Source: Formosa agariphila KMM 3901
GTDB lineage: Bacteria; Bacteroidota; Bacteroidia; Flavobacteriales; Flavobacteriaceae
DNA: 64,000 nucleotides
Direction of reading: 5' to 3'
Assembly: GCF_000723205.1 (NCBI RefSeq)
Contig: NZ_HG315671.1
Coordinates: 4,123,507 to 4,187,506, forward strand
The translations under genes were made by a program, and so were the position numbers. Positions 1 through 64,000 of the stretch are shown one piece after another. Below the pieces are notes generated by a model. The model saw only the letters and a list, made by a program, of their open reading frames with translations, did no database searches and was not told where the DNA came from. The first letter of the stretch is position 1. Every line of letters begins with the position of its first letter.

Positions 1-375
1 CATCATTTGCTTTTTTACCAACTGCAAGATAAGATACATCTTTACCAGCATACTTTGTTTTAGCTAGGTTATTTACCTCTTTAACAATGTTAGAGTTAAA
101 CGCACCACATAAACCTCTGTTAGAAGTTATTGCAACAATAAGTACTTTGTTAACCTCTCTTTGTTCTGAATATTGATTAGATATTTCTGAATCTATGGTT
201 GCACTTAATGTTTGTAAAAGCTCTGTAAGTTTGTCTGAGTAAGGACGCATAGCAGTAATAGCATCTTGCGCTTTCTTTAACTTTGCAGCCGATACCATTT
301 TCATGGCACTTGTGATCTGCATCGTTGAAGATACCGAAGCTATTCTGTTACGTATTTCTTTTAAATTTGCCATGT
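1..375 (-). CDS. atpG: ATP synthase gamma subunit, 3' part outside window
   Basis: The gene starts with ATG at 375 and is open to the window edge, so only the first 125 residues are seen. The start MANLKEIRNRIASV and the following STMQITSAMKMV segment are the conserved N-terminal helix of the F1 gamma subunit, the central rotor shaft of the ATP synthase. A SNRGLCGAFN segment, the conserved Rossmann-like part of gamma, lies near residue 90. It follows atpA by 74 bases that hold a small inverted repeat and is probably the last gene seen of the same operon. Identification is secure; the C-terminal helix is not visible. Confidence 0.96.
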
Positions 376-393
376 TTTATACTAGAATAAAGT

Positions 394-439
394 ATTGAGT
401 ATTCAGTAGTGAAATCTATTTGACCTCACTACTCAATAC
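394..439. repeat. 7-base repeats forming an inverted repeat between atpA and atpG
   Basis: Three 7-base units (GTATTGA, GTATTCA, GTAGTGA) run head to tail at 394-414. Two units in the opposite orientation (TCACTAC, TCAATAC) lie at 426-439, so an RNA of either strand can fold into a hairpin. It sits between atpA and atpG inside the operon. It could stabilise or process the mRNA, or be a copy of a dispersed flavobacterial repeat; the sequence alone does not decide. Confidence 0.55.
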
Positions 440-449
440 TAAAATCTAA

Positions 450-2030
450 TTATGCTTTATATTTCACTGATACTTCTTTTGCTACAGCCACTAATGTATC
501 TGTAACTTCATCAGTTAATTTACCTGCTTTTAAAGTGCTTAAAACACCAGAATGTTTAGCTCTTAAAAATTCAAGGTAATCATTTTCAAATTCTTTTACT
601 CTTTCAACAGGAACGTCTTTAAGTAAGTTTTTAGAACCTGCATAAATAATTGCAACTTGCTCTTCTACTTTAAACGGATCGTTTTGAGCTTGTTTTAAGA
701 TCTCTACGTTACGTTTACCTTTGTTAATTACATTTAAAGTTACAGCATCTAAATCTGATCCAAATTTCGCGAAAGCTTCTAATTCACGGTATTGTGCTTG
801 ATCAAGTTTTAAAGTACCTGATACTTTTTTCATAGATTTAATCTGAGCGTTACCACCAACACGAGATACAGAAATACCAACGTTAATAGCTGGACGTACA
901 CCAGAGTTAAATAAATCTCCATCTAAGAAGATTTGCCCATCTGTAATAGAAATTACGTTGGTTGGGATATATGCAGAAACGTCTCCCGCTTGTGTTTCAA
1001 TAATTGGTAACGCTGTTAAAGAACCACCACCTTTTACGATTGGCTTTAATGAATCTGGTAAATCATTCATTTCTCTAGCAATAGCGTCATTATTAATAAC
1101 TTTTGCAGAACGCTCTAATAAACGAGAGTGTAAGTAAAATACATCCCCAGGATATGCTTCACGTCCCGGTGGACGACGTAATAATAAAGACACCTCACGG
1201 TAAGCAACCGCTTGCTTCGATAAATCATCGAAAACAATTAAAGCTGGTCTACCAGTATCTCTAAAATACTCTCCAATAGAAGCTCCTGTAAATGGTGCAT
1301 AAACTTGCATTGCAGCAGGATCAGACGCATTTGCAGCTACTATTGTTGTGTAAGCTAAAGCTCCTTTTTCTTCAAGAGTTTTAGCAATTAAAGCAACTGT
1401 TGAAGCTTTTTGCCCAACAGCTACATATATACAATATACAGGCTCACCTGCATCGTAAAATTCTTTTTGATTTAAAATAGCATCAATACAAACAGCTGTT
1501 TTTCCTGTTTGTCTATCTCCAATTACCAACTCACGTTGCCCTCTACCTACTGGAATCATCGCATCAATTGCTTTAATACCTGTTTGTAACGGCTCTGTTA
1601 CTGGCTCTCTAAAGATAACCCCTGGCGCTTTACGCTCTAAAGGCATTTCGTAAGTTTCACCAGTGATAGGTCCTTTACCATCGATAGGGTTTCCTAAAGT
1701 ATCTACAACACGACCAACAATACCTTCACCTACATTAATAGATGCGATACGCTCTGTACGTTTTACAGTTGTTCCTTCTTTAACGAATTGTGATGGTCCT
1801 AATAATACTACACCTACATTATCTTCCTCAAGGTTTAATACAATCCCTTCAAGACCGTCTCCGAAATCTACTAATTCACCATATTGTGCGTTAGCTAATC
1901 CGTAAACACGTGCAATACCATCTCCAACAGTTAATACTGTTCCTACTTCGTTTAAGGTTGCTCCTGCGTCAAAACCTTGTAGTTGTTGCTTTAGGATTGC
2001 TGTTACTTCAGCTGGTTTTACTTCTGCCAT
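450..2030 (-). CDS. atpA: ATP synthase alpha subunit
   Basis: The product is 526 residues, normal for F1 alpha, the non-catalytic nucleotide-binding subunit of the F1 head. The P-loop GDRQTGKT is at residues 171-178, preceded by the beta-barrel domain ([11 protein letters not shown] near residue 35). The segments [14 protein letters not shown] and SISRVGG-like [12 protein letters not shown] are further family signatures. It lies between atpH (55 bases upstream) and atpG, on the same strand, in an F-ATPase operon. No atpD or atpC is visible; in Bacteroidota these are commonly located elsewhere. Confidence 0.98.
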
Positions 2031-2085
2031 TTTATTTAGATATAAGCTCTAATCGAAATAATTTCCGATTAAAAAAGTTATAAAA

Positions 2086-2622
2086 TTAATTTAATGAAAA
2101 TTCTTGTTTTATTTTATTCAGTTTGTTTGCTACACTTGCATCGTACTGCAAATCGCCAACACGTAATACAAATCCACCAATAATGTCTTCGTCTATTACG
2201 TTTTTAATCTCAACTGTTTTTCCAGTTAACTCTTTTAGTTTAGCTAATACTTTAACTTCTAAATCGCTAGTTAATGGCACAACAGTAGTTACTATTGCAA
2301 TGTCTGTACCCGATAATTGTTCGAATAATATATTGTAAGTATTTGCAACGTCTTTAAAGATAGGTAACCTTTTGTTTTCAATTAAAATATCAATTAAGTT
2401 AACTGTTGCTGGCGTGATGTCTTTAAAAATTTCTAACAACGCCGACTTCTTTACAGAAGATTTTAGTACAGGACTTTCTAGCATATCGCCTAAGTCTTTA
2501 CTATCTGCAATAGTTTTAGCAATTAAAGTCAAATCTGTATTTACAGCTTCTGCTGAATTACTTTCTTTTGCTAATTCTAAAACTGCTTTTGCGTAACGTA
2601 TTGCTGCTCTTGATCCCGCCAT
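2086..2622 (-). CDS. atpH: ATP synthase delta subunit (OSCP)
   Basis: The 178-residue protein has the layout of F1 delta: an N-terminal helical bundle starting SRAAIRYAKAVLELA, then a C-terminal alpha/beta part ending with IIGGFVLRVGDLQYDASV, which is the most conserved delta signature. It links the peripheral stalk (AtpF) to the top of F1. Its ATG follows the atpF stop codon after 6 bases, consistent with translational coupling in the atp operon. Length and motifs match the family. Confidence 0.96.
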   Translation of the reverse strand: MAGSRAAIRYAKAVLELAKESNSAEAVNTDLTLIAKTIADSKDLGDMLESPVLKSSVKKSALLEIFKDITPATVNLIDILIENKRLPIFKDVANTYNILFEQLSGTDIAIVTTVVPLTSDLEVKVLAKLKELTGKTVEIKNVIDEDIIGGFVLRVGDLQYDASVANKLNKIKQEFSLN

Positions 2623-2628
2623 GTTTAA

Positions 2629-3129
2629 TTAGTTTAAAGTTTCTTTACCAAGTAAAGAATCTACCAATTCTAATTGCTTGTCTTTATTAGATAATTCTCC
2701 ACGCACCACTTTTTCAGCGATTTCTATAGATAATTCTGCAACATGGTTTTTAATCTCAACCATAGCAGCTTTCTTTTCACCATCGATAGCATGTTTTGCA
2801 GCCTCAATCATGTTATCTGCTTGACTTTGTGCTTCTTCTTTAGCGTCTAGAATCATTTTATCTTTCATTTCACGAGCTTCTTTAAGCATAGTGTCACGTT
2901 CTACTCTAGCAGCGTTTAATAACTTTTCATTATCGGCTTGAAGATTTTGTAATTCTAATTTTGCTTTCTCAGCAGCATTTATAGCATCTGTAATACCATC
3001 TTCACGAGTTTGTAAAGACTCTAATATAGGTTTCCAAGCAAACTTTCCTAATAATACAATTAAGATTATAAGAATAACGGCTTGCATAATGAACAATCCT
3101 GGTGAAAAATCGTTTAATAACTGATCCAT
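2629..3129 (-). CDS. atpF: ATP synthase b subunit
   Basis: The 166-residue protein has one membrane helix at about residues 12-32 (LFIMQAVILIILIVLLGKFAW), then a long charged helix rich in Glu, Lys and Ala up to about residue 150, the dimerising peripheral-stalk coiled coil of subunit b. The start MDQLLNDFSPGLF is typical for Bacteroidota. It sits between atpE and atpH. The 106-base gap to atpE holds a stable hairpin (see 3176-3211). Only one b-type gene is seen, so the stalk is presumably a homodimer. Confidence 0.96.
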   Translation of the reverse strand: MDQLLNDFSPGLFIMQAVILIILIVLLGKFAWKPILESLQTREDGITDAINAAEKAKLELQNLQADNEKLLNAARVERDTMLKEAREMKDKMILDAKEEAQSQADNMIEAAKHAIDGEKKAAMVEIKNHVAELSIEIAEKVVRGELSNKDKQLELVDSLLGKETLN

Positions 3130-3175
3130 GTGTAACTAAATAAAAAGTTTTACTTCTGTTTTTGTTTAATTTAAA

Positions 3176-3211
3176 AACAGCTTCTGCAACCAACCGTTGC
3201 AGAATGCTGTT
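3176..3211 (-). other. intra-operon hairpin between atpE and atpF
   Basis: TTCTGCAAC at 3182-3190 and GTTGCAGAA at 3196-3204 are perfect complements around a 5-base loop. An outer arm of 5 pairs (AACAG at 3176-3180 with CTGTT at 3207-3211) continues past a small bulge. It lies just downstream of atpE on the transcribed minus strand and has no clean U-tract, so an mRNA-stabilising or processing element seems more likely than a full terminator. The function is inferred. Confidence 0.55.
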
Positions 3212-3235
3212 ATTGCTTCTTTACTGAGAGGATTA

Positions 3236-4602
<1,367 letters not shown>

Positions 4603-4642
4603 ATTTTTAAAACTAATGAATTACGATCTCTAAAATTTTGTG

Positions 4643-4672
4643 CAAATGTAAACAATAATTTAAAAACCCAAA
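4643..4672 (-). promoter_or_regulatory. promoter of the atpB-E-F-H-A-G genes
   Basis: On the minus strand TTTG (4669-4672) is followed after 18 bases by TACATTTG (4643-4650). This matches the Bacteroidota -33 TTTG and -7 TAnnTTTG elements with acceptable spacing. It is about 40 bases upstream of the atpB start and separates the Fo/F1 genes from the upstream sprE-bactofilin-atpZ group. It is among the best two-box matches I found in the window. Confidence 0.7.
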
Positions 4673-4735
4673 CCCTTTTTTTACATATGTTTAAATAATA
4701 GTATCGAATTTATATTTTTATATAAAAAACTTCAA

Positions 4736-5107
4736 CTATTTGCTATTTAGCAGTTTTGCAACCGCTGTTGCCTCGGCCGTTAAAAACAAAAATAGTGGTA
4801 TTACCAATCCAAATTTATCTACTCGAGAGAGTTGCTCTTCCTCAAAAACAGTACTGTTAAAAATAAGCATAAACAAACCTAACTTAAGGAACATAAGCAC
4901 TAAATAAGCATAACCTGCCTGATTTGGCACTGTACTAGCAACCGCTTCTAGAGCTGCGTAAATAATTACTGAGGCTATAGCATGATACAAATACACTTGC
5001 CATAACTCTAATGTTAATCCATCCGGTGCTAAATAGCTATGCAACCCAAACCCAACAGCAAACAATAAAAGTATGCATAGTGTAAAAATTAGAATTCTTT
5101 TAATCAT
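4736..5107 (-). CDS. small membrane protein next to atpZ (DUF6168-like)
   Basis: The 123-residue protein has four predicted membrane helices: residues about 5-25, 36-55, 66-85 and 98-115. It has no enzymatic motif that I recognise. Its ATG overlaps the atpZ stop codon (ATGA), and it stands between atpZ and atpB, the place where many bacteria have an AtpI-like assembly protein. It may help assemble or insert the c ring, but this is inferred from position only. I believe related flavobacterial proteins are annotated DUF6168. Confidence 0.7.
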   Translation of the reverse strand: MIKRILIFTLCILLLFAVGFGLHSYLAPDGLTLELWQVYLYHAIASVIIYAALEAVASTVPNQAGYAYLVLMFLKLGLFMLIFNSTVFEEEQLSRVDKFGLVIPLFLFLTAEATAVAKLLNSK

Positions 5108-5334
5108 TCTTTATCATTCTTAGTAATATTAAGCACTTGTTTTATAACAGAATACATGGCTATAAATACAGCAAATAATGTTACAATTTTAAAATATAGC
5201 TGATTTTGAGTTTCAAATTTCTGATCTAACCAATCCCCTAAAATACTTCCTAAATAAATGGTTAATCCCATTTGAATCGCCATAGTAGTAAATCTTACAT
5301 ACTTACTAAGCGGTTTTTTCTTTTGATTTCCCAT
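5104..5334 (-). CDS. atpZ: AtpZ/AtpI family protein
   Basis: The 76-residue protein has two membrane helices and the family motif region GLTIYLGSILGDWLDQKF, typical of AtpZ/AtpI proteins encoded ahead of F-ATPase genes. These proteins help c-ring assembly and, in some bacteria, ion supply to the ATP synthase. Its first 29 bases overlap the end of the bactofilin gene in another frame, and its stop overlaps the start of the next gene, so the three genes are probably translated together. Confidence 0.85.
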   Translation of the reverse strand: MGNQKKKPLSKYVRFTTMAIQMGLTIYLGSILGDWLDQKFETQNQLYFKIVTLFAVFIAMYSVIKQVLNITKNDKE

Positions 5335-5713
5335 TGTTTATTGTCTTTACAGCACTTTTCATAACACAAGTTACATCAAAACTCGCACCTGGATCTACTG
5401 CTAGTTTTCCAACCACAACATCGCCATCAATTTCTGCTGAAGCTTTTAAAGTTAAGGTTCCCGACAGTTGTAGTTTCCCAGAAAATTTACCTTCAAAATA
5501 AGCGTCTGTGCCTTCTAAAGTTCCTTTAATAGAACCCGTTTTACCAACAACAATCTTACCTGGTGTTTTAATATTTCCTTCAACTATTCCATCAATTCTA
5601 AACCCACCTTCACTGCTAATATCACCAACAATTTTGGTGCCGTGAGCAATAATGTTTTGGTTACTTGTATTTTCTAAATTTTGTTGTTTTTCCTTTTTGC
5701 TATCGTTAAACAT
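5306..5713 (-). CDS. bactofilin (polymer-forming cytoskeletal protein)
   Basis: The 135-residue protein has the bactofilin core (DUF583) at about residues 22-115: repeated short strands with Gly turns and alternating hydrophobic residues (GGFRIDGIVEGNIKTPGKIV, GSIKGTLEGTDAYFEGKF), which fold into a right-handed beta-helix that polymerises without nucleotide. The tails are short and charged. It starts 21 bases after the sprE stop and overlaps atpZ, so it probably belongs to the sprE transcript. A role in cell shape or in placing the secretion machinery is possible but not shown. Confidence 0.9.
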   Translation of the reverse strand: MFNDSKKEKQQNLENTSNQNIIAHGTKIVGDISSEGGFRIDGIVEGNIKTPGKIVVGKTGSIKGTLEGTDAYFEGKFSGKLQLSGTLTLKASAEIDGDVVVGKLAVDPGASFDVTCVMKSAVKTINNGKSKEKTA

Positions 5714-5734
5714 AGTAATTAAATTTGGAGGACG

Positions 5735-8305
5735 TTATGATTTATTCTGACTTAAATATGAATCTAAATTTTTATGTATTTGAATAACCTGATAGTTATT
5801 TGACGAAATTACAAAGTATGGTTTTGTAATTCTATTTTTATCTTTCTTTTTAAACAAACCGTCGAAACCTTCGGCAATAACTAAATGGTCTACGCCATGA
5901 ACTACTACAAAGGTTGTTGTTGGCGAATACACATCTTTAGATGTTGTAAATGAATAATACTGAAGTTTTTTAATTTGCGCATTCAATCTCTCTTCAAAAG
6001 CATCAATTTCTTCGTCTGAAGCATTAGCGAACTGAAATATAACACGGAATCGTTTTCCAGACTCATCATCTTCAAAACTACTATCGGCCATTCTTGGCAA
6101 TACATCCCGAATTAATTCTTCTGCACGTTGTCCTTCGGGAAGATTAGGACACGATGTTGCTACCTCATTTAAGGACGATCTATATGTCTCGAACCCATAC
6201 AATCGTCCCATTGCAGTGGCTTTTAGTAAAGCAAACTTAGCAACGATATCGTCTCCTTCAAAATCACGTATATTCTTATCGCAAAGTGTAATAACGTCTT
6301 GAAATTGCTGTGCATCGAATTTATCGTGAACCATTTTATAGATGGTTTCTGGACTATTTATATCTTCGGCTAACCCTTGATTTGGGTTACTTAGTATCTC
6401 GGCATAACGCGAATCTGAATGGTTTGTAATAATATCTTTTTTTACAATCTCTGCTTCTCCATGCTGACCCAGTAATTCATAATCTTTATATAAGTTATAT
6501 TTTGCAGGAACAATTAAACGTTCTTCAGGATTGCTTTCTAATAGCGCTTGCAGTTTGCTTTTAGACAATTCGTAATCGCTAAATTTTTCTTTATAAATCA
6601 CACCTAATTGAAAATAGGCATAGTTTCGTTCTTTAACAATACTATCTATTACTTTTTGTTCTGTAGGAATTTGATCTAAATAAAACTGTGGCTGAAAAAT
6701 GTCGGCAGTCAAATCTAAGCCTTCTGCTGCCGAAACTCCTATTGGTCCGGTTGATGCTGAAAAATTCATATTCGACCAACGCCAATTATCTTCATTTTTT
6801 CTATCGCCCCAAATTTTCATAAATTCATTCTTACCGTAAGCTAGTGTTGTGGAATTATAAAAATAAAAAGTATTTGCATTTTTTGCAGCTTCGTCTCGAC
6901 TTTGAAAAGCAGAGGCTTTAGTATCGACATTAAAACCATTATTAGAACTTAGCATGTCTTGCGCCCGAGCTTCAGCTTCCTGACGTTCGAATTCTAATTC
7001 GGCTTGAATTTTAAGCGTATCGGTATACGATTCAAAATAGGCTAAACGATCGGTCTCTGTTAAATTTACTAAATGTATAATACTATCGTCTACTTTCGAG
7101 ATTTCTTCATAGTAAATAACATCTACCAAATTATCACGTTCGCGTTTAATTGTTCTATAAGGTTTAGAATCTACTTTAAGATTGGTTAACGTGCTATCGT
7201 AATAAGCTCCAGCAGATTTATACTCGGCATTATCGAAATAAAAATCTCCTAAAATTTTATAATTTCTTGCATTTAATTCTTTATCGCTTCGCTCTGTTCT
7301 TAAAGATTTATTGTAATAAGCAACACCTAAAGAATCGTTATTGGTGGCCAAATAATATTCTCCAACCTGATGATAAATACGCCCTAAATATGGACGATTT
7401 TCGCGATCTTCCTCTAACATAGATAACGTTTCGGCAAAGGCTAATTTATCTCCAGTTTCGTAATCGAAATTCTTTGCTTTCTCAACGTAAGCACCTATAT
7501 AGTAGTCTCTAGGAATTTTTCGATGCATGTCTATAACACGATCAAAAGTAATATTTGCACTATCCTTATACCCTAAAGTATTATATAACTGACCTTTTAT
7601 AAACAAATAGCGGCCACGCTCTTCGTTTTTTGTGGTAGACTCTGCAGCAACTTCTAAATAGGTTATGGCAGTATCTACAACTTTTATATTAAGATATGCT
7701 TGCGCTAAAGTAGATGTAGCATCTGCTAATTCTTGTCGGTCTAACTTTTCTAAACGCAATAACCGTTTTAAATTTTCTATAGCGAGTTCGTCGTTATCTA
7801 AACGCATATTGGTTTTCTCACGCCATACTCGAGCCACGTTAATTTTATCACTTAAAGCATATTTGTAAAGAATATAATTAAAGGCTTCTAAAGCAGGCAC
7901 AAAACGTTGATCAAAATACCTAGACTTTCCTAACAGCAAATAAGCTTCGTCCATTTTAGGGTTTTTCTCTTTCCCTTTAATATTCATAGAATGCTTCTGA
8001 ATGGCTTTTACTGCCTTTTCTTCAGACCTGGAAAAAGTTTCGTTTTTAGATTGACCAGGAAGCATAGCATCCTCTTCGAAATCTAAACGCTCTACAGGAA
8101 GAATATTCCAATAATCGTCTCGATACTCTTCATTAAGACGCGCACGACCATCTTCTAAGGCCATGTTACCGTTGTAAAGTGTATTATATTCTGTGGTCAT
8201 TGCATGATAATTTCTACTAATAAATTTGTCCTTTTTCCGAGAACAATTCACCAATAGAAATACAGAAATACATGCTATAAAAATAACCTTAAAAGATGTT
8301 TTCAA
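5735..8305 (-). CDS. sprE: type IX secretion / gliding lipoprotein SprE (PorW)
   Basis: The 856-residue protein begins with a lipoprotein signal peptide whose lipobox ends at Cys21 (FLLVNCS) and then has many TPR-like helical repeats from about residue 110 to 650. The start CSRKKDKFISRNYHAMTTEYN and the overall layout match SprE/PorW, a periplasmic T9SS lipoprotein required for secretion and gliding in Flavobacterium johnsoniae. The start is TTG at 8303-8305: an in-frame stop lies shortly upstream and the signal peptide begins exactly there. The gene is followed closely by the bactofilin and atp genes. Confidence 0.85.
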   Translation of the reverse strand: MKTSFKVIFIACISVFLLVNCSRKKDKFISRNYHAMTTEYNTLYNGNMALEDGRARLNEEYRDDYWNILPVERLDFEEDAMLPGQSKNETFSRSEEKAVKAIQKHSMNIKGKEKNPKMDEAYLLLGKSRYFDQRFVPALEAFNYILYKYALSDKINVARVWREKTNMRLDNDELAIENLKRLLRLEKLDRQELADATSTLAQAYLNIKVVDTAITYLEVAAESTTKNEERGRYLFIKGQLYNTLGYKDSANITFDRVIDMHRKIPRDYYIGAYVEKAKNFDYETGDKLAFAETLSMLEEDRENRPYLGRIYHQVGEYYLATNNDSLGVAYYNKSLRTERSDKELNARNYKILGDFYFDNAEYKSAGAYYDSTLTNLKVDSKPYRTIKRERDNLVDVIYYEEISKVDDSIIHLVNLTETDRLAYFESYTDTLKIQAELEFERQEAEARAQDMLSSNNGFNVDTKASAFQSRDEAAKNANTFYFYNSTTLAYGKNEFMKIWGDRKNEDNWRWSNMNFSASTGPIGVSAAEGLDLTADIFQPQFYLDQIPTEQKVIDSIVKERNYAYFQLGVIYKEKFSDYELSKSKLQALLESNPEERLIVPAKYNLYKDYELLGQHGEAEIVKKDIITNHSDSRYAEILSNPNQGLAEDINSPETIYKMVHDKFDAQQFQDVITLCDKNIRDFEGDDIVAKFALLKATAMGRLYGFETYRSSLNEVATSCPNLPEGQRAEELIRDVLPRMADSSFEDDESGKRFRVIFQFANASDEEIDAFEERLNAQIKKLQYYSFTTSKDVYSPTTTFVVVHGVDHLVIAEGFDGLFKKKDKNRITKPYFVISSNNYQVIQIHKNLDSYLSQNKS

Positions 8306-8412
8306 CGTTGGAGTATTTAATCAACTAAATAACTTTAAACTCTTGCTATTATTATGCAAAGCGGTAAAAATAAGCATCTTTTTCGATTAACCTATATATT
8401 TTAGATTGACTT

Positions 8413-9120
8413 TTAAACTTGAAGCTCGCTAGCAAAATAATCTCCTAACTCTTTAAGCGTTTCATTACTAGTTACTATATCTTTTACAATTTCACCTTTT
8501 TCTAACACAACAATACGTTCGCACACATCTGTAACATGCATTAAATCATGACTAGAAACAAGTACGGTTACGCCTTTTTGTTCGGCTAAGTCTTTAATGA
8601 TTTTTTTAAGTCTAATTTGTGTTGTAGGATCTAAATTCGCGAAAGGCTCATCTAAAATAATCACTTCTGGATCTCCAATTAAAGCCGCTATAATTCCCAC
8701 TTTTTTCTGATTTCCTTTACTTAAATCTCTTAAGTACTTTTTCTGATTAAGGATTTCGCCATGAAAAAAATCTTCAAATTGCCCAACAAGCGCATCAACA
8801 TCTGCTTTATTCTGACCTCTAAGTTCGCCAATAAAGTAGAAATACTCTTCGGCAGTTAAATAGCCAATTAAAAAACTTTCGTCTATAAAAGACGACGTAA
8901 ATGGTTTCCAATCTTCGGTTAAATTAACTTGGATATCATTACTTTTTATATGTCCAGTAGTTGGCTGAATTAAATCGAGTAACAAACTAAAATATGTTGT
9001 TTTACCAGCACCATTATTGCCTACTAAACCAAAACTTTGTCCTTTAGGAATTTCTAAATGCTCTATGTTTAAAACCTGATTAGAATTGTATTTTTTAGAA
9101 AGATTTGTTGTAATTATCAT
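8413..9120 (-). CDS. ABC transporter ATP-binding protein
   Basis: The 235-residue ATPase has Walker A GNNGAGKT at residues 34-41, a signature loop DLSKGNQKKVG (a LSKG variant common in ABC-2 type exporters), Walker B VIILDEPFANLDP and the switch motif SSHD. It lies 11 bases after a DUF5687 membrane protein that is probably its permease partner, in a PadR-controlled group. The substrate is unknown. The variant signature and the separate permease point to an ABC-2 exporter rather than an importer. Confidence 0.92.
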   Translation of the reverse strand: MIITTNLSKKYNSNQVLNIEHLEIPKGQSFGLVGNNGAGKTTYFSLLLDLIQPTTGHIKSNDIQVNLTEDWKPFTSSFIDESFLIGYLTAEEYFYFIGELRGQNKADVDALVGQFEDFFHGEILNQKKYLRDLSKGNQKKVGIIAALIGDPEVIILDEPFANLDPTTQIRLKKIIKDLAEQKGVTVLVSSHDLMHVTDVCERIVVLEKGEIVKDIVTSNETLKELGDYFASELQV

Positions 9121-9131
9121 ACTGTAATATT

Positions 9132-10610
9132 TTAGTTGTCTTGATCGAAAGCAGCGATCATTTTATATTTTGAATCTAAATATTTGTTGGTTATAAATTT
9201 CATTAGTTTTTCGTGAAAAATGATTCCTGTAATGCCTAAAAGAATTAAAACTAAACAGCCAATTTCGAAACCAAAAAACGAATTAAAGATGGCAAAAATC
9301 ACCATAGGCAAAATAATTAACGGCAAACCTATAAGCCACTGCACAGCACCCGTGCCTTGAAAATTAAACGCAGCTCTTTGATTAAGATCTATTTTTTTTC
9401 GATTAAACGAACCTCCAATTAAAATAACATACGTATTTACACCAATATTATAAATGGCTGCGGCAAAATGCGCGAGTAGAACTTTCCATCCGAAATACAC
9501 ATAAGGTATACTCAATACAAATAGAATAATAACACTTAACGTCATTAATGTATATTTAGATTTTAGGTATTGTTTATACCTTAAATTCTGACTCATTAGC
9601 AACTTGTAATACCCACTATCCCAAGCAGGAATAAATTGTCCGAAATTGATAAGAAAAATACCGGTTACAAATATGCCCACAAACGCATAAAAATAAGGTT
9701 TGTCCTGATAATCGGGATTTGGATAAAATATTAAACCATAAAGTAACCCAAAGACCAACATCCAAACCGAAGATTTTGGTCGCTTATTACGCCAAAGTAA
9801 TTTTAAATCTAACTGCATGAAAGGTGCAATATCTCCAAATTTCTTAGTCCAATCCAGGTTAGAAGCATTAACCTCCAGTGTTTTGGTCTGTAAAGAGCTA
9901 TCTAAAAATAATTTATTTCGAAGTATTTTAAAATTGTAAACATACAAGCCAATTAAAATTAAAATAGGCACGATTATTAATAACGGATTATTAGTAATAG
10001 CTAGAATTCCGTTTGCTAATAGTTCAGAAATATTCAGAATTTCAAAATAATTTAAAGCATACAATCCACCCGAGAACAGGATAATTGGAAGAAAGGATAA
10101 TTCTGTTTTAGAGGACAGACTTTCGATTATAAAATTCAAGAAATTATCTATTAATGTAATTACTATTATGGTAAACACCCAAATTACAATTGTAGAGGTA
10201 TTATACCCTTTTGTAATTAGGGTTACACCAAAAGGAATAATAGCAAATAAGGGTAAAAAATTGAAAAATGATAAAGCCGATTTGCTCAATACAAAATTTA
10301 CAATCTTTTTTCGTTTTATTGGAAGTGTAAGTAATGGCTTAACACTCATTACTGGTAATTTTTGAAAGAAAAAACGCATTACCAAATCTCCTAAAATCCA
10401 ATAAAAAATAAAGCTATTAAAAACTACAAAAGGATCGCTTTCAGGGAACAGTTTTTTAAGCAGTGGATACATGGCAACTCCCAAAAACAAAAACATGACA
10501 ATAAAATACAATGAAAAAAATATCATTATTAATTTAAGGCCTAGTGTTTTCCCGAAGCTTGCCGATCTAGTAAATTGTTTCCACTCCAGGTTCAAAAAGT
10601 GTTTAATCAT
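9132..10610 (-). CDS. ABC exporter permease, DUF5687-like
   Basis: The 492-residue protein has about 10-12 membrane helices with short loops, no signal peptide and the charged N-terminus MIKHFLNLEWKQFTRS that many ABC-2 permeases share. It is immediately upstream of the ATPase gene. I recall this Bacteroidota family as DUF5687. Its cargo cannot be read from the sequence; its placement with a PadR regulator fits a drug or peptide exporter, but that is inference. Confidence 0.8.
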   Translation of the reverse strand: MIKHFLNLEWKQFTRSASFGKTLGLKLIMIFFSLYFIVMFLFLGVAMYPLLKKLFPESDPFVVFNSFIFYWILGDLVMRFFFQKLPVMSVKPLLTLPIKRKKIVNFVLSKSALSFFNFLPLFAIIPFGVTLITKGYNTSTIVIWVFTIIVITLIDNFLNFIIESLSSKTELSFLPIILFSGGLYALNYFEILNISELLANGILAITNNPLLIIVPILILIGLYVYNFKILRNKLFLDSSLQTKTLEVNASNLDWTKKFGDIAPFMQLDLKLLWRNKRPKSSVWMLVFGLLYGLIFYPNPDYQDKPYFYAFVGIFVTGIFLINFGQFIPAWDSGYYKLLMSQNLRYKQYLKSKYTLMTLSVIILFVLSIPYVYFGWKVLLAHFAAAIYNIGVNTYVILIGGSFNRKKIDLNQRAAFNFQGTGAVQWLIGLPLIILPMVIFAIFNSFFGFEIGCLVLILLGITGIIFHEKLMKFITNKYLDSKYKMIAAFDQDN

Positions 10611-10667
10611 AATTAAGATGGTTGGTTTGGTATGGTTTTTATATTGGTATGCGTAATTTAATAAATG

Positions 10668-11360
10668 TTACACGTAATATTTTTTATATTCTTCTTTTAT
10701 GTACAATGTAATCTTTTTAGGTACAACAAATAAGGTAACGTAACACAAAATTAGCAGTGCTACCAAAGCTGAAGTTAGCACTAGTAATTTATATCCTGCA
10801 ATACTGTTTTCAATATCTAAAATTCTTGGAAAAAACTGAATAACAACGCTTGCCAAACCAGCCATACCCCCTAATCGACCAAGAACATCTTCGTACAGCC
10901 ATTTTTTACCAGTTTCTTTTTGCCTTTGTTTTACGGCCTTATTAATACGAAACACCTGAATTATATATATTAATACCAACAGACAAACTACAATAATTAA
11001 GGTATAATTAAAATAGGGTGTGTATCTTAAAATTAAATAGGTTGAGCACCATAAAGCCGTAGTAAATATAATTTTAGGAAGGGTAAAAAACTGCTTATAA
11101 ATAGCCCAAACAGCACTCCAATAGTGTTTATTTAATGCTTTAGATTTAGCCCATAAAATATCTTGAAAACCATAAATTCCAAATCTTTTAAATGCGAGAT
11201 TTAGAGCGTCACTAAAAGTACGCTGTGGATGTTCTTCCCACTGCGACTCAATATCATTTGCTAAATGATCTACGAGTTCTGTTTGCACATCGTAATGCTC
11301 GACAAAATGTTTACGCGTGAAGAGATACAACTCTTCTATTTGACCCTCAGAAACTTTCAT
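10668..11360 (-). CDS. membrane protein with N-terminal helical domain, paired with PadR regulator
   Basis: The 230-residue protein has a soluble helical domain of about 85 residues (VSEGQIEELYLFTRKHFVEH and onward), then four membrane helices at roughly residues 93-112, 115-135, 160-180 and 190-213. Its ATG lies 2 bases after the padR stop. The N-terminal part resembles the small domain found ahead of some PadR-linked permeases. It probably acts with the ABC exporter downstream. I cannot name a molecular function. Confidence 0.65.
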   Translation of the reverse strand: MKVSEGQIEELYLFTRKHFVEHYDVQTELVDHLANDIESQWEEHPQRTFSDALNLAFKRFGIYGFQDILWAKSKALNKHYWSAVWAIYKQFFTLPKIIFTTALWCSTYLILRYTPYFNYTLIIVVCLLVLIYIIQVFRINKAVKQRQKETGKKWLYEDVLGRLGGMAGLASVVIQFFPRILDIENSIAGYKLLVLTSALVALLILCYVTLFVVPKKITLYIKEEYKKYYV

Positions 11361-11362
11361 GA

Positions 11363-11695
11363 TTAGATTATTTTAGGATTAACCAATTGTTGCATGGTTT
11401 GTATATACCGCTCTAATTCCGATAATTTAGAGGCCGTTTCCTTCTCTCCAGCATCGGTTAATCTATAATACTTTCGCAATCTGTTATCTACTTTTACCAT
11501 TTCAACTTTTAATAAACCTTCAGACTCTAACTTATGCAATGCTGGGTACAAAGCACCTTCAGTTATACTTAATTCTCCGTTAGTTAACGTTTTTACTTTT
11601 TGAGTAATTTCATAACCATACATGCTATCTGTCTCTTTTAAGAGTTTTAAAATGATAGTAGTAAGACTGCCTTTATATAAATTTGAATTTGCCAT
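11363..11695 (-). CDS. PadR family transcriptional regulator
   Basis: The 110-residue winged-helix protein has the PadR pattern: GSLTTIILKLLKETDSMYGYEI, then ITEGALYPALHKLESEGLL and the wing RLRKYYRLTDAGE. It lacks the long C-terminal dimerisation domain, so it is of the short PadR-s2 type. It heads the minus-strand group padR - membrane protein - permease - ATPase and probably represses it until a ligand binds. The AT-rich 114-base gap to the divergent reductase gene must hold its promoter and operator; I see no clear dyad. Confidence 0.9.
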   Translation of the reverse strand: MANSNLYKGSLTTIILKLLKETDSMYGYEITQKVKTLTNGELSITEGALYPALHKLESEGLLKVEMVKVDNRLRKYYRLTDAGEKETASKLSELERYIQTMQQLVNPKII

Positions 11696-11786
11696 AACAT
11701 CATAAATATATATAAATTATCACATACATAAGATTCCAATGTATTATTTTTTTTCTTAATTATATTTATAAACCTTTTAGCTTCAC

Positions 11787-11794
11787 TAAATTTG
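11787..11794 (+). promoter_or_regulatory. -7 promoter element for the ferredoxin-type reductase
   Basis: TAAATTTG matches TAnnTTTG exactly and ends 15 bases before the ATG at 11810. No good -33 box is visible at the expected distance. Confidence 0.5.
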
Positions 11795-11809
11795 TAAAAA
11801 ATTACATCA

Positions 11810-12868
11810 ATGGCATTTCATAAACTTGCAATACAAAATATAAATAAAGAAACAGAAGCAGCTGTAACTATTAGTTTCGATGTTCCTTCTTTTCTAAAAG
11901 ATAAATTCAGCTTTAAAGCTGGGCAATACATTACTTTAAAAACCGAAATTAACGGTAACGAGGTGCGTAGAGACTACTCATTATGTTCATCTCCAAATAG
12001 CGGAGAATTACAGGTTGCTGTTAAAGCTGTAGAAGATGGATTATTCTCTAAATACGCAAATACAACACTAAAAGCAGGTGATAGCATTGAAGTTGCAGAA
12101 CCAAACGGACGCTTTATATTTGAGCCAGATGCTTCTAAAACCAGAACTGTTGCTGCATTTGCCGCAGGTAGTGGTATTACACCTATTATGAGTATTGCGA
12201 AAACCATTTTAGAAGAAGAACCAAACAGTCACTTTGTCCTGATCTACGGAAATAAAACCCCTAAAGACACTATCTTTTTCAACGAGTTATTAGCGCTTCA
12301 TAGCAAATACACCGAGCGTTTTTCTATACAAATGGTATTTAGTCAGTCGCAAGAAGACGACGCTATGTTTGGCCGAATTGAAAAAAGCACAGTGAATTTC
12401 TTATTGAAAAACACCTACAAACATTTAAAGATTGACACCTTTTATTTATGTGGACCAGAAGGCATGATTACCACGACAAAAGATGTGTTAAAAGATTTTG
12501 GTGTTGCTGAAGACGATATTAATTTCGAACTATTTACCACGCCAATTGCTACAGACGAAGAGGTTATTCCTGAAGCGGTAAGCGATGGTTCTACTGCTAT
12601 AAAAATTATTGTAGACGATGAAGAAGTTGAATTTGTAATGTCGCAAAAACAATCGATTCTTGAAGCGGCAATTGCTAAAGAAGTAGATGCTCCGTATTCT
12701 TGTCAAGGTGGAATTTGCAGTAGTTGTATTGCACGCGTTACCGAAGGTTCGGCGACCATGAGACAAAACAATATATTAACAGAAAAAGAGTTAGCAGAAG
12801 GCTTAGTATTAACATGTCAAGCACATCCTACTACACCAACAATAGTTGTAGATTACGATGACGTTTAA
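11810..12868 (+). CDS. FAD/2Fe-2S oxidoreductase (ferredoxin--NADP reductase type, PaaE-like)
   Basis: The 352-residue protein has three parts in order. The FAD domain has RDYS at residues 54-57. The NAD(P) domain has GSGITP at 120-125 and CGPEGM at 214-219. A C-terminal plant-type 2Fe-2S domain has Cys298, Cys303, Cys306 and Cys336. This is the architecture of PaaE and related reductases that pass electrons from NAD(P)H to oxygenases or desaturases. No paaABCD genes are nearby, so a phenylacetate role is not supported; a general electron-transfer role is more cautious. Its end overlaps the convergent GT9 gene by 4 bases. Confidence 0.88.
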   Translation: MAFHKLAIQNINKETEAAVTISFDVPSFLKDKFSFKAGQYITLKTEINGNEVRRDYSLCSSPNSGELQVAVKAVEDGLFSKYANTTLKAGDSIEVAEPNGRFIFEPDASKTRTVAAFAAGSGITPIMSIAKTILEEEPNSHFVLIYGNKTPKDTIFFNELLALHSKYTERFSIQMVFSQSQEDDAMFGRIEKSTVNFLLKNTYKHLKIDTFYLCGPEGMITTTKDVLKDFGVAEDDINFELFTTPIATDEEVIPEAVSDGSTAIKIIVDDEEVEFVMSQKQSILEAAIAKEVDAPYSCQGGICSSCIARVTEGSATMRQNNILTEKELAEGLVLTCQAHPTTPTIVVDYDDV

Positions 12869-13884
12869 ATCACCGATATAATTTTATTGACAATGGTTTC
12901 CGGAGCAATCGTTCCGGAAGCTTTTTCATATCCTTCTGGAAATTTATTTCCGTAAATTGAAGTTGGAATTAGCGGAAATTTTACTCTATCGGCCGTTAAA
13001 GCATAATCATCTGGTTGATTAAATGGTGCAAAGCCTGCAAACGGATGCGTTACACCCCAAATGGTAATTACTTTTTTACCCAACATAGCTGCCATATGGC
13101 CATTTCCAGAATCCATAGACAACATTACATCTAAATTAGAGATAATATCTAATTCTTCATTAAAATTTAATTGTCCAGCAAGATTGATTACTGCATTGTA
13201 TTTAGCTTGAAATCCGTTTAAAATTTCAACTTCCTTAGCACCACCTCCAAATAAGAATACTTTGTAATTTTTAGACAAGGTTTCAATAACAGTTTCCATC
13301 TGTTCTATCGGATACATTTTACTATCGTGAGCAGCAAACGGCGCAATACCAATCCATTTAGTGCCATGCCCACCCAATATAGCTTGCAATTTATCAGATA
13401 AAATTGATGGTTCTGGAAACGTGGGTTGAGATAAATCTATGGGAAAACCTAAATTATTAAAAACCTCAGCATAACGCGAAATAGTTGTTGGAAGTTGTTT
13501 AAAAACAGCTCCGCTTGTAAGCGCTTTCTTTTCACTTCTTCCTTTATCTATTTGAATAAAAGGCGTCCCTATAAAAAAAGCTTTCAGAATCTTAGAACGC
13601 AACACATTATGAATATCTGCAACAGCATCTATATTCTGTTTTTTAAGTGATTTCGAAAGTTTATACAATCCAAAAACACCTTTATGCACTCCATTTAAAT
13701 CGGCCGGAACAATACTTACCGCATCTAAATCTCGAAAAAAGGGTTCAAAAAAAGGGCGCGTTAAAACGGTGACTTTTAAGTTTGGGTATTGTGAAGTTAA
13801 TGCACGCAACACAGGTACAGACATAGCAACGTCTCCCATTGCCGAGAGACGTATAACTAATATATGATGTGTTTTTTTTGACAC
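12865..13884 (-). CDS. glycosyltransferase family 9 (heptosyltransferase-like)
   Basis: The 339-residue protein starts at GTG (13882-13884) with THHILVIRLSAMGDVAMSVPVLRAL, the GT9 N-terminal signature, and has a C-terminal sugar-nucleotide binding part with LSMDSGNGHMAAMLGKKVITIWGVTHP. GT9 enzymes add heptose or related sugars to the lipopolysaccharide core. It overlaps the end of the convergent reductase gene and lies just after a DUF4254 gene. It probably works in lipooligosaccharide core assembly; the sugar is unknown. Confidence 0.88.
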   Translation of the reverse strand: MSKKTHHILVIRLSAMGDVAMSVPVLRALTSQYPNLKVTVLTRPFFEPFFRDLDAVSIVPADLNGVHKGVFGLYKLSKSLKKQNIDAVADIHNVLRSKILKAFFIGTPFIQIDKGRSEKKALTSGAVFKQLPTTISRYAEVFNNLGFPIDLSQPTFPEPSILSDKLQAILGGHGTKWIGIAPFAAHDSKMYPIEQMETVIETLSKNYKVFLFGGGAKEVEILNGFQAKYNAVINLAGQLNFNEELDIISNLDVMLSMDSGNGHMAAMLGKKVITIWGVTHPFAGFAPFNQPDDYALTADRVKFPLIPTSIYGNKFPEGYEKASGTIAPETIVNKIISVI

Positions 13885-13905
13885 GAATTTAAAGAAAAAG
13901 TCTTC

Positions 13906-14514
13906 CTATTTTTGAGAACGTAACACAGGGTTAAGTTCGTCGTCGTTGTACATTTTCATTTGTTTATACACTTTCATGTATTTATCGCCAGAAGCGATGT
14001 CGTTCAATAAAGTATCTATAGCAGTCGATAAATCTACACGCTGTTCAAGAAGAATATCTAATTTCGTTTGGCAAGCTTTTCTATGAGCTTCAGAAGCATC
14101 TTCACGTGTAGCTTCTTCTTCCATATGATATACTTTTAAAGCCAAAATAGATAATCTATCTACACCCCAAGCTGGACTTTCGGTATTAATTGTAGCGTCT
14201 GCTTTTGGTGTCACAGCTTTGTATTCCTCTAAAAAATAACTATCGATGTACTCTACCATATCTGTACGATCTTGATTAGAAGCATCAATTTTACGTTTCA
14301 ATGTTAAAGCAGCAACAGGATCAATTTGTGGGTCACGAATAATATCTTCATAATGCCATTGCACAGTATCTATCCAACATTTTCTGTATAATAGATGTGC
14401 TAATAAATCGTCTTCTTTGCTATACGGATTAGAAAATTCCTGATCTACAGTATTTATAACGTGATAGGTATTTATAACCTCCTGAAATATAGTATTTGCT
14501 TTAGTTGTAAACAT
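13906..14514 (-). CDS. DUF4254 protein linked to GT9
   Basis: The 202-residue, mostly helical soluble protein starts MFTTKANTIFQEVINTYHVIN and has a conserved-looking centre ESPAWGVDRLSILALKVYHMEEEA. I recall this family as DUF4254, often next to GT9 genes in Bacteroidota. I chose ATG at 14514 over an upstream TTG at 14535 because that TTG is part of a perfect -7 promoter element (14533-14540) and would lie at or before the transcription start. It has no signal peptide. The function is unknown; a role in lipopolysaccharide core synthesis is suggested only by the neighbour. Confidence 0.8.
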   Translation of the reverse strand: MFTTKANTIFQEVINTYHVINTVDQEFSNPYSKEDDLLAHLLYRKCWIDTVQWHYEDIIRDPQIDPVAALTLKRKIDASNQDRTDMVEYIDSYFLEEYKAVTPKADATINTESPAWGVDRLSILALKVYHMEEEATREDASEAHRKACQTKLDILLEQRVDLSTAIDTLLNDIASGDKYMKVYKQMKMYNDDELNPVLRSQK

Positions 14515-14532
14515 GATTTTTATTTTAAAGTA

Positions 14533-14540
14533 CAAACCTA
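14533..14540 (-). promoter_or_regulatory. -7 promoter element for the DUF4254-GT9 pair
   Basis: On the minus strand TAGGTTTG matches TAnnTTTG exactly and ends 18 bases before the ATG at 14514. It decides the start codon of the gene, since the longer reading frame would begin inside it. Confidence 0.6.
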
Positions 14541-14671
14541 CATATATTTTTGTTAAACACCTTCATTTCACATTGTGTGCAGGTTCACGTTTAACAAAAT
14601 TTTAAATAGACAATACAAACGTAAATATACTCTTAATTAATTAACTTTACCAGACACCATAAAAGAGAACC

Positions 14672-15331
14672 ATGCAGATTCATAATTTATCTTTAGAAAA
14701 CACTATTTTAAATGTATTTATGTCAGAGTTACGAGATAAAACCATTCAAACCGACAATATGCGCTTTAGACGAAACATTGAACGTATTGGTGAAATTTTA
14801 GCTTACGAACTCAGTAAATCACTTCAGTTTAAAAAACAAAGTGTAGAAACACCTTTAGATTCAACCACTGTGAATTTACCAGAGAATGATATTGTTATTT
14901 GTTCTATTCTTCGAGCAGGAATACCACTGCATAACGGTTTATTAAATTATTTTGATGCGGCAGAAAACGCATTTATTTCTGCATACAGACAGCATAAATC
15001 GTCTCCAGAAAGTTTTGAAATTGTAGTTGAATATTTAGCTTGTCCGTCTTTAGAAAACAAAACTTTAATATTAGCCGACCCTATGCTTGCCACCGGACAA
15101 TCTATGGTTGCCACTTTTGAAGCTCTTAAACCTTTTGGAACACCTAAAGAAATTCATTTAGTTAGTGTTATTGGCGCACAGCAAGGCGTAGATTATGTTA
15201 ATAATCATTTTAATGAAGATACACATTTATGGATTTCAACTATAGATGAAAAATTAAATGAAAAAGGCTATATCGTACCAGGACTTGGTGATGCTGGAGA
15301 TTTATGTTTTGGCGAGAAACTCCAACAATAG
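14672..15331 (+). CDS. upp: uracil phosphoribosyltransferase
   Basis: The 219-residue protein makes UMP from uracil and PRPP in pyrimidine salvage. The PRPP loop DPMLATGQS is at residues 136-144, preceded by ICSILRAGIPLHNGL, and the uracil-binding C-terminal segment is PGLGDAGDLCFG. Length is a little above the usual 208-210. Its last 30 bases overlap the convergent DUF6427-like gene, so the two transcripts are antisense at their ends. A purine-rich AAAAGAGAA lies just before the ATG. Confidence 0.95.
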   Translation: MQIHNLSLENTILNVFMSELRDKTIQTDNMRFRRNIERIGEILAYELSKSLQFKKQSVETPLDSTTVNLPENDIVICSILRAGIPLHNGLLNYFDAAENAFISAYRQHKSSPESFEIVVEYLACPSLENKTLILADPMLATGQSMVATFEALKPFGTPKEIHLVSVIGAQQGVDYVNNHFNEDTHLWISTIDEKLNEKGYIVPGLGDAGDLCFGEKLQQ

Positions 15332-16243
15332 TAAGCCAAATGGCACGAAAATTAAGAGTCCAAGAAAAAGTTCTTTAAACCACTTATCTTGGATTGTTTC
15401 TAGGTAATTGGTAATAATAACAGCCAAAGGTGCAAATAAAAACAAAAATTCTCCACCTTCTTTTTTAGGAGATAAAATCATGATACTAAACGCTATTAGC
15501 GCAGCAACTAACACGACTTTATAAGCGGGTTTAAAGTCGTTCTTTTTAGATTTAATGGTCCGAATATAAAACACAGAGGACCAAATTCCGAAAGAAATTA
15601 ACAATGTAACTCCAATTATATACTGCAACGTATTGTAGGTATCGAACTCTAAACTTACACTAGGAAAAATATTTAAAGCTGTAAAAAAATCGTTGTATAC
15701 AATTATAGAATACGACACACCTAATATAAAAACAGCAGCCACACCCACAATTGGAATAATCCATTCTTTTAAATTATTATTAGAATGGAAAAATAAAGCG
15801 GCATAAATAAGACATATAAATAAAATTGACCAGAAGTAAAATAAAGAAGCAATTGCAATCCAAAACGCGGCATCTAACAACTTCTTTTTTACATGAAGTT
15901 GCGAACGCAGACTTAAAATGCGTCTTAAAGCCAAAAGAATAAAAAAGTTAGCATACACAATGTTATCGTTTAACATTGTTTGAGGCAAAGCCATTAAAAA
16001 TAAGGCATATAGCAGAATCTCATAACTGCTTTTCTGAGTTAATTTATTCTTACTCACCAAAAAATCTAGCACTAAAATAGAAGAAAAACTAGCCAAAAAC
16101 ACAAAGAAATATCTAACATAATGCGTAGATAAACCTGAGCCTTCTGCATACTTTAAATGCGCTATAAAAAATGTGGCTAAAGTAATTATAAAAACTACTA
16201 AAAAGTTTATTGGCTTAGATTTACTAAAAATACTTGTAATCAT
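15302..16243 (-). CDS. multi-pass membrane protein (DUF6427-like)
   Basis: The 313-residue protein has about eight to ten membrane helices. I place the start at ATG 16243 (MITSIFSKSKPINFLVVF); the longer GTG form to 16282 would add a charged segment that overlaps the promoter of the divergent small gene. I recall the family as DUF6427, encoded next to upp and purD in flavobacteria. No catalytic motif is apparent. The 3' end overlaps upp by 30 bases, tail to tail. Function unknown. Confidence 0.72.
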   Translation of the reverse strand: MITSIFSKSKPINFLVVFIITLATFFIAHLKYAEGSGLSTHYVRYFFVFLASFSSILVLDFLVSKNKLTQKSSYEILLYALFLMALPQTMLNDNIVYANFFILLALRRILSLRSQLHVKKKLLDAAFWIAIASLFYFWSILFICLIYAALFFHSNNNLKEWIIPIVGVAAVFILGVSYSIIVYNDFFTALNIFPSVSLEFDTYNTLQYIIGVTLLISFGIWSSVFYIRTIKSKKNDFKPAYKVVLVAALIAFSIMILSPKKEGGEFLFLFAPLAVIITNYLETIQDKWFKELFLGLLIFVPFGLLLLEFLAKT

Positions 16244-16263
16244 TAACTCTTTTTGTATTTTTG
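16234..16263 (+). promoter_or_regulatory. two-box promoter for the small DUF6341-like gene
   Basis: TTG at 16234-16236 and TATTTTTG at 16256-16263 are 19 bases apart, a full match to the Bacteroidota promoter pattern. The -33 box lies inside the first codons of the divergent DUF6427-like gene. The start codon is at 16284. Confidence 0.65.
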
Positions 16264-16283
16264 TTTGGTAAATATACCACACT

Positions 16284-16511
16284 ATGAAAGATTTTTTTTA
16301 CGCGATACAGGATTTATTTGTCAATGTATTGTTCGCTCCACTGGACGCTATTAGAGAACTTGAACTTACAAACTGGTTTGCAGCAAACGCACTATCTTGG
16401 GTTTTTATATTAATCGGTATGGGATTTTTCGTATACTGGATGCTTCAGCTAAAAAAGTTTAACGACAACAACGAAGAAGACAAAAGTATTTCTTCGCACT
16501 CTTTTCTATAA
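16284..16511 (+). CDS. small single-helix membrane protein (DUF6341-like)
   Basis: The 75-residue protein has an amphipathic N-terminus (MKDFFYAIQDLFVNVLFAPLDAIREL), one clear membrane helix at about residues 35-56 (ALSWVFILIGMGFFVYWML) and an acidic, polar tail. I recall such proteins as DUF6341 in flavobacteria, next to purD. It has its own promoter and ends 9 bases before the convergent purD stop. Function is unknown. Confidence 0.72.
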   Translation: MKDFFYAIQDLFVNVLFAPLDAIRELELTNWFAANALSWVFILIGMGFFVYWMLQLKKFNDNNEEDKSISSHSFL

Positions 16512-16533
16512 GTTCGATTTTTACAAATCGAAC
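16512..16533. terminator. hairpin at the convergent ends of the small membrane gene and purD
   Basis: GTTCGATTT at 16512-16520 pairs perfectly with AAATCGAAC at 16525-16533 around the loop TTAC. It overlaps the last codons of purD. The U-tracts are weak on both sides, so termination efficiency is uncertain, but the position between convergent stops fits a shared terminator. Confidence 0.5.
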
Positions 16534-17792
16534 CCTATATCTTTACGATAATACATCTTATCGAAATGTAGTTTTTCTATATTTTGATAAGATTTTTTTA
16601 TGGCTTCTTGATATGTATTTCCATAAGACGTCATTGCTAATACTCGACCGCCAGTAGTTACTACTTTTCCGTCTTTTAAATCTGCACCAGCATGAAAAGG
16701 AATGGAACCTTCAATATTTTCTAGACCTGTAATTTCTTTTCCTTTTTCGTAGGCTTCTGGATAGCCACCAGAAACAGTCATTACTGTAGTTGCAGCACGT
16801 TCGTCTATTTCTAAATCTATTTCATTTAAAGTACCATTTGCTACAGCTTGTAGTAATTCCACGAAATCATTTTTAAGTCTAGGTAAAACCACTTCGGTTT
16901 CTGGGTCTCCCATTCTTACGTTATATTCGATAACCATTGGGTCGTCTCCAACTTTTATTAAACCAATAAACACAAACCCTTTATATGGTAAATTATCTTT
17001 AATTAAACCTTCAATTGTAGGTTTTACGATACGTGTTTCAATTTTTTCTAAAAACTCATCTGTAGCAAAAGGCACTGGAGACACGGCTCCCATTCCACCT
17101 GTATTTAAACCGGTATCGCCTTCCCCAATACGTTTGTAATCTTTTGCAGTTGGCAATACTTTATAGTTGGTTCCATCGGTTAACACGAAACAACTTAACT
17201 CGATGCCGTCTAAGAATTCTTCAATCACCACTTTAGTGCTTGCTGCTCCAAATTTAGAATCGACTAACATCGCTTTTAATTCGTCTTTAGCTTCATCTAA
17301 ATCACTTAAAATTAGTACACCTTTTCCGGCTGCTAGTCCATCAGCTTTTAATACATACGGTGCTGTTAAGGTTTCTAAAAACGCATACCCCTCTTCTACA
17401 TTCGATTTATTAAAACTTTTGTAAGCAGCAGTTGGAATGTTATGTCTAAATAAAAATTCTTTAGCAAATTCCTTACTACCTTCTAATTCTGCAGCAGCTT
17501 TTTCTGGTCCGATAACAGCAACATGCTTTAATTTATCATCATTTAAGAAAAAATCATGAACCCCTTGTACTAAAGGATCTTCGGGCCCCACGACAACCAT
17601 ATCTATATTATTTTCTAAAACTAAGTTTTTAATAGCTTCAAAATCGGTTACACCTATTGCAACGTTCTCTGCGATAGCAGCAGTTCCCGAGTTACCCGGA
17701 GCTACAAAAAGTTTTTTACATAATGGACTTTGAGAAATTTTCCAAGCAAAAGTATGTTCTCTTCCGCCAGAACCTAGAATTAAAATTGTCAT
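16521..17792 (-). CDS. purD: phosphoribosylamine--glycine ligase
   Basis: This 423-residue ATP-grasp enzyme makes glycinamide ribonucleotide, step 2 of purine synthesis. The N-terminus is MTILILGSGGREHTFAWK, with VVGPEDPLVQG in the first domain, ATP-grasp segments PYVLKADGLAAGKGVLI and EYNVRMGDPETEVVLP, and NTGGMGAVSP. I chose ATG at 17792; an upstream in-frame TTG at 17813 lies inside a perfect -7 promoter element and would add 7 non-conserved residues. It stands alone, away from other pur genes. Confidence 0.96.
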   Translation of the reverse strand: MTILILGSGGREHTFAWKISQSPLCKKLFVAPGNSGTAAIAENVAIGVTDFEAIKNLVLENNIDMVVVGPEDPLVQGVHDFFLNDDKLKHVAVIGPEKAAAELEGSKEFAKEFLFRHNIPTAAYKSFNKSNVEEGYAFLETLTAPYVLKADGLAAGKGVLILSDLDEAKDELKAMLVDSKFGAASTKVVIEEFLDGIELSCFVLTDGTNYKVLPTAKDYKRIGEGDTGLNTGGMGAVSPVPFATDEFLEKIETRIVKPTIEGLIKDNLPYKGFVFIGLIKVGDDPMVIEYNVRMGDPETEVVLPRLKNDFVELLQAVANGTLNEIDLEIDERAATTVMTVSGGYPEAYEKGKEITGLENIEGSIPFHAGADLKDGKVVTTGGRVLAMTSYGNTYQEAIKKSYQNIEKLHFDKMYYRKDIGFDL

Positions 17793-17810
17793 ATTACTTA
17801 TAGTTTGAAG

Positions 17811-17818
17811 CAAAAATA
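17811..17818 (-). promoter_or_regulatory. -7 promoter element for purD
   Basis: On the minus strand TATTTTTG matches TAnnTTTG and ends 18 bases before the purD ATG. It argues against the longer TTG start. Confidence 0.55.
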
Positions 17819-17874
17819 ATTGCTTTTAAGCTTAAAAAATAATTATTTTACAAAAACATATACCACATCGTCTT

Positions 17875-19185
17875 TTGAAGATATTTAATCTTAGTTTACA
17901 ATTTAATGGTTTCCCGCTAAAGGATGCAAAAGAGACGATTTCTAAAATTCAGAAATTAAGTGAAATTGAATTTGAAAACTATTTAAATTCAAGAAAAAAA
18001 GAGATCCTCCAACACCATTTAAATCACAATCCGTTTTACAATTCTTTCGGAAAGGATATAGATTTAAATAACTGGAATTCTGTTCCTGTTATGACGAAAC
18101 GCGATTTACAGCAACCTCTAGAAAATCGTCTTTCAGAAGGTTATACGCTTAAAAATGTCTATATAAACAAAACATCTGGTTCTTCTGGAGATCCTTTTGT
18201 GTTTGCTAAAGATAAAACCTGTCACGCATTAACTTGGGCAGAGATACAAAATCGATTTGGTTGGTATGGTATCGATTTTAACAGCGCTTTACAAGCCCGC
18301 TTTTATGGAATTCCACTAGATAAATTTGGGTATTACAAAGAGCACCTAAAAGATAAACTAAGTAACCGCTACCGGTTTTCTATTTTCGATTTGAGTGATA
18401 CTGCCTTAGAAAATTACCTAAACGTTTTTAAAACGAAACCGTTCGACTATATAAACGGCTACACTAGCGCCATTGTACAATTTGCTAAATATTTAAAATC
18501 GAAAAATCTTATTTTAAACACGGTGTGTCCCACTTTAAAATGCTGTGTGGTCACATCGGAAATGCTTTTTCCTGACGATAAACTACTTTTACAACATCAA
18601 TTTGGAGTTCCAGTAATTAACGAATACGGCGCATCGGAATTAGATTTAATTGCCTTTCAGAACCCAGAAGATATTTGGCAAGCCAATAGCGACACGCTTT
18701 TTATTGAAGTTTTAGATGATAAAAATTTACCTTTACCCTACGGGCAAGAAGGACGAATTGTAATTACTTCTCTTTACAACAAAGCACATCCTTTTATTCG
18801 GTACGATTTAGGTGATATTGGAATTCTATCCAAAACCAGCACTTTACAAAAACCTGTTTTAGAAAAACTGCTGGGAAGAACAAATGATATGGCTATCTTG
18901 TCAAGCGGTAAACGCGCAGCGGGATTAACGTTTTATTACATTACAAAAGCTATTATTGAAGACGATGGCAATGTAAAAGAGTTTATTATTACCCAAGAAA
19001 CCAAATCTACATTTAAGATAGATTACGTTGGAAATATGGAAATTTCTGAAGACAAACAACAGGCAATAATTTCAGAAATGAAACGCTACTTGGAAAGCGG
19101 ACTAATTATACATTTTGAAAAGCATAAGGCTTTAAAACGTTCTAAAAGTGGCAAACTAAAGCAATTTAAGTCTTTGGTAAAATAA
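17875..19185 (+). CDS. PaaK/CapK-like adenylate-forming enzyme
   Basis: The 436-residue protein belongs to the phenylacetate-CoA ligase/CapK group of ANL adenylating enzymes. The nucleotide loop TSGSSGDP is at residues 100-107, with INEYGASELDLIAF, PFIRYDLGDIG and LLGRTNDMAIL further on. The start is TTG at 17875; no nearby in-frame ATG fits. It lies 7 bases before wecB, so it is probably part of the polysaccharide locus, where CapK-like enzymes occur often. It may activate an acyl or amino-acid group for sugar decoration; substrate unknown. Confidence 0.82.
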   Translation: MKIFNLSLQFNGFPLKDAKETISKIQKLSEIEFENYLNSRKKEILQHHLNHNPFYNSFGKDIDLNNWNSVPVMTKRDLQQPLENRLSEGYTLKNVYINKTSGSSGDPFVFAKDKTCHALTWAEIQNRFGWYGIDFNSALQARFYGIPLDKFGYYKEHLKDKLSNRYRFSIFDLSDTALENYLNVFKTKPFDYINGYTSAIVQFAKYLKSKNLILNTVCPTLKCCVVTSEMLFPDDKLLLQHQFGVPVINEYGASELDLIAFQNPEDIWQANSDTLFIEVLDDKNLPLPYGQEGRIVITSLYNKAHPFIRYDLGDIGILSKTSTLQKPVLEKLLGRTNDMAILSSGKRAAGLTFYYITKAIIEDDGNVKEFIITQETKSTFKIDYVGNMEISEDKQQAIISEMKRYLESGLIIHFEKHKALKRSKSGKLKQFKSLVK

Positions 19186-19192
19186 TAAAAAC

Positions 19193-20278
19193 ATGAAAAT
19201 AACTATAGTTGCAGGAGCACGACCAAATTTTATGAAAATAGCACCGATAATAGATGCTATTAACTTTAAAAAAAATGAAGGTATCGATATTGATTTCAGA
19301 TTAGTACATACCGGCCAGCATTATGATAAAAATTTAAGTGACACGTTTTTCGAAGAATTAAATATTCCGTATCCAGATGCTAATCTAAATATTAAAAGCG
19401 GTACACAAGCAGAACAAACAGCAGGGATTATGATTGGTTTTGAAAAAGAATTAAATGATAATCCGTGTGATTTAGTTCTTGTTGTTGGCGATGTAACTTC
19501 AACTATGGCATGCACAATAGTAGCTAAAAAAGCAGGGATTAAGGTTGCGCATGTTGAAGCTGGGATTCGCTCTGGAGACATGAATATGCCAGAAGAAATT
19601 AACAGAATAGTTACGGATAGTCTAACAGATTATTTTTTCACTACATCTGAATATGCTAATGAAAATTTAAAAAATCTAGGCGTTCCTAAAAACAAGATTT
19701 ACTACGTTGGAAATGTTATGATTGACACTTTAAGAAAACACGAAAACAGACTAAAACAGCCAAAAGTATGGACTAGTATTGGTTTAAAACATAAATCTTA
19801 TTTTGTTTTAACGCTTCATAGACCTAGTAATGTAGATGAAACTGAATCTTTAAAAGAACTCATTACTAAAATTGTTACATTAAGCAATAACAAACCTATA
19901 GTTTTCCCCGTACATCCAAGAACTAAAAAAATGTTATCAGATTTAAATTTAAATTTTGATAACCTTCATTTTATTGAGCCTCTTGGTTATTTAGAATTTA
20001 ATTTTTTAGTTAAAAATGCCTTTGCAGTTCTTACTGATTCTGGTGGAATTACAGAAGAAACTACAGTAATGCATGTTCCTTGTATAACATTAAGAGAAAA
20101 TACCGAACGCCCTGAAACTTGCGATATAGGCACAAATTATCTAGCAGGAAATAACCCTAAAAAATTAGAAACAGGTTTTAAAAAGTTATTGTCTAATGAG
20201 TGGCCAGTTGGTGAGATTCCAAAATTTTGGGATGGAAACACAGCAAATCGCATAGTAAACCATCTCTTAGAAATTTAA
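19193..20278 (+). CDS. wecB: UDP-N-acetylglucosamine 2-epimerase (non-hydrolysing)
   Basis: The 361-residue enzyme interconverts UDP-GlcNAc and UDP-ManNAc, a precursor for surface glycans. Family segments are GARPNFMKIAPI at the N-terminus, LVHTGQHYD, HVEAGIRSGDMNMPEE, TLHRPSNVD and TDSGGITEET near the C-terminus. Length is normal. It sits between the adenylate-forming enzyme and a GT4 gene on the plus strand. No UDP-ManNAc dehydrogenase (wecC) follows, so the product may be ManNAc itself or a derivative made by genes elsewhere. Confidence 0.95.
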   Translation: MKITIVAGARPNFMKIAPIIDAINFKKNEGIDIDFRLVHTGQHYDKNLSDTFFEELNIPYPDANLNIKSGTQAEQTAGIMIGFEKELNDNPCDLVLVVGDVTSTMACTIVAKKAGIKVAHVEAGIRSGDMNMPEEINRIVTDSLTDYFFTTSEYANENLKNLGVPKNKIYYVGNVMIDTLRKHENRLKQPKVWTSIGLKHKSYFVLTLHRPSNVDETESLKELITKIVTLSNNKPIVFPVHPRTKKMLSDLNLNFDNLHFIEPLGYLEFNFLVKNAFAVLTDSGGITEETTVMHVPCITLRENTERPETCDIGTNYLAGNNPKKLETGFKKLLSNEWPVGEIPKFWDGNTANRIVNHLLEI

Positions 20279-20286
20279 AATTATTC

Positions 20287-21456
20287 ATGAAAGATATTTT
20301 AATCATTACAAGCTACTATCCGCCAGAAATAGGTGCCGCTTCTAACAGAATTGCTCATTTAGCAGAAGGACTAAAAGATAAAAAATTTAATGTTTCTATA
20401 TTAACACCTTTACCAAACTATCCTACTGGAAAAATTTTTAAAGCGTACAAAGGGCACTTTAAACTAACTACTATAGAAAAAGGTACTACAGTTAATAGAT
20501 TATGGATTTATGCTAGTAATTCGAAAAACAAATTATTACGCTTAATAGCCATGTTTTCTTATAGTTTTAGTTTGTTATGGTTTTTTACTTTTAATAAAAT
20601 ACCTCAAAAAGTTATTGTACAGTCTCCTCCATTATTGGTTGCATTTACTTGCATGTTATTCCTAAAATCTAAAAAGCGAAAACTTATTTTAAACGTCAGT
20701 GATTTATGGCCTATTGCAGGTTTAGAATTGGGTGCTTTAAAAAAGAATTTCAGCTATAGCATTCTTGAAAAAATAGAACATTTCAATTATAAAAAAGCAG
20801 ACTTAATTTTAGGTCAAAGTGAAGAAATATTAACACATGTTACCTCTATCTATCCTGATAAGGCTACTTTTTTATACAGAAATTATCCAGAGATTAAAAA
20901 TGAAGATTTAAACTTTAAAGCTACTCCAGAGGGTAAAATAAAAATGGTTTATGCTGGGCTCTTGGGTATTGCCCAAGGTATTTATGAACTATGTAATCGT
21001 TTAAATTACGATTATATTGAATTTCATATTTATGGATCCGGCTCTGAACAAGAAAAAATTGAAAATTATATAACCAACAACCCGCAACTACCAATTACTT
21101 TTCATGGTCAGGTATCAAGAAACGAACTCCATGAAGTTTTAAAACAGTACGATATAACCATCATACCTTTATTAAATAGAATTTATGGATCTGTACCTTC
21201 TAAAATCTTTGAATACGCAAAATTAGGACTCCCTATGCTCTATTTTGGAGGTGGAGAAGGAGAAAATATTATTAGAAATAATAATTTAGGCTGGATTGCT
21301 AAGTCAGGTGATTATAACGACCTAAATCGAGTAATTAGCAGTATAGATAAACAAAACTTAAATACAGAGTTAAATAACGCTATTAAAACTATTGCTTATA
21401 CACGTTTTGATCTAAAAAATCAATTAGATAATTTAGCACTAAAATTATCTAATTAA
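20287..21456 (+). CDS. glycosyltransferase family 4 (WbuB-like)
   Basis: The 389-residue GT-B enzyme starts MKDILIITSYYPPEIGAASNRIAHL, the WbuB-type N-terminus, with the C-terminal donor-site segments YAGLLGIAQGIYELC and SVPSKIFEYAKLGLPMLYFGGGEGE. I place the start at ATG 20287; the longer frame begins at a TTG within wecB. WbuB-type enzymes add FucNAc or similar sugars to lipid-linked oligosaccharide. The gene ends with a 4-base tail-to-tail overlap with the WcaJ-like gene, and its last codons contain a terminator for that gene. Confidence 0.9.
   Translation: MKDILIITSYYPPEIGAASNRIAHLAEGLKDKKFNVSILTPLPNYPTGKIFKAYKGHFKLTTIEKGTTVNRLWIYASNSKNKLLRLIAMFSYSFSLLWFFTFNKIPQKVIVQSPPLLVAFTCMLFLKSKKRKLILNVSDLWPIAGLELGALKKNFSYSILEKIEHFNYKKADLILGQSEEILTHVTSIYPDKATFLYRNYPEIKNEDLNFKATPEGKIKMVYAGLLGIAQGIYELCNRLNYDYIEFHIYGSGSEQEKIENYITNNPQLPITFHGQVSRNELHEVLKQYDITIIPLLNRIYGSVPSKIFEYAKLGLPMLYFGGGEGENIIRNNNLGWIAKSGDYNDLNRVISSIDKQNLNTELNNAIKTIAYTRFDLKNQLDNLALKLSN
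21422..21454 (-). terminator. rho-independent terminator of the minus-strand glycan operon, inside the convergent gene
   Basis: AATTAGATAATTT (21422-21434) and AAATTATCTAATT (21442-21454) form a perfect 13-base stem with a 7-base loop. On the minus strand the stem is followed by GATTTTTTAG, a U-rich tail, just after the stop of the WcaJ-like gene. The element lies within the last codons of the plus-strand GT4. Confidence 0.65.
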
Positions 21457-22811
21457 TACGCTTTATCTTCACCTTTAAAGGCATTTATTAACGTTTGGAA
21501 AATGATTTTAAGGTCAAGTAATAACGACCAGTTTTCAACATAAAAAATATCGTATTTTACTCTATTTATAATATCCTTATCTGTTTCTACTTCTCCCCTA
21601 AAACCACTTACTTGAGCTAAACCTGTAATACCTGGTTTTACAAAGTGACGCACCATAAACTTATCAATTCGTTTGGCATACATGTGTGTATGACTTACCA
21701 TATGTGGTCTAGGACCAACTACAGACATATCTCCAAAGAGTACATTATAAAATTGAGGCAGTTCATCAATACTTGTTTTTCTAATAAACTGTCCTACTTT
21801 AGTAATACGCTGATCTCCTTTTGTTGCCTGATACAAGTTTGCATTTGTATTTGGCATCATAGATCGAAATTTAAAACACTTAAATTCTCTGTAATTATAA
21901 CCATTTCTAGACTGTTTAAAGAATACAGGACCTCTAGATTCTAATTTTATAATTATTCCCAAAAGTGGTGTTAACCAAGAGAGCACAAAAACAATTATGC
22001 ATAAAGAAAATACAATATCGAATAACCTCTTAAGAAAATGATTTACACTTTCTTCTAAAGGAATATCACGAAGAGATAAAATAGGAATAAAATCGTAGTA
22101 TTCGTACTTCAACTTTTTAGAATAAATTTCTTTATTATCTGGTAAAAATTTTAATATTTTTAGGTTGTTATCTGCAAAATTAACGATATTAAAAATCTGA
22201 CTATTAGACAACTCTGTAATAGAACAATATATTTCATCTATATTATTCTTTTTAATATATTCTAAGCAGTCTTCTAATGATTCTTGAGATTTATCTTTTA
22301 AATTAAACACCTTTTTAAGATCATAACCGTATTCTGGGTTGTTTTTAAAAAAACCTTCTAAAGCATTGGTCTGTCTGTTTTTACCAACAATGACCGTCTT
22401 CCTTAAATTTCCACCAAATGAAGCTCTATATTTTTGAAGCAAATAATAAACTGTAAATTTTGCTACTCCAATAACAAAAAAGACATAAAAGATATACTTT
22501 AAAACTAGAATAGAATTTATATTTAAAGAATGTCTAAATCCAAAATAAGCAAAGACTATTAGTGTGAATAATAGTGCCTGTTTAAACAAAAGTGCTGCAA
22601 TAGTAACTGGTCTTGTAAAACGGTACACTTCGTAAAATTTCGAGTAAATGGATAAAATAATCCAAGTAGTTGAAACTAAACCAATAAATAAATAAGGATT
22701 AACTTTTGGGAAGAAAAACAGTAAAGCCATCCCATTTATTATAAATAAATCGATAGCGTAAGAAATAGGTCTTAAATACCCTGAATATCTACCTTGTTTG
22801 TGTGTCCTCAC
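21453..22811 (-). CDS. initiating polyprenyl-phosphate sugar-phosphate transferase (WcaJ-like)
   Basis: The 452-residue protein has four to five N-terminal membrane helices, a CoA-binding-like middle domain (GGNLRKTVIVGKNRQTNALEG) and a C-terminal sugar transferase domain from about residue 255 starting KRLFDIVFSLCII, with TSIDELPQFYNVLFGDMSVV and GPRPH. It transfers a hexose-1-phosphate to undecaprenyl phosphate, the first step of Wzx/Wzy glycan synthesis. The start is GTG at 22809-22811, since the conserved RYSGYLRPISYAIDL segment follows at once. A -7 element lies at 22865-22872. Confidence 0.93.
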   Translation of the reverse strand: MRTHKQGRYSGYLRPISYAIDLFIINGMALLFFFPKVNPYLFIGLVSTTWIILSIYSKFYEVYRFTRPVTIAALLFKQALLFTLIVFAYFGFRHSLNINSILVLKYIFYVFFVIGVAKFTVYYLLQKYRASFGGNLRKTVIVGKNRQTNALEGFFKNNPEYGYDLKKVFNLKDKSQESLEDCLEYIKKNNIDEIYCSITELSNSQIFNIVNFADNNLKILKFLPDNKEIYSKKLKYEYYDFIPILSLRDIPLEESVNHFLKRLFDIVFSLCIIVFVLSWLTPLLGIIIKLESRGPVFFKQSRNGYNYREFKCFKFRSMMPNTNANLYQATKGDQRITKVGQFIRKTSIDELPQFYNVLFGDMSVVGPRPHMVSHTHMYAKRIDKFMVRHFVKPGITGLAQVSGFRGEVETDKDIINRVKYDIFYVENWSLLLDLKIIFQTLINAFKGEDKAY

Positions 22812-22864
22812 CTATTAATTTAATTTTACTAAAAAAGATTATTGCCATGTTTACAGCTCAGGTG

Positions 22865-22872
22865 CAAAAATA
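22865..22872 (-). promoter_or_regulatory. -7 promoter element for the WcaJ-like gene
   Basis: On the minus strand TATTTTTG matches TAnnTTTG, giving a leader of about 45-50 bases before the GTG start. It implies the initiating transferase can be expressed apart from the upstream glycosyltransferase genes. Confidence 0.5.
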
Positions 22873-22916
22873 GAAAAGAAAGGGGATTATAGAAGCTAGT
22901 TGTTAACTTATTATTA

Positions 22917-24008
22917 TCATTTTAAACAATCTTTAAAAAACTCCAAATATTGTTTATTAATTGTATTCCAGTTATACTTTTCTACGATTTCATTTCGGCA
23001 ACCATTAACTTTTTCTAGGTAATCCTTTTTTTCAATTGACTCTATAATGCCCTTAACATCAATATCACTTTCAAAATAAAATGCAAAATCTCCTAAAATA
23101 GAGCTATTAAATTCATTTTTATGACCAACTATTAAAGCATTCGAAGACATTGCCTCTAATAATGAAGGATTGGTACCACCAACTGAATGTCCGTGGAAAT
23201 ACAAATTTGAATAATACCTTAAGTTATTAAGAATATCTATATCGTAAATACCACCAACAAATTTTATAAAATCATGATGTTGATACTTTTTCTTTAAATA
23301 AGCTCCAAACGCATTACTATCATGTTTACCTACAACTAAGAACGTTTCCTTTTTGTTAGACAACACAACTCCATCTAATATCGTTTCTAAGTTATTTTCG
23401 GGCTCAAAACGAGCCACAAGCATATTATACTTATATGGTTTTACTTCAAAATCGTTTAGAACCTTCTCATTTGGATTATGGAATAAATCTGCACCATACG
23501 CTATGTATTTTGATTGCACATTGTATTTAGTATTCAAATAATTTTGTATACCAACAGAATCTGAGATTAAATGGTCGCTAGATTTAACAGCTAAAGATTC
23601 TGCAACTTTTAAAAACGATTGAATTTTTTTAGAATATTTGGATCGCTTCCATTCTAAACCATCCATATTGGTAATAACCATACTTTTTTTAGGAAGCAAT
23701 TTGTACCAAACAGAACTGCTAGTATATCCGAGTTGAAGAAGGATATCGAAATTTCGTTTTCTTGAATCAAGAATACTATTAACATCGTAAATAAATTGTC
23801 CCGCAGTACCTATTCTATTCTCTGGATCTTTACAATGAATAATATGTACACCTTTAAATGTTTTTTCTTGATAAGGATGCATACTAGAGTTATACACATA
23901 AACATCGTGACCTTGATTTGCTAAATACACAGAAAAATACTCTGCAAATTGCTCAAAACCACCATGATAATTAGGTATTCCCCGTGTGCCCAATATTCCT
24001 ATCTTCAT
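22917..24008 (-). CDS. glycosyltransferase family 4, DUF1972 type
   Basis: The 363-residue GT-B enzyme begins MKIGILGTRGIPNYHGGFEQFAEY, the DUF1972 signature of rhamnosyltransferase-like enzymes, with the donor-site segments VARFEPENNLETILDGV and GTNPSLLEAMSSNALIVG. The ATG at 24008 gives the conserved N-terminus; the longer frame adds five unrelated residues. Its start overlaps the end of the O-antigen ligase-like gene by 38 bases. With rfbBACD in the locus, rhamnose is a reasonable guess for the donor sugar. Confidence 0.88.
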   Translation of the reverse strand: MKIGILGTRGIPNYHGGFEQFAEYFSVYLANQGHDVYVYNSSMHPYQEKTFKGVHIIHCKDPENRIGTAGQFIYDVNSILDSRKRNFDILLQLGYTSSSVWYKLLPKKSMVITNMDGLEWKRSKYSKKIQSFLKVAESLAVKSSDHLISDSVGIQNYLNTKYNVQSKYIAYGADLFHNPNEKVLNDFEVKPYKYNMLVARFEPENNLETILDGVVLSNKKETFLVVGKHDSNAFGAYLKKKYQHHDFIKFVGGIYDIDILNNLRYYSNLYFHGHSVGGTNPSLLEAMSSNALIVGHKNEFNSSILGDFAFYFESDIDVKGIIESIEKKDYLEKVNGCRNEIVEKYNWNTINKQYLEFFKDCLK

Positions 24009-25278
24009 GTCTAAAAAAATCAATTAAAAATAATGTATTCATAAAAATAAAAAATACAATCCCTTTATTTCTTTCAAAATAAGATTCAAAGAAAAGTGCA
24101 AACGTAATCATTATTAAAAACATTATATACAATATGTTCTTAGATTTTAACGCAATCCAAATACTAAACAAAAGGTAGCTTATAAAAAATAACAGCGAAA
24201 TAATACCTAAAGACACGAGTATTTGTAAATATTGATTGTGCACATTATAGCCTTCGTACCAATTTGGAGCTAAACCATAATACATATAATAGTAATCTAA
24301 ATAATTTTGAACATCCCCAACACCATAACCAAATAATAATTTATGGTCTTCGGTTGTATGATACAGGCCTATTTTTAAAAAGATATAACGTAACTCTAAA
24401 TCACTAATATTATCCTTATCTTCTTTACTAAACACATAAGCTTCAGACAAGTTATTTGTAGGTTGAAATGCTTCAATATTAAAATGAATACCCTCCAGGA
24501 ATCGTTCTTTAATTATAGGTACACAAGCCAATAGCGCAATGAATACAACCAAACCTCCAGACAATAGGAGTTTGTTTTTCATTTTCTGAACCAAAGAAAA
24601 AATCAAGAAAAAATATAGAGGAATACTTATAAATAAGACTGCTTTAGAGGCTGTTAAAATAAGTCCAATTCCTAAAATAGAAATTAAGCCAAAAACAAAC
24701 AGTTTATTCTTGAAAACAGAACTTAAATGTAATTTGAATGAATAATAGGTAACTATAAAAATGCTTAATGTTATATACAGTGCAAAATATACGGGATGCT
24801 GATCGTACAATTTAGTAAATTCATGAAAGAAAACCGAGTCTATTCCCTTTCCTGAAATTAGATTAAAACTACCATAACATAGTAATATAAAGGTTGCCAA
24901 AGTTGTTGATAAAGCAAAAACTACAAGAATACGTTTTATTTTAAAATCGGCATTTTTGAAACTAAATAATACAAAAGGGATTAAAAACAATAATAGGTTT
25001 TTATTGACCACTTTTAATCCATAATTAACATTATCACTCGTTAGTGCGCTTCCTATAATAATTAGAAAATAAAATAACGGAAATAAAAATCCGAAATTAT
25101 AATACTGCTTTAAATCTATTTTTTTTGTAAAAATTAAATAGAAGCTAAATACCCCAGCTAAAACAACCGAAATATTACCCACGTTTAGCATGTAAGGTAT
25201 TGTAACCGCCATTAAACACATAAGTGTTTCTTCTGGACGATTTAATCCTTGCTTTTTTATAGTATTTAGAACACTCAT
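23971..25278 (-). CDS. O-antigen ligase/polymerase-like membrane protein
   Basis: The 435-residue protein has about 11-12 membrane helices and a large periplasmic loop between residues of about 245 and 340. The segment KLYDQHPVYFALYITLSIF before the loop and the YNVHNQYLQILVSLGI segment after it, with a conserved-type His, are typical of the Wzy_C/WaaL family. It could ligate finished glycan to lipid A core or act as the polymerase. The other Wzy-like gene at 26410 makes a ligase role here more likely, but the two cannot be told apart by sequence alone. Confidence 0.82.
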   Translation of the reverse strand: MSVLNTIKKQGLNRPEETLMCLMAVTIPYMLNVGNISVVLAGVFSFYLIFTKKIDLKQYYNFGFLFPLFYFLIIIGSALTSDNVNYGLKVVNKNLLLFLIPFVLFSFKNADFKIKRILVVFALSTTLATFILLCYGSFNLISGKGIDSVFFHEFTKLYDQHPVYFALYITLSIFIVTYYSFKLHLSSVFKNKLFVFGLISILGIGLILTASKAVLFISIPLYFFLIFSLVQKMKNKLLLSGGLVVFIALLACVPIIKERFLEGIHFNIEAFQPTNNLSEAYVFSKEDKDNISDLELRYIFLKIGLYHTTEDHKLLFGYGVGDVQNYLDYYYMYYGLAPNWYEGYNVHNQYLQILVSLGIISLLFFISYLLFSIWIALKSKNILYIMFLIMITFALFFESYFERNKGIVFFIFMNTLFLIDFFRHEDRNIGHTGNT

Positions 25279-26438
25279 TATTTAAAGAATCGCATTAACA
25301 TTTTAGCTTTAGACTCCCAAGAATGTTCATTAATATTAATTAAAGGCTTGTTATTTTCTACCGATTTTAATGCGCTTGAAAAGTCTTCTGAAGAATCTAC
25401 TAAATATAAATGCTTTTCTAAATCTTGAAGTCCATTTCCTCTTGTACCAACTACTTTCTTACCTGTTAGTAAATATTCATATGCTTTAATTGAATCGCCT
25501 CCATGCTGCTTTTCTCTAATGTTATAAGGAACAATACAGATATCGAAATTTTGAACATAATTTGGATACTCATCATAATGCTTATCGCCTAAGAAATAAA
25601 CATTTTTTCTTTTTTCAATTTTTTCAAAGATCTCTTTATCTAGAATTTGACCTACAAAAACAAAAGAAGCATTCGGGTTATCGGCCGATAAATAATTAAT
25701 TAAATCTGTGTTTAATAAATAAGATATTTTACCTCCAAAACCAATAATTGGTCTTTGAATATGTTTTAAATCTTCGGGTACATGCTTTAAATTTTTAATG
25801 AAGTCTGTTTTAACTCCATTCTTAACTAAGGAAATATTTTCAACTTTAAAAGTGCTTTTATAAAATTCAACATTCTCTAAAGAATTCGTTATCCATATAA
25901 AAGTATTTTCGGATAGTGTTTTATACCCCGAATAAATTTCATTTTTAATTTTCTGGTAAGCTGGGAATTTTAGAAAATTATCCCAAGCATCAAAAACTTT
26001 ATTTTTAGAATCTAATTTAACTGCTAGTTTATAAGCAAACACATTTTGTAATACCACATTACTTGTTTCCATTTTAAGAACGTGTTTTGCTTTTTCAATA
26101 AAATTAAAATAGTGCTCGTCGTTATATTTAGCGATAAACCAAAGGTGTTTTTTAATAATTTGAGTAAAGATATCTTTAGAGTGGTAATCTACTACATATA
26201 TGTTTGTATCAACCTTACTAAGTGTAAAACCATTTTCTGACAACAGCATTTCACCATTAATTTTTTTACTCTGTTTATTATAAGCCAATTCTAAAAAAGT
26301 TGTGGGCCTATTAATTACTAATATTTTTTCAATTTCGGAGTCTTTGGAAAATGCTTTAATAAAGTGAACATCTCGTGTTCTAAACCCTTCTCTTTCGCTT
26401 TTTCTCCAATCATGAAATGGAATTATAATTACGTTCAT
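25278..26438 (-). CDS. glycosyltransferase (GT-B, family 1/4-like)
   Basis: The 386-residue protein has the two-domain GT-B layout. The N-terminal domain starts NVIIIPFHDWRKSEREGFRTRD. The C-terminal domain has PIIGFGGKISYLLNTDLI and the donor-binding HGGDSIKAYEYLLTGKKVVGT, with Glu residues in the usual place. It has no signal peptide. Its start overlaps the end of the Wzy-like gene by 29 bases and its stop touches the start of the ligase-like gene, so it is inside a tightly coupled operon. Sugar specificity is unknown. Confidence 0.82.
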   Translation of the reverse strand: MNVIIIPFHDWRKSEREGFRTRDVHFIKAFSKDSEIEKILVINRPTTFLELAYNKQSKKINGEMLLSENGFTLSKVDTNIYVVDYHSKDIFTQIIKKHLWFIAKYNDEHYFNFIEKAKHVLKMETSNVVLQNVFAYKLAVKLDSKNKVFDAWDNFLKFPAYQKIKNEIYSGYKTLSENTFIWITNSLENVEFYKSTFKVENISLVKNGVKTDFIKNLKHVPEDLKHIQRPIIGFGGKISYLLNTDLINYLSADNPNASFVFVGQILDKEIFEKIEKRKNVYFLGDKHYDEYPNYVQNFDICIVPYNIREKQHGGDSIKAYEYLLTGKKVVGTRGNGLQDLEKHLYLVDSSEDFSSALKSVENNKPLININEHSWESKAKMLMRFFK

Positions 26439-27651
26439 CTTTATAAAAATTAAAAAATAAAATAAGGCTAAATATTATACCGATCTCCGAAAATGGAGTT
26501 GTATAAAACATATAAATAAGTGCTAAAATACATACTGCATAGAAGCCTTGCCGGTTATTAATATTGAGTGTTTTTATTATAAAATACATGTATAATATAA
26601 CTACAAATAATCCTATTAATCCTAAGTCAAAATAGGTCCAAATTAACTGTGTAAAATGAATCGTGTTTTTAAACTTTCCTGTAGATATGTCAAAATATGA
26701 ATATGGGCCATCACCAATATATTTTGTATCTAAAACGTGTATTGCAGCAATAACAATTTGTTCTCTTTTGGCTGTACCTAGATTAAAGAAATGAAGCGAT
26801 TTTTCGGCCGTAAAATTACGCTCTAACGTTCCTCCAAGTCTAGAGGTAATTAATTCAATATTCCTAATATTGTAAATAAATAATGCTCCTAAAACTACAA
26901 TAAAACCAATCATAATTTTCCGAACAATCCTGTTTCTTGTAATTGCTTTATATAAATTCATAGAAATTATAATACCATAAAACAAAAACAATAATCCCTT
27001 AGAAATGTTAGATTCTGCTAATAGTAGCGTAATACTTAAATAAACAATTAATAGAAAAGTATATTTAGTAGATTGACGGATATTATTAATATTAAAATAC
27101 AAAGAGGCTATCACTAAAAACAGATAAAGTCCTAAAGAATGATCAGACTTAAGAAAGAAACTTCCGAATAGAAAATCAAAAGACGCAATTTGCTGTCCGC
27201 TATTATTAAAATGAATTAAAATGTCATAAAAATTTCTTTGAATAAGAAGTATAGGTAACTGTATAATGGCAACATATAATACAAGTTTATTAACAGTTCT
27301 TTTTTGAATATAATTCTCGTTTTTATTCATTTTAAAAAACAAATAACAACTAAGAGGTAATACTGAAAAAATATTATATAATACGATATGGAATAAAGTA
27401 GAATGATTTATTACTCCACTAATAATAATTACAATACTATAAAGAAAAGCAAAACCTACAACTTTATCAAACACAATTTTCCCTCTAATTAAAACGTACA
27501 GAGCGTAGTTACTTAACATGATTAAGCAAAGTGCTAATGTTAACCCTGTATTAGAAACCCCTAAAAAAAACTGCAGACTTCCTCCTAATAAGAATATCAA
27601 AACAAAAATTAATAAGAACGAGAACTGATATATTGTTTTAAGCTTTAACAT
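26410..27651 (-). CDS. Wzy-like O-antigen polymerase membrane protein
   Basis: The 413-residue protein is almost all membrane helices (about 11-12), with one larger loop near residues 265-330 containing the short polar stretch RLGGTLERNFTAEKS. Wzy proteins share little sequence, so the call rests on topology, size and position between glycosyltransferase genes and the flippase. It starts one base from the end of the GT2 gene. It is the best candidate for the repeat-unit polymerase of this locus. Confidence 0.72.
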   Translation of the reverse strand: MLKLKTIYQFSFLLIFVLIFLLGGSLQFFLGVSNTGLTLALCLIMLSNYALYVLIRGKIVFDKVVGFAFLYSIVIIISGVINHSTLFHIVLYNIFSVLPLSCYLFFKMNKNENYIQKRTVNKLVLYVAIIQLPILLIQRNFYDILIHFNNSGQQIASFDFLFGSFFLKSDHSLGLYLFLVIASLYFNINNIRQSTKYTFLLIVYLSITLLLAESNISKGLLFLFYGIIISMNLYKAITRNRIVRKIMIGFIVVLGALFIYNIRNIELITSRLGGTLERNFTAEKSLHFFNLGTAKREQIVIAAIHVLDTKYIGDGPYSYFDISTGKFKNTIHFTQLIWTYFDLGLIGLFVVILYMYFIIKTLNINNRQGFYAVCILALIYMFYTTPFSEIGIIFSLILFFNFYKDERNYNSIS

Positions 27652-28617
27652 TTACTTGATACTGGCCATCACCCCTTTTAAAACATATTTTAATTTCCAA
27701 AAGTGTTTATAGTTGAATAACAGAATTACAAAAGTAAGTACTAAATAAATTATAGCATTAAGAATATAAACAACTTTATTATCTACAAAATTTTGTTCAA
27801 ATTTAATTCCATTTCGAACTGCATAGAAAATTTTATTTTTTGAATCCGTTTTAATAAACCGATTGCTTAACAACCGCTTTTGGCTTGATTTTAAATGAAA
27901 TGATTTCTCTAAATCTTCTAAAACACTAGACAAAACTAAATATATTTTACCTTTATTTTTACTTATTCTATAAGAATAATCGTAATCATCTCCGTACAAG
28001 TAATAATTTATATCTGGCAACCCTATTGTATCAATTAATTTTCTGTGAAAAAATAGTCCGCCATAAGGCGCTACACTTACTTCACCATAATTAATACTAG
28101 TATCTAACGGAGTTGTTTCTTTTTGAGAAAATTTATCTAAAATATTAAATCCTAAAAATGAATTTTGACTGCCAAGCATTTTAAACGGATCTTTAGATTG
28201 TATCGCCTTTTTATATAATTCTCTATCTAATCTGTAAGACAGTAATGCCGTATTATTCTTTTTAAGATTAGTGTTACTTTGCCAAAAGAGTTTTAATTCT
28301 GATAAAGCATTCGCTTTAGGTTTATTATCATCATCTAAAATCCAAATAAACTCTGCACCTGTATTATAAGCTTCATTTAATCCTTGATAAAACCCATTTG
28401 CAGACCCCGTGTTCTCTTTTAAATCGATTAATTTTATACTTGTATTTACAGCAACAAGGTTTCTAATCTGATTAATAGAATACTCGTCACTACCATTAGA
28501 TACTATAATAATCTCGTCGACTAATTGACTTAAAGACGAATCTATTACTTCTTTGAGAAATGTAAATCGATTTCCGTAAGTTACCGTAACGACAGTTACC
28601 TTCATTTTAGAATTCAT
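27652..28617 (-). CDS. glycosyltransferase family 2
   Basis: The 321-residue GT-A enzyme has the N-terminal nucleotide-binding strand KVTVVTVTYGNRFTFLKEV, the metal-binding motif in WILDDDNKPKANAL and the acceptor-site segment YLYGDDYDYSYRI. A C-terminal membrane helix (about residues 285-305, YILNAIIYLVLTFVILLF) likely anchors it. The pattern resembles GlfT-like and rhamnosyl GT2 enzymes. I use ATG 28617; the frame also has a TTG at 28620 and a second ATG at 28605 that gives the more usual MKVTVVTV start. Confidence 0.87.
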   Translation of the reverse strand: MNSKMKVTVVTVTYGNRFTFLKEVIDSSLSQLVDEIIIVSNGSDEYSINQIRNLVAVNTSIKLIDLKENTGSANGFYQGLNEAYNTGAEFIWILDDDNKPKANALSELKLFWQSNTNLKKNNTALLSYRLDRELYKKAIQSKDPFKMLGSQNSFLGFNILDKFSQKETTPLDTSINYGEVSVAPYGGLFFHRKLIDTIGLPDINYYLYGDDYDYSYRISKNKGKIYLVLSSVLEDLEKSFHLKSSQKRLLSNRFIKTDSKNKIFYAVRNGIKFEQNFVDNKVVYILNAIIYLVLTFVILLFNYKHFWKLKYVLKGVMASIK

Positions 28618-28638
28618 CAATTAAGTTCTTAATTCTTA

Positions 28639-29178
28639 TTATAAATCTATTTCAATTTTTTTATCTAACAGTGGCGTAGATACAATGTATGGATCATACT
28701 GAGTATCGATTATTTTTCTAGAAAATGTTTTATAATCGGTAGTATTTAGGTAAATATTTGAACTAAATAATCTTGGAAAAGTAGCGCTATCTATGTCCAT
28801 AACACCTTGATTAAACTTAATTACTATCGATTTAATTTGTATATCCGATTCTATTTTATTCTCTCCTAAATCGACTCTAAAACGATAAGGCAAAACGCCT
28901 GAAGGTAATTTAAACGATACAACCTGAAATTCATCTTTCCCTTTAATATCTATATACATTCTTTTATCTGCACTAAATCCTGATTCTGGATCATCTTCAA
29001 TAAAAAATAATTGTAATCTGTCGTCTTCTAATATTTTGACATTTAAATCAACACTAAAAATATTGTCTTTTTCAATTTTATTAATACTAGTTTTTTTTTC
29101 AGAAATTTTATTTTTTTCATTTTTTCCTTCACAAGAAAACAATAAAAAAACACATGCTATTAAAAATATATTCCTCAT
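28639..29178 (-). CDS. small lipoprotein of unknown function in the glycan operon
   Basis: The 179-residue protein starts with a lipoprotein signal peptide, lipobox ending at Cys16 (LLFSCEGKN), then a Lys- and Glu-rich linker and an all-beta-looking domain of about 130 residues. The segments VDLNVKILEDDRLQLFFIED and IDIKGKDEFQVVSFKLP, then LGENKIESDIQIKSIVI, have the rhythm of a beta-sandwich of carbohydrate-binding type seen at the ends of some glycan-synthesis membrane proteins. That likeness is my inference. It stands between the flippase and GT2 genes. Confidence 0.6.
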   Translation of the reverse strand: MRNIFLIACVFLLFSCEGKNEKNKISEKKTSINKIEKDNIFSVDLNVKILEDDRLQLFFIEDDPESGFSADKRMYIDIKGKDEFQVVSFKLPSGVLPYRFRVDLGENKIESDIQIKSIVIKFNQGVMDIDSATFPRLFSSNIYLNTTDYKTFSRKIIDTQYDPYIVSTPLLDKKIEIDL

Positions 29179-29220
29179 AGTTTTTAAAGTTTAATTCAGC
29201 AAACAAGTATATTTTTCAAT

Positions 29221-30582
29221 TTAACTTTTATTAGATTTTAATATGTTATTCAAGAATTGAGGCATATAAAAAGTAATTAAGTTAGATTTTTTGTAAACAT
29301 AAAACGCACAACTCATATTTAAAATTATAGGGGAACATGCAGATATAATAGCTGCTCCTAATAAACCATATAAAGGAACAAATTTATATAAGCATAATAA
29401 AGTGCATACAAATACCACAGAAATAATATTACGCAATGCTTTTTCACTACCTGTCATACCCATAAATATACCTGCAGAACCGCAAAAAGAGCTAATTAAC
29501 AGCCCTAAAACAAGAATCGCTAGTATCTGCTTTCCTTGTAAAAATTCTTCCCCAAAGAAGCTTAAAATATATCCAGAGAATAAAATTATGACAACAGATA
29601 AAATAGACCCGAAAATAAAAATCAATTTTGAAGATTGAAATAATAATTTTTGCAATTCAACTCTTTTATTATTCCAATATAGTTCAGCAAACTTTGGTGC
29701 AGAAATAGTATTAACAACCACCAAAACGATACTTATTAGTTGGGCCACTTTAAAACAAATATTAAAAATACCGACTTCTTCTGATGTGCCATAAGTTTCT
29801 AAAAAAAAAGCAGAAGAGGTACCCAACAACGATGTGATAACCAAAACAATCATCATAGGAAATGTTGTCTTTAGTAAATCTTTAGTTTTTACCTCGGACT
29901 TATAAACATCTACCGATTCTTTCTTTTTATTGAAGAATTTTATAATTGGTATAAAAGATAAAATCATACTTAAAATTATGGCACCTATTAAAGCGTAAAT
30001 CGCATTAACTACATTATCGCTATAACTTAATGCCAATAAAAAAATTATTATAAACAAAGGCCTGTTAACACTTCGTAAATACTCACTAATTTGTAATTTT
30101 TTTAGTCCTCTAATAAATTCTATATTAACAATACTAACCGTTAAAAAAGGCAAAGCAACAGCACCTATTCTTAAAACCTGAACATAGATGTCGTTTTTAA
30201 ATAAATTCTCTGCTACGGTTTCCGAAAAAAAGTATAACAACAGTGACAATAACAGAGAAAAAGGTAAGGCTAAATAAAAAACGTATTTATAAATATTTTT
30301 TATTTTATCATTGCCATTTTTAGTTTTATTGTACTGACCAACAAACCGTAATAGAGCCATATCTAAACCTAAAGCCCCAATAATTGATAAACTAATTAAA
30401 GCATTTAAAGTAAGTGTATATACACCCGCTCCCGATGCACCATATTTTCTAGAAATAATTAAAACAGTAATGTAACTTAATAACATACCAAAAATTTTCA
30501 GGACAAATGTTATGGCACTACCAAACAAAAGTTCTTTTAAATTGGCGTCTGAGTTGAGTTTACTGATTAGGTTTTTAAACAA
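29221..30582 (-). CDS. Wzx-type flippase (polysaccharide transport protein)
   Basis: The 453-residue protein has 12-14 membrane helices and the N-terminal pattern ELLFGSAITFVLKIFGMLLSYI followed by ISRKYGASGAGVYTLTL, typical of MATE/MOP-family polysaccharide flippases. It moves the lipid-linked repeat unit across the inner membrane. The start is TTG at 30580-30582; no ATG is available at the conserved N-terminus. It is the first gene after the large hairpin at 30629-30697 and has a -7 element at 30618-30625, so it probably heads the distal half of the locus. Confidence 0.88.
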   Translation of the reverse strand: MFKNLISKLNSDANLKELLFGSAITFVLKIFGMLLSYITVLIISRKYGASGAGVYTLTLNALISLSIIGALGLDMALLRFVGQYNKTKNGNDKIKNIYKYVFYLALPFSLLLSLLLYFFSETVAENLFKNDIYVQVLRIGAVALPFLTVSIVNIEFIRGLKKLQISEYLRSVNRPLFIIIFLLALSYSDNVVNAIYALIGAIILSMILSFIPIIKFFNKKKESVDVYKSEVKTKDLLKTTFPMMIVLVITSLLGTSSAFFLETYGTSEEVGIFNICFKVAQLISIVLVVVNTISAPKFAELYWNNKRVELQKLLFQSSKLIFIFGSILSVVIILFSGYILSFFGEEFLQGKQILAILVLGLLISSFCGSAGIFMGMTGSEKALRNIISVVFVCTLLCLYKFVPLYGLLGAAIISACSPIILNMSCAFYVYKKSNLITFYMPQFLNNILKSNKS

Positions 30583-30617
30583 TTTTTATAGATTTATTAT
30601 CAGAATTAAAATGCAAA

Positions 30618-30625
30618 CAAAGCTA
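30618..30625 (-). promoter_or_regulatory. -7 promoter element for the flippase transcript
   Basis: On the minus strand TAGCTTTG matches TAnnTTTG exactly. It lies immediately downstream of the large hairpin and about 36 bases before the TTG start of the flippase, as expected where one transcript ends and the next begins. Confidence 0.55.
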
Positions 30626-30628
30626 CTA

Positions 30629-30697
30629 TTTTAAAAAAGTAAATCCATTAAAATATACACTTTAATGTATACCTTTAATGGATTTACTTTTTTAAAA
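30629..30697 (-). terminator. very long stem-loop between cysN and the flippase
   Basis: A perfect 24-base stem pairs 30629-30652 with 30674-30697. Its 21-base loop contains a second hairpin of 6 pairs (TATACA at 30654-30659, TGTATA at 30666-30671). On the minus strand the outer stem ends with a run of six T inside the arm and AAAA at its tip. It follows cysN by 26 bases and fits a strong terminator, but the stem is longer than usual. Confidence 0.7.
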
Positions 30698-30723
30698 TTA
30701 CTTTTAGTTAAGCAATCTTAAAC

Positions 30724-31977
30724 TTACACAATCATTCCTGCAGCAACAGTTTCGTTAGTTGAGTCGTCTACCAAAACAATGCTTCCTGTAGAGCGGTTTT
30801 CTCTATAAGAATCTATCATTAATGGCTTTGTTGTTCTAATCTTAACTTTTGCTATATCATTCATATTAAGCTCAGCATTACCCTCAACACGGTTTAAGGT
30901 TTCTATATCTATTTTATAAACGACATCTTTAATCATTGCTTTTTGATCGTTAGACGTATGCTTTATTGTGTATTTAGTACGTGGTTTTGCTCCTGTACTA
31001 TTTAACCAACATAACATTACTTCTATATCTTGTGATGCTTCTGGTTTGTTATTAGAACGCACAATCATGTCTCCTCTTCCAATATCGATATCGTCTTCTA
31101 ATTGAATCGATACTGATTGCGGCGCAAAGGCTTCTTCTAATTCTTGATCGTATAAATTTATACCTTTTATTTTAGATGTAAATCCTGAAGGCATTACTGT
31201 GATCTCATCTCCAATACGAAATACACCACTAGCTACACGTCCTGCATAACCACGGTAATCTCTATGAGAATCACTCTGAGGTCTAAGTACAGTTTGCACA
31301 GCAAAACGTGCATCAACCTTATTAATATCACTACTAATATGCATCGTTTCTAACACATATAGCATCGGTGAACCTTGGTACCAAGGCATATTCTCTGAGC
31401 GGTTAACAACATTATCTCCATCTAAAGCACTCATAGGAATAAATCTAACATCCTTAATTAGCATCTTAGATGAAATTTCTTCAAATTGAGAAACGATATT
31501 ATTAAACACCTCTTCTGAATAATCCACTAAATCCATTTTGTTAACACACACAATAACATGTGGTATGTTTAACAATGACGCAATAAATGCATGACGCTTT
31601 GTTTGTTCGATGACACCATGTCTGGCGTCTATTAAAATAGTAGCCACATTTGCTGTTGAAGCTCCTGTAACCATATTTCTAGTGTACTGAATATGACCTG
31701 GAGTATCTGCAATGATAAATTTACGCTTAGGTGTTGTAAAATATCTGTACGCAACGTCTATTGTTATTCCTTGTTCACGTTCGTCCTTTAAACCGTCTGT
31801 AAATAGGGCTAAATCGACGCCTGCATGACCTTTTTTCTTACTTGTATTTTCTATAGATTGTAACTGATCTTCAAAAATAGATTTTGAATCGTATAGTAAA
31901 CGACCAATTAAGGTACTTTTTCCGTCATCTACACTCCCAGCTGTTGTGAATCTTAATAATTGATTATTATCTAACAT
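30724..31977 (-). CDS. cysN: sulfate adenylyltransferase subunit 1 (GTPase)
   Basis: The 417-residue protein is the EF-Tu-like GTPase that drives APS synthesis together with CysD. G1 is GSVDDGKS at residues 14-21, G3 is DTPGHIQYTRN, G4 is NKMD, and two C-terminal beta-barrel domains follow. It is not fused to a CysC domain; a separate cysC is present. It lies 33 bases after cysD. In a glycan locus, with no sulfite-reduction genes in view, the likely purpose is PAPS for sulfation. Confidence 0.96.
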   Translation of the reverse strand: MLDNNQLLRFTTAGSVDDGKSTLIGRLLYDSKSIFEDQLQSIENTSKKKGHAGVDLALFTDGLKDEREQGITIDVAYRYFTTPKRKFIIADTPGHIQYTRNMVTGASTANVATILIDARHGVIEQTKRHAFIASLLNIPHVIVCVNKMDLVDYSEEVFNNIVSQFEEISSKMLIKDVRFIPMSALDGDNVVNRSENMPWYQGSPMLYVLETMHISSDINKVDARFAVQTVLRPQSDSHRDYRGYAGRVASGVFRIGDEITVMPSGFTSKIKGINLYDQELEEAFAPQSVSIQLEDDIDIGRGDMIVRSNNKPEASQDIEVMLCWLNSTGAKPRTKYTIKHTSNDQKAMIKDVVYKIDIETLNRVEGNAELNMNDIAKVKIRTTKPLMIDSYRENRSTGSIVLVDDSTNETVAAGMIV

Positions 31978-32010
31978 ATTACTTCTTTCTTAAATTGATT
32001 GGAGAATTGA

Positions 32011-32922
32011 TTAAAAATAGCCTTGACGTTTTCTGTCTTCCATAGCTGATTCTGAACGTTTATCGTCACTTCTGTTACCTCGTTCTGTTTGGCGCATTCC
32101 TGCAACCTCATCTGCGATTTTGGCTAACGTATCGGCATCAGATTCGATTCCACCTGTAATGGTAATATCTCCTAATGTTCTAAATCTTATTTTTTTAGTA
32201 ACTACCTCTTCATGGTCTTCAAGAATTAAAAATTCAGAATTAGGAATCCAAGCATCTTGTCTCCATACAACCTCACGTTCATGAGCGAAGTATAACGAAG
32301 GTATAGCGATGTTTTCACGTTTAATATAGTTCCAAACATCCATTTCAGTCCAGTTACTTATAGGGAAAGCTCTAAAATGCTCACCTTCAAAATATTTACC
32401 GTTTAAAATGTTCCATAATTCTGGACGTTGGTTTTTCGGGTCCCACTGCCCGAAATCATCTCTATGAGAAAAGAAACGTTCTTTTGCTCTTGCTTTTTCT
32501 TCGTCACGACGACCACCTCCAATAGCACAATCTACCTTATTTGCTTCAATAGCATCTAAAAGCGTAGTAATTTGAAGTGCATTACGTGTAGCATTTTTAC
32601 CTTTTTCTTCAGCAACTCGTCCGTCATCTATCGATTCTTGAACAGAACCAACAATTAAGTTTACACCTAAATCTTTAATAATATCATCTCTAAACTGAAT
32701 AGTTTCAGGGAAATTATGTCCTGTATCTACGTGCATTAAAGGAAATGGAATCTTTGAAGGATAAAATGCCTTTTTAGCCAAATGTGTTAATACAATTGAA
32801 TCTTTCCCTCCAGAAAATAAAATTACTGGATTCTGAAATTGAGCCCATACTTCTCTTAAGATATAGATCGCTTCACTCTCTAATTCATCTAAATAATTTA
32901 AATAATACTTATTACTACTCAT
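32011..32922 (-). CDS. cysD: sulfate adenylyltransferase subunit 2
   Basis: The 303-residue PP-loop ATP pyrophosphatase has SGGKDS at residues 37-42, MHVDTGHNFPETIQFRD, and the C-terminal segment TERGNRSDDKRSESAMEDRK typical of CysD. With CysN it makes adenosine 5'-phosphosulfate from ATP and sulfate. Its ATG overlaps the end of cysC by 8 bases. Length and motifs are normal. Confidence 0.97.
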   Translation of the reverse strand: MSSNKYYLNYLDELESEAIYILREVWAQFQNPVILFSGGKDSIVLTHLAKKAFYPSKIPFPLMHVDTGHNFPETIQFRDDIIKDLGVNLIVGSVQESIDDGRVAEEKGKNATRNALQITTLLDAIEANKVDCAIGGGRRDEEKARAKERFFSHRDDFGQWDPKNQRPELWNILNGKYFEGEHFRAFPISNWTEMDVWNYIKRENIAIPSLYFAHEREVVWRQDAWIPNSEFLILEDHEEVVTKKIRFRTLGDITITGGIESDADTLAKIADEVAGMRQTERGNRSDDKRSESAMEDRKRQGYF

Positions 32923-33520
32923 TGCTCAATAATTTTAATTTAGGTAATATATATTCTACTATTTTATTTGCTGCATCTTCTACAGATACACCTTCTGTTT
33001 TTATTTCTACATCTGGATTTTCAGGAGCCTCGTAAGGCGCAGAAATTCCAGTCATATTTTTTATTTCTCCTGCTCTAGCTTTTTTATAAAGCCCTTTAGT
33101 ATCACGGCGTTCACACTCTTCAACACTAGTATTTACATAAATCTCAACAAAATTATCGTCCTTAACAATAGATTTAATATTTAATCTATCTTTTTTATAA
33201 GGCGAAACAAAAGCTGCTAGCGTTACAACACCAGCATCAATCATTAGATTTGAGATTTCTGCTATCCTGCGGATATTCTCTTTACGATCTTCTGGAGCAA
33301 AGGTTAAATCACAATTGATTCCTTTTCGGATATTATCTCCGTCTAATGTATAGGTTTTTATTCCTTTTTCAAATAATTTTTGTTCAACCACATTCGCTAT
33401 AGTCGATTTCCCTGAACCTGAAAGCCCAGTAAACCAAATTAAAAATGAATTATGTTGATTATTACTTTGTCTATCTTTTCGGGATATTTGATAATCGTGA
33501 GGTATAATATTCTCTTTCAT
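32915..33520 (-). CDS. cysC: adenylylsulfate kinase
   Basis: The 201-residue kinase phosphorylates APS to PAPS. Walker A GLSGSGKST is at residues 32-40, followed by TYTLDGDNIRKGINCDLTF, the APS-binding DGD and FSxxDR-like segment (LTFAPEDRKENIRR), and VYVNTS-like IYVNTSVEECERRD. It overlaps both neighbours by a few bases (DUF2061 gene and cysD), so it is translationally coupled. Its presence means this locus makes PAPS, not only APS. Confidence 0.96.
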   Translation of the reverse strand: MKENIIPHDYQISRKDRQSNNQHNSFLIWFTGLSGSGKSTIANVVEQKLFEKGIKTYTLDGDNIRKGINCDLTFAPEDRKENIRRIAEISNLMIDAGVVTLAAFVSPYKKDRLNIKSIVKDDNFVEIYVNTSVEECERRDTKGLYKKARAGEIKNMTGISAPYEAPENPDVEIKTEGVSVEDAANKIVEYILPKLKLLSNE

Positions 33521-33939
33521 TATTCGTGAGTATGACGTTTATTTTTATCTAAACCAAAATTAATTTTATACCAAGCTTTCTCATGTAAATAGTATAAAAT
33601 CATTTTAGTTAGTACTTCTGTTCCACCTACTTTTAAACCAATCATTGGGTCTCCAGATATTAACCAAGCTAATGTCATGGTATCCAAAGTGCCTACAACA
33701 CGCCAAGTAACCGTTTTAAAGATATGACGTTTATTACTCTCTTCCATATCGACCTTAAACCATACACGTTCGTGTAAATAGTATAAAATCATTTTGGTTG
33801 TAACTTCAGCCGCACCAATTTTAAGACCTGTAAGCGGATCTCCAGAAATTAACCAAGACAACAAAATAGTGTCTAAAGTCCCAACTATTCGCCATGTAAT
33901 TGCCTTAACAATATGTCTTTTATGTGAAGTATCTTTCAT
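33520..33939 (-). CDS. DUF2061 protein with two tandem domains
   Basis: The 139-residue protein consists of two copies of a 57-residue unit, residues 7-63 and 70-126, identical at 40 of 57 positions by my count. Each unit has the DUF2061 pattern KRHI-K--TWR-VGTLDT, a hydrophobic helix with WLISGDP and the end TKMILYYLHE--W. Each could form one or two membrane helices. It lies between cysQ and cysC and overlaps cysC. DUF2061 proteins commonly accompany sulfate-activation genes; their role is unknown. Confidence 0.88.
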   Translation of the reverse strand: MKDTSHKRHIVKAITWRIVGTLDTILLSWLISGDPLTGLKIGAAEVTTKMILYYLHERVWFKVDMEESNKRHIFKTVTWRVVGTLDTMTLAWLISGDPMIGLKVGGTEVLTKMILYYLHEKAWYKINFGLDKNKRHTHE

Positions 33940-34008
33940 CTTTTATAGACTTTTATGCCTATTATGTTTAGAACAAAAGTAAGCTTTTTTTAATTAAAAA
34001 CAATTATC

Positions 34009-34803
34009 CTATAGGGTTACTAGGAAAAAAGGATTTAATAAATTTTCTTTATTGTATAATAACGCCTGATCCGTTTCTTTCGAAATAACTTCTACACCAA
34101 CAGCATTACAAATTGCCTGACCTGCAGCAGTATCCCACTCCATTGTTGGAGCAAATCTAGGATAAACATCTGCATTTCCTTCTGCTACTAAACAAAATTT
34201 AAGAGAACTTCCTTTGGAAACAATTTCAACATCACTTCCATTTGCTTTTAAAGTTTCTACAAAGTCAAGTGTATCCTGACTCATATGCGAACGGCTTCCA
34301 ACAACTTGAACTGGATTAGAATTAGAATCTTTAGGTTGCAATGCTTCTGCATGTTCTAAAATATACGCTATAGACGTGTTATGGTCTTCTAATTCAACTT
34401 TAAAACCTTCGTTATTTGTTACATCACCATAATATAATGTCTTAACTGCAGGCACATAAATAACGCCTAAAACAGGCTTTCCATTAGTTACAAGTGCAAT
34501 ATTTACTGTAAACTCGCCATTACGCTTAATAAATTCTTTTGTGCCATCTACTGGGTCTACAATCCAGCACGTTTCCCAAGTTTTTCTAACCTGGTAATCT
34601 GTTTGTTTATTCTCTTCACTAATAATTGGAATCTCTGATGGAATTAAGAATGAATTAATAATGTCATTCGCTTTTTTATCAGCTTCAGTTAAGGGTGATT
34701 TATCATCTTTTAATTCCACATTAAAAGCTGTATCATACACTTGCATAATAACTTCTCCTGCTTTTAACGATGCTTCGATAGCGGTTTTTAAATTTGAATT
34801 CAT
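34009..34803 (-). CDS. cysQ: 3'(2'),5'-bisphosphate nucleotidase
   Basis: The 264-residue protein is a lithium-sensitive type phosphatase that removes the 3' phosphate from PAP (and PAPS), the by-product of sulfotransfer. The metal-binding motif DPVDGTKEF is at residues 83-91, and the second signature is MEWDTAAGQAI near the C-terminus. It starts one base from the rfbD stop and precedes the DUF2061-cysC-cysD-cysN set. PAP recycling is needed when PAPS is used by sulfotransferases or PAPS reductase, which fits the sulfation hypothesis. Confidence 0.93.
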   Translation of the reverse strand: MNSNLKTAIEASLKAGEVIMQVYDTAFNVELKDDKSPLTEADKKANDIINSFLIPSEIPIISEENKQTDYQVRKTWETCWIVDPVDGTKEFIKRNGEFTVNIALVTNGKPVLGVIYVPAVKTLYYGDVTNNEGFKVELEDHNTSIAYILEHAEALQPKDSNSNPVQVVGSRSHMSQDTLDFVETLKANGSDVEIVSKGSSLKFCLVAEGNADVYPRFAPTMEWDTAAGQAICNAVGVEVISKETDQALLYNKENLLNPFFLVTL

Positions 34804-35652
34804 TTATAAATTTTTAATAGCTTGCTTTAAACTTACCCTCCAATGCGGAATGTCAATTTTAAAAGTTTCTTTTATTTTTGATTTATCCATTACGCTAAAT
34901 TGTGGGCGAGCAGCAGGTGTTGGATAGGCTTCTGTTTTAATAGGGAAAACTTTGGTATTTGTTTCTGTAATTTCAAAAATAGCATCAGCAAAATCATACC
35001 AACTGGCTACCCCTTCATTACTATAATGATATAACCCATAAGTGGTTGGGTTATCATTTATAATTTTCAACATTACATTAGCTAAATCTGTTGCATAAGT
35101 CGGCGTACCTATCTGATCTGCAACTACGCTTAATTCTGGTCTAGTTTCTGCTAAACGTAACATCGTTTTCATGAAATTATTAGCATGTTCTGAGTATAAC
35201 CAAGATGTTCTTAAAATAAAATATGCATCTAAATTATCTTGTATAGCTTGTTCTCCTTCAAGTTTTGTTAATCCATAAATGCCTAATGGTTCTGCAATAT
35301 CAGTTTCAGAATATAAAGACGAAGATTTTCCATCGAACACAAAATCTGTAGATACATGAATGAGCTTCACATTATTAGCTTTACAAGCTATAGCTAAATG
35401 TTTAGCACCATCATTATTTACTTTACGCGCTAAATCAATATCAGTTTCCGCTTTATCTACAGCTGTATAAGCAGCACAGTTTATACACCAATCGATATTA
35501 TTATTTTGAAAAAAATCAGCAACATGTTGCTGACTTGTAATATCTAAATTTTCTGAATCTGTATATATAAATTGCAGTTGATTGTTATGTTTACTAACAT
35601 CCTTAATACAGGCTGCTAATTGTCCGTTTCCTCCGGTAACTAAAATTTTCAT
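34804..35652 (-). CDS. rfbD: dTDP-4-dehydrorhamnose reductase
   Basis: The 282-residue short-chain dehydrogenase-type enzyme makes dTDP-L-rhamnose, the last step of the pathway. The NAD(P) site is ILVTGGNGQLAACI at the N-terminus and the catalytic YGLTKLEGE gives Tyr and Lys spaced as YxxxK. The INCAAYTAVDKAE segment is typical for RfbD. It directly abuts rfbC upstream and cysQ downstream, with 0-1 base spacing, in an rfbB-A-C-D order. Confidence 0.96.
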   Translation of the reverse strand: MKILVTGGNGQLAACIKDVSKHNNQLQFIYTDSENLDITSQQHVADFFQNNNIDWCINCAAYTAVDKAETDIDLARKVNNDGAKHLAIACKANNVKLIHVSTDFVFDGKSSSLYSETDIAEPLGIYGLTKLEGEQAIQDNLDAYFILRTSWLYSEHANNFMKTMLRLAETRPELSVVADQIGTPTYATDLANVMLKIINDNPTTYGLYHYSNEGVASWYDFADAIFEITETNTKVFPIKTEAYPTPAARPQFSVMDKSKIKETFKIDIPHWRVSLKQAIKNL

Positions 35653-36197
35653 TATAAAGTTGCGTTTTCAAATGAAGGTGATATGGTATCTTTTTCAGAT
35701 ATCAACATCTCACTTTCATCAATTTGCCAATCGATATTTAAGGTCTTGTCGTTATAAATAATACTGCCTTCTGATGCTTTGTTATAAAAGTTGTCACATT
35801 TATAAGAAAAAATAGCTGTTTCACTTAACACGACAAATCCGTGAGCAAATCCACGAGGCACAAATAACTGCCTTTTATTATCTTCAGTTAAATTAACGGC
35901 GACATGTTGACCAAAAGTTGGAGACCCTTTTCTAATATCTACAGCGACATCTAAAACCTCACCTTTTACAACACGGACTAACTTTGCTTGTGCATGCTCG
36001 CCTAATTGATAATGAAGTCCTCGTAAAACACCTCTAGAAGAAAATGATTCGTTGTCCTGAACGAATGTTACATCTAATCCTGTTAATTTATTAAAAGTCT
36101 CTGCATTATAAGATTCAAGAAAATATCCTCTTTTATCACCAAACACTTGCGGTTCTAAAATAAAACAATCCTTTAATTTAGTTTCTGTAACAGTCAT
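35652..36197 (-). CDS. rfbC: dTDP-4-dehydrorhamnose 3,5-epimerase
   Basis: The 181-residue cupin epimerase has the family segments GDKRGYFLESYN, SFSSRGVLRGLHYQ, AKLVRVVKGEVLDVAVDIRKGSP (shortened here as the VKGEVLDVAVD core) and FVPRGFAHGF, with the catalytic His in GLHYQ. It converts the 4-keto intermediate for RfbD. Its ends overlap rfbA and rfbD by one base each, showing a compact operon. Confidence 0.96.
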   Translation of the reverse strand: MTVTETKLKDCFILEPQVFGDKRGYFLESYNAETFNKLTGLDVTFVQDNESFSSRGVLRGLHYQLGEHAQAKLVRVVKGEVLDVAVDIRKGSPTFGQHVAVNLTEDNKRQLFVPRGFAHGFVVLSETAIFSYKCDNFYNKASEGSIIYNDKTLNIDWQIDESEMLISEKDTISPSFENATL

Positions 36198-37063
36198 TAT
36201 TTTTTATTTAATAATCCCAATAAGTTCTTACCATAACCACTCTTAAGTAAAGGTTGCGCTAAGGCTTCAAATTGTTCTGAAGAGATATACCCCATTTCGA
36301 AAGCTGCTGCCTCAATAGAACCAATTTTTAATCCCTGACGTTCTTCTAATACCTCAACAAATTGAGATGCTTGCATAAGCGATTGGAATGTACCTGTATC
36401 TAACCAAGCCGTACCTCTGTCTAAAATACTAACACTTAATTTCCCTTGCTCTAAGTAAACTTTATTAACATCGGTAATTTCTAATTCACCTCTATGACTC
36501 GGGGCTATATTTTTAGCAATTTCTACCACCGAGTTATCATAAAAATAAATACCAGGAACAGCATAATTAGATTTTGGATGCTCGGGTTTTTCTTCAATAG
36601 AAATGGCTTGTCCATTTTCATCAAAATCTACTACTCCGTAACGTTCTGGGTCATGAACACGATATGCATAAATGATTCCACCATCTGGATCATTATTCTC
36701 TTGTAATAATTTACCTAAACCAGTTCCGTAAAAAATGTTATCTCCTAAAATTAAAGCTACTTTTTCATCTCCAATAAAGTCTGCACCAATAATAAAAGCT
36801 TCTGCTAAACCATTTGGCTCTTCTTGTACAGCGTATTCGAATTTACATCCGAACTTTTCTCCATCTCCCAATAAATCTTTAAATAATGGTAAATCTTTAG
36901 GCGTTGAAATGATTAAGATCTCATTAATACCGGCATACATTAATGTAGATAACGGATAATAAATCATTGGTTTATCGTAAATAGGCATTAATTGCTTACT
37001 TACAGATAATGTTAAAGGGTGTAACCTTGTTCCTGATCCTCCTGCTAGAATAATTCCTTTCAT
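36197..37063 (-). CDS. rfbA: glucose-1-phosphate thymidylyltransferase
   Basis: The 288-residue enzyme makes dTDP-glucose, the first step of dTDP-rhamnose synthesis. The nucleotide site is [18 protein letters not shown], with [24 protein letters not shown] and [13 protein letters not shown] use ATG at 37063, which gives the conserved N-terminus and the family length; the reading frame extends 29 codons further upstream into rfbB without conserved sequence. It begins one base after the rfbB stop. Confidence 0.96.
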
Positions 37064-37064
37064 C

Positions 37065-38084
37065 TTAATTTTTGTATTTATTGATATACCACTCGATAGT
37101 TTTCTTAATTCCTGTTTCGAAATTTTCATCGGCTTTCCAGCCCAATTCATTTTCTAACTTTGTAGCATCTATTGCATAACGGAAATCATGTCCTGCACGG
37201 TCTTTTACAAAAGTAATTTGATCTGCATAAGGCTTTTCTTTTGGATATATACCGTCTAAAATACCACAAATTGTATTTACAATGTACATATTATCACGTT
37301 CATTTCTACCTCCAATATTATACGTTTCTCCAAACTTTCCTGTTTTATAAACTAAAGCAATTCCTTTACAGTGATCTAAAACATATAACCAGTCACGGAT
37401 ATTTTTCCCATCGCCATAAATTGGAATATCTTCACCAGAAAGTGCCTTTCTAATAATTGTTGGAATTAATTTTTCATCGTGCTGTTTTGGGCCGTAGTTG
37501 TTAGAACAATTAGTTGTTAAAACATTCATACCATATGTATGGAAATAACTTCTTACAACAAAATCTGAAGAAGCTTTAGAAGCACTATATGGGCTGTTAG
37601 GTGCATATGGAGTCGTTTCTAAAAACAGACCTGTTTCACCTAAAGTTCCGTACACCTCATCTGTAGAAATGTGATGAAATTTATTATTCTCGCAACCTTC
37701 TTTAAATTCGAAAGGTCCATTCATCCAATGTTTTTTAGCGACATCAATTAAATTGAAAGTTCCAAAAATATTTGTTTGCATAAATGCATCTGGATTTTTA
37801 ATAGAATTATCCACATGTGATTCAGCTGCAAAATGAATGATTCCAGAAAATTTATATTTCTCAAACAATTCCTCTATTAAATTACGATCACAAATATCGC
37901 CTTCAACAAAAGTATAATTTGGATTACCCTCTACTTCAGATACATTTTCTAAATCGCCAGCATAAGTTAACTTATCCAGGTTTACAAGATGAATATCTTT
38001 ATTTTCTTCTAAAAAATAAGGAACAAAATTCGAGCCAATGAAACCTGCCCCTCCGGTTACTAATATTGAAGTTTTAACCTTCAT
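37065..38084 (-). CDS. rfbB: dTDP-glucose 4,6-dehydratase
   Basis: The 339-residue enzyme has the NAD site [10 protein letters not shown] (glycines from residue 11), [22 protein letters not shown] and the catalytic YSASKASSD, all as in RfbB. It makes dTDP-4-keto-6-deoxyglucose, the branch point for rhamnose and other deoxysugars. Its start overlaps the end of the Wzz-like gene by 11 bases. The rfbC and rfbD genes that follow indicate that rhamnose is the end product. Confidence 0.97.
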
Positions 38085-39162
38085 AATTTTTTATAAATTT
38101 AATGATTTTTAAACCTGCTATTAATAAATAAATTAATAGAAATGCTAAAATTGGTAATGTAAGCATATAATTTTTATACAAGTTAGACACTTTGTATCCT
38201 ATATTTTGAAACCCTGAAACAGTTTCAAAAAGCACAATACCATCTAATCGATTTGCTTCGAGATCAACTAACTTAACTCTTAAGTCGACTTCTTTATTTA
38301 ACAACTCATACTCTTTGGTAACTGATTTATCTTTTTCAAAAGACAAACCATCACCTATTGTGATTCCTTTTCTTGACTGAGATTTTGACTCTTCTTTTAA
38401 AACAGAAATATAAACTTTCTGTAAGGAATCTATTTTATTTAAAGATGTTGTTAAATTTTCCTCTTCAAATTTATAAACCTTATTTCTTCGATCTAATAAA
38501 CTTTGAGAATATGTATTTTCAAAAACACGATTTAACCCCTGCTCTAAATCTTTAAAAATATCATTTTTTAATGCTTCTACTTTAATTTCATAGATTTTAG
38601 TAGAATAAATATCACGTCTCTCAATAAATTTCTCATAAGAAAAACTACTTACCGTTGAACTATCCAAAGAGAGTAAAAACTCCTCGTATTCTAACATTAA
38701 ATCTGTTTCCGATTCTGGTCCAGGACCAACATCAAAACTTTTAATACTTTCAGCAGTTTCTAAATCTATTTTAAAAATTTCAGAAAGATCATTATATTCA
38801 CCATTCTCTATAAGTGCATTATAGTAGCTTATACTATTAATTAATGGAAATTTAGAATCGTAATACGGCTTAACTATCATGTTAGCCCCATAAATTGTAG
38901 GCTTATTTTTATCGATAAAATAACCAGAAATTGCAGCAATTACCATAACTAAGGCTATAATTTTTGCATAAATTACAATAGGCTTTAATGCATAAATTAT
39001 CAGCTTAAACAGATACTCAAATAAACGTCCAATTAATTTAAAAAAGTTAGAAAACCCTTTTCCAATATAATTAAACAACACGATTAAGTCGACTTCATCT
39101 GTCGAATTATGGTGCTTTTGAGGTAAATTAGAATTAGAATTTTCTGGCAAGTTTGTATTCAT
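38074..39162 (-). CDS. Wzz-like chain-length regulator / membrane protein
   Basis: The 362-residue protein has two membrane helices, at about residues 60-83 and 335-354, that bracket a large periplasmic domain with helical, coiled-coil-like segments (residues about 180-320). The N-terminus is cytosolic and polar, and the short C-terminal tail is basic. This is the topology of Wzz co-polymerases, though the Pro-Gly-rich motif next to the second helix is not evident. Position at the head of the rfb genes supports the call. It starts 5 bases after the DUF6909-like stop. Confidence 0.65.
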   Translation of the reverse strand: MNTNLPENSNSNLPQKHHNSTDEVDLIVLFNYIGKGFSNFFKLIGRLFEYLFKLIIYALKPIVIYAKIIALVMVIAAISGYFIDKNKPTIYGANMIVKPYYDSKFPLINSISYYNALIENGEYNDLSEIFKIDLETAESIKSFDVGPGPESETDLMLEYEEFLLSLDSSTVSSFSYEKFIERRDIYSTKIYEIKVEALKNDIFKDLEQGLNRVFENTYSQSLLDRRNKVYKFEEENLTTSLNKIDSLQKVYISVLKEESKSQSRKGITIGDGLSFEKDKSVTKEYELLNKEVDLRVKLVDLEANRLDGIVLFETVSGFQNIGYKVSNLYKNYMLTLPILAFLLIYLLIAGLKIIKFIKNYEG

Positions 39163-39167
39163 TTATA

Positions 39168-40856
39168 TTAATTAAATATTTGTTTCAAAATCGTTCTTGT
39201 AATTAAATATGTTGGTTTAACTCCTGTTGTTCCTAAACCTCCAGATGCTAATGTACCTCCTGTTTCTAAAGGATTATCGCTAGCATAATATGCATATCTT
39301 ACTTTTACATCTGGTGAAATATTACCTCTCACTTTAGATGCCGATTGTATTGCCTTTTGGTAATGTGCACCTTCCATTTCTAAACCGATAACATTCCAAG
39401 ATGAATTATAGAAGAATTTTAAAATGTCTTTATTTTGAAGCGAAGTCCCTAAAACAGTAATCATAGCACCTTCAAAAACTTCAATACCATGACCTTCTAA
39501 ATCTGATTTACTTAACTCATTATTTAACGGATAATTATCTGCGGTCCCTTCAAAAATATGAGCAGAAGGAATCATAATATCTCCTTTTCCTCCTTCAAGA
39601 ATTCCAGCTTTACCCATTATTGAAAGCGACTCTACATTTAGATACACTTTTTTACCTTCAATTTTATAAGGCTTTAATAGTTCGTCTATCGTTTCGTAAG
39701 CTTGCTCTCCAAAAGCATAATCCATAACTAAAATTACAGGTTTTTCCTCCTGAAGTTTAGTTTCATTTGTAGCTATATCAATTTTAGAGGCATCTATTTT
39801 AGAAGTGTCAAAAATCTGAACATCGATATTTGTTCCAGAAGTATCATCAATAAAAATCATTCCTTTTTGTAACGCTTCTTTCTGCACTTTATTTCTTAGC
39901 GCTTTATTGTCCTTATGACTTAAGGCTTCGTAAACTTCAAAAACATCTTTTTTAGACACTAACGATTTTAAAGCATTAGGAGCAAAAAGGGTATTCATTA
40001 CACTATGCATATTCGCACTAATTACATGAATAGGACGTTGTAATAAATCATTTTTATAAAGTGTATGTTTTATTTTGTTCGCCCAAATTTCACCGTGAAT
40101 ATGGTGCCCTAAACGCTCACGTAACATCGGACTAAAAGTAACTGTTCGTTTATCGTTATTTATAACTTCTTCTATTGCCAATTTTCCTAGCCAATACACA
40201 ATATGTAATAAACGCTCTGGATTTTGAGGTGTAGAGAACTGATGATATATTTCGGTAATTTCGTTAAACGTTCTTCCTAAAATATTTGCAGTATAGGTAA
40301 TTGCAATTTCTCGGTCCGGCTGCGTTAATTCTTCGTTACTAAGAACAACCTTCTCAAGCTTAATCCAATCTCTTGTCGTAGTTCCCTCGTCATCTATAAT
40401 AACGCGTTTACTGATTTTATGAGATTCAATAAAAAGAAATGTAAGATGGGTAAGAATATCGTAAATTTCTGAACGTCCGCGAGTGATTTCAATATTCATT
40501 TGATCCTCATCAATACGATAACAATTGCGACGTCTTTTTGGTGGAATTATAGCTTTAAAATGCGAATCAGCATAACCTTCATCACTTGTTAAATTTATAT
40601 AACGGCATTCTTCAATTCCAATAGGAAGCCTATCTACAATGTATAATAAACCATCCAGTTCTGCTTTCTCATCGCCAACAGAACCATAAATTTCTGGTCT
40701 AAGAAGCAATAAAGCCTCTCTTAAGGTTTCCCCAGAAATTCCCATAGGTTTATAAAATCCACGATTAAACAAATGTCTCATTGTAATATACATGCGCTCT
40801 ATAGCGCCAGAACTCTCTTGAGCTCGTGTTCTTTCGTGATGTTTTTTATTACTCAT
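39168..40856 (-). CDS. conserved Bacteroidota protein (DUF6909-like) with possible nucleoside-phosphorylase-like C-terminal part
   Basis: The 562-residue soluble protein has an N-terminal helical part (SGAIERMYITMRHLFNRGF) and no signal peptide. From about residue 370 to the end I see features resembling the PNP/UDP phosphorylase fold: GGKGDIMIPSAHIFEG, a VLGTSL strand and VIGLEMEGAHYQKA, similar to the ribose-binding MEGA/MEAT motif of nucleoside phosphorylases and MTA/SAH nucleosidases. This likeness is my inference. I recall the family as DUF6909. Its promoter lies at 40873-40880 and it may lead the rfb/cys transcript. Confidence 0.6.
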   Translation of the reverse strand: MSNKKHHERTRAQESSGAIERMYITMRHLFNRGFYKPMGISGETLREALLLLRPEIYGSVGDEKAELDGLLYIVDRLPIGIEECRYINLTSDEGYADSHFKAIIPPKRRRNCYRIDEDQMNIEITRGRSEIYDILTHLTFLFIESHKISKRVIIDDEGTTTRDWIKLEKVVLSNEELTQPDREIAITYTANILGRTFNEITEIYHQFSTPQNPERLLHIVYWLGKLAIEEVINNDKRTVTFSPMLRERLGHHIHGEIWANKIKHTLYKNDLLQRPIHVISANMHSVMNTLFAPNALKSLVSKKDVFEVYEALSHKDNKALRNKVQKEALQKGMIFIDDTSGTNIDVQIFDTSKIDASKIDIATNETKLQEEKPVILVMDYAFGEQAYETIDELLKPYKIEGKKVYLNVESLSIMGKAGILEGGKGDIMIPSAHIFEGTADNYPLNNELSKSDLEGHGIEVFEGAMITVLGTSLQNKDILKFFYNSSWNVIGLEMEGAHYQKAIQSASKVRGNISPDVKVRYAYYASDNPLETGGTLASGGLGTTGVKPTYLITRTILKQIFN

Positions 40857-40872
40857 AAAATTATTTTCCGCA

Positions 40873-40880
40873 CAAATATA
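40873..40880 (-). promoter_or_regulatory. -7 promoter element upstream of the DUF6909-like gene
   Basis: On the minus strand TATATTTG matches TAnnTTTG. It sits in the 27-base gap after the GH3-like gene and about 16 bases before the ATG at 40856. It may drive the long DUF6909-wzz-rfb-cys transcript that ends at the 30629-30697 hairpin. Confidence 0.5.
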
Positions 40881-40883
40881 GCA

Positions 40884-42386
40884 CTATTTAGTTACTTTTA
40901 AGGCATATAGCGTATCTGCTATTTTTCGGTCGTTAGATAATCTTGGGATTTTATTTTGTCCTCCTAATTTTCCAATAGATTTCATATAATCCTGAAATCC
41001 ATCTTTTTTTATTGAAGTAATTTTTAATGGCTGAAGTACTTTGCCTTCTATTAAATCGAAATAATAACTATTTTGTTTTTGAAGTGATTCATCTAGCTTC
41101 TCAACCAGTTCTTGAAGATGCTTTGGTTCGTTTTCGAATTCTACAAACCACTCATGAAAAGGTAAACCAGATTCCGGATTTATTTGTGGCGCAACCGTAA
41201 ATTCCGAAATACGAATATCTGTATCAGCAGTTGCATCTTTCATGGCTTGTTCTACTTCTTTACCAATTACATGCTCTCCAAATGCCGAAATAAAATGTTT
41301 TATACGCCCCGTTACGATAACACGATAAGGTTTTAACGATGTAAAGGCAACAGTATCTCCAATGTTATAGGCCCACAATCCTGCTGTTGTAGAAATAATT
41401 AGAACATAATTTACGTCTAACTCTACGTCTTTAATGGTAATACGTTTTGGGTTTTCTTCGAAAAATTCGTCGGCTTTTATAAACTCGTAAAAAATACCAG
41501 AATTTAGCTGTAACAACATTCCTTTTTCGTTCTGCTTATCTTGGTAGGCAAAAAAACCTTCGCTTGCGGGATACAATTCAATACTGTCAACTTTTCTTCC
41601 TATTAATTTTTCAAATTTAGCACGATACGGTTCGTAATTCACACCTCCAAAAATGAATAAATTAAAGTTCTTAAAGATATCTCCAACAGGTTTGCCAGTT
41701 TTTTCCTGAAGCTTTTCAAAATACATTTGTACCCAAGACGGAATCCCTGAAATTATAGTCATATCCTCCGGAAGCGTTTCTTCAACTATAGCATCAACTT
41801 TTGTTTCCCAATCTTCTATACAGTTTGTTTCCCAACTTGGAAGTCTATTTTTCTGAAGATATTTAGGAACAAAATGTGCTACAATCCCTGATAATCTTCC
41901 AAGGTTTATACCGTTTTTCTTTTCTAAAATTGGGCTTCCTTGAAGGAAAATCATTTTACCATCAACAAAACTAGAGTTACCCGTTTCATTAATGTATAAT
42001 AAAATAGCATTTCTAGCGGCTTCAATATGCGTTGGCATACTTTCTTTTGTAATTGGAATGTATTTCGCACCAGAGGTGGTTCCCGAAGTTTTAGCAAAAT
42101 ATAAAGGCTTTCCTTTCCATAATATATCAGCTTGGCCATCTACAACTTTTAAAACATAAGGTTTTAAGTCTTCGTAATCACGAACCGGAACGTGTTTTAC
42201 AAAATCTTCGAATGTTTTTATGTTTTGAAAATTATGATCCTTTCCAAACATTGTAGAACTTGCCTCTGAAATTAAGTTTTTAAAAACTTTATCTTGAGTT
42301 TCAATGGGATTATTAGCCCATTTCTGAACAGAACTATATATATACTTGGCAAATGGTTTTGCTAAAAGTGCTTTTATGGACATCAT
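40884..42386 (-). CDS. GH3 family acyl-adenylating enzyme
   Basis: The 500-residue protein belongs to the GH3 auxin-responsive promoter family, ANL-type enzymes that in plants join amino acids to acyl hormones. Signature regions are YFAKTSGTTSGAKYIPITKE (phosphate loop), NLFIFGGVNYEPYR, ELYPASEGFFAYQ and INIGDT-like YNIGDTVAFTSLKPYRV. Substrates in bacteria are mostly unknown. The start is ATGATG at 42381-42386. It overlaps the M23 peptidase stop by 4 bases, so the two are co-translated. Confidence 0.9.
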   Translation of the reverse strand: MMSIKALLAKPFAKYIYSSVQKWANNPIETQDKVFKNLISEASSTMFGKDHNFQNIKTFEDFVKHVPVRDYEDLKPYVLKVVDGQADILWKGKPLYFAKTSGTTSGAKYIPITKESMPTHIEAARNAILLYINETGNSSFVDGKMIFLQGSPILEKKNGINLGRLSGIVAHFVPKYLQKNRLPSWETNCIEDWETKVDAIVEETLPEDMTIISGIPSWVQMYFEKLQEKTGKPVGDIFKNFNLFIFGGVNYEPYRAKFEKLIGRKVDSIELYPASEGFFAYQDKQNEKGMLLQLNSGIFYEFIKADEFFEENPKRITIKDVELDVNYVLIISTTAGLWAYNIGDTVAFTSLKPYRVIVTGRIKHFISAFGEHVIGKEVEQAMKDATADTDIRISEFTVAPQINPESGLPFHEWFVEFENEPKHLQELVEKLDESLQKQNSYYFDLIEGKVLQPLKITSIKKDGFQDYMKSIGKLGGQNKIPRLSNDRKIADTLYALKVTK

Positions 42387-43255
42387 GGTTTAAAATCGAT
42401 AAAATTAATTGGATTAATAGGATAGCCATCGCTCCACAACTCAAAATGTAAATGTGGTCCAGTGGTGTATTCACCAGAATCTCCTGCTGTAGCAATTACT
42501 TCTCCCGCCTTAACTAAATCTCCTTGTTCTTTGGTTAAAGTTGCATTGTGTTTATATACAGAAATTAACCCGTAGCTATGCTCTAAAATAATAACAAACC
42601 CTGTTTGAGTTGTCCATTCAGAAAAAATAACTCTACCATCGGCCGTAGCCTTTATTGGCGTATCTTTTGCTACAACAATATCTACAGCATAGTGTTTATC
42701 TTTAACACTATACGACTCGCTAATTTCTCCACTTGCTGGTGGAAATAACACAAAGTTTGCTGCTGAAGTGGCAGAATCGAAAAGATTATATTTATCTTCT
42801 TTATCTACACGTTCTCTTAATAATGAATCTGCTTTGGTTGGACTTAAATCCACTTGACTCGCTTCAAATTTAGTAGCAGCGATAATTGAATCTTTATTAA
42901 TATTTGTTGTTGAAATATCGCCTTCTAAAACTTTTTTTATGGACGCATAAAACTGTTCGTTTTCATGTAATACTTGCTGTAACGAATCTGTTTTAAAATG
43001 CAATTCTGTGGCAGATTGTTTTAAAGCTGAAGACGAATACCCAGGAATATATTCACGTAAAGACGTGTAAGCTATTAACAATGTCGTGGCTACAATTAAA
43101 AACATGCTTAATAAAGACAGAACAACAAAAACATTTAATCGCGTGAGTTTAAAAGACAAGCGCTCTTCAAAAGTGTCTTCATTTAAAATAACAAGGCGGT
43201 ACTTATGAAGTAACTTCTTTGTTAATTTTTTATTTTTGGGTTTCTTTTGATTCAT
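42383..43255 (-). CDS. M23 family (LytM-type) peptidoglycan endopeptidase
   Basis: The 290-residue protein has a basic cytosolic N-terminus, a membrane helix at about residues 42-63, a helical linker and a C-terminal LytM domain. The zinc ligands are intact: His188 and Asp192 in HYAVD, and His268-Leu-His270 in GPHLHFELW. It is expected to cut peptide cross-links in the periplasm, or activate other hydrolases. Its -7 element is at 43264-43271, divergent from tatA. Confidence 0.93.
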   Translation of the reverse strand: MNQKKPKNKKLTKKLLHKYRLVILNEDTFEERLSFKLTRLNVFVVLSLLSMFLIVATTLLIAYTSLREYIPGYSSSALKQSATELHFKTDSLQQVLHENEQFYASIKKVLEGDISTTNINKDSIIAATKFEASQVDLSPTKADSLLRERVDKEDKYNLFDSATSAANFVLFPPASGEISESYSVKDKHYAVDIVVAKDTPIKATADGRVIFSEWTTQTGFVIILEHSYGLISVYKHNATLTKEQGDLVKAGEVIATAGDSGEYTTGPHLHFELWSDGYPINPINFIDFKP

Positions 43256-43263
43256 CTTAAGAA

Positions 43264-43271
43264 CAAAATTA
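43264..43271 (-). promoter_or_regulatory. -7 promoter element for the M23 peptidase-GH3 pair
   Basis: On the minus strand TAATTTTG matches TAnnTTTG and lies 8 bases before the ATG at 43255. A TTTG occurs 16 bases further upstream (43288-43291), a little closer than usual for a -33 box. The leader would be very short. Confidence 0.5.
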
Positions 43272-43345
43272 AATAAATTAATGGCACCAAACCTTTATGT
43301 TTTCCTAAAATTATTATTAAAACATCAATATTAAACTTTAATCAT

Positions 43346-43353
43346 TACCTTTG
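43346..43353 (+). promoter_or_regulatory. -7 promoter element for tatA
   Basis: TACCTTTG matches TAnnTTTG and ends 20 bases before the ATG at 43374. The alternative TTG at 43365 would fall within the first few bases of the transcript. Confidence 0.5.
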
Positions 43354-43373
43354 TTTTTTAAACATTGAATAAT

Positions 43374-43556
43374 ATGATTTCTCAAGGAATATTTTTAGTT
43401 ATTGGAGCGCCTCAAATCATCTTAATTGTGGTAATTGTTTTATTACTTTTTGGTGGTAAAAAAATCCCTGAACTTATGCGTGGGTTAGGAAGTGGTATTA
43501 AAGAGTTTAAAGACGCTTCGAAAGAAGAGGACGAAAACAAAGACAAAAAAGCATAG
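43374..43556 (+). CDS. tatA: Sec-independent protein translocase TatA/E
   Basis: The 60-residue protein has the TatA plan: a short N-terminal membrane helix ([16 protein letters not shown]), the hinge [14 protein letters not shown], an amphipathic helix [10 protein letters not shown] and a highly charged tail of Glu, Asp and Lys. It forms the pore of the twin-arginine translocase. I use ATG 43374; a TTG start at 43365 would add three residues. tatC is not in the window. A bidirectional terminator follows at 43581-43614. Confidence 0.94.
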
Positions 43557-43580
43557 TTTACTATTTTACACGATACTATA

Positions 43581-43614
43581 AAAAAAAGCCAACAATTAAT
43601 TGTTGGCTTTTTTT
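43581..43614. terminator. bidirectional terminator between tatA and the DUF4837 gene
   Basis: A perfect palindrome: GCCAACAATT with AATTGTTGGC, flanked by seven A on the left and seven T on the right. It lies between two convergent genes and would end transcription from both sides. Confidence 0.9.
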
Positions 43615-43634
43615 ACATCTAAATTTTACAAGTG

Positions 43635-44618
43635 TTATTCAAATTTAATAGATTTCATGATTGCATCTAACTCAAACACATAATCGCGTTTTTCTACTGA
43701 AGGCGCAAAAGTAAACCCTTCTACAACAAGTAATCTATTATTTGCTTTATCCTCTATAATATAATTTATGAATGGTCCAGACATAAAAGCATTTTTCACG
43801 TCCCAGATTCCTTTCGTTTCAACCACAGGCTTATCGTCTATTGTGGTATGAAATAAATATGGTGCATAGGCTTTTTCTGTAATCATAAATGTTCCTTCTG
43901 TAGGTCCTGGAATATGTACTTGCCCAATAGAATCTCTAATTTTAATAATTTGCTGAACCAAACTATCATTTTGTTTTAATACGTTTAAAGGCAACTCATA
44001 CAACATAATATTCTGAGTTCCCGTTGTAATATCCTTTCTTAACCAGAAAAAATTATTATCCTTTTTAGCAATTCTATAAGCCGATGGAAGCTCCATTTTA
44101 ATACCTAAAGCCTTTTCAATGGTATCTATTTTAAGTAATGATAATTTAATTCGGCGTTGCTTTTCTTTTATTTCCTGATTTTTAAAAGCTTCAATAATTT
44201 TAGGTGCATTGTTTTTTAATTGTTCAATAACCTCAGCTTCTGTTTTTCCAGAAACAACTATAACTTTTTGAGGAATGGCATAAACATTCTTACCAAATTT
44301 TACTGAAGATGTTTTGTTCGCATCAACTTCTACGCGTAAGACCGTTCTGTTTTTTGTAACAAAACCACTAAATACTTGAGGCGGAATTTGACTCAATGAA
44401 AATAAAGGTTCGTCTTGCGGTAAACCGTCTACAGGCGATGCTAACGTGTTTCTTATTGCTTCACCAACATTGCCCTGCCACAATTCATTATCGACCACAA
44501 CAGACAAGTTATTTAAGTTTCCAGAAGATTCAGACAATAATTTCTGATTGCCTTTTTTGTCATCATTACAGCTAGTAAGCACAAGAAGCGCAGTTACAAA
44601 GAATAGAATTTTATGCAT
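43635..44618 (-). CDS. DUF4837 lipoprotein
   Basis: The 327-residue protein begins with a lipoprotein signal peptide, lipobox ending at Cys17 (LLVLTSCNDD). The mature part is mixed alpha/beta with no known catalytic motif. I recall the family as DUF4837, found between tatA and the MltD-like gene in many flavobacteria. It begins 24 bases after that gene. Function unknown; envelope location is clear from the lipobox. Confidence 0.82.
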   Translation of the reverse strand: MHKILFFVTALLVLTSCNDDKKGNQKLLSESSGNLNNLSVVVDNELWQGNVGEAIRNTLASPVDGLPQDEPLFSLSQIPPQVFSGFVTKNRTVLRVEVDANKTSSVKFGKNVYAIPQKVIVVSGKTEAEVIEQLKNNAPKIIEAFKNQEIKEKQRRIKLSLLKIDTIEKALGIKMELPSAYRIAKKDNNFFWLRKDITTGTQNIMLYELPLNVLKQNDSLVQQIIKIRDSIGQVHIPGPTEGTFMITEKAYAPYLFHTTIDDKPVVETKGIWDVKNAFMSGPFINYIIEDKANNRLLVVEGFTFAPSVEKRDYVFELDAIMKSIKFE

Positions 44619-44642
44619 AATGTTTAGTTTTTTTCAAGATGA

Positions 44643-46289
44643 TTAACCTTTAGACATTTTTAAAGTCATTCCTGGTTTTAAACGACTACCGCTAATATCG
44701 TTCCATTCTTTAATATTATCGACAGAAATACCAGAATGTTTTTGAGCAATGCTCCATAAAGAATCTCCTTTTTTAACAATATATGTGTTTTCTGTTGTAG
44801 ATGCTGTAGAAGTATTAGTTGACGTTGGCTTAGCCGTAGCTGTTGAATTTCTAGGATAAATAGTTAAACGCTGACCAATACTTAAATTATTACTTCTAAG
44901 GCCATTCCATTGTTTTATCTGACTTACACGGACACTATATTTTCGAGCAATTTTACCCAAATAATCTCCAGACTTAACGGTATACCTTGTTTTTGTTTCC
45001 GATTCTATTAATTGTGGTAGCGGTTTTTCACGTTTATCGAACTCTGCTTTTGCATAAGCGTAAATCTCATCTTCATTAGCAACAAAAGGTCCAATAGCCC
45101 GAACTGGCAAACGTAACGTATATGTTTCATCCTTAATAAAAGGAATGACATCAAGTTTATAAGACGGATTTAAAAACTGAAGTTCTTCTATTTTCACACC
45201 TGTAAGTTCAGATACCTGATCTAAAGTTATCATTTGTTTCACGTGAAGCGTATCGGTTTCTACATATGCAATTTCAGGTTTTAACTTAGAAAACCCTAAC
45301 TCTTCTGCATTCTCAAAAATATACATCGTAGCTAAAAACGCTGGTAAATATCCAGCCGTTTCACGAGGTAAATAGTTTCTTATATTCCAATAATTTTCAT
45401 AACCTCCAGAACGTCTTATTGCTTTGGTTACATTTCCTGGTCCTGAATTATACGCTGCTAAAGCTAAATCCCAATCTCCAAACATACTATATAGTTTAGA
45501 TAAATATTTAGCTGCTGCTTCGGTAGATTTTAATGGATCACTACGGTCGTCTACATAACTACTAACATCTAATCCATAGTATTTTCCTGTGGTGTACATA
45601 AATTGCCATAAACCAGTGGCTCCTACTCTAGATTTGGCTCTAGGTTTTAAAGCAGATTCTACAATAGATAAATATTTAATTTCAAGAGGAATATTATAAT
45701 TATCTAATTCACGCTCGAACATAGGAAAATAATATTCGCTTAACGTCATTAGTTTTTGCATCGAATTTCTTCGACGTTTTAAATACGATTTAATCACACT
45801 TTCTAGAGCAGGGTTATATGCCACATTAAAAGGTGTTTTTGCATCTAATTCTAATAAACGTTTTTTAAGTGTATCTGTATTTAGTTCTGGATAATCTACT
45901 TCTTCGTATGTAAGATCTGTAACCGATTCGTAAATAGAATCGTATAAACTATTGCTGTATAATTCTTCCAACCAAAGTTCATCTACTTTAGCAGAATAGG
46001 CATGATCTCTTAAGTGTTCTAAACTTAAAGAGTCTATTGCAGGTTTAATTTCTTGTTTGTAATACGCTTGGCCGTCTATAATAGTATCCACAGTATGATC
46101 TTCGCCAGAACGCAACTTATCTTCTGTGACAAGTTCTGTATAGAATTTTACAGCTGTAGAGTCTTGCAATATTGAATTTACAATCACAGAATCCTGACTA
46201 TCTTTAACAGCCAGAGAATCTTGAGCATAAAAACAAGTAATTTGCAAAAATGCTAAACAAAAAAAATACGAATTTAGTCGTTGCTTCAT
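44643..46289 (-). CDS. membrane-bound lytic transglycosylase D-like protein with LysM repeats
   Basis: The 548-residue protein has a signal peptide (to about residue 22), a helical N-terminal region, an SLT domain with catalytic Glu211 in IVESALKPRAKSRVGATGLW, and YNSGPGNVTKAI downstream. Two C-terminal LysM repeats lie at about residues 437-480 (YTVKSGDYLGKIARKYSV) and 500-545 (YIVKKGDSLWSIAQKHSG). It should cleave peptidoglycan glycan strands in the periplasm. The order matches E. coli MltD. It may be exported to the outer membrane, but no lipobox is present. Confidence 0.92.
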   Translation of the reverse strand: MKQRLNSYFFCLAFLQITCFYAQDSLAVKDSQDSVIVNSILQDSTAVKFYTELVTEDKLRSGEDHTVDTIIDGQAYYKQEIKPAIDSLSLEHLRDHAYSAKVDELWLEELYSNSLYDSIYESVTDLTYEEVDYPELNTDTLKKRLLELDAKTPFNVAYNPALESVIKSYLKRRRNSMQKLMTLSEYYFPMFERELDNYNIPLEIKYLSIVESALKPRAKSRVGATGLWQFMYTTGKYYGLDVSSYVDDRSDPLKSTEAAAKYLSKLYSMFGDWDLALAAYNSGPGNVTKAIRRSGGYENYWNIRNYLPRETAGYLPAFLATMYIFENAEELGFSKLKPEIAYVETDTLHVKQMITLDQVSELTGVKIEELQFLNPSYKLDVIPFIKDETYTLRLPVRAIGPFVANEDEIYAYAKAEFDKREKPLPQLIESETKTRYTVKSGDYLGKIARKYSVRVSQIKQWNGLRSNNLSIGQRLTIYPRNSTATAKPTSTNTSTASTTENTYIVKKGDSLWSIAQKHSGISVDNIKEWNDISGSRLKPGMTLKMSKG

Positions 46290-46403
46290 TTATAAAACCA
46301 TTAGATTGGTATAACGTCGAGCCGGCTAAATTCGTGTTTTTATACTGAAAATGAAAGCTAAAGTTATAAAACTCTTAAACTATCATTATTTAATTTGGGT
46401 GTA

Positions 46404-47591
46404 TTAGTCTAAAATTGCAGCAATACCAGGTAATGTTTTTCCTTCTAAACTCTCTAACATTGCACCACCTCCTGTACTTACATAACTTACTTTATTTTCG
46501 AAACCAAATTGCTTAACAGCTGCAACAGAGTCTCCTCCTCCAACTAAAGAAAAAGCTCCATTCTTAGTCGCCTCTGCAATAGAGTCTCCTAAAGCAATTG
46601 TTCCTTTAGCAAAAGTTGGCATTTCGAACACACCTAAAGGTCCGTTCCATAAAATGGTTTTACTTTCTAAAACAACTTTATTAAAGTTTTCTATAGATTT
46701 TGGACCAGCATCTAAACCTTGCCATCCTTCTGGTATTTTAGTTACATCTACAATCTGAGTTTCAGCATCGTTACTAAATGCGTTTGCTGCAACTACATCT
46801 ACAGGAATATGTATTTGTACATTTTTCTCTTTAGCTTGTTTTAAAATATCTAGCGCTAATTCCATTTTATCATCTTCACAAATAGAATCACCTACTTGAC
46901 CACCTTGAGCTTTTATGAAAGTAAATGTCATCCCTCCTCCAATAATTAAGTGGTCTACTTTATCTAAAATATTTTCTATAATTGTGATTTTTGAAGACAC
47001 TTTAGCACCACCTAAAACAGCTAATACAGGCTTTTCTCCAGTTTCCATTACTTTTTGGATACTTTCAATTTCTTGAGCTAGTAAATATCCGAAACATTTT
47101 TTCTCTGGGAAAAATTGAGCAACGATAGTAGTAGAAGCATGTGCTCTATGCGCTGTTCCAAAAGCATCGTTTACATAAATATCTCCTAATTTAGACAGTT
47201 GCTCAGCAAATTTTTCATCACCAGCAGTTTCTTCTGAATAAAAACGTAAATTTTCTAATAATAACACTTCACCAGGTTGAAGGTTTGCCACAGCTTGTTC
47301 TGCTTTTTCACCAACACAGTCTGAAACAAATTTTACCGACACACCTAAAACATTAGACACTTCTTCGCTAATATGTTTTAAAGAAAACTCATCTTGAGCA
47401 CCTTTTGGTCTTCCTAAGTGAGACATTAATACACAGCTTCCGCCATCTTCTAAAATTTTAATAATTGTAGGTTTAGCAGATACAATTCTTGTGTTATCTG
47501 TTACATTATAATCCTCGTCTAAAGGCACATTAAAATCTACTCTAATTAATGCTTTTTTATTATTAAAATCGAAATCATTAAGTGTTTTCAT
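46404..47591 (-). CDS. pgk: phosphoglycerate kinase
   Basis: The 395-residue glycolytic enzyme has all family signatures: [50 protein letters not shown], the hinge region, [12 protein letters not shown] and [13 protein letters not shown]. It makes ATP from 1,3-bisphosphoglycerate. Length is normal. Its promoter element is at 47617-47624 and it reads away from holB. Confidence 0.98.
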
Positions 47592-47616
47592 CCTAAAAAG
47601 TTTTGATGTTATTCTA

Positions 47617-47624
47617 CAAATGTA
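47617..47624 (-). promoter_or_regulatory. -7 promoter element for pgk
   Basis: On the minus strand TACATTTG matches TAnnTTTG and is the same 8-mer as in the atp promoter. It ends 25 bases before the pgk ATG. Confidence 0.55.
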
Positions 47625-47821
47625 AACAATAAAAAACAGCTTTAAAACGTGTTTTTTTTACGAAAACGATATAGTCTTAAATAAATTTCAGTTAAAAATT
47701 CAATAAAACTATTAATTCGTCAATTTAAACCAAACAATCAAGGCTAAACACGACTTTATAATTGAAAATACAATACTTAACATCAACCCCTTTTGGATAA
47801 CAAAAACTTAAAATTTTTATG

Positions 47822-47829
47822 TAGGTTTG
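47822..47829 (+). promoter_or_regulatory. -7 promoter element directly before holB
   Basis: TAGGTTTG matches TAnnTTTG and ends only 4 bases before the ATG at 47834. If it is used, the holB transcript would be leaderless or nearly so. Confidence 0.5.
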
Positions 47830-47833
47830 CTTC

Positions 47834-48985
47834 ATGCTGTTTAAAGATATTTTAGGTCAGGACCATATTAAAAATCACTTAACCCAAAGTGTAGATAATG
47901 GTCGTATACCCCACGCTCAACTATTTGTTGGTCCAGAAGGTTCTGGTACATTACCACTTGCTATTGCTTATGCACAATACATTTTGTGTAAAAACTCTAA
48001 CGGAGAAAACAATACTGGTAACGAAGCGTGCAATCTAAAATTCAATAACATTTCGCATCCCGATTTGCATTTTGCCTTTCCTGTAACAACAACAGGAAGT
48101 ATAAAATCGCATCCCGTGTCTTCTCACTTTTTAACAGAGTGGCGACAATTATTAAAAGAACAACCTTACGGAAATCTTTTTGATTGGTACAAAATGTTAG
48201 GCGTAAACAATAAGCAAGGACAAATTGGTGTTGATGAAGCCCAGGACATAGTAAAAGCGTTATCATTAAAGGCATATGAAGGTGGCTACAAAGTGATGAT
48301 TATTTGGATGGCTGAGAAAATGAATACTCCTGCTGCCAATAAATTATTAAAGCTTATAGAAGAACCACCCAATAAAACTGTGTTTATTTTAATTGCTGAA
48401 GAAGAGCAACAAATTATAAATACAATACGTTCGCGTTGTCAGGTTTTACATTTCCCAGCACTTGCAGAAGAGGTGATTGTTGAAGCTTTGGTTAAAAACT
48501 ATCACATAAAAGAAAGTGAAGCTACAAAAATTGCTCATCAAGCTTATGGAAATTATAATAAGGCTTGCGATTTAGTCTATCACGATTCAGAAGACACCCA
48601 GTTTGAAGATTGGTTTGTACTTTGGGTGCGAAGTGCTTTTAAAGCAAAAGGTAACAAAGCTGCAATTCATGATATTATTAATTGGAGTGAAGAAATTGCA
48701 AAAACAGGGCGTGAAACCCAAAAGCAATTTTTACATTTTTGTATGGATTTTTTCCGCCAAGCTATGTTACTAAATTACGGTGCTAACGAATTGGTGTATT
48801 TAGAACCTAAAACAGCTTTTAAGTTAGAAAAATTTGCACCTTTTATTCATAATGGAAATATTATGGATATTTATGAAGCAATTCAAGATGCCATTTACCA
48901 TATTGAACGTAACGGAAATTCTAAAATTGTACTGACAGATTTGTCTATAAAACTAACACGATTGCTTCACGCAAAACAAGATTAA
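47834..48985 (+). CDS. holB: DNA polymerase III delta' subunit
   Basis: The 383-residue clamp-loader protein begins MLFKDILGQDHIKNHLTQSV and has HAQLFVGPEGSGTLPLAIAYAQY, where the P-loop is degenerate (Thr-Leu in place of Lys-Thr), as expected for delta', which does not hydrolyse ATP. AAA+ features QIGVDEAQDIVKALS, KLIEEPPNKTVFIL and the sensor TIRSRCQVLHF (SRC motif) are present. The zinc-module cysteines look reduced to two. It is followed after 9 bases by a small membrane-protein gene. Confidence 0.92.
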   Translation: MLFKDILGQDHIKNHLTQSVDNGRIPHAQLFVGPEGSGTLPLAIAYAQYILCKNSNGENNTGNEACNLKFNNISHPDLHFAFPVTTTGSIKSHPVSSHFLTEWRQLLKEQPYGNLFDWYKMLGVNNKQGQIGVDEAQDIVKALSLKAYEGGYKVMIIWMAEKMNTPAANKLLKLIEEPPNKTVFILIAEEEQQIINTIRSRCQVLHFPALAEEVIVEALVKNYHIKESEATKIAHQAYGNYNKACDLVYHDSEDTQFEDWFVLWVRSAFKAKGNKAAIHDIINWSEEIAKTGRETQKQFLHFCMDFFRQAMLLNYGANELVYLEPKTAFKLEKFAPFIHNGNIMDIYEAIQDAIYHIERNGNSKIVLTDLSIKLTRLLHAKQD

Positions 48986-48994
48986 AAAAATATT

Positions 48995-49393
48995 TTGGAA
49001 CACGTTTTAAACCATAGTGCAGAACTCCTTATTTTACTCTTTTTAATCATTACTTTTTTAATGAGTTTTATTGATAAGGTTACCGATTGGAAAGGCAATA
49101 TTTCATTTTTAAAATCTCATTTTTCTGAAACTTTTGTTGTACCACTACTTCCAATAACTTTAGTTTTAATTGTAATTTTAGAAGCATTAACTACACTTTT
49201 TTGTAGCCTTGGTATTTTTGAAATTCTCGCAGAAAAAAACACTAATTACGCACAGGTTGGTTCCATAATTTCATGTGTTATTCTTTTACTTTTTTTATTG
49301 GGTCAACGCATAACCAAAGACTTTGATGGCGCTAGAAATATTACAATCTATTTTATAGTTTCTGTGTTTGCTGTTTTTCTATTTCAAAATTAA
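48995..49393 (+). CDS. DoxX-like small membrane protein
   Basis: The 132-residue protein has four membrane helices (about residues 9-25, 47-70, 83-102 and 112-130). The start FLIITFLMSFIDKVTDWKG and the length resemble DoxX-family proteins. The start is TTG at 48995, 9 bases after the holB stop; there is no suitable ATG. It is probably co-transcribed with holB. Molecular function unknown. Confidence 0.7.
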   Translation: MEHVLNHSAELLILLFLIITFLMSFIDKVTDWKGNISFLKSHFSETFVVPLLPITLVLIVILEALTTLFCSLGIFEILAEKNTNYAQVGSIISCVILLLFLLGQRITKDFDGARNITIYFIVSVFAVFLFQN

Positions 49394-49667
49394 ATTAACG
49401 TCCTATTTTTCTTCAACAAAAACAGTAAGTTTTATAATTTTTTTAAAATTAAATAATACGGTAAAAAATTCATTTTTATCAAACTTTTAAAAGTGTTTAA
49501 ATTTCAAATTAAACAAACTTTAACTCAACCCTATTTGTCTTAAAAATAACATCTTATAAACTTTTTAATTTTGAACTCATTGTATAAAAAAAACATTAAA
49601 TCTTCAAACGTAAGTTCAAGAATTTAATACGCTTTTTATTATGCCTTGTTCTTAAAAAAACGAAGAG

Positions 49668-50513
49668 TTATTCTTCAACAAAAGTATATGTTTTTTTATC
49701 GGTTTGTGTAACTCTAAAATACCCATAAGGATAGTTTTCTTTATTCGTAATATTTATACAATTCCCTAATAATTCTACTGGAGCTGGAGTAAACGGATTA
49801 CCAGAACTTCCCGATTGATTATTTAAAATCCCGATATAATTATAATACTCTTTAGTCACGTTATAAATATTAATATTTACTACATCACCCGCTTGAAATT
49901 CATCTTCGTCATCATCTCCTCGTTTTTCGTAAATTAAATGGATTTCATTTCCATTTAAAAACTCATCTGAGACTGTAACCAAATCTGGGAAATAATCGCC
50001 TATTTCCTGATATTTTAAAACATAATAATTCGTTTCGTCTTCTGGGTCATCAAAATAGACATTTACCTCTAAAGCATCAGGATCAAAACCACCATCTCTA
50101 GTTTGTGTTACTTTGGTTATAGACGTTGTAGGACGCAATGTTTCTGTAGCTGTAAACGTTTCCCCTTCGTAGATTACATTTAAAGTATATACATCGTTTA
50201 AAATGGCTCCAAAATCATTGGTTGTATAAGTTCCGTTTTGCTGATCTTCAAAAACAAAAACGACATTATCGCTTTCTCGAGTTACACTTACTTGTGCTCC
50301 TGTTACTGCATTTGGTAAATCGGTTTCAAAATAAGGCGTTGTGGAGCTTAATTTTATGGTCTGATTTAAACCAGAAGTTCCTTTTTCCCAATCTAAAGAC
50401 GCTTCAATTACAAGCCTCGGCTCAGCAGTTGGCACCTCTACATCTATAACATCTGTACAAGACGTAATTATACATGTTAAAGCTAATAGACCAATATATA
50501 TACTATTTTTCAT
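49668..50513 (-). CDS. DUF4249 outer-membrane-associated lipoprotein
   Basis: The 281-residue protein has a lipobox ending at Cys19 (LTCIITSCTDVIDVE) and then beta-rich repeats: residues 30-120 look like an immunoglobulin-like or beta-sandwich domain (VTRESDNVVFVFEDQQNGTY). I recall it as DUF4249, usually encoded just after a TonB-dependent receptor. It begins 6 bases after the receptor's stop, so the pair is probably a ligand-binding lipoprotein and its transporter. The substrate is unknown; there is no SusD-like gene. Confidence 0.85.
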   Translation of the reverse strand: MKNSIYIGLLALTCIITSCTDVIDVEVPTAEPRLVIEASLDWEKGTSGLNQTIKLSSTTPYFETDLPNAVTGAQVSVTRESDNVVFVFEDQQNGTYTTNDFGAILNDVYTLNVIYEGETFTATETLRPTTSITKVTQTRDGGFDPDALEVNVYFDDPEDETNYYVLKYQEIGDYFPDLVTVSDEFLNGNEIHLIYEKRGDDDEDEFQAGDVVNINIYNVTKEYYNYIGILNNQSGSSGNPFTPAPVELLGNCINITNKENYPYGYFRVTQTDKKTYTFVEE

Positions 50514-50519
50514 GATGAT

Positions 50520-52889
50520 TTAAAATTTGAAATTATACGTTACAGAAGGCACTATTCCAAAAATAGCTGTCCGCGTAGCTTCGTTTACACCCGTTTCTAA
50601 ATTCTGACCGAAAGAAATAGAGGCTGCATTTTTACGGTCGTAAACATTGTAAATACTAAAAACCCACTCCCCTTTCCATCTGGCATCTGGTTTATTATTT
50701 GGCTTAAATGTTGCCGCCAAATCTAATCGATTATAAGCAGGTAATCGGTTTGAGTTTCGGCTGTCGTACACAGGAGACGATAAACCTTCATATTCATATT
50801 GTCCAACAGGATATGTGGTAGGACGCCCCGTTTGAAATACAAAATTACTGCTAAAGCTCCATTTATCGGTTAGTTGATAGGTACCTGTTACAGACACATC
50901 ATGTGTTCTATCGTACGCGGTACTATACCATTCACCATTATTAATTCCGGGTCCATTTGCATTTCCTCCAGGTGTATTTTGTTCAGATTTAGAAAGCGTA
51001 TAGGCAAACCAACCTGTAAAACGACCTCGATTTTTTCTGAATAAAAGTTCCCAACCGTAAGCTCTAGATTCGCCGGTTAAAATTTGTGTTTCAATATTAT
51101 TTTGAGCTATTAAACTAGAACCATCTATATAATCAATTCTGTTATCTACAGTTTTATAATACACTTCGGTTTCTATTGAAAACAATCCGTTTTTGAGCTC
51201 TTTAAAATATCCCGCAGAATATTGATTTGCCATTTGTGGATCTATAAATTCTCCACTTGGCGTCCACACATCTAAAGGCGTTGCATTTGCGGTATTAGAT
51301 AATAAATGTAAATATTGCGCAATTCTAGAATATCCTAATTTAAACGAAGACGATTCGCTTAACTCATATGCTAAACCTAAACGCGGTTCGAAATTTGAAA
51401 ACGTTTTTATAGATTCCCCTCTTGAATAATCTATTTCTCCTGTTTTAATTCCTTCCTGATAGATTCCTAAAGATTCATTATAAACCACAGGCTGATTATT
51501 CTCGTAAGTCGACATTGGTTGTCCTCCTAAACGGTTAAAATAACTAAAACGTAACCCAGCTTGAACGTTTAAACGATCAGAAAATTTGTGTTCGGCGTTT
51601 ACATAAATACCACCTTCGAAAGCACGTTTTTCATCTAAAATATTTTCATTAATCGCAGAGTTTTCATCTGTAGGTTTTACTTCACCCGGATTGAAATTGT
51701 AATTAATTCCGCTTACTCCAAAATCGATAGTTGTTTTATTATTTAGGTAGTATTTAAAATCGTATTTCGCATTAAAATTTTTAATATCAGAATCCCAATC
51801 CAAGCCTATAAAACCTAAAGTTAGTTTGTAATTATACATACTATAAATTAACGATAAGTTCGAAAATAATTTATCGTTAAACACATGATTCCATCTTAAA
51901 TTTAAAGACGTATTTCCATAAGAATTTTCAAAAGAATCTGAGAATTGGAGAATATCTCGACCAAAATATCCAGATATGAACAATTTATTGTTGTTGTTTA
52001 TCTCGTAATTTCCTTTCGCATTTATATCGTAAAAATAAGCGGTATTTTCCTGACCTGCTGCCTGAAGAAATAAATGCGCATAAGACGAGCGCCCAGCAAC
52101 AATAAACGATCCTTTACTTTTAAACAAAGGCCCTTCTGCGGCAAGACGACTTGAAATTAAGCCAATTCCACCCGTTAAATTAAAATCTTTACTATTCCCT
52201 TCTTTTTGACGGATATCGAGCACAGATGAGACGCGACCACCGTAATTAGATGGGATATTACCTTTGTACAACTTAACATCTTTAACCACATCGGCATTAA
52301 ACACCGAAAAGAATCCAAATAAATGCGATTCGTTAAATATAATTGCTTCATCTAAGAGTACTAAATTTTGATCTGTTGCACCTCCTCTAACGTTAAATCC
52401 GTTAGAACCTTCACCATTATTTGTAACTCCAGGTAACAGCTGTATGGACTTCACTAAATCCACTTCACCTAACACTGCAGGAATTGCTTTTATAGTAGAA
52501 CTTTTAATTACAGACACACTCATCTGTGGGTCTCTAATATTAGCCTTTTCAGATTCTTCTGCAGTAATTACAACCTCGTCTAAAGCCATATTATCTTCCT
52601 CTAATTCGAAAGAATAATTTTGGTTTTTGTTTAAATCAATATCTTTAGTAATTGTAGTGTATCCTAAATAAGAAATAACCAGTTTGTAACTTCCTTCTGG
52701 AGCCGACAAAGAATAAAATCCGTAAGCATTAGTAACTGTTCCATTACTTGTCCCTTCTAAATACACTGAAGCCCCAAATACAGTTTCTCCATTTGCAAAA
52801 TCTTTTACAGTTCCGCTCACAGAAAATTTTTCTTGAGAATACATCAGCGCAGTAAGAAGCAAAAAGCAAACGCTAAGTTTCGTTTTCAT
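50520..52889 (-). CDS. TonB-dependent receptor with carboxypeptidase-regulatory-like domain
   Basis: The 789-residue outer-membrane protein has a signal peptide (to about residue 19). A CarboxypepD_reg-like domain follows at about residues 22-105 (GTVKDFANGETVFGASVYLEG). The plug is about residues 115-230, with LVKSIQLLPGVTNNGEGSNGFNVRGG. A 22-strand barrel ends YNFKF at the C-terminus. It takes up or signals for an unknown large ligand using TonB energy. It is paired with a DUF4249 lipoprotein rather than SusD, so polysaccharide import is not established. Confidence 0.92.
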   Translation of the reverse strand: MKTKLSVCFLLLTALMYSQEKFSVSGTVKDFANGETVFGASVYLEGTSNGTVTNAYGFYSLSAPEGSYKLVISYLGYTTITKDIDLNKNQNYSFELEEDNMALDEVVITAEESEKANIRDPQMSVSVIKSSTIKAIPAVLGEVDLVKSIQLLPGVTNNGEGSNGFNVRGGATDQNLVLLDEAIIFNESHLFGFFSVFNADVVKDVKLYKGNIPSNYGGRVSSVLDIRQKEGNSKDFNLTGGIGLISSRLAAEGPLFKSKGSFIVAGRSSYAHLFLQAAGQENTAYFYDINAKGNYEINNNNKLFISGYFGRDILQFSDSFENSYGNTSLNLRWNHVFNDKLFSNLSLIYSMYNYKLTLGFIGLDWDSDIKNFNAKYDFKYYLNNKTTIDFGVSGINYNFNPGEVKPTDENSAINENILDEKRAFEGGIYVNAEHKFSDRLNVQAGLRFSYFNRLGGQPMSTYENNQPVVYNESLGIYQEGIKTGEIDYSRGESIKTFSNFEPRLGLAYELSESSSFKLGYSRIAQYLHLLSNTANATPLDVWTPSGEFIDPQMANQYSAGYFKELKNGLFSIETEVYYKTVDNRIDYIDGSSLIAQNNIETQILTGESRAYGWELLFRKNRGRFTGWFAYTLSKSEQNTPGGNANGPGINNGEWYSTAYDRTHDVSVTGTYQLTDKWSFSSNFVFQTGRPTTYPVGQYEYEGLSSPVYDSRNSNRLPAYNRLDLAATFKPNNKPDARWKGEWVFSIYNVYDRKNAASISFGQNLETGVNEATRTAIFGIVPSVTYNFKF

Positions 52890-53050
52890 AATTTAGTTTA
52901 ATATTATTTTTTGATTACAAATCAAGTAAATTTATATGGCATTTAAGTATTAAATATAGCTCAAAACACTTAAATATTGATGCTATCGATGGTCTTGATA
53001 TTTGTGTTTAACTATAAGCATAATAAATACATGCAATTGTTAGACACAAA

Positions 53051-53083
53051 AAAAGTCAAACACGAAAACCATGTTTGACTTTT
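53051..53083 (-). terminator. terminator of the OmpH-like gene
   Basis: AAAAGTCAAACA (53051-53062) and TGTTTGACTTTT (53072-53083) form a perfect 12-base stem with a 9-base loop. On the minus strand it is followed by a run of T, just after the stop at 53107. Confidence 0.88.
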
Positions 53084-53106
53084 AGTTCTAAGGATTTAAG
53101 TAAAAC

Positions 53107-53619
53107 CTATTTTTTATAAGAATCGTTTAACGCTTTAACAAGTGTTTCTGTTAAATCGTCTCCTTCTTTTCCATACATAACACTTCCAGCGTCATTACTT
53201 CCTAAAATAAAATCGTAACCATTAGATTTACCGTAATCTTTTACAAATGTTCTTACTTTAGAAATTAAAGAATCAATTTCTTTTTGACTTTCTCCAGCTA
53301 TTTGCTGCTCGCCCATTTGAATTTGTTGTTGCAACATTTGTTGTTTTTGTCCTAACTGCTGATAACGCTCTTGGGCTTTATCTTGAGGCATAGAACTTGC
53401 TTGTGCTTGGAATTCTTGATATTCTGCTTGAAACGATTGCGCTAAACTATCAGTTGTTCTATTTGAAGCTTCTATTAATGTTTTATATTTAGCTTCAACA
53501 TCTATTTTCTCTTGATATTCATTTATCAATTTAGAATTGTCTACAAATCCAATTTTTTGTGATTGCTGACAAGAAGCCATAGTAATAAGAGTAATTACTA
53601 AAAAAGATATTTTTTTCAT
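53107..53619 (-). CDS. OmpH/Skp-like periplasmic chaperone
   Basis: The 170-residue protein has a signal peptide whose end is lipobox-like (ITMASC, Cys17), then the Skp pattern: KIGFVDNSKLINEYQE, a long Gln-rich coiled-coil pair (about residues 40-115) and a C-terminal YDFILGSNDAGSVMYG segment. Skp-type proteins hold outer-membrane proteins on their way to the membrane. If Cys17 is lipidated it is a tethered form. It has its own promoter element (53645-53652) and terminator, so it is monocistronic. Confidence 0.87.
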   Translation of the reverse strand: MKKISFLVITLITMASCQQSQKIGFVDNSKLINEYQEKIDVEAKYKTLIEASNRTTDSLAQSFQAEYQEFQAQASSMPQDKAQERYQQLGQKQQMLQQQIQMGEQQIAGESQKEIDSLISKVRTFVKDYGKSNGYDFILGSNDAGSVMYGKEGDDLTETLVKALNDSYKK

Positions 53620-53644
53620 TTTGATTTAAAATTAATTTACAAAA

Positions 53645-53652
53645 CAAAAATA
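53645..53652 (-). promoter_or_regulatory. -7 promoter element for the OmpH-like gene
   Basis: On the minus strand TATTTTTG matches TAnnTTTG and ends 25 bases before the ATG at 53619. Confidence 0.5.
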
Positions 53653-53850
53653 GAAAAGTTAAACAGATAATTCGTGTATTATTAAGCTATTAAGTAATTA
53701 TCAGTAATGTTTATTAAAAATCAAAATTAAATAAATTTTAACTATTAAAAATAAACTCAAATAAACAGATTTAAGAAAAGATTTTACATTTTACTATACA
53801 ATATACAAACACAGCTTTAAAACCCTCTAAAATCGTCTTAAATTCATTTT

Positions 53851-54708
53851 TTACTTGTTTTTAGCTACATAAATCAATGATGAATACTCACCCGTCTGTT
53901 TTGCTTTTAAATTTGATTGTAATCCGATTTGAAAAGCTTTTATAAAATTCATTTTTCCTGATTTATATTTTTCCGAAAGCAAGGATACATAAAACGCATC
54001 GAAAATCATTGGTAGCGTTTTAACCACTTTAAACTCTTGTTTTCCTAAAATATTAGACATTCCCTTTTGCGAAAAATGCCACAAATGTCTCGGAACATCA
54101 AAAGCAGCCCAATCGGCTTTATAATATTGCGCATCGTAACTTTTATAATTCGGCACAGCAATTACTAAAACACCATTTGGTTTTAATAATTTTTTATAGT
54201 TTTTAATATGTGTATCTAAATTTGGTAAATGTTCTAAAACATGCCAAAGCGTAATTACATCAAAACTATGAGGTTTTAAGTTATTTATTTTTGAAGCATC
54301 ATAAACCACCTCCCCTACTTTAGTACAAGCTAAATTCCGAGCTCCACCATCAGGTTCTACTCCACAAATTTGCCATCCATTTGTTTTTGCAATTTGTAAA
54401 AAATCTCCAGTACCACATCCTACATCTAAAAGAAATTTCTCGTCTGTATTAAAACTATTAATTAAATTTAACTTTCGTTTTAATGCAATACCCTTTACAA
54501 CGTGATATGCTTTTTCGAATAGATTACGTTTAGAATCTGTATGCGAAATATAATCTTCACTCTCGTAATATTGTCCTAATTGTTCTTCTTTTGGTTGAGG
54601 AGAAGTTTCTAAAATATCAAGATCAGTATCATGAAGTAATTCAAAATATTCTCCAGACACTGAATAATCTTTACACTTTAAATACGCTTTATTTGATGCT
54701 TGGCTCAT
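53851..54708 (-). CDS. class I SAM-dependent methyltransferase
   Basis: The 285-residue protein has the SAM-binding motif LLDVGCGTGDFLQIAK at about residue 90, the acidic CGVEPD loop and ITLWHVLEHLPNLD, as in methyltransferases of the UbiE/lipid and sugar-modifying group. It has no membrane segment. Its substrate is unknown. It starts 13 bases after a perfect 12-base hairpin (54721-54752), which may control its expression, and follows mnmG with a parS-like site between. Confidence 0.85.
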   Translation of the reverse strand: MSQASNKAYLKCKDYSVSGEYFELLHDTDLDILETSPQPKEEQLGQYYESEDYISHTDSKRNLFEKAYHVVKGIALKRKLNLINSFNTDEKFLLDVGCGTGDFLQIAKTNGWQICGVEPDGGARNLACTKVGEVVYDASKINNLKPHSFDVITLWHVLEHLPNLDTHIKNYKKLLKPNGVLVIAVPNYKSYDAQYYKADWAAFDVPRHLWHFSQKGMSNILGKQEFKVVKTLPMIFDAFYVSLLSEKYKSGKMNFIKAFQIGLQSNLKAKQTGEYSSLIYVAKNK

Positions 54709-54720
54709 AAATTTAAAACA

Positions 54721-54752
54721 GAAATCTCTACATATTTACGTGTAGAGATTTC
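54721..54752 (-). terminator. 12-base perfect hairpin between mnmG and the methyltransferase
   Basis: GAAATCTCTACA (54721-54732) pairs with TGTAGAGATTTC (54741-54752) around an 8-base loop. On the minus strand it is followed by TGTTTTAAATTT, a fairly T-rich tail, and then the methyltransferase ATG 13 bases on. It may end the mnmG transcript or act as a leader hairpin of the methyltransferase. Confidence 0.6.
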
Positions 54753-54790
54753 AAATTATTGATACATATTAATCACTTTTCTTTATTACA

Positions 54791-54818
54791 TTTTGATGTT
54801 CCACGTGGAACATCAAAA
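54791..54818. other. parS-like centromere site, left of mnmG
   Basis: A perfect 28-base palindrome whose centre is TGTTCCACGTGGAACA, the core of ParB-binding parS sites (family consensus TGTTNCACGTGAAACA or its symmetric form). It lies directly after the mnmG stop. ParB should bind it as a dimer; two such sites so close together mark an origin-proximal segregation region. Confidence 0.8.
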
Positions 54819-56690
54819 TTATCTTCCCATATAAACCAGTAAAACTGAAATATCATTAGGAGACACGCCACTAATTCTTGAGGCCTGAGATATACTTGTT
54901 GGTTGAATATTTTTCAACTTTTCTCGAGCTTCAAAACTCATGGATTTTATTTTGGAATAATCGAAGTTAGAAGGAATTTTAATATCTTCTAGACGGGTTA
55001 GCTTATCAGCATTATTCTTTTCCTTTTCTATATAACCAGAATACTTTACTTGTATTTCTGTCTGTTCTATAATCTCACGATCTAAATCATATTCAACAAT
55101 AAACTGTTCTACATCTTCAATTTTTCTAACATCATCCATATCTATATTTGGACGAGCAAAAACCTTAAACAACTTTCCAGACTGATTTACAACAGCAGAA
55201 TCTTTATTTTCTAAAATCGGATTTATTACTTCTGGTTTAACACTTAAATCTTTAAAGAACTGTACAAATAATTCCGACTTTTCATGCTTTAACTCCATAC
55301 GTTTTACACGTTCTTGAGATGCTAAACCAATTTCAAAACCTTTAGGTGTTAATCTAAAATCTGCATTATCTTGTCTAAGTAACGTTCTATATTCTGCACG
55401 AGAAGTAAACATTCGATAAGGCTCTTCTGTACCTTTTGTAATTAAATCATCTATAAGAACTCCAATATATGCTTCGTTTCTTTTAAGCACAAATTCATCT
55501 CGTTCTTGCACTTTTAAACTTGCATTTATACCAGCCATTAAACCTTGGGAAGCGGCTTCTTCATATCCAGTAGTACCGTTAATCTGACCTGCAAAATACA
55601 ATCCTTCAACTAACTTTGTTTCTAAGGTATGTCTTAATTGTGTTGGTGGAAAATAATCGTATTCAATCGCATAACCTGGTCTAAAGAATTTGACATTTTC
55701 GAAACCTACGACAGAACGCAATGCTTTAAATTGAACATCTTCTGGAAGTGAAGTAGAAAAACCATTAACATACACTTCGCACGTATTCCAACCTTCAGGT
55801 TCAATAAATAATTGGTGACGGTCTTTATCTGCGAAACGATTAATTTTATCTTCAATCGATGGACAATAACGCGGCCCTAAACTTTTAATTCTACCATTAA
55901 ACATTGGAGAACGATCAAAACCTTCACGTAATAAATCATGCACTAAAGTGCTTGTGTATGTCATATAACAAGACCGCTGTTTCGTTAATGGTTTTGTGAT
56001 ATTAGAATAAGAAAATTTCTCTGGACGTTCGTCTCCTGGTTGCTCAATCATTTTAGAATAATCTAAAGAACGACCATCTACACGAGGTGGAGTTCCTGTT
56101 TTCATTCTACCCGATTCAAACCCTAAATCCACTAGTTGTTCAGTGATTCCAGTAGCAGCTCTTTCTCCAGCACGACCACCACCAAAATTTTTATCACCTA
56201 TATGAATTAAACCATTTAAAAAAGTTCCATTAGTAAGTACAACAGACTTAGCCTTAACCTCAATTCCTAAAGATGTTTTAACACCCGCGACTTTTCCATC
56301 TTCTATAATTAAACCAGATACCATGTCCTGGTAAAAATCTAAATTAGGTGTACCTTCTAACATCATACGCCAATCTTCTGCAAATCGCATACGATCACTT
56401 TGCACTCTTGGACTCCACATTGCAGGTCCTTTAGATTTATTAAGCATCTTAAACTGAATCGCCGAAGTATCACTTACTATTCCACTATAACCACCTAACG
56501 CATCTATTTCACGTACTATTTGACCTTTAGCAATTCCTCCCATGGCAGGATTACAAGACATCTGTGCAATGTTTTGTAAATTCATTGTAATTAACAATGT
56601 ACTACTCCCCATATTTGCGGCAGCAGCAGCAGCTTCACTTCCTGCATGACCCGCACCAACTACAATTACATCGTAAACTTTATCGAACAT
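54819..56690 (-). CDS. mnmG: tRNA uridine 5-carboxymethylaminomethyl modification enzyme MnmG (GidA)
   Basis: The 623-residue FAD enzyme acts with MnmE to modify wobble uridine in tRNA. The dinucleotide-binding motif GAGHAG is at residues 12-17, followed by MSCNPAMGGIAKGQIVREIDALGG, GTPPRVDGRS and the C-terminal helical domain with SGYIEKEKNN. Length is normal. parS-like palindromes lie on both sides (54791-54818 and 56721-56740), in agreement with the classic position of gidA near replication origins. mnmE is not in the window. Confidence 0.97.
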   Translation of the reverse strand: MFDKVYDVIVVGAGHAGSEAAAAAANMGSSTLLITMNLQNIAQMSCNPAMGGIAKGQIVREIDALGGYSGIVSDTSAIQFKMLNKSKGPAMWSPRVQSDRMRFAEDWRMMLEGTPNLDFYQDMVSGLIIEDGKVAGVKTSLGIEVKAKSVVLTNGTFLNGLIHIGDKNFGGGRAGERAATGITEQLVDLGFESGRMKTGTPPRVDGRSLDYSKMIEQPGDERPEKFSYSNITKPLTKQRSCYMTYTSTLVHDLLREGFDRSPMFNGRIKSLGPRYCPSIEDKINRFADKDRHQLFIEPEGWNTCEVYVNGFSTSLPEDVQFKALRSVVGFENVKFFRPGYAIEYDYFPPTQLRHTLETKLVEGLYFAGQINGTTGYEEAASQGLMAGINASLKVQERDEFVLKRNEAYIGVLIDDLITKGTEEPYRMFTSRAEYRTLLRQDNADFRLTPKGFEIGLASQERVKRMELKHEKSELFVQFFKDLSVKPEVINPILENKDSAVVNQSGKLFKVFARPNIDMDDVRKIEDVEQFIVEYDLDREIIEQTEIQVKYSGYIEKEKNNADKLTRLEDIKIPSNFDYSKIKSMSFEAREKLKNIQPTSISQASRISGVSPNDISVLLVYMGR

Positions 56691-56720
56691 TTGAATTCAA
56701 TTTATTATTAAAATTATTTG

Positions 56721-56740
56721 ATTGTTCCACGTGGAACAAT
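56721..56740. other. parS-like centromere site, right of mnmG
   Basis: The palindrome ATTGTTCCACGTGGAACAAT contains the same 16-base core as the site at 54791-54818. It lies in the 66-base gap between ybeY and mnmG, in the mnmG leader, and could therefore also affect mnmG transcription when bound by ParB. Confidence 0.8.
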
Positions 56741-56756
56741 TTAAAATTGGAGTAAA

Positions 56757-57167
56757 TTAATTAAGTTTTGAAAGATAATAATCTTCTTTATTACGCATTA
56801 TTTGAGCATCAGAATCTGTTTTATCTTTATAACCACAGTAATGTAACACTCCATGAATGATAACACGATTGACTTCATCTACAAAGTCTGTTTTAAAATC
56901 ATTTGCATTATCCTTAACACGTTCTACAGAAATATAAATATCACCATGTAGCTCTTTTCCGACTGTGTAATCAAAGCTAATAACATCAGTTAACGTGTCA
57001 TGATTTAAGAACTCTACATTTAATTTATGAAGATACTCATCATCACAAAAAATATAATTTATCTCACCTTCTTTACAACCTTCCTCAAGAATAGTCGCAT
57101 TAATCCAATTAGCTAACACATCTTCGTTACCTAATTCAAAATCTGTTTCGTAATTAAAATATATCAT
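56757..57167 (-). CDS. ybeY: endoribonuclease YbeY
   Basis: The 136-residue protein is the metal-dependent ribosome-associated RNase that processes 16S rRNA. The metal site reads HGVLHYCGYKD: His105 and His109 match the first two ligands, but the third ligand position is Asp115 in place of the usual His. DVISFDYTVGKELHGDIYIS is the other family signature. It starts where the DUF4175 gene ends and lies 66 bases before mnmG, an order common in Bacteroidota. Confidence 0.92.
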   Translation of the reverse strand: MIYFNYETDFELGNEDVLANWINATILEEGCKEGEINYIFCDDEYLHKLNVEFLNHDTLTDVISFDYTVGKELHGDIYISVERVKDNANDFKTDFVDEVNRVIIHGVLHYCGYKDKTDSDAQIMRNKEDYYLSKLN

Positions 57168-60100
57168 TATTCATTCTTAAAATACTGTTGCACTTTATGT
57201 TTAAAACTATTTTGCAAAGGTAGGATTTGTCTATTTAATATTTCAGTAGTATTAAAATATTGTTTTGCCTGTGGTAATTTATCTGTTGAAGTCTTAGAAA
57301 AAGAATTAGAATTTGATTTAGATTCACGTTTATTCTCTTGATCTTGCTGAAAAGTTGCATCATTTAATTTAAGTAATTGATGTTCGAAATTCAACATCTT
57401 TTCTAATGTCTTTTGTGTAAAACCATCATTTAGCAAATCCATTTCTACAGATTCCATGTCTTTTAATAAACGATAGATTTCAGGTGTTAACCCTTCTTTT
57501 TGTAATCGTTCCTTTAACTCATTACGTAATTCTTGCTGACGTTGATAAATACTAAATAATTCACCACTCATGCCTTCTTGAGACTCTTGACCATTACTTT
57601 GCTGTCCATCTTTACCTTGTTCATCTCCTTTTTTACCATCACCTTGATTTCCTTTAGAATCAGGTTTACCATTAGCTCCAGGTTCATCTTTTTGTCCTTT
57701 TTTCTGCCCACTTTGCGAACCTTCACCGGACATATTCTTTTGCATTTGTTTATTCAACTCCTCTTGACTCATAATAATATCTTGAAGTTGACCTTCACTT
57801 TCGCCAGACTTTTTACCTTCAGAGCCTTGTCCAGAAGATGATGCATTTAATTGATCTTCCATATTATCTAAAATATTACTCAATAAATCTGCAAGTACAT
57901 TAGCTGATGAAAACACATGTTGTTGAGATGACACACCTTGATAAATTTCATTTTCAGAAAATTCTTCTAACGATTTATCTAAATAAAAATAGACTTCGGT
58001 GATTTCATTATTTATAGATTCAGACAACATGGGTTGACGTAAAGACAAAGAAAAAAGACTATCATCTACATGTTCAAAATATTCCCTTAAATCATGTTGT
58101 TTTCTTAATTTTTGAGCATAGTTATTATGATTAATTTCAATACTTTTAAACTCATTCATCAATGCTTCTTCATCGAACGAAAAAATTAATAAATTATCTA
58201 AAATCTGACGAAGCATTTCGGCATCTTCCTGCATTTGTTCTCCCCCATCCATTTGCATAGATTGTTGCATAGACTTACTCATTTCTTTCATTTTCTGTCC
58301 AGCCTGCTTTTGCTTTTGTTTAGCTTTATTTTCTTTTTTCTGTTGCTCATTTGGACTTTGATCTCCAGACTCACTTTCTTTTAAATCCTGTTCTGCATCT
58401 TTTTGAAGTTGATCAACAGCTTCTTCAGATTTTTGATCTCTTGGAAGTTCAATAGGTTTCTTTAAAAGCTTATTATCTTTTTGTAAAGCATCCAATTCTT
58501 TTTGAAGTGTATTAAATTCTTTATTTAAATCAGATTGCATATCAGCAGTATTTTTATCCTTAGGTTTATCAGCTTGTTTTAATTGTTCATCTCCTAAAGT
58601 GTTTAAATCTTCTTGAAGTTTCTCCATTTTTTTTGCAATATAGAAACGTTTAGTCAATTCCACCAGCTGTTCTAAACTACGTTTCTGTCTCTTATTTTGT
58701 TTACTTAGATATTTGAATTTCTCAGAAAGTTCTTCTTCACTTATTTTATCTTGAATCTTTTCCAATTCTTTTAATAAACGCTCATCTTGTTTTAACTGCT
58801 CCTCATTTTCTTTTAACCGTTTTTGGAGCTCTTCCTTTAAAGGATCTGCTGTATTATCCTTATCGAATTCTTCTAGATTTTTTTGAAAAGATTTATTGAA
58901 ATTTTTCATCATCTTTTCCTGTTGCTCTTGACGTTTCAGAACATCCTTAATCTGATTTCTATCATTAAAATTTAAAGTCTTTTTTGTCTTACGTGTTTTT
59001 GAAATATCGTCTAGCATTTTCTGATTCTCATCGAACTTCTCCAAGGAATTATTAAAATCCTGTATACCAGATTGTTGTTGCTGTAATAAGGTGTTTTTAG
59101 TTTCACTTTTAGTCTTTTCGCGATAACTAAACACTTTACTCTTTTTGCGCTTATATCCGTGTAGTTGGTCATTATCAAACACTTCAAAATATAAACTATA
59201 AGACACGCCTTCTTTAAGCTGTAATTGATTTGGAAACGCCGTTACAAATTGATCGACGTTGAATTTAGAAATAGCAATTGGAATGGTAGATTTAGCAGAT
59301 TCGTTATCTGTTTCAAAATACACCAAATTTAAATTACGCAAACCGTAATCGTCACTTACCTGACCTTTAAAATACATTGTTTTTAAATCGACTGTATCCT
59401 TAACCATTTCCACTTTTAACTCCGGGAATTGATCTTTAATAACATCAATAGAAAAATTTAAACTTTCATAGTTTGTAAGATTTTTATTACTAGTACTTAA
59501 ACTGTAATTAAAATTAGAATACACCTGTTTTGAGCCTTCAAAACTATTTCCAACTTTTGAAAAAGCCATAGTATCTGTAGCGAATAAATGTACCTGATCA
59601 GTCCCTTTTGTATTTAATTTCCAAGTCACCTTTGTACCTTCTGGTACAATGGCATTTCCTGTACTTTTTAAAACCTCATCCTTTTTATTAATGTAATTAG
59701 GATATTCTAAAACCATATCGAAACCTAATAATGTTGGCACTTCAACTATAGCCAATTTATACGGTTTAGATGTGACTCCATTTGCATGAAGCTGAAATGT
59801 AATATCTGTTTTAGGCTTATTAAAAACATATTCAAATTCTCCAGAACCTAAATCTTGTAAAATGTAAGTCTCGTTATTAAAAATGATTTCAGCTTGTTCA
59901 GGAATTACACTTCCTGCTGTATTAATATGTAATTTAAAATCTTTGTTCTCTACACCATTTAAATTTTCATTTAAAACAAAAAACTGAAATGGTGCTGGTG
60001 GCTCGTAAGCCGTTTTATAATCTACCACACGTTTATAGCTATCGGTAAACCAATTAATTTTTCCAAGCGCTAGAAAAATTAACAAAAGACAAACCGGGAG

Positions 60101-60571
60101 AATCGCGTATTTTAAATATTTTAAATTCTGATTGAAATTTACGGCTAATTTAAAAGGTACCGGACTTAACTCTGAAGCTTTCTGATTGATACTCGCCAAT
60201 AGTAATTCCGATTTCGAGCTATCGTTATGAAGTTGTAAAACATTAAGTAATTTATCGTTCACTTCTGGAAAATGATTTCCAATTAATTTAGAAGCTTCTT
60301 CGTAATCTATCCCTTTTTGAAGTTTGAATAATTTACTTAACGGAAGCACAATAAATTTTGCAAAGAGTAACACCTCAACCAAAACAAACATCCAAAATAA
60401 AATGGCTCTAGCGGTTGGGCTTAACCATAAAAAATGTTCGACTAAAAGCGTGAGTAAAAAATATAAAAGTCCGATAGAAAAAAACAAGATTCCACCTTTA
60501 ATAAGTTCGTTCGTATAATAACGCCTAATAAAGCCTTCGAGTTTTTGTATTATAGTTTTATAATTATCCAA
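57167..60571 (-). CDS. giant membrane-anchored coiled-coil protein (DUF4175-like)
   Basis: The 1134-residue protein has two membrane helices at about residues 24-70 and a third at about 155-172, then beta-rich extracytoplasmic domains (to about 480) and a long region (about 490-1000) of charged helices and Gln-, Glu-, Lys-, Gly- and Ser-rich low complexity. The start is TTG at 60569-60571. I recall the family as DUF4175. It is encoded between ybeY and divergent gltX and may bridge membrane and cell wall; function unknown. Its -7 element is at 60628-60635. Confidence 0.8.
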   Translation of the reverse strand: MDNYKTIIQKLEGFIRRYYTNELIKGGILFFSIGLLYFLLTLLVEHFLWLSPTARAILFWMFVLVEVLLFAKFIVLPLSKLFKLQKGIDYEEASKLIGNHFPEVNDKLLNVLQLHNDSSKSELLLASINQKASELSPVPFKLAVNFNQNLKYLKYAILPVCLLLIFLALGKINWFTDSYKRVVDYKTAYEPPAPFQFFVLNENLNGVENKDFKLHINTAGSVIPEQAEIIFNNETYILQDLGSGEFEYVFNKPKTDITFQLHANGVTSKPYKLAIVEVPTLLGFDMVLEYPNYINKKDEVLKSTGNAIVPEGTKVTWKLNTKGTDQVHLFATDTMAFSKVGNSFEGSKQVYSNFNYSLSTSNKNLTNYESLNFSIDVIKDQFPELKVEMVKDTVDLKTMYFKGQVSDDYGLRNLNLVYFETDNESAKSTIPIAISKFNVDQFVTAFPNQLQLKEGVSYSLYFEVFDNDQLHGYKRKKSKVFSYREKTKSETKNTLLQQQQSGIQDFNNSLEKFDENQKMLDDISKTRKTKKTLNFNDRNQIKDVLKRQEQQEKMMKNFNKSFQKNLEEFDKDNTADPLKEELQKRLKENEEQLKQDERLLKELEKIQDKISEEELSEKFKYLSKQNKRQKRSLEQLVELTKRFYIAKKMEKLQEDLNTLGDEQLKQADKPKDKNTADMQSDLNKEFNTLQKELDALQKDNKLLKKPIELPRDQKSEEAVDQLQKDAEQDLKESESGDQSPNEQQKKENKAKQKQKQAGQKMKEMSKSMQQSMQMDGGEQMQEDAEMLRQILDNLLIFSFDEEALMNEFKSIEINHNNYAQKLRKQHDLREYFEHVDDSLFSLSLRQPMLSESINNEITEVYFYLDKSLEEFSENEIYQGVSSQQHVFSSANVLADLLSNILDNMEDQLNASSSGQGSEGKKSGESEGQLQDIIMSQEELNKQMQKNMSGEGSQSGQKKGQKDEPGANGKPDSKGNQGDGKKGDEQGKDGQQSNGQESQEGMSGELFSIYQRQQELRNELKERLQKEGLTPEIYRLLKDMESVEMDLLNDGFTQKTLEKMLNFEHQLLKLNDATFQQDQENKRESKSNSNSFSKTSTDKLPQAKQYFNTTEILNRQILPLQNSFKHKVQQYFKNE

Positions 60572-60627
60572 TTTACCGTGTATTTAACCCACTAATCTAC
60601 AATAATAATTTTAGCTGTAATAGTCTG

Positions 60628-60635
60628 CAAATGTA
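60628..60635 (-). promoter_or_regulatory. -7 promoter element for the DUF4175-like gene
   Basis: On the minus strand TACATTTG matches TAnnTTTG, giving a leader of about 50-55 bases before the TTG start. The same 8-mer is used before atpB and pgk. Confidence 0.5.
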
Positions 60636-60708
60636 ACATTCTGTTAAATTGAAATCTATAAAATAATTATTGCTTTGTTTAAATCTTTCATCTTTACACA
60701 TATCAGAG

Positions 60709-60716
60709 TATCTTTG
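60709..60716 (+). promoter_or_regulatory. -7 promoter element for gltX
   Basis: TATCTTTG matches TAnnTTTG and ends 19 bases before the gltX ATG at 60736. The 164-base divergent gap holds this and the opposing DUF4175 promoter. Confidence 0.55.
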
Positions 60717-60735
60717 CGGTCTTAAATAAAAAAAC

Positions 60736-62247
60736 ATGACTAAAGATGTTCGTGTGCGTTTTGCACCCAGCCCAACAGGACCACTTCATATAGGTGGTGT
60801 ACGTACGGCCTTATTCAACTATTTGTTTGCTAAAAAACATAACGGAACTTTTGTTTTACGTATTGAAGATACCGATCAAAACAGATATGTAGAAGGTGCC
60901 GAAAATTATATTATTGATGCCTTAAACTGGTGTAACATACCGTTTGATGAAGGTCCCGGAAAAAACGAAAAATTTGGTCCTTACAGACAAAGTGAACGTA
61001 AAGATTTATACAAAGCTTATGCCGAAGAGTTAATAGCTTCTGGAAACGCATATTACGCTTTTGATACTGCTGAATCTTTAGATGCACATAGAAAAGATCA
61101 TGAAGCTAACGGAAAGACGTTTATTTACAACTGGCATAACCGTTTAAAATTAAGCAATTCGTTATCGCTTTCTGCTGAAGATGTACAACAAAAATTAGAT
61201 GCTGGAGAAGATTACGTTGTGCGTTTTAAATCACCTCAAGACGAAACCTTACATTTAAAAGATATGGTTCGTGGCGATATAAAAATAGACACCAACATTT
61301 TAGATGATAAAGTTTTATTTAAAAGTGATGGAATGCCAACTTACCATTTAGCAAATATTGTAGACGACCATTTAATGCAAATCTCGCATGTAATTCGTGG
61401 TGAAGAATGGTTACCGTCTCTTGCTTTGCATTATCAACTTTATAAAGCCTTTGGATGGGATGCTCCAGAATTTGCACATTTACCATTAATTTTAAAACCT
61501 ACAGGTAAAGGTAAATTAAGCAAACGTGATGGCGATAAATTAGGATTCCCAGTATTTCCTTTAGAATGGATTGACCCAAAAACTAACGATGTTTCACGTG
61601 GATATAAAGAAGATGGTTATTTTGCCGATGGTGTTATAAATTTCTTAGCCTTTTTAGGATGGAATCCAGGGACAGAACAAGAATTATTTAGTTTAGACGA
61701 ACTTGTTGAAGCTTTCGATATAGAACGCGTACACAAAGCTGGAGCACGATTTGATCCTGATAAAATAAAATGGTTTAATCACCATTACATGCAAGAGCAA
61801 AATAACGACGAACTTGCAGAAGCCTTTAAAGCGCAACGTGACGAATTAAAAGATATCGACGTGAATTATATCGCGATGGCTGTTAATTTAATTAAAGAAC
61901 GTGCGACATTTATATCTGATTTATGGGATTTAAGTAGTTTCTTCTTCGAAGCACCAAAAGCTTACGACGAGAAAGCATTCAAAAAAGCTATTAAAGACGA
62001 CACTAGAGCGCTTTTAAGTGAATTAGCTACTCTTATTAACTCTATAGAGGATTTCTCTACGGAAACGCTTCAAAATACAGTAAAAGGATGGATTACCTCT
62101 AAAGAAATTGGTTTTGGAAAAGTTATGATGCCTTTACGATTAGCTTTAGTGGGTGCTTTACAAGGTCCAGATGTTTTCGATATTATGTTTATGATTGGAA
62201 AACAAGAATCTATCGCACGTATTGAAAACTTAGCAACAGCTATTTAA
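60736..62247 (+). CDS. gltX: glutamate--tRNA ligase
   Basis: The 503-residue class I synthetase has HIGG at residues 18-21 in FAPSPTGPLHIGG and the KMSKS-equivalent KLSKR at residues 260-264. FVLRIEDTDQNR and HVIRGEEWLPSL are further family segments. It charges tRNA-Glu. The ATG follows a run of A (AAATAAAAAAAC). It is monocistronic, with a promoter element upstream and a strong bidirectional terminator downstream. Confidence 0.98.
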   Translation: MTKDVRVRFAPSPTGPLHIGGVRTALFNYLFAKKHNGTFVLRIEDTDQNRYVEGAENYIIDALNWCNIPFDEGPGKNEKFGPYRQSERKDLYKAYAEELIASGNAYYAFDTAESLDAHRKDHEANGKTFIYNWHNRLKLSNSLSLSAEDVQQKLDAGEDYVVRFKSPQDETLHLKDMVRGDIKIDTNILDDKVLFKSDGMPTYHLANIVDDHLMQISHVIRGEEWLPSLALHYQLYKAFGWDAPEFAHLPLILKPTGKGKLSKRDGDKLGFPVFPLEWIDPKTNDVSRGYKEDGYFADGVINFLAFLGWNPGTEQELFSLDELVEAFDIERVHKAGARFDPDKIKWFNHHYMQEQNNDELAEAFKAQRDELKDIDVNYIAMAVNLIKERATFISDLWDLSSFFFEAPKAYDEKAFKKAIKDDTRALLSELATLINSIEDFSTETLQNTVKGWITSKEIGFGKVMMPLRLALVGALQGPDVFDIMFMIGKQESIARIENLATAI

Positions 62248-62273
62248 TAGAAAAGTATATACGTTATAAAATA

Positions 62274-62304
62274 AAAAAACGCGCGTTTAAAACGCGCGTT
62301 TTTT
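62274..62304. terminator. bidirectional terminator after gltX and the secreted peptidase
   Basis: AAAAAACGCGCG and CGCGCGTTTTTT are inverted around TTTAAAA, giving a GC-rich stem with A and T tails on either side. It lies between convergent stops at 62247 and 62326. Confidence 0.93.
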
Positions 62305-62325
62305 GTACTCTTATATTTAGACTGG

Positions 62326-64000
62326 TTACTGTTTAATAAATTTAAAATTGGTTGCAGAATCCTTAAATGAAACCACATACATCCCTTTAGATAAATTGGA
62401 AACATTTACGGAATTATTCGCTCTATCTATTGAATGTTTTAACACCTGTTGTCCCATCATATTATAAATGGTTATTTGGTGAGTATTATTTATATTTTTA
62501 AATGAAATAACGTCGTTAGCTGGATTTGGATAAATTGAAATGTTAGTAATTTCATTTTCATCTACACTTAAAGTAGAACATTGGTAAGCTTCAACAGCAT
62601 AACCGCGTTCTGTAAAAATATTAGTTATAGCCGTAATGCTCTCACAACCTAAATTCATATCGACAGCAGCTTGTCGTATTGCTGTAATTGCTTCTAATTG
62701 ATTGGTTTTACTACTCGTCATAGCCATACCTTCTAACACAATTAAATCGGTTTTTTCTTTTCCTAAATATTCCCAAACTTGTATAAGCGTACTTGCGAAA
62801 ATTTGACCATCTTTATGAATTTTCCCCGTTAATCCTTCAGGATAAGTTTGCTCGTAATTGGTAATACGTCCTCCCCAAAATTCGTTATGACCATCCCATT
62901 TAAATAAATCGTTATATGTTGTACTTGACCTAGAACTGTTATAACGTTCTAAACCTCTACTGTAAGATTGTGCCCAGTAATCACCAAAACCTTCACTTAA
63001 TCCTTCAACTTGAGAAATACTACTCTGAATTAACCATTCGTGTATACCATGACCTAATTCATGTACAATAACATCGGCATCTTCGGCATCATCTACTCCA
63101 CCAATTCCGAATTTTAAAATACCTCCACCGTAAGATGAATTATCTGATCCGTTAAATGCATGTGGATCGTAGTAAATAATACCATCGTTAAACATAGATT
63201 TTAATGGAATCCCCAAAGTTTCGTTAATGTATCTCATATTTTGATCGATGTGGTAATAGGCATTAACCGCTTCAAAACCATCTTGATCTCTTGTAAAACT
63301 AAATTCTGGCGAATCTTGCTCGAATAATCCTGTTACAGGATCTTGAATATCTTTAATCTCTAGGTAATCCCCTTTTAATCTATAAACGCCATCAGAACTA
63401 TTTAAAATTTGAAAAGATACGTCTGTTCTCGCTCTATCTAAATAATCATTTGTTTCATCATTATTATCCATAAAATGTCCACCGTATACTTCGTTTGTAA
63501 CCGATAATGGATCCGGATTAAAAATCTTACCCTTTGCTTCTATATGAGTTGGTATTGTGCTATTTAATAAGTCTTCATGTCCGTCGTCATGACCATGATG
63601 ATAATGTGCAATATCTTTATTACTAATTATATCACCTGTTTTTGCATTGATAATGGTTTCCCAAAATCCGTTTAATGTTCTAGAATTTGTAGTTACACGA
63701 TATACTAACAACGTCGCTCCATCATCGTTATATACATAAAGTTTAGACTCTTTTTGTGTAATAGTACCTTCTATACCTAAAGCTTTAGCAGCTATACTTA
63801 CTGCTTGATCAGCAGACATGTTTGGTGTTGTATTGATTCTAGAAATAGAACTGTAAAAAGATCCTGAATGGTAAGTTACTTCACTATTTGGTGAAACATG
63901 AACTGCAACACCTGCATCGTAAACAGGAACATCGTTTACAAATTGACTATATCTGAAAGTTTCTCCAGATGCACCAACTTGATTAAATTCTGATCTAAGT
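62326..64000 (-). CDS. secreted M36-like metallopeptidase with T9SS sorting domain, 5' part outside window
   Basis: The frame is open from the stop at 62326 to the window edge (557 residues seen); the ATG at 63819 is internal. In order it has part of an FTP-type propeptide (FRYSQFVNDVPVYDAG), a linker, and a zinc peptidase with HELGH at 63049-63063. The second signature, SEGFGDYWAQS, supplies the third ligand Glu, as in the M36/fungalysin pattern. The last about 75 residues begin ISIYPNPANDVISF and end in a Lys-rich strand, a type A T9SS sorting domain. The protein should be exported through the outer membrane by T9SS. Confidence 0.88.
   Translation of the reverse strand, partial: LRSEFNQVGASGETFRYSQFVNDVPVYDAGVAVHVSPNSEVTYHSGSFYSSISRINTTPNMSADQAVSIAAKALGIEGTITQKESKLYVYNDDGATLLVYRVTTNSRTLNGFWETIINAKTGDIISNKDIAHYHHGHDDGHEDLLNSTIPTHIEAKGKIFNPDPLSVTNEVYGGHFMDNNDETNDYLDRARTDVSFQILNSSDGVYRLKGDYLEIKDIQDPVTGLFEQDSPEFSFTRDQDGFEAVNAYYHIDQNMRYINETLGIPLKSMFNDGIIYYDPHAFNGSDNSSYGGGILKFGIGGVDDAEDADVIVHELGHGIHEWLIQSSISQVEGLSEGFGDYWAQSYSRGLERYNSSRSSTTYNDLFKWDGHNEFWGGRITNYEQTYPEGLTGKIHKDGQIFASTLIQVWEYLGKEKTDLIVLEGMAMTSSKTNQLEAITAIRQAAVDMNLGCESITAITNIFTERGYAVEAYQCSTLSVDENEITNISIYPNPANDVISFKNINNTHQITIYNMMGQQVLKHSIDRANNSVNVSNLSKGMYVVSFKDSATNFKFIKQ

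Follow-up and report, generated by a model that had tools for sequence, protein, structure and literature searches.

The five genes cysQ, DUF2061, cysC, cysD and cysN of Formosa agariphila KMM 3901 quite probably form a module that supplies PAPS for the sulfation of glycans and shares its ATP sulfurylase with sulfate assimilation. The module is located at C1:4.15 Mb, in a dTDP-rhamnose polysaccharide locus within the window (i.e. the whole stretch of 64,000 nucleotides that was analysed), while the enzymes attaching the sulfate are probably encoded elsewhere in the genome. Comparison of related genomes suggests that the activated-sulfate genes mainly serve the sulfation of surface sugars. The module consists of the following genes:

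34009..34803, minus strand: cysQ, 3'(2'),5'-bisphosphate nucleotidase (PAP phosphatase); PF00459 160 bits, TIGR01331 259.5 bits (cut-off 228.8)
33520..33939, minus strand: tandem DUF2061 membrane protein of 139 aa; PF09834 in two stretches (two repeats)
32915..33520, minus strand: cysC, APS kinase; PF01583 222 bits, TIGR00455 249.5 bits (cut-off 138.7)
32011..32922, minus strand: cysD, ATP sulfurylase small subunit; PF01507, TIGR02039 410.4 bits (cut-off 396.6)
30724..31977, minus strand: cysN, ATP sulfurylase large subunit (GTPase); PF00009, TIGR02034 553.7 bits (cut-off 336.1)

The initial annotation had placed these genes, in this order, between the rml genes and a flippase gene, and their coordinates agree with this; all five are co-directional (minus strand in the window annotation). 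CysD, CysN, the APS kinase and CysQ exceeded their NCBIfam cut-offs, the cysC product matched APS kinases of the PDB at E ~5e-53, and CysN is a separate protein, not fused to CysC. The same five genes were found in the same order in 25 of the 34 CysC loci of Flavobacteriaceae (window counted), so the arrangement is not due to chance.

The DUF2061 protein has four long predicted helices (AlphaFold2 mean pLDDT 85) and gave neither a sequence match nor a significant fold match against the PDB. A fusion of APS kinase and DUF2061 is present in the loci L143 and L125. We infer that DUF2061 is a putative membrane partner of the sulfate-activating enzymes, acting as an anchor or in sulfate entry. In the literature passages considered here, DUF2061 appears as a table entry within lists of iron-related regulation. 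The module described here provides a testable context for this uncharacterised family.

The module is flanked by genes of the polysaccharide locus, all on the same strand:

38074..39162, minus strand: membrane protein, possibly a chain-length determinant (a guess from inspection of the sequence); no Pfam match
34804..38084, minus strand: dTDP-rhamnose genes rmlD (34804-35652), rmlC (35652-36197), rmlA (36197-37150) and rmlB-like (37065-38084), identified with Pfam; the rmlA and rmlB assignments rest on broad families and context
29221..30582, minus strand: Wzx-type flippase; PF01943 85.8 bits, MatE 40.9 bits
28639..29178, minus strand: predicted lipoprotein of 179 aa, from a family without a Pfam match
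21453..28620, minus strand: variable part of the glycan locus, with glycosyltransferases, one O-antigen-ligase-family protein, one unassigned multi-membrane protein and a priming sugar transferase, but without a sulfotransferase recognised by Pfam

The rmlD gene directly abuts cysQ, and the flippase gene comes after cysN. Several of these neighbours recur in the family. Among the 34 CysC loci (window counted), 14 contain a member of the rmlC family and 12 a member of the family of the possible chain-length determinant. The lipoprotein family occurs in nine, in seven of which its gene directly follows cysN (in the window it lies one gene further). In 13 of the 33 other CysC loci, the module comes within a few genes after an rmlC-family gene.

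Whole-genome searches with PF13469, PF00685, PF17784, PF03567 and PF01077 gave no match inside the window. The cluster therefore carries no member of the four sulfotransferase families, whereas clusters of the Cobetia/Vibrio type include a sulfotransferase gene. The initial annotation had suggested that the sulfotransferase is either elsewhere or hidden among unassigned proteins. The second possibility was rejected as regards a recognisable sulfotransferase, as the unassigned proteins encoded at 26410-27651, 28639-29178 and 38074-39162 gave no sulfotransferase match and the genome-wide family searches placed none in the window. The first was supported: the search of the genome for sulfotransferase domains, which that annotation had proposed, identified three sulfotransferase-like genes in a second capsule locus (C1:3.456-3.472 Mb), approximately 0.68 Mb from the module. 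The product of one of them (C1:3471217-3471900, L231:4817-5500) matches PF03567 strongly, with 69 bits against a cut-off of 22; the other two are weaker, one above and one below its cut-off. They are located among glycosyltransferase-like genes, in a region with its own Wzt/Wzm-type (ABC) transporter. In PDB sequence searches the three proteins gave nothing significant, although a NodH-type sulfotransferase was listed for one of them (E 0.9). The "missing sulfotransferase" thus becomes a set of named candidates.

The link between cysC and sulfation was analysed in 70 Flavobacteriaceae genomes, 34 with cysC and 36 without; the family name of this set is based on a single genome, G027, the region of which is letter-identical to Aequorivita aquimaris. 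The cysC-less genomes were defined by PF01583, so that an APS kinase outside this family is possible there, and they include 13 of the 47 genomes with a PF01583 match, in which it was only weak (<28 bits). Sulfotransferases (any of the four families at E <= 0.001) were present in 32/34 genomes with cysC vs 1/36 without (Fisher p 2.7e-16); for few genomes did this count rest solely on matches below the Pfam cut-off of a given family (1/29 for PF13469 and 2/21 for PF03567). The exceptions were G030 and G041, with cysC and no recognised sulfotransferase, and the cysC-less G005 with one. Among the 58 genomes that are >= 90% complete and <= 5% contaminated, the figures were 27/29 and 1/29, respectively. 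A test of dependent evolution of cysC and the four sulfotransferase families gave LR 68.7 (p 4e-14), on an RpoB tree (FastTree) of 66 of the 70 genomes. The four omitted genomes were G003, G041 and G066, which lacked an RpoB match, and G065, where it was partial; an earlier test with three families, before PF03567 was added, gave LR 57.0 (p 1.3e-11). Furthermore, a recognised sulfotransferase lies <= 20 kb from cysC in 21 of the 34 genomes, whereas a generous chance model (12 sulfotransferase genes per genome at random places) predicts ~4.8. The combination of PAPS synthesis with a PAP phosphatase had been taken initially as pointing to sulfation, and both the tree-corrected association and this proximity support that view. 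We suggest that, within this large bacterial family, the presence of cysC in a genome may be used as a marker for surface sulfation.

As regards the acceptor, it is conceivable, though rather unlikely, that the rhamnose glycan of the window locus, rather than the capsule of the second locus, is sulfated in trans by the enzymes encoded at C1:3.46-3.47 Mb. The conserved placement of the module close to the rml genes is in line with this, as is the PAPS operon of Cobetia marina, which, according to the part of the published description considered here, accompanies sulfated rhamnose in a dTDP-Rha capsule cluster. However, the three candidates lie in another region with its own glycosyltransferase-like genes and transporter, and the sulfotransferase located 4.7 kb from cysC in the sibling genome, which belongs to the same genus, has no counterpart in the window. 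It is still harder to credit that PAPS is used to sulfate a lipid or a small molecule instead of a polysaccharide. The acceptor is not fixed by the sulfotransferase sequence family, and in Kordia antarctica the cysC-cysND cluster adjoins an NRPS cluster (PMC7477175, in the portion considered), but five of the seven cysC loci with the flippase family of the window also hold the main sulfotransferase cluster.

No cysH or cysI was recognised within the window, as the initial annotation had stated; the genome, nevertheless, carries both, and the search for them proposed there located a cysH-cysI cluster at C1:446-449 kb (complete genome), where a siroheme methyltransferase gene accompanies cysH and a cysI-like gene; this cluster is unlinked to the module. 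A whole-genome search with PF01507 yielded one CysD and one CysH, of which only CysD falls inside the window. The sole CysDN-type ATP sulfurylase of the genome is thus the window copy, as in an assimilation operon, and cysDN must therefore also feed assimilation. The early impression that assimilation was not obviously the purpose of the module is not supported in this respect.

The opposite extreme, i.e. that the module only makes PAPS for reduction by CysH and that its polysaccharide neighbourhood is accidental, appears improbable. Besides the single cysD and the distant reductase genes, it draws on the properties of CysH. This protein (125 bits vs an NCBIfam cut-off of 154, and below every NCBIfam cut-off) is free of Fe-S and has a PAPS-reductase-like SFG loop, and its best sequence matches among solved proteins are PAPS reductases; PAPS may therefore be shared with CysH. 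Among the CysH compared (the CysH tree covers 40 sequences, a subset of the CysH found, with the Fe-S-type CysH region L051 of G025 left out), the loop [ST]TSFGxYS was seen exclusively in cysC genomes (11/11), whereas 7/17 of the TTNFRPYE type came from such genomes (p 0.0016, without tree correction). Assimilation in this genome may thus proceed by reduction of PAPS and depend on cysC. Against this, the module recurs near rmlC-family genes, and cysC is tightly linked to sulfotransferases but not to CysH, which was found in 28/34 genomes with cysC and 24/36 without (p 0.17; tree test p 0.33), so that the co-occurrence expected of an assimilation operon is missing; CysH and sulfotransferases were likewise unlinked (tree test p 0.39). 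Six of the 34 cysC genomes (completeness 99, 99, 99, 93, 86 and 84%) have no CysH. Fe-S-free relatives of CysH also occur in genomes without cysC, and five CysH pairs from four closely related cysC-less genomes gave dN/dS of 0.05-0.08, which indicates purifying selection. A general need for cysC in sulfate reduction in the family is contradicted by the CysH profile and the tree test, and there are signs that CysC is dispensable for this process in much of Flavobacteriaceae.

In the preferred explanation, glycan sulfation with a shared ATP sulfurylase, CysD and CysN would make APS, which CysC would phosphorylate to PAPS. PAPS-dependent sulfotransferases, likely those of the second, ABC-transporter capsule locus, would transfer the sulfate to a surface polysaccharide, and the by-product PAP would be cleared by CysQ. 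APS from the window CysD would also feed the CysH/CysI cluster. The enzyme identities are established by family cut-offs, and the fluxes are those predicted from the known roles of the families.

A wider reading, in which we place somewhat less than even confidence, is that in Flavobacteriaceae APS may be reduced by the Fe-S-free, "PAPS reductase"-like CysH, with APS kinase as a sulfation gene; DUF2061 (single with CysH, tandem with CysC, or fused to APS kinase) would be a membrane component of sulfonucleotide metabolism, and the CysH loop (TTNFRPYE vs [ST]TSFGxYS) would mark the nucleotide reduced. The profile predicts a bacterial Fe-S-free APS reductase; in the sources considered, such an enzyme is described for moss and, by sequence, for some algae.

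Among known systems, rhizobial nodPQ with nodH is an example of an ATP sulfurylase and APS kinase that are reserved for sulfation. There nodPQ is an extra copy, whereas the window set contains the only cysD found, and the genome search revealed no second cysDN copy of the nodPQ type. As in PAPS operons of the Cobetia/Vibrio type, cysD, cysN and cysC lie together within a polysaccharide cluster. In Cobetia marina KMM 1449, the published passages considered (PMC11766843) describe cysN/C, cysD and cysQ in a capsule cluster, providing PAPS for a capsule with sulfated rhamnose. Common to this strain and the window are cysN, cysC, cysD and cysQ in a cluster with dTDP-Rha genes. In Cobetia, however, cysN and cysC are fused (CysC is free in the window), a sulfate permease gene lies alongside (DUF2061 is the membrane protein of the window set), and the sulfotransferase genes are in the cluster, not at a distance. 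Vibrio sp. KMM 8419, as far as covered by the part of the report considered (PMC11641403), also has a capsule cluster in which cysC, cysN and cysD occur together with dTDP-Rha genes, but there they are second copies accompanied by sulfotransferases, while the window set includes cysQ and DUF2061. In Kordia antarctica, also of the Flavobacteriaceae, cysC lies apart from the cysND-cysH-sir cluster, as it does here from cysH and cysI, although an additional cysND is found beside it, in contrast to the single cysD of our genome. The Kordia authors, in the same partly considered source (PMC7477175), regard cysC as completing assimilation and the pathway of cysC-less Kordia as incomplete; the family profile argues for the opposite and points to sulfation. 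PAPS genes inside sulfated-capsule clusters were already known from Cobetia and Vibrio, and what is less expected here is the presence of DUF2061 as a partner, the large distance to the sulfotransferases and the signs that CysC is dispensable for sulfate reduction in much of the family.

The glycan locus and the sulfate module occupy the same strand of the window (C1:4123507-4187506 of the single 4,228,350-base contig of the genome):

Window, minus strand: rmlB-like, rmlA, rmlC and rmlD genes, dTDP-rhamnose part of the glycan locus
Window 30724-34803, minus strand: cysQ, a gene for a 139-aa two-repeat DUF2061 protein, cysC, cysD and cysN, the sulfate module
Window, minus strand: genes for a flippase, a small lipoprotein, glycosyltransferases, an O-antigen-ligase-family protein, an unassigned multi-membrane protein and a priming sugar transferase, further part of the glycan locus

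CysD, CysN, CysC and CysQ all exceeded the NCBIfam cut-offs, and the content and place of the module are those described in the initial annotation. The rmlD and cysQ genes abut, the DUF2061 gene overlaps cysC, cysC overlaps cysD, and the remaining gaps are short (69 bases between cysQ and the DUF2061 gene, 33 between cysD and cysN); this spacing makes it likely that rmlD through cysN form one operon.

The distribution of cysC was profiled by identical family searches in 70 genomes from 69 genera, drawn as members of the same family (Flavobacteriaceae). One of them, G027, contains a 19,901-base region whose letters match Aequorivita aquimaris, a species of that family, throughout. An APS kinase scoring above 100 bits was present in 34 of the 70 (13 genomes with weak matches alone were scored as lacking it). 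At a threshold of E ≤ 0.001, at least one of four sulfotransferase families was detected in 32/34 cysC genomes versus 1/36 others (Fisher p 2.7e-16); the individual values were 28 versus 1 for PF13469, 27 versus 1 for PF00685, 10 versus 0 for PF17784 and 21 versus 0 for PF03567. Two genomes (G030 and G041) carry cysC and no recognised sulfotransferase. A third exception, G005 (90% complete), encodes sulfotransferases and an Fe-S CysH, with no recognised cysC or cysD, which possibly reflects a gap in its assembly. CysH was found in 28/34 cysC genomes versus 24/36 cysC-less ones (p 0.17). When tested on a FastTree phylogeny of RpoB from 66 genomes, a model of dependent evolution of cysC and sulfotransferases beat independence (LR 68.7, p 4e-14); it was no better than independence for CysH and sulfotransferases (p 0.39) or for cysC and CysH (p 0.33). 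At a minimum, cysC changed 15 times on this tree and the sulfotransferases (three-family set) 13 times, so a single ancient split does not explain the pattern.

The neighbourhoods of cysC (stretches of up to 20 kb in 33 other genomes, plus the window) agree with each other in gene order, cysQ-DUF2061-cysC-cysD-cysN being retained in 25 of the 34 loci, occasionally with an additional ORF in between. Many loci share an upstream part composed of the families of rmlC (14/34), the window protein 38074-39162 (12/34), DUF6909 (10/34) and, near cysN, a predicted small lipoprotein without a Pfam match (9/34; window 28639-29178), which is possibly a component of sulfated-glycan machinery. The lipoprotein family also occurs in Winogradskyella aurantia (L084:15049), adjoining a sulfotransferase. 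The part after cysN is variable and frequently contains sulfotransferases: a recognised one lies within 20 kb of cysC in 21/34 genomes, versus about 4.8 expected under a generous chance model. G014, the other representative of the genus, has one 4.7 kb from cysC; the part after cysN differs in our strain and lacks such a gene. In five genomes the module contains, or has close by, a small ORF of one family (cluster c18, about 115-130 aa), which looks like an insertion:

Loci L018, L021 and L024: c18 ORF between cysD and cysN
Locus L019: c18 ORF between cysC and cysD
Locus L020: c18 ORF after cysN

Genome-wide profile searches gave no match to the four sulfotransferase families (PF13469, PF00685, PF17784, PF03567) in the window, and none to PF00685 or PF17784 anywhere in the genome. 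PF13469 matched at C1:3456465 (31.8 bits, above the cut-off) and C1:2774354 (21.1 bits, below it), and PF03567 at C1:3471223-3471831 (67 bits in the genome search, 69 in the protein scan). A gene near the latter (L231:59-844) showed weak PF13469 and Stf0 matches, below the cut-offs.

L009:9576-10385, L231:59-844 and L231:4817-5500 (positions within fetched loci; C1:3.456-3.472 Mb): the three sulfotransferase-like genes

All three (at 3.456, 3.467 and 3.471 Mb) sit in a single, second glycan region, which also encodes glycosyltransferases and a transporter of the Wzt/Wzm type. The earlier suggestion that the sulfotransferase lies elsewhere is thus likely to be right, these genes being the candidates for the module. 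The reading that the module would supply PAPS for sulfation is well supported by comparison.

The initial annotation had also doubted that assimilation is the purpose, noting the lack of a reductase. This absence holds for the window, but not for the genome: PF01507 has two matches, the window CysD and a CysH at C1:446624, whose neighbours (those outside the domain scan being named from their sequences) are a siroheme sulfite/nitrite reductase-like protein, a siroheme methyltransferase and cysteine/methionine genes. CysH passed the Pfam cut-off and fell short of the NCBIfam equivalog cut-off (125 of 154 bits); the reductase-like protein is likewise over its Pfam cut-off and under every equivalog cut-off. 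Since the search found no second CysD, the window cysDN must serve assimilation too, and the suggestion to the contrary was wrong for these two genes.

For cysC the matter depends on the type of CysH. These proteins are of two sorts, Fe-S (CC and CxxC motifs) and Fe-S-free (mostly 206-214 aa), the latter accounting for 29 of the 40 sequences in our tree. The loop TTNFRPYE occurs in 17 of the 29 (10 from genomes lacking cysC, 7 from genomes with it), [ST]TSFGxYS in 11, all in cysC genomes including our own, and an intermediate form in one.

Loci L068, L070, L071, L073, L077-L081 and L083: Fe-S-free CysH of cysC-less genomes (comparison: L008:8523-9149)

Four closely related cysC-less genomes gave CysH dN/dS values of 0.05-0.08 (five pairs), indicating purifying selection; a pair from two further genomes was saturated. 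As no APS kinase is recognised in these genomes, their CysH presumably reduce APS, a reaction that moss APR-B performs without a cluster (PMC2275785). A study of Kordia (Flavobacteriaceae) took cysC to be the gene that completes assimilation, and regarded the pathway of species lacking it as incomplete (PMC7477175); the family profile argues against this interpretation. The CysH of our strain carries the SFG loop and its best PDB matches are PAPS reductases. It may reduce PAPS, and in that case cysC would serve both branches.

DUF2061 accompanies both enzymes, as a single-unit gene beside CysH in 20/40 fetched CysH regions and as a tandem gene beside cysC in 28/34 loci. In two MAGs, one of Sulfurimonas (L143:2971-3696) and one from a marine biofilm (L125:9270-9995), it forms the N-terminal part of a fusion with an APS kinase domain, and cysD, cysN, a separate cysC and cysQ accompany the fusion gene. 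Four long helices are predicted for the window protein (pLDDT 85), with no significant fold match in the PDB. Our guess is a membrane anchor or a sulfate entry protein; in Cobetia marina KMM 1449 a sulfate permease gene lies beside the PAPS genes (PMC11766843). This idea leaves unexplained why DUF2061 genes of Caulobacter and Shewanella are listed in tables of iron-related regulation. The literature surveyed, outside which lay most subscription journals, contained no report of a link between DUF2061 and sulfate activation, or between cysC and sulfation throughout the Flavobacteriaceae.

PAPS and sulfotransferase genes in one polysaccharide cluster are treated as a hallmark of sulfated polysaccharide in the study of Vibrio sp. 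KMM 8419 (PMC11641403); the Cobetia cluster is comparable. In contrast to these clusters, a sulfotransferase was looked for in the window locus and not found, and for this reason the locus is not filed as a member; it is classed as a variant that would work like the sulfated-polysaccharide clusters of Vibrio and Cobetia.
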